IMG/VR virus record: IMGVR_UViG_3300037882_000813
Location: 1 to 27,327 of that record
From: a virus
Strand: one strand, 5' to 3'
Length of the DNA: 27,327 nt
Made by a program: the position numbers and the translations under genes. Below the pieces are notes generated by a model that saw nothing but the letters and a program-made list of their open reading frames with translations, did not search any database and had not been told where the DNA came from. This document shows, piece by piece, positions 1 to 27,327 of this stretch (positions are counted from its first letter, which is position 1; the number at the start of each line of letters is the position of its first letter).

Positions 1-3000
1 CAGCGCCGTCAGTTCCTCGCTCAAGCCCCAAGAAGCTGAGCAACCCCGTTGCCTCGATCTCGGCTTGCTTCACGCCCGCCGCTTTCAACTGCGCCAACAT
101 CTGCTCCGGCGTGCCCTTGGCTTGCTTCAAGCCTTTCGCTGCTTCTAGTGCTTTGGAATAGTAGCCAAGCGCGTCAAGATCAGCACGCATGGAACGGCCT
201 GTGTCACGGTCGGCAATGGCGAACAGGGCTTCACTGTCGTTTGCACGAACAGGCTTGCCGTCCTTCGCTACGATCTCAATCAGTCTGTCGTCGAACACGA
301 CGTAGTTATGAGTGCCTTGACCAGTCGCGCGAGAGCCTTGGTCTAGGTAACGGATGCCGGGGATGCCTGCTTCGAGAAGCTGTTGCCTTGACTTTTGGAG
401 ATGCAGTTGCTGCAACAGATCGGCTGTCGGGCGGTTTTCAAGTGGAGCGCCAAATTCATCAATGCGCTCAGGCGTTGGGCTGAAAATACTTCCACCAGAT
501 TTCAGCCGTTCAACTTGTTCAGACTGTTTTTTAAGTAGTTCCGGCCACGCGGAACTACTCATAAATTGTTGTCGCACCTTCTCACTCTGCTGGCTCAGTG
601 GTTTGTCCCAATCCAGGAAGTCGTTTGGGTCTGCCTTGATGTTGACTTCGTACATGCGGCCGGGCGATTGCCAACCGCGGCGCTCCAGCATTGATTTCCA
701 TGCCGCCTGCACGGCAACTGGAAGTTCACCAGCCTGCATCAGGTCTCTGATCCGCATATCGATGCCAGCCAGAGATTCAGAGTCGTTCTGTAAAAAGTCT
801 CTAACATCGGACAACACTCGGCGCTCAAGCGCAGATTGCGGGTTGAAACCGCTGACATCGCCTTCTGTCAATCGCTTCGGCACATCAGGTGAATTTGGTC
901 CAACAAGGCTATCCCGATAGCTTCGCGCGACCCCTTCTTTTTCGGCGAAGTACAACCCATGCCCATACGCCTGCGCACCTTCTCCCGTCCCGATCTTGTC
1001 CAGTGAGAACCTATCGAAGTCATGGGGTGAGCCGTGATAGGCGCGAATCGCGAAGAGATGAACGCCGCTTAGCTCTGACCCGTCAGGCAGAATGACGCGC
1101 GACTTAGCCGCATCGTGGATCATGACCCGAACGTCGTCTATCGATCGCGCGCCCATCGCCCCGCTCTCGATGCTCTCAAACACGTCATAGACGTTGCGGA
1201 AGTTCATTCCGCCGAGCTTCTCGCGAAGCGTCGCCATGAAGGACACGATGGAATCGATCATGCGATCCACCACACCGCCATCAGCAACATCACCGAACCG
1301 GCGACCGTTGAGGCTGTAGTCAGCGAACATATGCGCAATGGTCTCTTCGCGAAGCAGCTGCTCGACGTAGTCATTGCCGCGGTCGCCGTAAGCCGTTTGG
1401 TATTCCGCCCTATAGCGGTTGTCGATATCGTAGGCTTGGCGCAGCTTCATGCGCTCAGCAAAGCGATACATCGTGGCAAACTCGTCATCCGTCATCAGGC
1501 CGGATCGGCGCAGGGCATGCACAACTTCGTGCCTCATGGCGCGCACCGGATCGCCGGACTCCATGGCCAGATAGATCATGCGGTCATAGCCGCTATAGAG
1601 GCCGTCAAGACGACGGTCGCCGTTGCCGAAATCAAACACTAAAGCGTCTTCGACGCGCACGCGCACGTCACGAGGCAACATCGCAATCGATCGGTCTATC
1701 TCCATACGGATTTCGGTCATGCGTGCGTTGGCTTCTGGCGTGAGCAGGACCGGCTTCGACGCGTCGAGAATGCGTGGCGATTGGAACTGCGGCACGGCTT
1801 TGGCCAGCATGGATGCCGCTTCGGCTTGTCTGCCTTGCCCACTCAACGCTTCTGAGATGCGGGCGGCAATGGTTGGATCGACATCAAGTGCGGCGGCGAT
1901 GGCTCGGCTGATGCCGGGCATGACGTCGTCGGCTGCTTCCATGCCTTGGTCGAGATACCGGCGATAGATGGCGACTGGATCGACCGGCGGCCTTGCGGGC
2001 TTGGCAGTGGCCGGGGCCGCGATGGCTTTGAGGTCGTCTGCCAGGATTTCGCGGAGACGCTCCATGTGCACAATGCCGTCCTTGCCGGTGCGCTGATCAA
2101 CGTACTCGATCAACTTGGGCATGGGCTGGTCCAGCGCGGCGTTCACGCGCGAACGGAAGTCAGCGATAGACTGTCCTGATACGCGATCAGACAACGCCGC
2201 CATGAGCAGAGGTGAGGAAGACTTAGCAGGGTCAAAGTCTGCGTTTACAGAGCGGATGTTGAAGGGATCGAAGACGACGACCTGCTTTTGAAGGACTAAA
2301 GCGCCACCGTCGATGTTGCCCATGCGGACGATCTGCTGTGCTTCTGGCACGTCGTAGTCGAGCCAGGGGGGGCGGGCGCGACGTTGGTCGGCGGTAAGAC
2401 CGGCACGATTTTGCACAAGGCGGGCCTCGGCTTCACCAGCAAAGCGGCGATAGATCCCGTCTGCTATTGTTTCAGGCGTGTGCGGGTTGACTGATGTCCA
2501 ACCGTTGCCACCGTCGTTACTTTCAATTGACTTGAGAGCGTCTGCGTACTCTGGCGTTTCTCTGGCCGTGTTGTAATTTCCACCGGCTGCCGTCCCTTCG
2601 CGAGATTGAATGGCGTGTTGCATTTCATGGAGGGCGGTGCTCTTAAACTGGTTCGGTTTAAGAGCTTCGTTAAAGCCAAACTCGTTCCTGATCTCACCGT
2701 TTACCCTGCGCTGACCATACATGCCGTGTGAGGGCGAACCTTCTCGCAACAGCGATGTTGGCTCCGTCATGATGTCAGGGTATGCCGCGCCCAACTCATC
2801 ATGGTTTAGCAGTGACCGCAGTTTCAACGGGCCTAATGCGTTAGGAGCTAGCGCATTGGCGTATGCGGCTCCCAAGCTCGGAGCCATCATCGTGCCATTG
2901 CGTCGCTCTAGCCATTGCGGAACGGGGACGCTTGGTTTTGCCCCGCTATCATCGATCTCAAACCGCCACTTGCCATCCACACCCTTGAACCAGCCGTGAT

Positions 3001-5941
3001 CCTTCCAAATCTGGTCGCGTGACACACCATCCGCTTCGGCTTGCTTTGCCTTCGCCAACACTTCAAGATCAGCAGTCTTTGCGCGCTCACCAGCAAAGGC
3101 AAACATCTTGCCTTCAGGTGAGACCGCAACGGCTGTTAGGTCTTCGGAGCGCATTGCCGCCTGCGCACTCCGCATCCATTCCGCTCTCGCGTCGCGACGC
3201 GCGACCTCGCCAGAGAGAATCGCACGGGTCACGTCGTCAGCATTGCGAAATCCAAGACCACGCAGAGAGTTGCCGAGACGGTCGAAGAAGCGCTTGATGC
3301 GGTCCAGGATGGTGTTTGCGGCTCCGAAGTCCTCACCCTTGATCCGAGCTTCGACCGCATGCGCAGCGGCTTCCTCGATGATCAGATCGTCGATACCGTC
3401 GCGACCGGCATAGGCAGCACGATAGTCCGCCTCGCGCGTGAACAGCCCACGGTCTTTGGCGAGGTCTGCCAGGAGCTTCAACTCTTCGGGCGACAGAAGG
3501 CCCATAGTGCGGAGGGTGTGAACGGCTTCGTGGCCGAGCCTTGCCATCGGGTTTATGGCATAGGTTGCAAGCTTGATCTCACCCGTGGTCATATCGCTGG
3601 ATGCATCAAGCAGAGCGCCGGACTTCGGGTCGATTAAATCGCCCTGGACGACTTCGATCTTGGCCTTATCGGGAAGGACGCGGCTTGCAAACTGCATGGC
3701 GTCGTCGAGTGCACGCTTGATGCCGAGGGCTTGTTTCAACGCCGCCATCTGGTCGGACTTGGCCGACATCACGACGCGCCGTTCCGTCAGCCCGCGCACA
3801 CCAGCCTTCTCAATCGCCTGCTCGAACCGTCGCAAGGTGGCATCGACCACACGGTCAACCGGCTGGCCTTCGGCAACGGCGCGCGCCGACGTGTTGAGCA
3901 CGTCGCTGACCATGCCGGGCTTCTGCGCCAGACGCTTGACCACAGAGGCGACCGCCGCCGTCTCAATGTCTCCGATGAATCCAGGCCCACCACGAAGCGT
4001 GGTTAGCACGTTGGCCAGAACCTCTTCGCGCGCTTCGAGCACATGAGGTTCCGCCAACGTTGCGCCCATGGTGCGGGCCAGGTCATCGGCGGTTGCCGTG
4101 GTCTGGATGGCATCACCGATCGCGCGGCGCGCGGCGTCGTCCGTCTTTGCACCTGATGCAATCACGGCATCGACCGCGGCCTGATGCCGAACGGGTTCGG
4201 CCACCAGTTCGGATACGAGCGCCGCATGACGTGGCTCTATGCTGCCGTCTGCCACGCGCTGCAACGCGTCGTCGGACAGCTTGGACAGCGCCATGGCTTC
4301 CCGCATCCAAGGCGAGCTACCAGACATGCCGATATCGATCATTTCAGGGTGTTGGCGGATCGCGCGAACGGCATCCATCAGGTCGCCGCTACCTTCCATG
4401 AGGTTCTTCTTGGTGGCGACAGCGCGAACCTCTTCGACGGTCCAGCCGTCCTTTTCGCGGAAAACGAAACCGTCCATCTTCGGGTCATTAGCCCTCGACG
4501 CCAGCTTCAGCCGATCGTGGCCGTCCGCAATGACGAGCTTGCCGTCTGCTCGCTCATAAACCACGACACGATCAGCTAGCGCCGGATCGAACTCGACATT
4601 GTCGAGCATGCCGGATGCGCCAGAGGACGCATCGCGACCGCCTTTGAACTGGAACGATGCCTGGTCTGCCGTGATGGTCTTGGCGTCCAGGGACCGCAGC
4701 GCCACCGGCTTGCCGCCAAAATCGAACTCTCGATAGTGCTGATTGCCTTCGATGCCCTTCGGGGTCTCGGAGAGGTCCGGCACGCGCGATTGTCCCGGAG
4801 CCTCGACACGGGCGATAGGAGGCTCTGACGGATCGTCCATGGCGCGCAACATCTGCGCCATGATGCGGTCGGACGCGCCATTGTCGATGCCCTCGACTTC
4901 GATCCGGTCGTCTGCCGCCATGCGCAGCCGGTTTAGCGCGCCACGGACGGATGGGTCTTCCAGATCACCGGTCGCCGTCAGCACCTTCTCGATGGCATCG
5001 GGATCGCCAGCTTCGGCCTTGGCCTTCACGTCCTCGGGGATCGCATCGATTGCGGCTTGCTGCGCACGGATAGCCTCAAGCTCTGCTTGCGCCTTGGCTG
5101 TTGCGTCGGCCCTGAGCTTGGCGTCTGCGGCACTTTCGTAACCGACAACAGCGCCGTTGCTGTCAAGGATCGCCTTACGGCCGGCGAGGCGCTGTCCGCC
5201 ACGATAAAGGCTTCTGACACCGCCATCCGCAACGGCTCCAAATGCGCCGGCCATGGCCACGTTGGCAGCCGCGACGGACCAGCCGTACTCATCGCCCATG
5301 GTCTTGCGATAGCGCTGGATGATAGGTTCGACAGCGGCTTGCGTGCCGGCATTGGCAAGCCCCTGCTTGACCGCCATCTGCGTGATGGCGCGGGCGCCCT
5401 GGCGGGCTTGTCCAGGCGGGCCAATGAGCAGCGTTGCCACTTGTGCGGGGTCTAGAAGGAACGCCCCGAACCCGCCGGCAAAATCCGCAACCACTCCGGT
5501 GCCGGTCGCGCCGCCGTAGGACTTTTCAGCGCGGTCGTAACGGTCAACGGTTTCGCGGTACGTCTTGCGCACGTCCTGAGCGATCGGCCGGTCTGCGCCA
5601 ATCGCCTCCGCCTTATCCGGGTGCTTCTCGGCAAGCTTCTTCAGGCGCTCGTGGAAGTCGGCGTGGCGCTGCGGCGCCGTCATGCGCGCGGTCTGGGCGC
5701 CCGCGAGGCCCATGCCATAGCCGCCGTCCATCGGATTCGTCCAGGTCTCGCCGGTCGCCTCCTTGATCGCCTTTATCCGGGCGACATACGCGTCATAGAG
5801 GTTTGCATCGTCCGAGATCGAGCGATCCCGCACGAGCCCCGCCTCGTAAGCCGCCACGGTTCGGTCGACGAACGTGCTCGGCTCCTGGACGAGGTTGACA
5901 GTCGCCGGGCGAACGGACTTCTCTGGCTCTTCAAAGAACAT
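1..5941 (-). CDS. Giant phage polyvalent protein (ParB-like, metallopeptidase-like and ADP-ribosyltransferase-like domains), C-terminus off the window
   Basis: An open frame of 1980 codons starts at ATG 5941 (GGAG four bases upstream) and runs without a stop to the left edge, so the gene is partial. Residues about 125-230 are Gly/Ala-rich and hydrophobic, as in ejected phage proteins. A ParB-like domain lies at about 420-490 (ADGHDR at 472-477). Three HExxH modules follow: HEAVH 804-808, HEMQH 1105-1109 and HEVVH 1471-1475. An ADP-ribosyltransferase-like domain spans about 1630-1950 (YHGS 1635-1638, LYFAE 1663-1667, then a conserved GIPGIRYLD segment). The last visible residues (ATGLLSFL) match a segment commonly seen in such proteins. 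Known polyvalent proteins are packaged or translocated with DNA and act on the newly infected host. Its place as last gene of the ejection module fits that role. The domain calls rest on motifs; enzymatic activity is inferred. Confidence 0.85.
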   Translation of the reverse strand, partial: MFFEEPEKSVRPATVNLVQEPSTFVDRTVAAYEAGLVRDRSISDDANLYDAYVARIKAIKEATGETWTNPMDGGYGMGLAGAQTARMTAPQRHADFHERLKKLAEKHPDKAEAIGADRPIAQDVRKTYRETVDRYDRAEKSYGGATGTGVVADFAGGFGAFLLDPAQVATLLIGPPGQARQGARAITQMAVKQGLANAGTQAAVEPIIQRYRKTMGDEYGWSVAAANVAMAGAFGAVADGGVRSLYRGGQRLAGRKAILDSNGAVVGYESAADAKLRADATAKAQAELEAIRAQQAAIDAIPEDVKAKAEAGDPDAIEKVLTATGDLEDPSVRGALNRLRMAADDRIEVEGIDNGASDRIMAQMLRAMDDPSEPPIARVEAPGQSRVPDLSETPKGIEGNQHYREFDFGGKPVALRSLDAKTITADQASFQFKGGRDASSGASGMLDNVEFDPALADRVVVYERADGKLVIADGHDRLKLASRANDPKMDGFVFREKDGWTVEEVRAVATKKNLMEGSGDLMDAVRAIRQHPEMIDIGMSGSSPWMREAMALSKLSDDALQRVADGSIEPRHAALVSELVAEPVRHQAAVDAVIASGAKTDDAARRAIGDAIQTTATADDLARTMGATLAEPHVLEAREEVLANVLTTLRGGPGFIGDIETAAVASVVKRLAQKPGMVSDVLNTSARAVAEGQPVDRVVDATLRRFEQAIEKAGVRGLTERRVVMSAKSDQMAALKQALGIKRALDDAMQFASRVLPDKAKIEVVQGDLIDPKSGALLDASSDMTTGEIKLATYAINPMARLGHEAVHTLRTMGLLSPEELKLLADLAKDRGLFTREADYRAAYAGRDGIDDLIIEEAAAHAVEARIKGEDFGAANTILDRIKRFFDRLGNSLRGLGFRNADDVTRAILSGEVARRDARAEWMRSAQAAMRSEDLTAVAVSPEGKMFAFAGERAKTADLEVLAKAKQAEADGVSRDQIWKDHGWFKGVDGKWRFEIDDSGAKPSVPVPQWLERRNGTMMAPSLGAAYANALAPNALGPLKLRSLLNHDELGAAYPDIMTEPTSLLREGSPSHGMYGQRRVNGEIRNEFGFNEALKPNQFKSTALHEMQHAIQSREGTAAGGNYNTARETPEYADALKSIESNDGGNGWTSVNPHTPETIADGIYRRFAGEAEARLVQNRAGLTADQRRARPPWLDYDVPEAQQIVRMGNIDGGALVLQKQVVVFDPFNIRSVNADFDPAKSSSPLLMAALSDRVSGQSIADFRSRVNAALDQPMPKLIEYVDQRTGKDGIVHMERLREILADDLKAIAAPATAKPARPPVDPVAIYRRYLDQGMEAADDVMPGISRAIAAALDVDPTIAARISEALSGQGRQAEAASMLAKAVPQFQSPRILDASKPVLLTPEANARMTEIRMEIDRSIAMLPRDVRVRVEDALVFDFGNGDRRLDGLYSGYDRMIYLAMESGDPVRAMRHEVVHALRRSGLMTDDEFATMYRFAERMKLRQAYDIDNRYRAEYQTAYGDRGNDYVEQLLREETIAHMFADYSLNGRRFGDVADGGVVDRMIDSIVSFMATLREKLGGMNFRNVYDVFESIESGAMGARSIDDVRVMIHDAAKSRVILPDGSELSGVHLFAIRAYHGSPHDFDRFSLDKIGTGEGAQAYGHGLYFAEKEGVARSYRDSLVGPNSPDVPKRLTEGDVSGFNPQSALERRVLSDVRDFLQNDSESLAGIDMRIRDLMQAGELPVAVQAAWKSMLERRGWQSPGRMYEVNIKADPNDFLDWDKPLSQQSEKVRQQFMSSSAWPELLKKQSEQVERLKSGGSIFSPTPERIDEFGAPLENRPTADLLQQLHLQKSRQQLLEAGIPGIRYLDQGSRATGQGTHNYVVFDDRLIEIVAKDGKPVRANDSEALFAIADRDTGRSMRADLDALGYYSKALEAAKGLKQAKGTPEQMLAQLKAAGVKQAEIEATGLLSFLGLERGTDGA

Positions 5942-5952
5942 GGGGCTCCGCG

Positions 5953-6264
5953 ATGATTGGCATTCTAGTATGCGCTTATGCTGGCTACGCGGGGTGGAAG
6001 CGCATCACGATCCTTGAATGGACCGTGCTCTCGATCGTCGTAAGCTTGCTGCTCATGGCGCTAAGGGGAGAACTTGATTACGCCGGGCATCTAGATTTCT
6101 GGGTCAGTATTCCGCTCGTAACGCTGGCTCACGCTGCGGCGTATGTTGCCGGCCGCGGCGCCCGTCGCCTCACCTCGGCAATTCGGAGCCGCCAAACCCG
6201 AACACACCGCCCGCCCGCAGAGGTTCCTCATAACCCCGATAAAGATCAGGCCGCCGCGCCTTGA
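5953..6264 (+). CDS. Small hydrophobic plus-strand protein, probable membrane protein
   Basis: This 103-residue frame lies in the 228-base gap between two large minus-strand genes and overlaps the 3' end of the ejection-protein gene by 95 bases. The product has about three hydrophobic stretches: residues 2-14, about 21-39 (TVLSIVVSLLLMAL) and about 50-67 (FWVSIPLVTLAHAAAYVAG). A basic, Pro-rich tail follows. A GGGG sits nine bases upstream of the ATG, a mediocre ribosome site. No family is recognised. A gene facing against the whole module in an otherwise unexplained gap resembles an autonomous moron-type insertion, but a chance hydrophobic ORF in GC-rich DNA cannot be excluded. Confidence 0.45.
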   Translation: MIGILVCAYAGYAGWKRITILEWTVLSIVVSLLLMALRGELDYAGHLDFWVSIPLVTLAHAAAYVAGRGARRLTSAIRSRQTRTHRPPAEVPHNPDKDQAAAP

Positions 6265-9200
6265 GCTTCTTCTCCAGCGCGAGCAAGTCGAGCACGAACG
6301 GCTTGCCCGTGCCATCGCGAAGCAGTGCATTATCGTCGCTCACATCCCCCTGAGCCAGCATGTACCGGCCATAACCAACAGAGATCGGCGTGGCGCGCCG
6401 CACCGCACCAATGCTGAGGGGCGTGTTGCTCGCCGTCGCAGGGCCAGAACCCATCGCGTCGATAAGATCCTCTTGGCGTAGCGCCCCGAGCAGTTGCGAG
6501 AACGTGCCGGCACTCAGCCATGGATCATCGTTCTTCACGTTCACCGGCAGCACGACCCGGTTGCCGTTGACCTTCTGCACCCCGCCATACGTGCCCTTGT
6601 TGTCCGCGTTCTCGCCGACAACCTCCTTGGCGATCTTGGCCCACTCTTCCGGCTTGGGCTTGTCCCAGCCGTGCCGCTGCGCCCTGACTTCGTAGATGGC
6701 ATTGACCGTTTCGGTCACGGCTGCCTCGCTCATGGGTGTTCGCGCGAACGTCGTGCCGAACGCCTTCACGAACTCGACCCGCGTGTCCGCCACCTTGGGC
6801 GGCACCACCATCTTCTCGCCAAGTGCGCGCTTCTGCTGTCGCTCGATGCCCTTGGCCGCGTCATCGATCAGCTTGGACGAGTGGCCAGCCGTCATCATCC
6901 AGCCAACCGTCGCCGCCTCCGGCGCCTGCTTGCTTATCTCTGCAACCGCCTGCAACGCCTCAGGTCCGAAGTTGCGATGCAGGGTGCCGAGCAGCCCGAG
7001 CATCTTGTCGCCTCCGACCTTCAGCTGATCGGAAAACTGATCCCGCTCCGCCTTGGTGAAGAACTTCACCGGCATCGCATGCCCGGTCTGCGCGAAATAC
7101 GCCGCGACCGTCTTGGCGTTGGCAACGCGCTCGGCCATCGACTCCGTCAGCTTTTCATCGCTGGAAAAGTCCAACTGACGCAACGGCATGATGCCGACCT
7201 TATCGGCCCATGTGTTCGGATCTTCGTTCAGCTCGGTCTGCATGGTGCGCAAGAGCGTCGTCATCCGATCTTTGCGCTTCAGGGCACTGGCGACCGTCTC
7301 CGGCGAGACCGGCGCCGACTTGATCGCCTGATCGACGCCTTGGATGGCCGCCTGCAACTGCGTCGGAGACATCAAACGCATCTCGCGCATATCGTCGGTG
7401 TAGGCTTTGACCGCAACCGGCGCCTGATCCACACCCATGCGCTTCGCCACGTCGGGCTTGCTCGCCACCAGAGCCTCAAGCTCACTCACATCCTGATCCC
7501 GGATGACGCCTTTCTCGGCGTTGTCCATGATGGTCTTGACGCGACCCTCGATGCCCTTCGCCCATCGGGCTTGAGCGGCCTCATGCTCCTTGGCGTACTG
7601 CGGCAGATGCCGGATCGCACTTTCGAGGAACTGCCGTTCGGCATGCCCGCCGCCGATGTTGGACGGCAAGCGGAACGGGCCGGCATCTGCGACACGGATC
7701 GGACGACCCGCGTCCGCAGTCGGGACCTGACCCTCAGCCCGAAACACCTTGCCGCCAGCCGCCTCACGCCCGTTATAGGCGTCTTGCGTCTTCATGTGAG
7801 TGACTTGCGCCCACGGGTTCGCCTTGACGAATGCGTCGGCTTCCTCGTGCGTCGAGGTCGGATCCTTGCGCTTCTGTCTGGTTGACTTGTCGGTGCCGGG
7901 ATCACCGAACTCGATGAAGTGAACCGGGACACCCATGTCAGCAAGCTGCTTGGCTGCTGCGACTTGCGCCTTATCCTTCATGCCGTGTTCGATCACGGCA
8001 TAGGGCGGCTTGAGATCCGGGTTCTTCTTGACGATCTCAACCCATGCGGCTGGGTTGTTCTTGGCGATCATCGTTGGGCCGGACTCCTTCACCGCCTTGG
8101 CGACGGCGGCAAGCTGATCCGGCTTCAGGTCATGCAGGTTGTCGACGTGGAGATAGTCCGCGCCTTGAGCCGCAAGCTTCTTTGCGTCGGCGGCAAGCTT
8201 TTTCAGTTCTGCCGGCTTGGTCAGATCGCGGTTGGCTTCGCCCCATGAAGCACCTCCACCAGCACCCTCGTGATAGGCGGAGACCTTGGCGCCAGCTTTC
8301 TTCGCCGCCGCAACGGCCTCCTTGGCACCCGGCACGGACAAGTCGAAATCCACGATGCCGGCACCGGACTTGGCGATCTCATCGGGGGTCGGGGCATCGT
8401 CGAGAGACGTGATCAGACCAGAGCGGTTAGCGGCCTTGGCGTCTTTGACACCGCTCCCGCCAAGCATGAACTTGACTCCGCCGCGCAAGAACGGCTGCGC
8501 GTTCATCTGCGCGTTGGTCAGGTCGCGAGCTACGGGGATGTCGAACTTGCCATCGCCGGCGCCCTTGAAAGCCGATCCGGTGTCATGCACCACGGCGCGC
8601 ACATTCTTGGACGTGTGCTGCTGACCCTTGCTGTCGATCCACGTAATCTCGGGAATGGTATAGGACTTGCCATACTGGCTCGGATCGCCGGCAATGGTGA
8701 TGTAGTCGGACTTGCCTTGCTGCATGTCTTCGAGCGTGCGGACGATGGCCTTGCCGTCAGGTCCGGGCCGCGACGACGCATAACCGCCTTCCATCTTGGC
8801 CAGAGCCCCGCCGGCCTGCGGCGCGTAGGCTGTCAGCTTTGGTGCGATGCCATCGTCACCGCGCGGCGCAAGCCCGGCAAACGCTGTGATCCCGCGCTGC
8901 GCGACAGGTGGCGCCCTGTAGTTGACGGATCGATCGACCTCGAAATGCATGTCGTCCGGGTTCCGCCAGTCGCCGCCCCACTTCAGCCCGTGCTTGGCAG
9001 CGATTTCCCGGATCTTCTCGGCCGGCATGACATCCCGGATCTTGCCTTCCTTGCCGCGCGCATTCTCATTCCAGTTGAGGTCAATGGCTTCGCCGAAGGC
9101 GTGGCGGCTCTTGGTGTTCGTGCCAGCGATGTTGCGATCGGCAAAGCCACCGGACTGGCTTGCGTCAATCTTGACGCCTGCGGCCTCAAGATCGCTGATC

Positions 9201-10051
9201 AGGCCAGCAAACCGCTGCGCATAGTCCGTCGAAACACGGAACTTGGCACCACTCTGAGACTGCACAACCGAGTGCCCGCCAGACGCTGGCGCGATCGATG
9301 CGCCCGCACCAAGCGTAGTAGGCGCCTCTCGTGGCGGATTGGCCGGATCGATCCCGCGCGAGCGGATTATGCGCTCCATCGCCGGATAGAACTCGTCGAT
9401 CTTGCCGGCCTTCTCGTAGGTCTCGCGCATCTTTGTGATGGCGAAGTCCGAGGCATCCTTGGCAAGCTGTTGGCGACGACCTTCGGGCAATGGCGTCCTG
9501 GCGATGATGGCGTCGATGCCGGCGAGCGTACCAGCGACCTGCTGTTCGAGGTTGGCCGGATCGGCAAGGTCGATACCGCGGAACGTGTTGAGAATCGTGC
9601 CGTGCGTATCGTTGAAGAGCTTGTCGCCGCGTTTGCCGTACTCCCAGTTCAGATCACTCTCGTAGAAGTTATGGCCCGTCGAGGCGAAACGTAGCTGTGC
9701 TCGCTTGCGACCTTCGTCGGTGCGCATCTTCGGCATCAGGTCGTTGTTGAAGCTCTCCGTGCGCTTGCCGTGCCAAGACAGTGCCGTGCCATCCGGGTTG
9801 TCGCCAGACCATTCGTTGCGCTGCTTGATCGACTGCTCTGTCTGCTGGTTGAGCCAGTTGAGTTCGGCCAGCTTGTCTTGGAAGTCGTCCTCTTCCTTGG
9901 TCTTGGCATCGAACGCAGAGGCAACGTTGCCGAGCGCATTGCCAAGACCTTTGACGGCATCTCCGACAGCCGAATAGCCGCCGCCCGATGAGGTCGGCTG
10001 CATCGCGCCACGGAAGTCGACGACGTTATCAGTTACGGGGATCTTGGGCAT
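6170..10051 (-). CDS. Internal virion (ejection) protein with M15 peptidase, 3D and GH114-like domains
   Basis: This 1293-residue protein probably forms part of the ejection apparatus and cuts the cell wall during DNA entry. The start at ATG 10051 (MPKIPVTD) overlaps the TGA of the upstream gene by one base; in-frame sequence further upstream is an antisense-like shadow of that gene. Residues 1-250 are helical and polar. At about 270-375 lies a VanY/M15-type zinc peptidase: SRHAFGEAID gives H317 and D324, and DMHFEV gives H369. At about 405-512 is a 3D-type double-psi barrel (VVHDTGSAFKG, then FDIPV), as in MltA-like lytic transglycosylases. At about 545-720 is a TIM-barrel-like segment (GIVDFDLS, KVSAYHEG, YLHVDN, HFIEFGDP) resembling GH114/polygalactosaminidase proteins; this is the least certain call. 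The rest to 1293 is long helical sequence typical of T7 gp15/gp16-type proteins. Confidence 0.85.
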   Translation of the reverse strand: MPKIPVTDNVVDFRGAMQPTSSGGGYSAVGDAVKGLGNALGNVASAFDAKTKEEDDFQDKLAELNWLNQQTEQSIKQRNEWSGDNPDGTALSWHGKRTESFNNDLMPKMRTDEGRKRAQLRFASTGHNFYESDLNWEYGKRGDKLFNDTHGTILNTFRGIDLADPANLEQQVAGTLAGIDAIIARTPLPEGRRQQLAKDASDFAITKMRETYEKAGKIDEFYPAMERIIRSRGIDPANPPREAPTTLGAGASIAPASGGHSVVQSQSGAKFRVSTDYAQRFAGLISDLEAAGVKIDASQSGGFADRNIAGTNTKSRHAFGEAIDLNWNENARGKEGKIRDVMPAEKIREIAAKHGLKWGGDWRNPDDMHFEVDRSVNYRAPPVAQRGITAFAGLAPRGDDGIAPKLTAYAPQAGGALAKMEGGYASSRPGPDGKAIVRTLEDMQQGKSDYITIAGDPSQYGKSYTIPEITWIDSKGQQHTSKNVRAVVHDTGSAFKGAGDGKFDIPVARDLTNAQMNAQPFLRGGVKFMLGGSGVKDAKAANRSGLITSLDDAPTPDEIAKSGAGIVDFDLSVPGAKEAVAAAKKAGAKVSAYHEGAGGGASWGEANRDLTKPAELKKLAADAKKLAAQGADYLHVDNLHDLKPDQLAAVAKAVKESGPTMIAKNNPAAWVEIVKKNPDLKPPYAVIEHGMKDKAQVAAAKQLADMGVPVHFIEFGDPGTDKSTRQKRKDPTSTHEEADAFVKANPWAQVTHMKTQDAYNGREAAGGKVFRAEGQVPTADAGRPIRVADAGPFRLPSNIGGGHAERQFLESAIRHLPQYAKEHEAAQARWAKGIEGRVKTIMDNAEKGVIRDQDVSELEALVASKPDVAKRMGVDQAPVAVKAYTDDMREMRLMSPTQLQAAIQGVDQAIKSAPVSPETVASALKRKDRMTTLLRTMQTELNEDPNTWADKVGIMPLRQLDFSSDEKLTESMAERVANAKTVAAYFAQTGHAMPVKFFTKAERDQFSDQLKVGGDKMLGLLGTLHRNFGPEALQAVAEISKQAPEAATVGWMMTAGHSSKLIDDAAKGIERQQKRALGEKMVVPPKVADTRVEFVKAFGTTFARTPMSEAAVTETVNAIYEVRAQRHGWDKPKPEEWAKIAKEVVGENADNKGTYGGVQKVNGNRVVLPVNVKNDDPWLSAGTFSQLLGALRQEDLIDAMGSGPATASNTPLSIGAVRRATPISVGYGRYMLAQGDVSDDNALLRDGTGKPFVLDLLALEKKLKARRPDLYRGYEEPLRAGGVFGFGGSELPR

Positions 10052-10515
10052 CAGCCTATCGCAAACATGTTGCCGGACTTGGCAACGTTGCCGAGCCCGC
10101 CGAGGAACGATGACGCAGCACCGATCATGCCGGCCGAGCGCTGATTTGCTGCCTGGGCTTCGTAGTCGCGCGCCTTGTTCTCGTGCGCGATGGCCTGGCC
10201 TTCGGCGTTGACGTAGCTCGTGGACTTGTCTTGCGAGCGGTTGGCTTCGTTTTCGCCGAAGATGATCAGCGCCGCTGATCCATAACCCGCATCGACGCCA
10301 CCCTTGGATGCCGCCGTGATCGCTTGACCTTGAACCTTGTCGTACTTGGCGCCGAGTTTTTCCTGTTCGGTGTAGCCTTCCCACCGCTTGGAGCGCGCAT
10401 TGATGCGCTCGACTTGGGCGTTGTACTCCGCTTGAGCGGCCTGACCGTTTGCCGCCATCATCGAGCCCATGGCGGAGACGCCAGCACTGAGCAGCCCGAT
10501 TGCTGGTCCGCACAT
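10051..10515 (-). CDS. T7 gp14-like internal virion core protein
   Basis: This 154-residue protein has a hydrophobic Gly/Ala/Met-rich N-terminus (AIGLLSAGVSAMGSMMAA), a charged helical middle (QAEYNAQVERINARSKRWE) and a Gly-rich hydrophobic C-terminus (GMIGAASSFLGGLG). This is the usual layout of the T7 gp14 family, whose members are ejected and form the outer-membrane part of the DNA-entry channel. It lies six bases downstream of the tail protein gene, and its TGA overlaps the ATG of the large ejection protein, the canonical gene order. It begins MCG, like the two small proteins ahead of the portal. Confidence 0.8.
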   Translation of the reverse strand: MCGPAIGLLSAGVSAMGSMMAANGQAAQAEYNAQVERINARSKRWEGYTEQEKLGAKYDKVQGQAITAASKGGVDAGYGSAALIIFGENEANRSQDKSTSYVNAEGQAIAHENKARDYEAQAANQRSAGMIGAASSFLGGLGNVAKSGNMFAIG

Positions 10516-10521
10516 CGCTTA

Positions 10522-12393
10522 TCAGCCTGTCGTGTTGACTTCGGCAACGAGGCCCGCGACGAAAAACGGAAACGGATCGTTGTGTTCTATACGCACGATG
10601 CCCTCGTGCTGCCACCCGCTCTGCATCTCAAGACGCACAAGCCCCGTGTAGAGTGGCGGGCTCGCATCCATCGCCATCGACGGCTTGCGATAGAGGATCG
10701 GGCGTTGATCCGACGCCGTGGATCCAAACGTGCCGCCGAGGCTGTTCGATAGCCGAACGAACACCTCGCTCACGTTCTTCTGGCGGCTCTGTGCTGCGCC
10801 TGCTCGCGCGCCCGCCTCGATGTCCATGGGCTCGATCACCGTCGCGACCGGGAAACCAATCACCGCTTTGGTGCAGGCGATCGGCAACGTCACCTTACCT
10901 GCAGACGACACCACGGCTGTTCCAAGCTTTGCGCCATTGCCAAGGATCGTAACGGTCTCGCCGATCAGATGGTTGAGACCTGACACGGTCGTCGTCTCCG
11001 CGCCGCTGTAGACCACAGCACTGTCGAGATAGACGGCATCCGCCTTGGCGGTATCGTCAGCCAAGCCATCCACGATGACCTCGATATAGCGCACCGTTGA
11101 ACCGTTGACGGCGCGCTCGACGCTGAGCCACAGCTCATCGCTGTCCGCACCGGGCTGCACCGCCATGGACTTGATCAAAGCCCCCGTGCCGCCGATGACG
11201 TGGCGATGCCATGCCAACACCTCCTGCGTTTTTTCGAACGTGCACCCCGCCGCAACGCCGTCCGTGCGCCTGATCCAGATGACGTTGTCCGGCTCGGCCG
11301 CGAACGCGATCTGGTCGAAGCCCGGGCCGGTGATGTGCTCTGAAAACACCGTCAGATTGTTGCTGTCGTAGGCGTCGTTCGCGAGCGAGTACGTGAACTC
11401 GCGCAGCTTCTTGGCGGCATTGGTCGCCACGCCACGCCGTTGCGGATACATGACGGACTGGTTGACCCGGATCGGCCGCGCATCCGACGTACCGTAGGTC
11501 GCCTGGATGACCGCGCGCACGTTGCTCGGGGTCAACGCTTCCTGTTGGCTCGATGCTGCGATGGCGTACTCGCCTTGCGATGTCCCGGCCGTCAGAACGC
11601 GCCCGCCCATGAGCCACCGGATGCGATCTCCCGACCCTTCGGCCAGCCGGTAGATGATCGCGTCGCTGTCCCCTACGCCATCCTCGAAGTTCTCGAACGC
11701 GCCGCCAGATTTTGACGACCAGATCACGATGGGATCACTATCGGTGCCACCGAACCATAGCCGTTGCTCGAACATCGCCATTGCTGTCGGATAGCCGCGA
11801 TAGTCGGACCATGCGCCTTCCTCCCAGAACACCGTGCCGTAGCGCATGATCGATGCTGGGATCTGATACCTGACCAGCTCACAACTGACCTGCGTTGATG
11901 ACGTGAACCCCGTGATTTTGACGATGCAATAGCCGGGGTGCAGAAAGTCCGAATCGAAAAATGTCGTCTGCGATGCGCGCGCAAAGACCCGAACCGTCCC
12001 GCTTTTGTGCGCTGGCACGCGGGTGACGCTATCCCACGTCGTCAAGCCGGTGACGTTCCACACGCCGTAGACGTTGCCTTCGTTGGTGTAGGTCTGCCCA
12101 TTGGCCAGCGCCGCCGTGTTGTCGCCAACAGGCGCGTTCTGGATGCCGACAGCACTGCCGTCCTCGCTGAGCCGAAACAGTGCACCGACCATGCCAGCGT
12201 CGAACGTGGCGGATGTCGACACAAGCATGAGGTCCGTTCCGACCAAATGCGTTCCATAGGCCGTCGTGCCCCAATCGAGATACCCGCCGCTGGTGTAGGT
12301 CCATCCGGTCGTATTCGCGGTCGCAGCCAGCGTAACCGTGTTCGTGGTGACGGCGACGACCTCATAGGTGTTGCCGTTGAGGGGGTACGTCAT
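10522..12393 (-). CDS. Tail tubular protein B / stabilisation protein, C-terminal part
   Basis: This 623-residue protein carries the bulk of a T7 gp12-like nozzle or stabilisation protein. Family signatures include AMFEQRLWFGGTDSDP, IVIWSSKSGGAFENF, a RWLMGGRVLTAGTSQGEYA segment, and VLAWHRHVIGG. It starts at ATG 12393, which overlaps the TGA of the upstream N-terminal part as ATGA; in-frame sequence further upstream does not look like tail protein. The first ~35 residues (MTYPLNGNTYEVVAV... TYTSGG) are the second half of an E1-FCCH-like insertion domain. The first half of that domain ends the preceding ORF, so one structural domain is divided between two frames. The product ends six bases before the core protein gene. 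Confidence 0.85.
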   Translation of the reverse strand: MTYPLNGNTYEVVAVTTNTVTLAATANTTGWTYTSGGYLDWGTTAYGTHLVGTDLMLVSTSATFDAGMVGALFRLSEDGSAVGIQNAPVGDNTAALANGQTYTNEGNVYGVWNVTGLTTWDSVTRVPAHKSGTVRVFARASQTTFFDSDFLHPGYCIVKITGFTSSTQVSCELVRYQIPASIMRYGTVFWEEGAWSDYRGYPTAMAMFEQRLWFGGTDSDPIVIWSSKSGGAFENFEDGVGDSDAIIYRLAEGSGDRIRWLMGGRVLTAGTSQGEYAIAASSQQEALTPSNVRAVIQATYGTSDARPIRVNQSVMYPQRRGVATNAAKKLREFTYSLANDAYDSNNLTVFSEHITGPGFDQIAFAAEPDNVIWIRRTDGVAAGCTFEKTQEVLAWHRHVIGGTGALIKSMAVQPGADSDELWLSVERAVNGSTVRYIEVIVDGLADDTAKADAVYLDSAVVYSGAETTTVSGLNHLIGETVTILGNGAKLGTAVVSSAGKVTLPIACTKAVIGFPVATVIEPMDIEAGARAGAAQSRQKNVSEVFVRLSNSLGGTFGSTASDQRPILYRKPSMAMDASPPLYTGLVRLEMQSGWQHEGIVRIEHNDPFPFFVAGLVAEVNTTG

Positions 12394-13307
12394 GGCGCGC
12401 CGCCCTCGCCATAGTTGTTGCCGCCAGGATTTCCAGTATCGAGGACTCCAGAGTTTTCCGCTGTGACGCCCGTCACAAGGACGTAAGTACCAACGGTAAA
12501 GTCGTGCCCCGGCGCCGTGATCGTTACGGTCATTCCGGTGTTGATGCCGGTGATCGCCACGCGGTGAGTCGTATAGGCGCGAATGCGGTTGGTGCTGTCG
12601 CCGTTGATTGTGCGGAATGGACCCGTCGTGATGTCGGGCGTCGAAAGCACCCACGACGTGTTGGAAAACCGGCTGATCTTGCGCAGCGGATGATCCTTGT
12701 GCGTGATGTAGATCACGTCCCGGATCGAGACCAATTGCAGGGCATCCAACTGGTCAGCCGTGTAAGTCGTCGTCAGCTCGACGATCTTGGATGCCGTGCC
12801 GCCCGACGCATAAGCGGTGAAGGCCGATGAGTTCAATCCGGGTAGCTGAAAGGTGTTGGTCGCGGCGCCAGCCACCACGAAATGGCAATTGTTGACCTCA
12901 GCCATACCGCTGACGGACGCGATCAGAACGCGGTCGCCGTTGGAAAACCCATGCGCCGCCGACGTGACGACGGCCGGGTTTGCCGCCGTGATGCCGGTGA
13001 TGTTCTTGGCCGTGTTCGTGACCACGCCTCGGTTGCGGAAGAACCAGATGTAGCCTGGTCCGAACATCAGGATGTAACTGTCTTCGGTCGAGTAGATGTA
13101 CTCGACGAGGCGAACGTGATCCGTTGCGTTCTTCTGCGCCAGCACGAAGCGCGAGCCCGGCCGTTTGCGGGCGCCGCCGTGAGGCGTGACGATGGCGTTT
13201 TGCAGCACACGGCACCCCGCCGCATACTTGCGCACGTCGGTGCGCCCGGCGAGACGCGGGGAGAGCTCGCCGCCCGTGAAGTTGGAAACGAGATGCTGGA
13301 CCTTCAC
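12390..13307 (-). CDS. Tail tubular protein B / stabilisation protein, N-terminal part
   Basis: This 305-residue ORF begins with the classic N-terminus of phage stabilisation proteins (NFTGGELSPRLAGRTDVRKY, then QNAIVTPHGGARKRPG). Residues 101-172 form a complete E1-FCCH-like insertion domain (NPAVVTSAAHGFSNGDRV, then NTFQLPG). A second copy starts at about 251 (ITGINTGMTVTITAPGHDF) but is cut off by a TGA after residue 305 (GEGGAP). The sequence continues in the -1 frame from the overlapping ATG 12393. Together the parts total about 928 residues, longer than T7 gp12 (about 794) because of the insertion domains. The start is three bases after the tail tubular A stop. It could be two coupled genes, a frameshifted product, or one gene broken by mutation or sequencing error. 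Confidence 0.85.
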   Translation of the reverse strand: MKVQHLVSNFTGGELSPRLAGRTDVRKYAAGCRVLQNAIVTPHGGARKRPGSRFVLAQKNATDHVRLVEYIYSTEDSYILMFGPGYIWFFRNRGVVTNTAKNITGITAANPAVVTSAAHGFSNGDRVLIASVSGMAEVNNCHFVVAGAATNTFQLPGLNSSAFTAYASGGTASKIVELTTTYTADQLDALQLVSIRDVIYITHKDHPLRKISRFSNTSWVLSTPDITTGPFRTINGDSTNRIRAYTTHRVAITGINTGMTVTITAPGHDFTVGTYVLVTGVTAENSGVLDTGNPGGNNYGEGGAP

Positions 13308-13310
13308 CGC

Positions 13311-13946
13311 TCAGAACCTCGCCATGATCCAGCCGGTTGCATCGACAATGTCGCGGGGCGTGCCTTCCTGAGCATCGATCTGTCGCGCTTCGCGGATCTT
13401 CGCCTCGTAGGACTGCATGGCATACTCCGACATCTTTGCGTTATCGGTCATGGCCATTGCGATCTCGGCCGTCAGGCGTGCCGACAAGGCGTCGACAAAC
13501 AACGCATCGAACTGCGCCACGTCGGTAATGCGAGCCACATACTCGATCTTGCAGGTCGTGCCGTTGGTCAGGATGTACTTGCCCTCGACGCGATAGGAGT
13601 AACCAGCGCCACCGCCGACAAGGCCGGGATAACCGTAGACAACGCCGGCCGGCATGCCGTCAGCGTCTTCCGACGTTCGAAGGATCTTCAAGCAGTCATC
13701 AGGCAGAGCAAACTTGGCAGTGTATTCGAACGCGATTCCAGGTGACGCCAGCGAGGCCAGTTCCGCCCGTTTGATCGCGAAATTCCAGGGATGCGCGCGC
13801 AATACGGCGTCGCGCAAGATCGGATAGTGGAGCTTGCACAGAGCCGCGCCCTTGGTGTCCTGATCCAACGACGTGATGGTTGGATGGCCAAGACGGGTCA
13901 GGCTCATGTTGCAGAGTTGGACTTCCGAGGTGACGGTTGCCGTCAT
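13311..13946 (-). CDS. Tail tubular protein A (T7 gp11-like adaptor)
   Basis: This 211-residue protein forms the adaptor ring between portal and nozzle in short-tailed phages. Family features are visible: VQLCNMSLTRLGHPTITSLDQDTKGAALC at the start of the fold, then HYPILRDAVLRAHPWNFAIKRAELA, and a LPDDCLKILR segment. The start chosen is ATG 13946 (MTATVTSEV), five bases after GGGGG; an in-frame TTG four codons upstream is possible. It is the first gene after the hairpin at 13965-13984 and sits three bases ahead of the tail tubular B N-terminal part. Confidence 0.88.
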   Translation of the reverse strand: MTATVTSEVQLCNMSLTRLGHPTITSLDQDTKGAALCKLHYPILRDAVLRAHPWNFAIKRAELASLASPGIAFEYTAKFALPDDCLKILRTSEDADGMPAGVVYGYPGLVGGGAGYSYRVEGKYILTNGTTCKIEYVARITDVAQFDALFVDALSARLTAEIAMAMTDNAKMSEYAMQSYEAKIREARQIDAQEGTPRDIVDATGWIMARF

Positions 13947-13964
13947 GCATGCCCCCAAATGAGA

Positions 13965-13984
13965 GACGGGGCCGAAGCCCCGTC
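13965..13984 (-). terminator. UUCG-loop hairpin terminator after the capsid genes
   Basis: On the minus strand GACGGGGC and GCCCCGTC form a perfect 8-bp GC-rich stem closed by a TTCG tetraloop with C-G closure, an unusually stable RNA hairpin. TCTCATTT follows, a weak U-tract. It lies ten bases downstream of the stop of the capsid-associated gene and upstream of tail tubular A. This matches the usual place for a partial terminator between capsid and tail genes in T7-like phages. Termination is probably leaky, since no promoter is evident after it. Confidence 0.75.
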
Positions 13985-13993
13985 CCGTTGTCG

Positions 13994-14491
13994 TCAGTCA
14001 ACGGCGTAGTGCAATTCCAGCGTGACGGTGCCCGTCGTGTTGGTTGCTGCATCCTTGATCGTGCCGATCAGGTACATGTCGCACTTGGGGTCAGCCGTCT
14101 GGCCGTTGACGTACTCGAACGCGCGCTTGCCGTAGTCCGCGATGTTCTTGACCACGGCGGCAGAGCCAGCCGCAGCAGCAACATCGAGGCCATCGGTCAG
14201 GCCGTCGTCGTCAGCGGTGAAGTCACCCGACCGGATCGGCGTGAAGCCGAGGTCGAGCGTCGGCGAGCCGGACGAGGCCAGATCGTCCCAGTGGATGCGG
14301 GACGTGCCGAGGATGCGAGCATTCGACGGCACCACCGCAAGGTAGATGGTGTCGTTTGCAGACGCCGCCGTCAGTTCGAGGGTTTCAACCCACACCTTGA
14401 CGCGGCCTCCGCCTTCGCCGGCATCAGCCATTGCTCGCGTGCTTGAGTTGATCAGCCCGTTCATGATCCGGGCGCCGTATTGGCTAGCCAT
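13994..14491 (-). CDS. Probable capsid-associated (decoration-like) protein of unknown family
   Basis: This 165-residue protein is encoded directly after the major capsid gene and just before a hairpin terminator. The sequence is rich in small residues and predicted beta segments (VKVWVETLELTAASANDTIYLAVVP, then TLDLGFTPI, then VTLELHYAVD), with no recognisable catalytic motif. An ATAGGAGA ribosome site precedes ATG 14491. Position and composition suggest a head decoration or head-completion protein, but no specific family is recognised, so the role is inferred from context. Confidence 0.7.
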   Translation of the reverse strand: MASQYGARIMNGLINSSTRAMADAGEGGGRVKVWVETLELTAASANDTIYLAVVPSNARILGTSRIHWDDLASSGSPTLDLGFTPIRSGDFTADDDGLTDGLDVAAAAGSAAVVKNIADYGKRAFEYVNGQTADPKCDMYLIGTIKDAATNTTGTVTLELHYAVD

Positions 14492-14513
14492 GTGTCAGTC
14501 TCCTATCTCTGGC

Positions 14514-15416
14514 TTACTGCGGGCCGTTCGTGGCATGGCATTCGATGTACCCAACGCGGACTTCTTCCATCCGCGTTGCACCGATATCCATGCAGCCGAA
14601 CACCTGCGTTGCGTAGTTCTTGTCGGCGCGCTCACCGATTTTGGTGGTGATGTCCTTGCCGACGCCGAGCAGGATGCCGCCCTTGGCCCAATACAGGCAC
14701 TTGTCGTAGGAGTTGCCGTCGACCCCGATGCGGTTGCACGGGATGATCGTGAACCCACCGAAGCGAGACACCTGACCCTCGACCAGAGGCTTGACCACGT
14801 TGTAGTCGTGCGAACTGATGCGCGTGTCGTTGAGCAGTGACTTGATTTGCCGCGCGTTGATGACGAGGAACTTTTCTTCGTCCGAGTCCACGTCGTTTGT
14901 GCCGAGTTTTTCGCCGGCCTCAAGGATCTTCGCGACGTTCAGGCCGAGGTTCGCCGACGCGACGCCAGGACCGCGTACCGTCACCGCGACCGTCATGGCC
15001 GCAGAGTACGCCGTCGATGTCGTGCCATCGACGCCAGTATAGGCGGTACCGTCAGCCGCGGCGACAATCTCGTCATCCATGGCGCGCCCCATCGCCATCG
15101 CAGCCGCCTCCGCATACTGCGAGGTCGGGTCGATGAGCATGCGGATCTGATCTTCGTTGTCGATCAGGTCGGCCCAATCGTAGGGATTGGTCGACACCTT
15201 GCGCCGGGAGTGCGGGGTATCCATGCGCGGCGTGTCGCTGTGCCGGCTGGTGCGCTTGCGAGCCGACGTGGCGCCGATCTGCTCGTAATAGCCCGACTTG
15301 CCGGTGACGGTTTCAACGCGGACGGCACGGCGGAGCTTCGAACCCTTCTGCTGGGTCAGGTGGTAGACGTTCGCCTTGTACTGTTCGACGAACGCCGTAG
15401 TGATCTGAATGGACAT
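14514..15416 (-). CDS. Major capsid protein
   Basis: This 300-residue protein, preceded by a very strong ribosome site (ATAGGAGGA, eight bases before ATG 15416), is the expected highly expressed capsid gene. The sequence resembles the capsid proteins of short-tailed phages: an N-terminal FVEQYKANVYHLTQQKGSKLR helix, then DTPRMDTPHSRRKVS and DWADLIDNEDQIRMLIDP (an E-loop/P-domain region), then AMGRAMDDEIVAA, and a C-terminal CLYWAKGGILLGVGKDI segment. It follows the scaffold and a 71-residue gene and is followed by a probable decoration gene. A 105-base leader precedes it. Confidence 0.85.
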   Translation of the reverse strand: MSIQITTAFVEQYKANVYHLTQQKGSKLRRAVRVETVTGKSGYYEQIGATSARKRTSRHSDTPRMDTPHSRRKVSTNPYDWADLIDNEDQIRMLIDPTSQYAEAAAMAMGRAMDDEIVAAADGTAYTGVDGTTSTAYSAAMTVAVTVRGPGVASANLGLNVAKILEAGEKLGTNDVDSDEEKFLVINARQIKSLLNDTRISSHDYNVVKPLVEGQVSRFGGFTIIPCNRIGVDGNSYDKCLYWAKGGILLGVGKDITTKIGERADKNYATQVFGCMDIGATRMEEVRVGYIECHATNGPQ

Positions 15417-15521
15417 TGGTCCATCCTCCTATGGCTGGTTTCGGATTTTGGGTGAAGAATGCCGATCCGATCCCGGGTGTCCGCTCACGCGGGCCGTTCG
15501 TCTGGCGAGACGCAGAAGGCT
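15417..15521 (-). other. Non-coding leader upstream of the capsid gene
   Basis: This 105-base gap separates the 71-residue gene from the capsid gene. It holds the strong capsid ribosome site at its downstream end and a modest 6-bp hairpin at 15479-15494 with a GTGA (GNRA-type) loop on the minus strand. A second 5-bp stem (CGTCT/AGACG) lies at about 15498-15511. No U-tract and no convincing -35/-10 pair were seen, so it is more likely a leader or mRNA-processing region than a terminator. Confidence 0.4.
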
Positions 15522-15737
15522 TTACCGTTGGTGCCGGGACTGGCCTTGGCCAGAGTGTCCGGGCTTCTGAGGCGCCTGCTGTGGCTGTTGCGATGGGGCC
15601 TTGTCGGCGTGTCCATCACCACTGACAAACGCTTCGTAGCGCTTGGCGCGCTCAAGGATCTGCTCAATATCGGGATTCGCGATGTCCCGAGGCTGAGCGA
15701 GTTTGAGGCATTCCAGGCGAATTTCTTTGCTGTCCAC
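15522..15737 (-). CDS. Small conserved head-module protein, unknown function
   Basis: This 71-residue protein starts at GTG 15737, two bases after the scaffold TGA, with GGGG upstream. The first half is a helical, conserved-looking segment (MDSKEIRLECLKLA, then DIEQILERAKRYEAFV). The second half is a low-complexity Gln/Pro/Gly/His tail. Similar short proteins occur between scaffold and capsid genes in podoviruses, but no function is established. An in-frame extension further upstream would overlap the scaffold gene and looks like shadow sequence. Confidence 0.65.
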   Translation of the reverse strand: MDSKEIRLECLKLAQPRDIANPDIEQILERAKRYEAFVSGDGHADKAPSQQPQQAPQKPGHSGQGQSRHQR

Positions 15738-15739
15738 GG

Positions 15740-16657
15740 TCAGCCGCCCCGCTGCTCGGGGAACGCGGCTTCGTACATGGACGCCATTTCCTTGGTGCGC
15801 AGGGCGTGATCCGGGTGATCCCGGTTCCACAGCGGCTCCTTGTACTTGTCGCGGAACTCGCTGATCGCGCGCTGCATGTCGACAGGTGAGGCGGTCGGCT
15901 GCGGCTTGCCGTGCAAGCGGCTTTCACCGGCCAGCTCCTTGCCGATGCGGCCGAACATGCGGATCATGCGCGGATCGTTGCCGAGGCCGGTCTCGTCAAG
16001 ATACTGGCGGAACTCCGGGTCGGCGTATTCCGACACTGCCGTCTTGGCCGAGGTCAGGAACGCCTCGTACTGCGCGCCATGCTCGCGGCGCAGCGAGGTC
16101 TCGACCTGGGCACGGGCCTGCTTCTGGCCGGTCTCCCAGGCCGCAGTGCGCTCGATCTGGTGCTTGACGAACTGGTCGTAGAGCGCCGTTGCCTGCCTCT
16201 TGTTGAGGCCGTTGGCGTGCGCTGCCGAGCGGAAGTTCTTTTCGAGGTCTTCGTCGTAGGACAGTGTTTCCGGGAGCTTCTCGGGCTTCTGGAACTCGTA
16301 TTTGTCGGGCGCTTCGGGCCGACCGCTCGCGGCGTACCACCGGTCCCAGCCCTCTTGATCTTCGTCGTTCGCGGGGCGCGGGATCTTCTCGTGACCGAGC
16401 AGCTTTTCGAGGTTGGTGTAGCCCTTGGCCAGGTCCTCGACCTTGATCTGATTGCCGCTGGCGTCCCAATACTTCTCAGGCGCCCATTCCGGGCGCTGTG
16501 CCGCCTGCTTGGCCGCCTCGACACCGTTCGCCGGCTGGTTGGAGTTGGCCGGTTGCTGCTCTTGCGGCTTCTCGGGGAGTCCAGAAGTCAACAATGATCC
16601 GCCGCCGGGTGTCGCTTGCGCGGCCGGGGCTTCAGCTGTCGCTGTCGCGGTGCTCAT
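15740..16657 (-). CDS. Capsid assembly scaffolding protein
   Basis: This 305-residue, strongly hydrophilic protein lies between the portal and capsid genes, the canonical scaffold position. It has a disordered Ala/Pro/Gln-rich N-terminus to about residue 55, a YWD segment (PEKYWDASGN) with VEDLAKGYTNLEKLLG, as is typical of podovirus scaffold-like proteins, then long charged helices to the C-terminus. ATG 16657 overlaps the stop of the Bbp19-like gene as ATGA. Scaffolds direct procapsid assembly around the portal and then leave. Confidence 0.8.
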   Translation of the reverse strand: MSTATATAEAPAAQATPGGGSLLTSGLPEKPQEQQPANSNQPANGVEAAKQAAQRPEWAPEKYWDASGNQIKVEDLAKGYTNLEKLLGHEKIPRPANDEDQEGWDRWYAASGRPEAPDKYEFQKPEKLPETLSYDEDLEKNFRSAAHANGLNKRQATALYDQFVKHQIERTAAWETGQKQARAQVETSLRREHGAQYEAFLTSAKTAVSEYADPEFRQYLDETGLGNDPRMIRMFGRIGKELAGESRLHGKPQPTASPVDMQRAISEFRDKYKEPLWNRDHPDHALRTKEMASMYEAAFPEQRGG

Positions 16658-16932
16658 GCAGTCCTCATGATGCGGTCCAGAATATCAGACGTATCCCGGT
16701 CGATCTCGGGGGCCTGCTCTGGCTTGAGGTTGATCAACTGGCTGATACGCACCAGCACATCGCGTTGGCCGATGGATCGCGCCATCGTGCCGTGATCTGT
16801 CGCCAATGGCGTGTCCATAAAACCGTAGTCGCGGAACAGGACGGCAATCGCCACCTTGCCCTCAGACGTGCTGTAGAAGTCTTTCCAGGCCGAAGCTGCG
16901 ATCTTGTCCGCCTTGGTTCGCCGCGTCGTCAT
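16654..16932 (-). CDS. Bbp19-like small phage protein
   Basis: This 92-residue protein lies between portal and scaffold, overlapping both by four bases (ATGA). The layout resembles the Bbp19-like family: a basic N-terminus, an AWKDFYSTSEGKVAIAVLFRDYGF helix region, then a polar linker and an IGQRDVLVRISQLINL helix. Members are found beside portal genes in short-tailed phages and their role is not established. The family call is from overall pattern, so it is moderate. Confidence 0.65.
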   Translation of the reverse strand: MTTRRTKADKIAASAWKDFYSTSEGKVAIAVLFRDYGFMDTPLATDHGTMARSIGQRDVLVRISQLINLKPEQAPEIDRDTSDILDRIMRTA

Positions 16933-18737
16933 GCTGCATCCCCAAGCTGGCCGAGTCCGGCCTGATCCGCCGCGTTGGCGATCTCCGCTTGCGCTTGCGG
17001 CGAACCCTGGACGTTGCGCGCCATGGCGCCGACCAGCTGTTGCACATCAATGCCGCCAGTTTGCGCGGCCTGCGCCACGTCACGCAATGCGCCAGCGCCC
17101 GTTGCCGCCATATCGGTCACAGGCTGCGCCATCTGCATCTGCTGCATCATCTTGGCTTTGGCGTTGTCGTCTTCGATCGCCTCATCCGACTTGAGCAGGT
17201 CCGGGTCGTTGTTGAACAGATCCCAGCCCCAACGGAACATCTTGTCCACGTCCAGGTTCTTGCTGGCGATCTGCGCCGAAACCTCTGGCCCGAACGGGCT
17301 CATGAGCTGCATCACCTGCATGATGCCGCCAATGGCCTGCTGCTTCTGGGCCGTCGCAATCGGGCTCACATATTCGACGGTGAAGTCCTGGTCCTGGATG
17401 ATCTTCGGAGCGGCCGGCATCAGCTTGGCACGGGTCAGCACACCGAACACACGATCGACAAGCGGGCCGAGCAGTTCGCTTTCGAGGCGCCCGATCAGCG
17501 GGCCAAGCAGGCGCATGCGCTCTGAGGTGCGCTGCATAACCTCGGTCGCGGTCATCTCGTTATCCGTGACCATCTGCAACACGTCGACGAAGAACGTCGT
17601 GCGGATGCGATTGCGGACGGACTCCATGAACTCGGCAGCGTAGCCGAGCCCCTGGACCGAGGTCGGGAAGGTCATCATGGCGTCGCTCGGGTTGCCACGG
17701 AAATACGTAACGCCACCTGGGATCGTGCGCGCGGCGCCGACCACAGCGTCATCACGCAAGGCAATCGGCGGATCGACGTTCTTCTGGACGGTCTTGATGT
17801 AGGTCAGGTTCATCGCCTGCAGCATCTTCACGTCTGGAAGCGCTGTCATGCCCGGCGATCGGCCGTAGATTTCTCCTGCGTACTTGGACCAACGCGGCAC
17901 CAGATAGGGGAACTCGGCGTAGCCGGACATCTGCAGTTCGTGGCACGCCTTGTGCTCGAAGTAGCAGGACGCGAACGGCATGTTCTTGGCGTCTTTCTTG
18001 CCGACCTCTCGCTCTTCGCGCGGGAACACGGCGTGGATCACGTCAATTGGATCGTCGTACTTCTTGTCCTCGTAGAGCTTGCGGACCTCGTCGGAGACTT
18101 TCCATCCCGCCGAGCGCTGCATCTGCATCATCTGGCGGACGGTGTAGCGGGTCTTGCGGAATACCGTATCGACCTTGCCGTCTGCGTTCTCGGCAATGAC
18201 GCACTCGGCCAGCGAGCGGCTTTCGAACAGCAGGCCGCCGTTGTCTCGTTGCCCGACGAACATGATCGCGGTGCCGAACGCGCCAAGGTCGAGATAGGTC
18301 TCATGCAGCGCGGTGGTGAAGTTCGTGCCGGGCTGGTAGATGCGCTGCCACATCACCTCTTCAACGTCGGATAGGTATTTCTGGACCGCTTCGTCTTGGT
18401 TGAGGTCAGTCTCGGCGCCCTTTTCGTTGACGACCCGTTGCGTCACCATGCGCAGCGAGAACCATTTGCTGGCCGGGTTAGTCGCCATGCCGTGCAGGCC
18501 GGCAGCCAAAAGCTCATTGGCATGGATGCCGGTCGAGTCGTAGACACGGTTCATCTGCCGTTCGCCGAGCGTGCGCATCCCGACGAAGTCGATCTTGCGG
18601 GGGGACATGACCTCCCCGACATCCTGCCAATGGCTCTCGCAGTTCGTGCGTTCCGTCGCCCCCTTCAGGGCGTCGTAGCGCTGCTTGAGCGTCAGCAGGT
18701 ATTCAGTCTTGTCTGGGACGGCGCCGTCGAGTGCCAT
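16929..18737 (-). CDS. Portal (head-to-tail connector) protein, T7 gp8-like
   Basis: This 602-residue protein is the size and type of the T7 gp8 connector, the twelve-subunit portal through which DNA is packaged and ejected. Family features include ERTNCESHWQDVGEVMSP near the N-terminus, VYDSTGIHANELLAAGLHGM, a NPASKWFSLRM segment, YGRSPGMTALPDVKMLQAMN, and MTATEVMQRTSERMRLLGP. The C-terminus is a Met/Gln-rich helical barrel-like segment. The start overlaps the stop of the second MCGG gene (TGATG) and its stop overlaps the Bbp19-like start (ATGA). Confidence 0.93.
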   Translation of the reverse strand: MALDGAVPDKTEYLLTLKQRYDALKGATERTNCESHWQDVGEVMSPRKIDFVGMRTLGERQMNRVYDSTGIHANELLAAGLHGMATNPASKWFSLRMVTQRVVNEKGAETDLNQDEAVQKYLSDVEEVMWQRIYQPGTNFTTALHETYLDLGAFGTAIMFVGQRDNGGLLFESRSLAECVIAENADGKVDTVFRKTRYTVRQMMQMQRSAGWKVSDEVRKLYEDKKYDDPIDVIHAVFPREEREVGKKDAKNMPFASCYFEHKACHELQMSGYAEFPYLVPRWSKYAGEIYGRSPGMTALPDVKMLQAMNLTYIKTVQKNVDPPIALRDDAVVGAARTIPGGVTYFRGNPSDAMMTFPTSVQGLGYAAEFMESVRNRIRTTFFVDVLQMVTDNEMTATEVMQRTSERMRLLGPLIGRLESELLGPLVDRVFGVLTRAKLMPAAPKIIQDQDFTVEYVSPIATAQKQQAIGGIMQVMQLMSPFGPEVSAQIASKNLDVDKMFRWGWDLFNNDPDLLKSDEAIEDDNAKAKMMQQMQMAQPVTDMAATGAGALRDVAQAAQTGGIDVQQLVGAMARNVQGSPQAQAEIANAADQAGLGQLGDAA

Positions 18738-18934
18738 CAGGTGCCGAGCGTTGGTGAGGCGGTGGCGCCGCCTGCGCCGCCGGTCGTGCTCGACAGCATG
18801 GTGCTCTCATAGCCGCCGTTCTTTGCCGCAGCCGCGGCCTGCTGCCGGGAGAACAGGCCATCCTTGGTCGCTTCCGCCTGGGGGATCGGAGCGGGAGGGG
18901 CCTTCGGTGTTGGGGGGGATTGTCCGCCGCACAT
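18737..18934 (-). CDS. Small MCGG protein 2, possible gp7.3-like virion protein
   Basis: This 65-residue protein begins MCGG, has a Pro-rich linker (PPTPKAPPAPIP), a short charged helix and a C-terminal GGYESTMLSSTTGGAGG segment. T7 gp7.3 also ends in a Gly/Ser-rich segment, sits immediately ahead of the portal gene, and is an ejected tail protein. The similarity here is of position and composition only. It overlaps the first MCGG gene by one base (TAATG) and the portal by one (TGATG). Confidence 0.65.
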   Translation of the reverse strand: MCGGQSPPTPKAPPAPIPQAEATKDGLFSRQQAAAAAKNGGYESTMLSSTTGGAGGATASPTLGT

Positions 18935-19137
18935 TAGCTGCCTCCGAGAGTTGATTTGGGACCGGCCGCAACCATCGTGTCGGTCGGCGCCATGGTCGTC
19001 ATGCTGGTCTGGCCCTGCGTTGCCGCGTTGACCTGCGCCGTGCGTTTCGCCGTGTTGCTGCGATCAGCGTCCGCATAGCCGAACGTAGTCGGCGGTGACG
19101 GCGGCGGGGCCGCGGTTGATTTCGATCCACCACACAT
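18934..19137 (-). CDS. Small MCGG protein 1, tandem relative of the next gene
   Basis: This 67-residue protein shares with its neighbour the MCGG start, a Pro-rich stretch (APPPSPPTTFG), a short charged section and a Gly/Ser C-terminus (GPKSTLGGS). The two are likely ancient duplicates, though identity outside the ends is low. It is coupled by one-base overlaps on both sides (TGATG upstream, TAATG downstream). No function is known; context suggests a minor virion or tail-assembly protein. Confidence 0.65.
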   Translation of the reverse strand: MCGGSKSTAAPPPSPPTTFGYADADRSNTAKRTAQVNAATQGQTSMTTMAPTDTMVAAGPKSTLGGS

Positions 19138-19655
19138 CAGGCAGTCTCCTTGGTTGGTACGTAATGCGGTCGCAGGATCGCGTCGTTCTCGCCGTTGATC
19201 CAGACGAACATCTGATAGTCTTCGCCGCCCTTGCCGAATTTGCGCAGCGGTGCGCCTTCGGCTTTACCGCCAAGCGCTCGGATGAGCTTGTGAGCTTCCT
19301 CGTAGTCGGCTCTCGACGTGGCTTGCAGGCGATGGCCCTTGCAGACGGTCAAGATGTCGTTGGCTTCCTTGCGGCACCAGCGGGCCAGATCGAACGCCAC
19401 GGACTTGAAGTCTTCCGTGCCGCACATCCAGACTTCCCAAACACCCGGGCGAAGCTCAACGAATGCCATGAGCGCTGCGGGCTTTCCTTTGTGCCAGGCT
19501 ATGCGTCCGCGCCCGCTGTTGCGGACCTGATGCGTCATCTGCGCTGCGAGCATCAGCGGGTTATCGTGGTCCATCAAGCCGAGGATTTCGTCACGGTCCT
19601 GGGGGCGCAGATTGAGACACAAAAATTCCACAGCATGATAATCCAGATCGCTCAA
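19137..19655 (-). CDS. T7 gp13-like internal virion protein with GNAT fold
   Basis: This protein matches the T7 gp13 (internal protein A) pattern of a GNAT-like fold: CLNLRPQDRDEI near the start, AWHKGKPAALMAFVELRPGVWEVWMCGTEDF in the core, then LQATSRADYEEAHKLIRALGGKAE and GKGGEDYQMFVW. T7 gp13 is needed for virion assembly; acetyltransferase activity is not established for the family. I place the start at TTG 19655, which overlaps the HNH stop as TTGA and gives 172 residues. An in-frame TTG at 19703 (188 residues, AGG six bases upstream) is also possible. The usual T7 position is later in the order, so the gene is displaced here. Confidence 0.75.
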   Translation of the reverse strand: MSDLDYHAVEFLCLNLRPQDRDEILGLMDHDNPLMLAAQMTHQVRNSGRGRIAWHKGKPAALMAFVELRPGVWEVWMCGTEDFKSVAFDLARWCRKEANDILTVCKGHRLQATSRADYEEAHKLIRALGGKAEGAPLRKFGKGGEDYQMFVWINGENDAILRPHYVPTKETA

Positions 19656-20281
19656 CAAGAGCGGACCCTGTGTGGCGTTGTCATAGCTCTCTCTAGAGAC
19701 CAACCGTGCCTAACCCGTTGAGCTAAAGCCCTATGCGGTATGTGTAATTCTTCGGCCCAATCAATCATAGGCTTTGTCACGCCACGAAATTCAAGCATGA
19801 CAGTCCGGCTTGTGTTTCTTGATTGTTGCGAATGGGTTGCCCAACGGCAATTTCCAGGGAAATACCCTTTGGTGTTGTCCACTCGGTCGAGAGTAAGAGT
19901 TGCCGGGCACTCGCCCATGTCTCGGAGGAAAGTCTCAAACCCTTTTGCTCCGCCCCAAACATCAGCAACTGTGATGCCATTTGCCTTGTACCGATTTTTG
20001 CTTGCACATCTGTTGTGCATTGATCTCCATGCTTGCCACGTGCGTGTCTTTGATTTTCCATGAGTGGATAGTTGCTTACGCCCAGCATCAGCGGCAACCT
20101 CGTTACGATAGCAACCACACGACGTGGTGCCTCCAGACCGAAGATTTCGTGAGTTCACCACAGTATGTGAGCCGCAAACGCAAACGCACTCATACATTGT
20201 AGCGCCGCTCTGTTTTCCAGCCGCGCAAATCACGTGCAGCCGTCCATAAGTGTGTCCTGTTAGATCGATTTTTGCTGGCAT
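19652..20281 (-). CDS. HNH homing-type endonuclease
   Basis: This 209-residue free-standing endonuclease has a start common to phage HNH proteins (DLTGHTYGRLHVI), a Cys-rich zinc-finger-like region (CVCVCG at 32-37, SCGC at 54-57), and an HNH core at about 82-155 (WRSMHNRC, LDRVDNTKGYFPGNCRWATHSQQ). A C-terminal helix-turn-helix-like tail (DWAEELHIPHRALAQRVRHGWSLERAM) probably binds DNA. It follows the large terminase gene by 33 bases and precedes the gp13-like gene. Such genes are mobile and cut intron- or gene-less relatives nearby. The terminase is intact, so the HNH gene has inserted between genes. Confidence 0.9.
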   Translation of the reverse strand: MPAKIDLTGHTYGRLHVICAAGKQSGATMYECVCVCGSHTVVNSRNLRSGGTTSCGCYRNEVAADAGRKQLSTHGKSKTRTWQAWRSMHNRCASKNRYKANGITVADVWGGAKGFETFLRDMGECPATLTLDRVDNTKGYFPGNCRWATHSQQSRNTSRTVMLEFRGVTKPMIDWAEELHIPHRALAQRVRHGWSLERAMTTPHRVRSC

Positions 20282-20314
20282 CTCAAATTTCTATGGCGAG
20301 ATAGTCGATGTCTG

Positions 20315-21934
20315 TCAGAATGGCGTGTACTCGTTGCCAATGCCACGTGGCGGGCCGCGCCGATGGCGATCAGTGTTGTCAAATGGATCGTAAATTTGCT
20401 GCGCAACAGGCGCGTAACGGTCTTGATCTTCCTCGGCCGGAAACCGCAGCAGCATTTTGAAGTCTTCGTCTTCAAGGCGCGCTAGGCAATCCAGCATGTC
20501 ATCGTGCGACATGACCGGGAACGCCTTGTATTCCTCTTCAATGAACGTATCGATCAGGTTGCGTGTGACGCCTTCGTGGTCGGTGTAGTGCTTGGTGCGG
20601 CGCAGATAGATGCGACCATTCTCGAACAACGGGATGAGCCGGCGAATGCGGTCCAGCTTGGGCATCTGGCCGCCAAGCTCGGTGATGGCGAAGCGGTAGT
20701 TCTTGCGCTCCTGCTCAGTCTTGATGTGCTGGATATCGGCCTGCATGCCGTAGCGCTCGTAACCGACTGCCAGCGGCTTCCACTTCTTATGCAGGTCAAG
20801 CAATGTCGCCGCGCGTTCGGTCAAGTTCATGCGATCGCGGATAACGTCGAGGCCGATGTAGTTCTGATCTGGACCAAGGCCGATGACCCAAAACGTCGTG
20901 TAGTCGTTCGTCTTGCGCTTCTCGTTTGCCGGGTCGCAGATAATGTAGGTGTTGAGCCCGTCGCGAACCGGATCGTGTTGGACGAACTGCAACCATTCCT
21001 TCTTGAAGGTCTGGCTTCCATCCCCTTTGGGGTTCAAGAGCATCTGCGTTCCAAACGTGTAAGGCCCCTGTGTGCGGCGCTTGTCGCGTAGGGTTTCTGG
21101 CTTCATCAGAACGCAGTTTTCAGCGGCAAAGTTATCGGTGCCGTCCTTGGTGCAAGGGTGCTGGCGAACCTTGATGCTGCGCTTGATCAGATCCCCATAG
21201 GTGTCCGCGAAGTGGTACCGCGTGCCGGCCAAAGCGTAAGTTCCGCCTTCGGTGCCGAGGTTATCGCTCATCTCGAAGGCTGACGTTGTCTTCTGGATCA
21301 TCTCCGGCGTCGTCACGGATTCCAGCGTCACCACGTCGTCGTACATGCGATGCACGAAGTGTTTCGATGTGGGCTGGCCGTCAACCAAGCCGTGAGCCTC
21401 AACCGTCGCCTCCTTGGGATTGCCCTTGCGCTTTACCGTGATGCCTTCGTCTTCTGTCCACTTCGACGCTTCTTTGCGCGGGTTGGCGTAGAAGATGTCA
21501 TCGAAGACGGTCTGTAGATGATCATTGGTTTCGAGTTCGTACTTGATCTGGCGAAGGAAGCCCTTTGCGATCGGCTTCGTATGGCTGAAAATGCCGACTG
21601 TCACTTCGCGTTGAACCGGAGCATTATCACCGTGAGAACGAATGATGCGGAAGATTGTACCGGCGAACGTGATGATGGTCGATTTGTAATGCTCACGAGC
21701 CCAAAGGTCCAACACCCCGTCGATCTCGCGCTGCACCTCACGGCATCGTTCGAAGATCCACTGATTGTCCACGTCAGGCCGGCGCAAGCCGTAGCGCAAC
21801 AAGGCGTAGAGGTCAGTTCTGTAGAGGTCCCTCAGTCTCGCCTTCTGTTCGCTTGCCGATAGCGGCTGCAACGAAGTCAGCAAACGGCGATACTGGCTCC
21901 GCTGTGTGATGATGTCGATTGTCGCTGGTGACAA
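20315..21934 (-). CDS. terL: Terminase large subunit
   Basis: This 539-residue DNA-packaging motor and nuclease carries a Walker-A-type motif at about 79-87 (AREHYKSTI), a form typical of one podovirus TerL family. A Walker-B-like HRMYDDVVT follows. The C-terminal RNase H-like nuclease has an acidic ICDPAN, a VGYERYG strand and a terminal HDDMLDCLAR aspartate pair. The longest frame starts at TTG 21934 and overlaps the small terminase by 122 bases; in-frame TTG codons near 21883 and 21871 are alternatives. It ends before the HNH gene. Confidence 0.93.
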   Translation of the reverse strand: MSPATIDIITQRSQYRRLLTSLQPLSASEQKARLRDLYRTDLYALLRYGLRRPDVDNQWIFERCREVQREIDGVLDLWAREHYKSTIITFAGTIFRIIRSHGDNAPVQREVTVGIFSHTKPIAKGFLRQIKYELETNDHLQTVFDDIFYANPRKEASKWTEDEGITVKRKGNPKEATVEAHGLVDGQPTSKHFVHRMYDDVVTLESVTTPEMIQKTTSAFEMSDNLGTEGGTYALAGTRYHFADTYGDLIKRSIKVRQHPCTKDGTDNFAAENCVLMKPETLRDKRRTQGPYTFGTQMLLNPKGDGSQTFKKEWLQFVQHDPVRDGLNTYIICDPANEKRKTNDYTTFWVIGLGPDQNYIGLDVIRDRMNLTERAATLLDLHKKWKPLAVGYERYGMQADIQHIKTEQERKNYRFAITELGGQMPKLDRIRRLIPLFENGRIYLRRTKHYTDHEGVTRNLIDTFIEEEYKAFPVMSHDDMLDCLARLEDEDFKMLLRFPAEEDQDRYAPVAQQIYDPFDNTDRHRRGPPRGIGNEYTPF

Positions 21935-22286
21935 CTTTCTTTTCCACCATATGGCCGTGAAGCTTTGCGAGAACCTCGACGGCCTTGATCGCGGCGGTCG
22001 GTTCGTTCTCTTTGCGCGCTAGTTCGCGGTCTTCTTTGAGCATCTGCGTCAGGCTATCGACCGTGATAGCGTGCCGCGCAGCATGTTCTTCTCGCAGTTG
22101 CAGCACCCTTACCGCCACCTTACCATGCTTCAGCAACTCGCAGGCTTTGACCCAAACGACTTCAGGCTTGGTATTCTCGGCGTTATAAGCTCGCCTGTAT
22201 GCCTCAGAAGCGTTGCTGGTTTCGATGTAGGCTTGCGCGAACATTTCCTGCTTGGGCGTGAGGTTGAGATCCTCGTCGTCGGTCAT
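21813..22286 (-). CDS. terS: Terminase small subunit (Terminase_2-like)
   Basis: The small terminase recognises phage DNA and feeds it to the large subunit. The N-terminal helix-turn-helix-like region LTPKQEMFAQAYIETSNASEAYRRAY is the hallmark of the Terminase_2 family; a helical oligomerisation segment and a C-terminal tail (FADFVAAAIGKR) follow. I choose ATG 22286 (157 residues), which has AAAGGA upstream. An in-frame ATG at 22337 lacks a ribosome site and would run through the parS sequence at 22317-22332. The gene overlaps the large terminase start. Confidence 0.88.
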   Translation of the reverse strand: MTDDEDLNLTPKQEMFAQAYIETSNASEAYRRAYNAENTKPEVVWVKACELLKHGKVAVRVLQLREEHAARHAITVDSLTQMLKEDRELARKENEPTAAIKAVEVLAKLHGHMVEKKVVTSDNRHHHTAEPVSPFADFVAAAIGKRTEGETEGPLQN

Positions 22287-22316
22287 TTTCCGCGAGTGTC
22301 CTTTCGGGTCGCCTAC

Positions 22317-22332
22317 TGTTTCACGTGGAACA
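22317..22332. promoter_or_regulatory. parS centromere-like site (perfect consensus)
   Basis: The plus strand reads TGTTTCACGTGGAACA, whose reverse complement is TGTTCCACGTGAAACA. This is exactly a chromosomal parS bound by ParB in Bacillus, and it fits the TGTTNCACGTGAAACA consensus used across bacteria including Alphaproteobacteria. It lies in the 64-base gap between a membrane-peptide gene and the preferred small-terminase start. A given 16-mer is expected by chance about 1 in 10^5 windows of this size counting both strands, so coincidence is unlikely. No phage ParB is visible in the window, so the host ParB is the likeliest binder (inference). Confidence 0.8.
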
Positions 22333-22350
22333 TACAACTGGCGACCATTG

Positions 22351-22458
22351 CTATCGCCGTGGCGGTCTCAGTCCAAACCATAGAGCGGCAGCGATAAGAG
22401 GCAGCCCCGCCATGAAGATGGCCAGGGTGATGAGGCTAACCGCCGTGTCGATGCTCAT
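22351..22458 (-). CDS. Single-helix membrane micropeptide
   Basis: This 35-residue ORF starts at ATG 22458 with GAGG nine bases upstream and ends in TAG. The product is a short N-terminus, one hydrophobic stretch of about 23 residues (VSLITLAIFMAGLPLIAAAL) and a basic end (RPPRR). It overlaps the 3' end of the HExxH gene by 23 bases. Its charge pattern would suit a small phage membrane protein, possibly holin-like, but the identity is not recognised and the reality of the gene is not proven. Confidence 0.5.
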   Translation of the reverse strand: MSIDTAVSLITLAIFMAGLPLIAAALWFGLRPPRR

Positions 22459-22684
22459 AGGTGCGAGCCTCTATCTCGTAGGGTGATGCTTGGTATCCGT
22501 GCCAGAAAAAGTCGAAGACGATCTTGGGCCAGAACTTGAGGGGGCCATCCCGGTCGATCTGCGCGATGTGCGCAAGCTCATGACGGATCAGGGGCTGGTC
22601 GTCGATGAGGTGCGGGCGGATGTAGATCGACCGGGATGGGAGAGTTATGGCGTCGAAGCCGAACAGGTTCAGGACTATCGTCAT
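22436..22684 (-). CDS. Small HExxH protein, metallopeptidase-like
   Basis: This 82-residue protein has the zinc-peptidase motif HELAH at 35-39 within RHELAHIAQIDRDGPLKFWPKIVFDF. A conserved-looking downstream segment (GYQASPYEIEARTYE) could supply a third ligand through its glutamates. Many temperate and lytic phages carry such short HExxH proteins and their role is unknown. The start is taken at ATG 22684; sequence upstream in the same frame overlaps another gene and is compositionally odd. Confidence 0.65.
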   Translation of the reverse strand: MTIVLNLFGFDAITLPSRSIYIRPHLIDDQPLIRHELAHIAQIDRDGPLKFWPKIVFDFFWHGYQASPYEIEARTYEHRHGG

Positions 22685-22712
22685 GAACCATCCGGCCGCC
22701 TTGATGGTCGCC

Positions 22713-22862
22713 TTATCGGGACGGAGGACGAATTCGGCGCTTGGAGTTGACGGTCCGCTCGGCTTCGGTGAGGGCAATGAGCAGGAGTTCCTTGCGCTGG
22801 CGCGGGGTGAACTCTTCGTTCGTGGCGATGTCGAAGAGTTCGGCAGCAAACTTCTTGGTCAT
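22713..22862 (-). CDS. Short helical protein of unknown function
   Basis: This 49-residue ORF begins at ATG 22862 within the ATGA overlap with the previous gene's TGA and ends in TAA. The product MTKKFAAELFDIATNEEF... TEAERTV is a charged helix followed by a basic tail (NSKRRIRPPSR). It overlaps no other strong candidate on this strand, and its stop is 28 bases before the HExxH start. The coupling and codon flow make it a plausible gene, but no family is recognised. Confidence 0.6.
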   Translation of the reverse strand: MTKKFAAELFDIATNEEFTPRQRKELLLIALTEAERTVNSKRRIRPPSR

Positions 22863-23005
22863 GCGGGTTTATCCTTGATCGGGATCACCTTGACGCCTTT
22901 GAACAGGAGTTCAGAGACCGGGGCGATGTGAATCGTCCCGTCCCGGTCTCGATGCATGGCCCATTCGTGGGGGTTTTCGAGGGCTTCGAGCAGGAGCCAG
23001 ATCAT
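22859..23005 (-). CDS. Short coupled protein of unknown function
   Basis: This 48-residue ORF starts at ATG 23005 (overlapping the preceding TGA) and ends at TGA 22859 (overlapping the next ATG), so it is coupled on both sides by ATGA. The sequence (MIWLLLEALENPHEW... APVSELLFKGVKVIPIKDKPA) has a hydrophobic start and a mixed helix/strand pattern without a recognisable motif. The double overlap strongly supports real translation. Confidence 0.65.
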   Translation of the reverse strand: MIWLLLEALENPHEWAMHRDRDGTIHIAPVSELLFKGVKVIPIKDKPA

Positions 23006-24126
23006 GCCGTCAGCACCTTCCGGCCAATGACTTCGAGGGTCTCCGGGTTCCGGGTCGCGACCATGCCGTCAAGCTTCTGGATGACGCTGCTGCCGGCGGC
23101 TTTGCCGTACAGCCCACGTTTGATTGCCGCCGCGAAGCCCCAGGGCTTGCGAGGCAGGTCCTTGAGCTGCTTGGCCTTGATCATCATGCCGAGGATGCAG
23201 GCCAGGATCGAGATGATCACGATCTTCCAGGCGGCCGAGAAGTCAGATGCGGCCTGCTCGCTCATACCGGCGTAGGTCACGAGGAAACGCAGATCCGCGC
23301 GTTCGTCGCTGTGGACGGCGGTCGGTGCGGCTGCTTCGACGGTCTTTGCCTTTTCGAGGGCCGATTCAGCCTTCTTCACCGCTTCCATGGCTTCGCGGTG
23401 CACGGTCTCCAGGGCGTCGCGGCTGTCGCTGGCCTTCATGGCGGCCTGGGCTTCGTTGCATTTCTGGACGAAGGCGCGAGTCTGCGGGCCGGTCGACTTG
23501 GTGCAGCCTTCCGTTAGGCCCCAGAAGCGGGTGTTACCCTTCATGCCGTCGAGGATCGCCTTGGCTTCGGCGGCGGAACCAACGTCCTGGCCATCGACCT
23601 TGGGCAGAGACTTCCAGCGCTCAGCGCGAAGGCGCTGTTCGGCCACGCGAGCCTGCGTCAATGCCTCGAACGCGGCATCCCGGTCTGTCTTGCTGGTCTG
23701 AGCGGTGCGGTAGGCGGCCTTCTGCAGGCCGGTTTTGCTGGCCTCCATCTCGGCAGCGGTGCCGGTCCACTGCAGAGCGGCATAGGTCAGGACGGCCAAG
23801 TAGACCGCCAGCGATGCGCCGAGCTTGGACAGCGAGCGGTCGAACCACGCGCGCATCATCTCGCCGCCCATGTAGTATTCCGCCATGAGAGAAGCGCAGC
23901 CGAGGGCCAGGAGCACGATGGCGTCCATGGTGTCAGGCGTGCCCTTGGCCTTCTTGAGCACGAGCACGAATCCGGCGAGCAGAACGAGACGAACGATCCA
24001 GTGCAACGGGTCGAACAGCGTCGATTGCTTGGCCGATGCGGCACCATTGCCGGCAGCACTCCGAGCGCCAGTGGCGATGCGCTTGACCAGGCCAACGATA
24101 CCACCAGTCTCCACAGCGTCAGTCAT
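23002..24126 (-). CDS. Four-helix membrane protein with a long coiled-coil domain
   Basis: This 374-residue protein has a strong ribosome site (GGAGGA, five bases before ATG 24126). Hydrophobic helices lie at about 41-58, 66-86 and 102-120, then a ~175-residue Ala/Glu/Lys-rich helical region (122-295, with KVDGQDVGSA and a Cys-containing loop) and a last helix at about 300-316. A basic C-terminal tail follows. It is probably an inner-membrane protein with a large helical domain between helices three and four. It is bigger than typical holins, and no family is recognised. It is the first gene after the terminator at 24209-24243. Confidence 0.75.
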   Translation of the reverse strand: MTDAVETGGIVGLVKRIATGARSAAGNGAASAKQSTLFDPLHWIVRLVLLAGFVLVLKKAKGTPDTMDAIVLLALGCASLMAEYYMGGEMMRAWFDRSLSKLGASLAVYLAVLTYAALQWTGTAAEMEASKTGLQKAAYRTAQTSKTDRDAAFEALTQARVAEQRLRAERWKSLPKVDGQDVGSAAEAKAILDGMKGNTRFWGLTEGCTKSTGPQTRAFVQKCNEAQAAMKASDSRDALETVHREAMEAVKKAESALEKAKTVEAAAPTAVHSDERADLRFLVTYAGMSEQAASDFSAAWKIVIISILACILGMMIKAKQLKDLPRKPWGFAAAIKRGLYGKAAGSSVIQKLDGMVATRNPETLEVIGRKVLTA

Positions 24127-24208
24127 GGTATCCTCCGGGGGTGAGGGTCACAGTTCTGCCGCCGTCTGGCGGTACGTTTCGGGTGTTCAGTGAGTTGCGT
24201 CAGCGTAA
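24127..24208 (-). other. Intergenic stretch ahead of the membrane protein gene
   Basis: This gap carries the GGAGGA ribosome site next to the membrane protein start and a short CCGCC/GGCGG hairpin at about 24160-24173. No convincing -35/-10 promoter was found by eye. Confidence 0.35.
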
Positions 24209-24243
24209 ACGGCCCGGCTGAGGCCGCCACTCGGCCGGGTCGT
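24209..24243 (-). terminator. Long stable hairpin, probable intrinsic terminator
   Basis: The arms at 24209-24222 (ACGGCCCGGCTGAG) and 24230-24243 (CTCGGCCGGGTCGT) pair over 14 positions, with two G-U-type pairs, around a 7-base loop. On the minus strand it begins two bases after the TGA of the 63-residue gene, and the stem is followed by only a short U-run (TTTACG). Size and placement suit a rho-independent terminator closing the upstream small-gene operon. Confidence 0.7.
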
Positions 24244-24245
24244 AA

Positions 24246-24437
24246 TCAGTTGAGACGGCCAACGGGCCTGCCGATCATGAGATCCGCGACGATCCTTGCC
24301 GAGCTTGCGATGTCGCTCAGCGTGGCGGTCCTGATGTCGGGGATGCTCTCGACGGGTAGGCCAGCATTGGCGAAGAGAGCCACGATCCAAGCCTCAAGCT
24401 TGTCGGCGTCGGCGTCGCACTTGCGCTGATTCAGCAC
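24246..24437 (-). CDS. Small protein of unknown function
   Basis: This 63-residue protein starts at GTG 24437, preceded by GGGAG, and ends at a TGA two bases before a strong hairpin. The sequence (LNQRKCDADADKLEAWIVALFANAGLPVE, then SDIASSARIVADLMIGRPVG) looks like a compact helical protein with no recognisable family. The terminator immediately after supports a real gene end. Start and function are inferred. Confidence 0.65.
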   Translation of the reverse strand: MLNQRKCDADADKLEAWIVALFANAGLPVESIPDIRTATLSDIASSARIVADLMIGRPVGRLN

Positions 24438-24445
24438 AGAACTCC

Positions 24446-24562
24446 CTACCGTCTCGCGGTGTTCTCAGGGCGCTTTTCTGGATTGGGTGCCGGCCGCCTC
24501 ATAACAACCCGGGCGGGGCTGGGAACGCGGCAACCGCGGTCGTCTGCGGCGCAAGCGATCAT
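24446..24562 (-). CDS. Possible 38-residue basic ORF
   Basis: In the 182-base gap between the NusG-like gene and the 63-residue gene, an ATG at 24562 with an adjacent AAGG opens a 38-codon frame ending in TAG. The product (MIACAADDRGCRVPSPARVV... ENTARR) is basic and Arg/Pro-rich. This could be a short coding filler or chance in GC-rich DNA; nothing else was seen in the gap. Confidence 0.3.
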   Translation of the reverse strand: MIACAADDRGCRVPSPARVVMRRPAPNPEKRPENTARR

Positions 24563-24619
24563 CCTTGTTAGGGCCTGTGGCAGATTTGCGGCGATTTGCC
24601 TAGTGCCTAGCGACCACGA

Positions 24620-25168
24620 TCAAGCCGCTTCACCCACAACTTCAGCGTTGATCGCGTTAATGGTGACCTCGCGCCATGAGCCGAACAGCTGGAGTAGGCC
24701 CGTCACAAGCTGACCCTTTGAGTTGTCCCGCCGGATACGCTTGACCTTGGTGCGCAGGCCGTCGTGCAATCCGCCCCGGATGATGACTGTATCACCGACT
24801 CTGAGACCGCGTTGCATGTCGATCTGCGGCGCCTCGGGTTCCATTCCTTGCAGCTTGCGGATTTGCAGGACCGATAGCGGGTCCAAGGGGCGAAGTTCTC
24901 CGTCCAGGCTGATCGGCTTGCCGAGGATGCGGTTGTTCGTGGTCGGGTGGCGCAGATCGAGCAGCACGTGCCAGTTGACCTCATCCGGGACGAGGCCGAC
25001 GTAGTACCCCTTCAGCTGCGGGTCCGCCTCGACGATCTTGGTACCGTCCTTCGCGGTGCGGCGGTATTCATAGGCGACGGGGTTCATGCCGATCAGGCCG
25101 TGACCTGTCAGGATGGCTTGGGCTTTAAGCTCGGTGCCGCCCGGAACGCGGAAGCAATAGGTTTTCAT
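24620..25168 (-). CDS. NusG-family transcription elongation/antitermination factor
   Basis: This 182-residue protein has the two-part NusG layout. An NGN-like domain occupies about 1-108 (YCFRVPGGTELKAQAIL, then YYVGLVPDEVNWHVLLDLR), and a KOW domain lies at about 121-178 (GLRVGDTVIIRGGLHDGLRT). NusG paralogues such as RfaH bind RNA polymerase at the clamp and suppress pausing or link transcription to translation; phage copies may favour phage operons. ATG 25168 overlaps the previous stop as ATGA, with GAGGA just upstream. Specificity (any ops-like element) is not visible. Confidence 0.85.
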   Translation of the reverse strand: MKTYCFRVPGGTELKAQAILTGHGLIGMNPVAYEYRRTAKDGTKIVEADPQLKGYYVGLVPDEVNWHVLLDLRHPTTNNRILGKPISLDGELRPLDPLSVLQIRKLQGMEPEAPQIDMQRGLRVGDTVIIRGGLHDGLRTKVKRIRRDNSKGQLVTGLLQLFGSWREVTINAINAEVVGEAA

Positions 25169-25368
25169 TCCTCGTGCAGCTTTCTCTTGGCTCGGTCGAG
25201 CAACCAGTTGAGACGCTCGTTCGTCATCTTCGACGCGACAACCGTAACGCGTTCATCGGAGTCCATTCCGATGATGACGATCGGTGACAACTTCTGCTGA
25301 CGCGCCTCGTCGATCGCCTGTTCAACGGTCATAGTGGCGGCTGGGAAGTGCAGAACGTTGCCGGCCAT
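25165..25368 (-). CDS. Small conserved phage protein of unknown function
   Basis: This 67-residue protein (MAGNVLHFPAATMTVEQAIDEA, IVIIGMDSDERVTVVASKMTNERLNWLLDRAKRKL) follows a pattern widespread in short phage proteins of Alphaproteobacteria: an HFP-like strand, a helix, then a predicted beta hairpin and a final LNWLLDRAKRKL helix. It is coupled to the NusG-like gene by ATGA. No function is established. Confidence 0.7.
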   Translation of the reverse strand: MAGNVLHFPAATMTVEQAIDEARQQKLSPIVIIGMDSDERVTVVASKMTNERLNWLLDRAKRKLHEE

Positions 25369-25374
25369 CGTGCC

Positions 25375-25572
25375 TCACTTCATCAGCCAGATCATGCCGG
25401 CGGCGTAGACGAGTTCCTGGGGCGACGCTGACGGCAGGCGCAGGAATGTGATGCCGAATTTAGGAGCGTTCCATCCGACAGCGAGCACGGCGACGCCAAA
25501 TGAGAACGCCATCAGCAGATAGCTCTTGATGGTGTTGAGGATCGCAAGGATGGATGCGGCGTTGATGGTCAT
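25375..25572 (-). CDS. Small two-helix membrane protein, possible holin-like
   Basis: This 65-residue protein begins at ATG 25572 inside the ATGA overlap with the preceding TGA. It has a hydrophobic helix at about 17-33 (SYLLMAFSFGVAVLAVGW) and a second, weaker one near the end (ELVYAAGMIWLM). Size and topology are compatible with a holin, but no lysis partner is identifiable next to it, so the role is unsure. Confidence 0.55.
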   Translation of the reverse strand: MTINAASILAILNTIKSYLLMAFSFGVAVLAVGWNAPKFGITFLRLPSASPQELVYAAGMIWLMK

Positions 25573-25721
25573 TTGCTTTTGCCTTTCCATTTAGCGGCCT
25601 CTTTAGCCGCGCGGGCTTCAGCGACCTTGCGAGGCTGGCCGGCGACAGCGCGGGTTGTGCGGACGATCTTGCCGTCCTTTACGCGGACGGACTTACCGAG
25701 GTTGATCCGGTGTCCGGTCAT
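25569..25721 (-). CDS. Small very basic protein
   Basis: This 50-residue protein starts at ATG 25721, overlapping the preceding TGA as ATGA; a longer in-frame upstream extension would overlap that gene. It is Lys/Arg-rich throughout (GKSVRVKDGKIVRTTRAVAG, then AKEAAKWKGKSK), suggesting nucleic-acid association. Family and function are unknown. Confidence 0.55.
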   Translation of the reverse strand: MTGHRINLGKSVRVKDGKIVRTTRAVAGQPRKVAEARAAKEAAKWKGKSK

Positions 25722-26236
25722 TTGCCGACGTGCTCCCGCTGCACAGACGCCTCGCACGGCCAGACCGTGACCTTACAGGCGTAAGACTGGATCGGCAGGA
25801 CACGACCGACGAAATCCTCGACCTTGCCACCGAACGTCGGGATCGATGACGGCGCGCACTGGAATTCGACCGGCTCTTGCGTGCTGTCCACGTCGAGATA
25901 GCGGTTGCCGTACTGGTGCTGGATGACGGCCTTGACGGCCTTCATGCCCTCCAGCTTGGCGGCTTCGATGGACTTGGCGTTGTCTCCGAGGGCCGACACT
26001 GCGGGCTTGCAGCGTGGCTCGGGCTTAGCCCGCTCGGGGATGATGACGGTCTTGGTGATGACGCGCGGCGGTTGCTTGCTGTGGCGCTGGACCCACGCCT
26101 TGACCTGGGGACGCAGGCGCTCGCGGTCGTAGCGCTCCGGGTATTCAATCTCGAACGCCAGCGCGTAGCGATTGACCGCGATCATAGCCAGGATCGTGAG
26201 GGCAAGGACTGCGATGAGTTGGGTTAGGAGTTTCAT
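25718..26236 (-). CDS. Signal-anchored cysteine-containing envelope protein
   Basis: This 172-residue protein has an N-terminal hydrophobic segment (LLTQLIAVLALTILAMIAV, residues 3-21) that would act as a signal anchor or signal peptide. A charged helical part (YPERYDRERLRPQVKAWVQRH) and a C-terminal half with four cysteines (PRCKPA, FQCAPS, YACKVTVWPCEA) follow. The cysteines probably form disulphides in the periplasm. It could be spanin-like, but lacks the usual Rz coiled-coil pattern, so the role stays open. It is coupled to the neighbours by ATGA. Confidence 0.6.
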   Translation of the reverse strand: MKLLTQLIAVLALTILAMIAVNRYALAFEIEYPERYDRERLRPQVKAWVQRHSKQPPRVITKTVIIPERAKPEPRCKPAVSALGDNAKSIEAAKLEGMKAVKAVIQHQYGNRYLDVDSTQEPVEFQCAPSSIPTFGGKVEDFVGRVLPIQSYACKVTVWPCEASVQREHVGK

Positions 26237-26418
26237 GTCCGCTTCGCCCTTTTCCTGAGTTCGTCGATCTGCGCTGCGGTGAGTCCGGTTATTCGCAGGA
26301 CCTCGGATCGCAACGCGCCGCGCTTGAGCATTTCATAGGCTTCGTCGAGGGTCGCGAATTGCTGGGGCGGCGGGACGCTGGTGTGTTCGCGGGTGAGGTA
26401 GGCGTCGGGATCGGTCAT
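26233..26418 (-). CDS. Small protein of unknown function, helical
   Basis: This 61-residue protein has a disordered start and a helical C-terminal half (FATLDEAYEMLKRGALRSEVLRITGLTAAQIDELRKRAKR) that resembles a short helix-turn-helix, which might bind DNA. It overlaps both neighbours by ATGA. The DNA-binding idea rests only on the SEVLRITGLTAAQIDELR pattern. Confidence 0.55.
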   Translation of the reverse strand: MTDPDAYLTREHTSVPPPQQFATLDEAYEMLKRGALRSEVLRITGLTAAQIDELRKRAKRT

Positions 26419-26600
26419 GCTGCCTCCCTCATCGTCTCTCGCGCAGCCTCAAGCATTGCGGCCTTCGTGCCGGCATCATAGGGCTCGACATCGTTCCATC
26501 CGACCGCGAGATTGCCAGCGCTCCAGCGGTAGTGATCGCCGGTCCACGTGCGCCGCCAGATGCGGCCCGCGTACTCGAAGTGATCATCGTGGCGGGTCAT
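26415..26600 (-). CDS. Small Trp-rich protein of unknown function
   Basis: This 61-residue protein (MTRHDDHFEYAGRIWRRTWTGDHYRWSAG) has a Trp/Arg/His-rich beta-like front and a helical end (AAMLEAARETMREAA). The start at ATG 26600 lies inside an ATGA overlap with the preceding gene; in-frame sequence upstream is a shadow. No family recognised. Confidence 0.55.
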   Translation of the reverse strand: MTRHDDHFEYAGRIWRRTWTGDHYRWSAGNLAVGWNDVEPYDAGTKAAMLEAARETMREAA

Positions 26601-27202
26601 GCGGCGTCCCCCGCTGCGTGCATCTTGCCGCGGGCGATCGGTGAAAACCCGAGTTGCTGGCGTGCGCTCAAGATGTCGTCGTGCTCGGCAGACACGAACG
26701 GCTGGCCGCGCTTGGTGTAGTAGTCGACATCGGCTTGCGACATGCGGAAGCTGCGCAACTGCTCCATCGTGGGACGCTGCCCTTGCCGCTCGCGCGACTG
26801 CCGTATGACATCGCGGGCCACGTCCTGAAGCGATCGCCCCCAACCATCGCGCAGCGCCATTTCGATCAGCGAGGAATTGCACGCGCGCATGTAGGCGCGT
26901 GCATGAGCGAGATCGTCAGCAAGAGGCTTCTGCCAGAGCGAGCGGTCCCCATCGCCGGCAGGCTTGTCGTTGTCTGCGACGCGCTCAGCCGCCTTGGCGA
27001 AGATGCTTGGCGCCGGCCACGGCATGCGCTTCGATGGCATGTATTCACGTGAAACAATCACGAACGCGCCTTCAAGTGCGCGGTCTGAGAGGTGCGACAG
27101 GGCGCGCTCGTACAGGTCCATGACCATGTCGGCGTCGTCGGTGTCGAAGGCGCCGTACAGGCGTGCTCCGGGATCGAGGATGTGCTTTGCAACGTTGCCC
27201 AT
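26597..27202 (-). CDS. Unknown 201-residue phage protein
   Basis: This protein has an acidic N-terminal part (YGAFDTDDADMVMDLYERALSHLSDRAL), a SREYMPSKRMPWPAPSIFAKAAERV segment and charged helices to the end. The W-P-x-P pattern after a helical start recalls some phage replication helper proteins, but the resemblance is weak and I leave it unassigned. A degenerate parS-like sequence lies inside it at 27041-27056. It starts two bases after the stop of the partial gene upstream. Confidence 0.65.
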   Translation of the reverse strand: MGNVAKHILDPGARLYGAFDTDDADMVMDLYERALSHLSDRALEGAFVIVSREYMPSKRMPWPAPSIFAKAAERVADNDKPAGDGDRSLWQKPLADDLAHARAYMRACNSSLIEMALRDGWGRSLQDVARDVIRQSRERQGQRPTMEQLRSFRMSQADVDYYTKRGQPFVSAEHDDILSARQQLGFSPIARGKMHAAGDAA

Positions 27203-27204
27203 GG

Positions 27205-27327
27205 CCTACGCCTTGCCTGTGAGTGTGAGGGCCTTTGCGGTCTGCGCTGCGAGCCTGCGAGCAACGGCAGCCTGCGTGGCGTTGACCGGCTTCGGCTGAT
27301 CGGTTGTGCGCGGTGTCTCGGAGATCG
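27205..27327 (-). CDS. C-terminal fragment of an unknown gene cut by the window edge
   Basis: The last 40 codons of a frame enter from the right edge and end at TAG 27205, two bases before the next ATG. The visible tail (SETPRTTDQPKPVNATQAAVARRLAAQTAKALTLTGKA) is a polar linker then a basic helix. Nothing can be said of its function. Confidence 0.45.

What the first reader, a model, noticed from the sequence alone, without database searches (positions are those of the whole stretch)
1..5941. Giant polyvalent protein combining ParB-like, three HExxH modules and an ADP-ribosyltransferase-like domain
One continuous frame of at least 1980 residues unites domains known from polyvalent proteins delivered with phage DNA. 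It is the last gene of the ejection module, consistent with packaging in the head or injection. Such proteins may disarm host defence or modify host proteins at the start of infection. The exact domain order here may be new and should be catalogued.
Basis: partly seen in the sequence, partly recalled or inferred. Interest (0 to 1): 0.7.

Follow-up and report, generated by a model that had tools for sequence, protein, structure and literature searches.

The report
Giant injected protein of short-tailed phage
A short-tailed bacterial virus encodes a protein of at least 1,980 amino acids, in the gene position of the proteins such viruses fire into the cell ahead of their DNA, that joins a conserved delivery part with a DNA-gripping ParB-like part to a variable set of enzyme-like parts (three possible metal proteases and an ADP-ribosyltransferase).

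Summary
One ATG-started frame runs leftward from 5941 for 1,980 codons without a stop and leaves the window at its left edge. It has three HExxH motifs (0.03 expected), LPD23, a ParB-like module (structure matches Noc and ParB, Z 9.0 and 8.7) and an ART domain with an intact H-Y-D triad (structure matches cyanophage A4's pre-ejectosome protein, then tankyrases and diphtheria toxin). Residues ~24-718 (helical N-domain, ParB N-domain, HTH-like region, helical region) are a conserved core in more than 70 phage and prophage proteins, many only 780-1,200 aa. In 65 of 72 testable loci it follows capsid, tail tube A/B, gp14-like and gp15-like genes in order: the T7 gp16 position. What follows (zincin-type, LPD23 with HExxH, zincin-type, ART, a truncated module) is a variable cassette. 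Best reading: a gp16-position ejection protein whose ParB-like part grips entering DNA while the cassette is carried into the cytoplasm. Virion presence is supported by relatives only. Zincin fold, CTPase activity, ADP-ribosylation and any anti-defence role are untested. Polyvalent proteins are known; this architecture and the ParB-bearing core are the new part.

The parts
2..5941 (-). giant polyvalent protein, >=1980 aa, C-terminus beyond the left edge
   Evidence: open frame
4907..5872 (-). residues 24-345: helical N-terminal domain with conserved GG..G...DP motif; part of the conserved core
   Evidence: A3 profile; hits PDB 9vvp_L Gp29 E 7e-4; model pLDDT mostly 70-98
4391..4732 (-). residues 404-517: ParB/Srx-like N-domain, motif DGHDR (H475, R477) and KNLME (N513, E516)
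   Evidence: Foldseek/VIA to Noc, ParB, PadC, sulfiredoxin; invariant columns
4091..4390 (-). residues 518-617: HTH-like helical region of the ParB-like module
   Evidence: VIA to ParB/Noc DNA-binding domains 6s6h, 4umk, 6y93
3788..4048 (-). residues 632-718: conserved helical region closing the core
   Evidence: 75 ORFs carry it
3167..3745 (-). residues 733-925: HExxH module 1 (HEAVH 804-808, downstream EEAAAH at 856)
   Evidence: H, E, H and downstream E invariant in six aligned modules; paralogue of module 3
2936..3100 (-). residues 948-1002: LPD23
   Evidence: PF18838 E 1e-21
2324..2935 (-). residues 1003-1206: HExxH module 2 (HEMQH 1105-1109, Y..GEAEAR at 1164-1174)
   Evidence: 30-member alignment: both His in 29 of 30, Glu in 30; Y/G/R invariant
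1142..1735 (-). residues 1403-1600: HExxH module 3 (HEVVH 1471-1475, EETIAH at 1532)
218..1051 (-). residues 1631-1908: ADP-ribosyltransferase domain, H1636, Y1664, D1884/D1885
   Evidence: PF18760, VIA, conservation
41..166 (-). residues 1926-1967: YYS..LKQAKGTPEQML..GVK..EIEATGL module, cut by the window edge
   Evidence: interior in relatives
6170..10048 (-). gp15-like gene with M15 peptidase domain (structural lysin)
   Evidence: PF13539 E 4e-14; synteny
10051..10515 (-). gp14/internal virion protein B-like gene
   Evidence: synteny
10522..13307 (-). tail tubular B-like gene, split over two frames
   Evidence: phrog_376 in both pieces
13311..13946 (-). tail tubular A-like gene
   Evidence: phrog_394
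14514..15416 (-). major capsid protein
   Evidence: PF19821 E 4e-84
16929..18737 (-). portal / head-tail connector
   Evidence: PF12236 E 3e-130
20315..21934 (-). terminase large subunit
   Evidence: phrog_38

Best explanation
It is the gp16-position ejection protein of a T7-like podovirus that has grown into a polyvalent protein. It is packaged in the head, leaves before or with the DNA, and its N-terminal core helps build the channel across the envelope. The core's ParB-like module, on the cytoplasmic side, binds and holds the entering genome, the job ascribed to T7 gp16-C. The C-terminal cassette rides into the cytoplasm: HExxH modules act as zincin proteases that most likely cut the polypeptide into parts (or cut host proteins), and the ART domain ADP-ribosylates a host target. 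Shown: frame, domains, folds of the ParB-like and ART parts (predicted models), conserved core and gene order. Inferred from relatives: virion location. Inferred by analogy: channel role, DNA gripping, self-cleavage, ADP-ribosylation in the cell.
For: Gene order MCP-TTA-TTB-gp14-like-gp15-like-core is collinear in 65 of 72 loci, with the gp15-like gene directly adjacent in 41 of 42. In Pseudomonas phage AF the same slot holds a 2,213-aa LPD22/LPD23 protein after 'internal virion protein A, B' and 'structural lysozyme'. The H66 protein sharing LPD23 plus HExxH, and part of the N-domain, is noted in GenBank as verified in the virion by mass spectrometry. The ART model's best match is PDB 9k3a_B of cyanophage A4's pre-ejectosome, identical to A4L_27, encoded next to the 'internal protein' gene. 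The core profile hits PDB Gp29, four chains. ParB fold. T7 gp16-C reaches the cytoplasm, binds DNA and is proposed to clamp the genome (PMC8954989). Zincin self-processing proposal: PMC5512222.
Against: No direct evidence that this protein is in virions or injected. No significant sequence match of the window protein itself to T7 gp16; only 3 of 42 aligned proteins hit the gp16-type PHROG 342. ParB catalytic signatures are altered: GHDR for GERR, KN for EN, so CTP use is doubtful. The zincin fold was not recovered: strands of module 3 were of low confidence and no zincin appeared among listed matches. The N-domain's hydropathy is only moderate.
Confidence: 0.65

Rival explanations
1. The whole protein, ParB-like part included, is an injected counter-defence/effector protein, in the manner of phage P1 DdrB/DarB, and has no role in building the DNA channel or holding DNA during entry.
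For: ParB, zincin and ART domains recur in P1-type and other polyvalent proteins (PMC5512222); BFVD matches include proteins named 'DdrB-like' and 'large polyvalent protein associated'.
Against: The ~700-residue core is held in fixed order and fixed slot directly behind the gp15-like gene in dozens of phages, many with nothing else attached, which fits an essential ejection part better than a dispensable effector.
Confidence: 0.2
2. It is a virion protein whose cassette is degenerate or structural: HExxH and ART modules are relics or act only in packaging (as the MPTase region of N4 vRNAP is needed for encapsidation), with no enzyme activity in the host.
For: Architectures vary widely among relatives; ART scores below the Pfam cut-off.
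Against: All catalytic motifs are intact and conserved: H-Y-D in ART, HExxH plus downstream glutamate in all three modules.
Confidence: 0.1

Closest known systems
Phage polyvalent proteins (Iyer et al. 2017, PMC5512222)
   Same: One giant polypeptide beside virion genes combining ParB-like, zincin-type HExxH, LPD and ART (HYD clade) domains.
   Different: This domain order was not seen in any other protein sampled; the ParB-like part has both the N-domain and an HTH-like region, not only the ParB/Srx domain described for DdrB-like ParB.
T7 gp16 and podovirus gp16-position ejection proteins (PMC8954989)
   Same: Same slot after gp14- and gp15-like genes; largest protein of the ejection set; presumed DNA-binding part after an N-terminal helical domain.
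   Different: No transglycosylase found in this protein (the lysin, M15, is in the gp15-like protein, as lysozyme is in K1E gp35); ParB-like module instead of T7 gp16-C; long enzymatic C-terminal cassette.
Cyanophage A4 / Anabaena phage A-4L protein A4L_27 (PDB 9k3a_B)
   Same: Protein of the pre-ejectosome, encoded next to the 'internal protein' gene, with an ART-like region that is the best structural match of this ART domain (Z 9.3, rmsd 4.1, 145 residues).
   Different: No detectable sequence homology; no HExxH or LPD23 match; a ParB-like stretch before its ART is suggested by eye only.
Pseudomonas phage AF protein AF_016 and H66_0060
   Same: Same late-gene slot; LPD23-type module with HExxH; H66_0060 noted as found in virions by mass spectrometry.
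   Different: AF_016 carries LPD22; neither gave a match to the ParB-like module or to this ART in the comparison.
Noc / ParB / KorB
   Same: Fold of N-domain plus HTH region over ~165-185 residues.
   Different: Catalytic boxes changed (GHDR, KN..E); C-terminal dimer domain not identified; no PF02195 hit.

Membership tests
Phage polyvalent proteins | several unrelated activities in one polypeptide | tested here: met
   ParB-like fold, LPD23/HExxH, ART fold in one frame
Phage polyvalent proteins | encoded among late virion genes | tested here: met
Phage polyvalent proteins | delivered into the host with the DNA | not testable with these tools
   only relatives: H66_0060 in virion (GenBank note), 9k3a
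Zincin-like metallopeptidases | HExxH plus downstream Glu ligand | tested here: met
Zincin-like metallopeptidases | zincin fold | tested here: inconclusive
   module 3 modelled with low-confidence strands, no zincin among listed matches; modules 1 and 2 not modelled
ART, HYD2-type clade (PF18760) | ART fold | tested here: met
   VIA rows are ART proteins, Z 6.6-9.3; Foldseek alone weak
ART, HYD2-type clade (PF18760) | H, Y, D active-site residues | tested here: met
   H1636 45/46, Y1664 46/46, D1884 and D1885 40/46 each
ART, HYD2-type clade (PF18760) | score over the Pfam gathering cut-off | tested here: not met
   27.6 against 31.2 bits, 29.3 for the segment alone; so filed as ART by fold and residues, not as a Pfam-certified member
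ParB/Noc CTPase clamps | N-domain plus HTH fold | tested here: met
   7nfu Z 9.0 over 185 residues, 6t1f Z 8.7 over 164 residues
ParB/Noc CTPase clamps | GERR and ENxQR nucleotide motifs | tested here: not met
   GHDR and KNLME instead
ParB/Noc CTPase clamps | PF02195 match | tested here: not met
   no ParB Pfam hit for the module at E<=10
T7 gp16-type ejection proteins | slot directly after the gp15-like gene | tested here: met
T7 gp16-type ejection proteins | sequence homology to gp16 | tested here: inconclusive
   phrog_342 hit by 3 of 42 aligned proteins, not by the window protein; 9vvp Gp29 E 7e-4
T7 gp16-type ejection proteins | member of the internal core stack | not testable with these tools
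   needs virion cryo-EM or mass spectrometry

The most novel reading that the evidence does not exclude
A large group of short-tailed phages, many of them of Alphaproteobacteria, uses a ParB-like module as the DNA-gripping part of the gp16-position ejection protein, so that a partition-type DNA clamp works as part of the genome-entry machine, and effector cassettes are swapped on behind it.
Probability: 0.3. Interest if true: 0.72.

Novelty: new variant of a known kind. Interest (0 to 1): 0.48.

Why it matters
The protein ties two bodies of work together: polyvalent proteins (thought of as counter-defence weapons) and podovirus ejection proteins (thought of as channel builders). If the conserved ParB-like core is the genome grip of the ejection machine, the open question of how gp16-type proteins hold and ratchet entering DNA becomes testable with a module whose structural relatives (ParB, Noc) are well understood. 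It also gives a rule for finding injected effectors: read what is appended behind this core.

Tried and rejected
Single-module scans of the viral collection with the N-terminal, ParB, zincin-1 and zincin-3 regions found nothing by single sequence; only the ParB alignment opened the family. A joint alignment of LPD23 and ART relatives put LPD23 rows on the ART columns, so LPD23/HExxH-2 was not modelled. No meaningful PDB sequence match for ART or LPD23 profiles. Idea that the ParB part is a plain chromosome-type ParB: rejected, motifs differ. Idea that the protein ends at about 2,000 aa like its homologue P0002: not supported, since the last module is interior in relatives. No NCBIfam match. 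No paper found that links ParB with ejection proteins; the cyanophage A4 paper is not held. The VIA list shows no T7 gp16 for the N-domain; that is no evidence against.

Full report
OBSERVATION. The window is a 27,327-base virus record, apparently a fragment. The minus-strand frame from 5941 to the left edge gives 1,980 residues without a stop; the other five frames carry 34-94 stops. Three HExxH motifs stand at 804, 1105 and 1471 (0.03 expected). Pfam gives LPD23 (E 1e-21) and a sub-threshold ART-PolyVal.

GENOMIC SETTING. Upstream on the same strand lie terminase, portal, capsid, tail tubular A and B, a gp14-like gene and a gp15-like gene with an M15 peptidase: a T7-like late module. The giant gene follows the gp15-like gene with a 228-nt gap.

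A CONSERVED CORE. A ParB-module alignment opened 324 relatives in viral contigs, and a scan of prokaryote genomes gave 32 loci, mostly Alphaproteobacteria. Profile scans show that N-domain, ParB-like module and a helical region occur together, in that order, in more than 70 proteins, of which many are 780-1,200 aa and carry nothing else that these profiles recognise. In 65 of 72 loci with enough upstream DNA, the capsid, tail and gp14/gp15-like genes precede the core in the same order; where the gp15-like gene is detected it abuts the core frame in 41 of 42. No member of the aligned core set hits Pfam; 40 of 42 hit phrog_10691, of unknown function, and 3 hit the gp16-type phrog_342. The core profile hits PDB 9vvp_L 'Gp29', 1,295 aa, four chains, E 7e-4, over the N-domain.

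THE ParB-LIKE MODULE. The model of residues 1-745 (mean pLDDT 80) matches Noc (7nfu, Foldseek E 9e-4, VIA Z 9.0, rmsd 4.9, 185 residues), Caulobacter ParB (Z 8.7), KorB and the isolated ParB/Noc DNA-binding domains; the N-domain alone also matches PadC and sulfiredoxin. Sequence comparison with host ParB proteins is collinear but weak. The nucleotide boxes differ: GHDR where ParB has GERR, KN where ParB has EN. So it is ParB-like in fold, with CTP use in doubt.

THE CASSETTE. HExxH modules 1 and 3 are paralogues with an invariant downstream glutamate. Module 2 follows LPD23 and keeps HE..H and Y..GE.E.R across 30 aligned sequences. The ART domain keeps H1636, Y1664 and D1884/1885, the H-Y-D set described for polyvalent-protein ARTs (PMC5512222). 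Its model matches ART proteins only weakly by Foldseek, but VIA ranks the cyanophage A4 pre-ejectosome protein first (Z 9.3), then diphtheria toxin, tankyrases, PARP1, MbcT and ParT at about Z 7. That A4 protein is A4L_27, 1,717 aa, next to the 'internal protein' gene. The nearest full-length relative, P0002 (2,001 aa), shares the N-domain, one zincin-type module and the ART (50-56% identity in the last two) but lacks the ParB N-domain motif, LPD23 and the second zincin-type module, and has further ART-like stretches. The order core - HExxH - LPD23/HExxH - HExxH - ART was found in no other sampled protein; other mixtures of core, zincin-type and ART modules exist (L226, L234; ART in L208, L132 and L234 by Pfam).

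HOW IT PROBABLY WORKS. In T7, gp16-C enters the cytoplasm, binds DNA and is proposed to clamp the genome (PMC8954989). The same slot here carries a ParB-like DNA-binding fold. I infer that this module does the gripping, that the N-domain belongs to the trans-envelope assembly, and that the C-terminal cassette is thereby carried into the cytoplasm, where zincin-type modules cut the chain or host proteins (PMC5512222) and the ART modifies a host target. Virion presence is inferred from H66_0060 (GenBank note) and A4L_27.

LIMITS. No direct virion data; zincin fold not recovered; C-terminus missing; ParB chemistry uncertain; counts come from searched collections with capped returns and related sequences among them, so they are not independent events.

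Noticed in passing
10522-13307 (-): The tail tubular B-like gene is split over two overlapping frames (12390-13307 and 10522-12654), both matching phrog_376; a frameshift or sequence error near 12390-12420.
   Followed up: partly
5953-6264 (+): A 103-aa frame with a hydrophobic helix lies antisense in the gap between the gp15-like gene and the giant gene; no match in phage records. In L002 the two genes abut and the gap is absent.
   Followed up: partly
6170-10048 (-): The gp15-like protein has an M15 peptidase; by eye also a 3D/RlpA-like and a GH114-like stretch, not confirmed by searches.
   Followed up: partly
window residues ~1226-1250 of the giant protein; L002 P0002 around 1000 and 1950: The motif FDPxxIRSVNAxFDPA(K)SSS recurs at the end of ART-like and LPD23 modules in both proteins, perhaps a shared module-end strand or recombination seam.
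   Followed up: no
19652-20281 (-): An HNH endonuclease gene sits between the terminase and portal genes.
   Followed up: no
L122:8939-11314: 'Dunaliella viridis virus SI2', deposited with an algal host, carries the bacterial-podovirus ejection module with this core; it looks like a phage of an associated bacterium.
   Followed up: no
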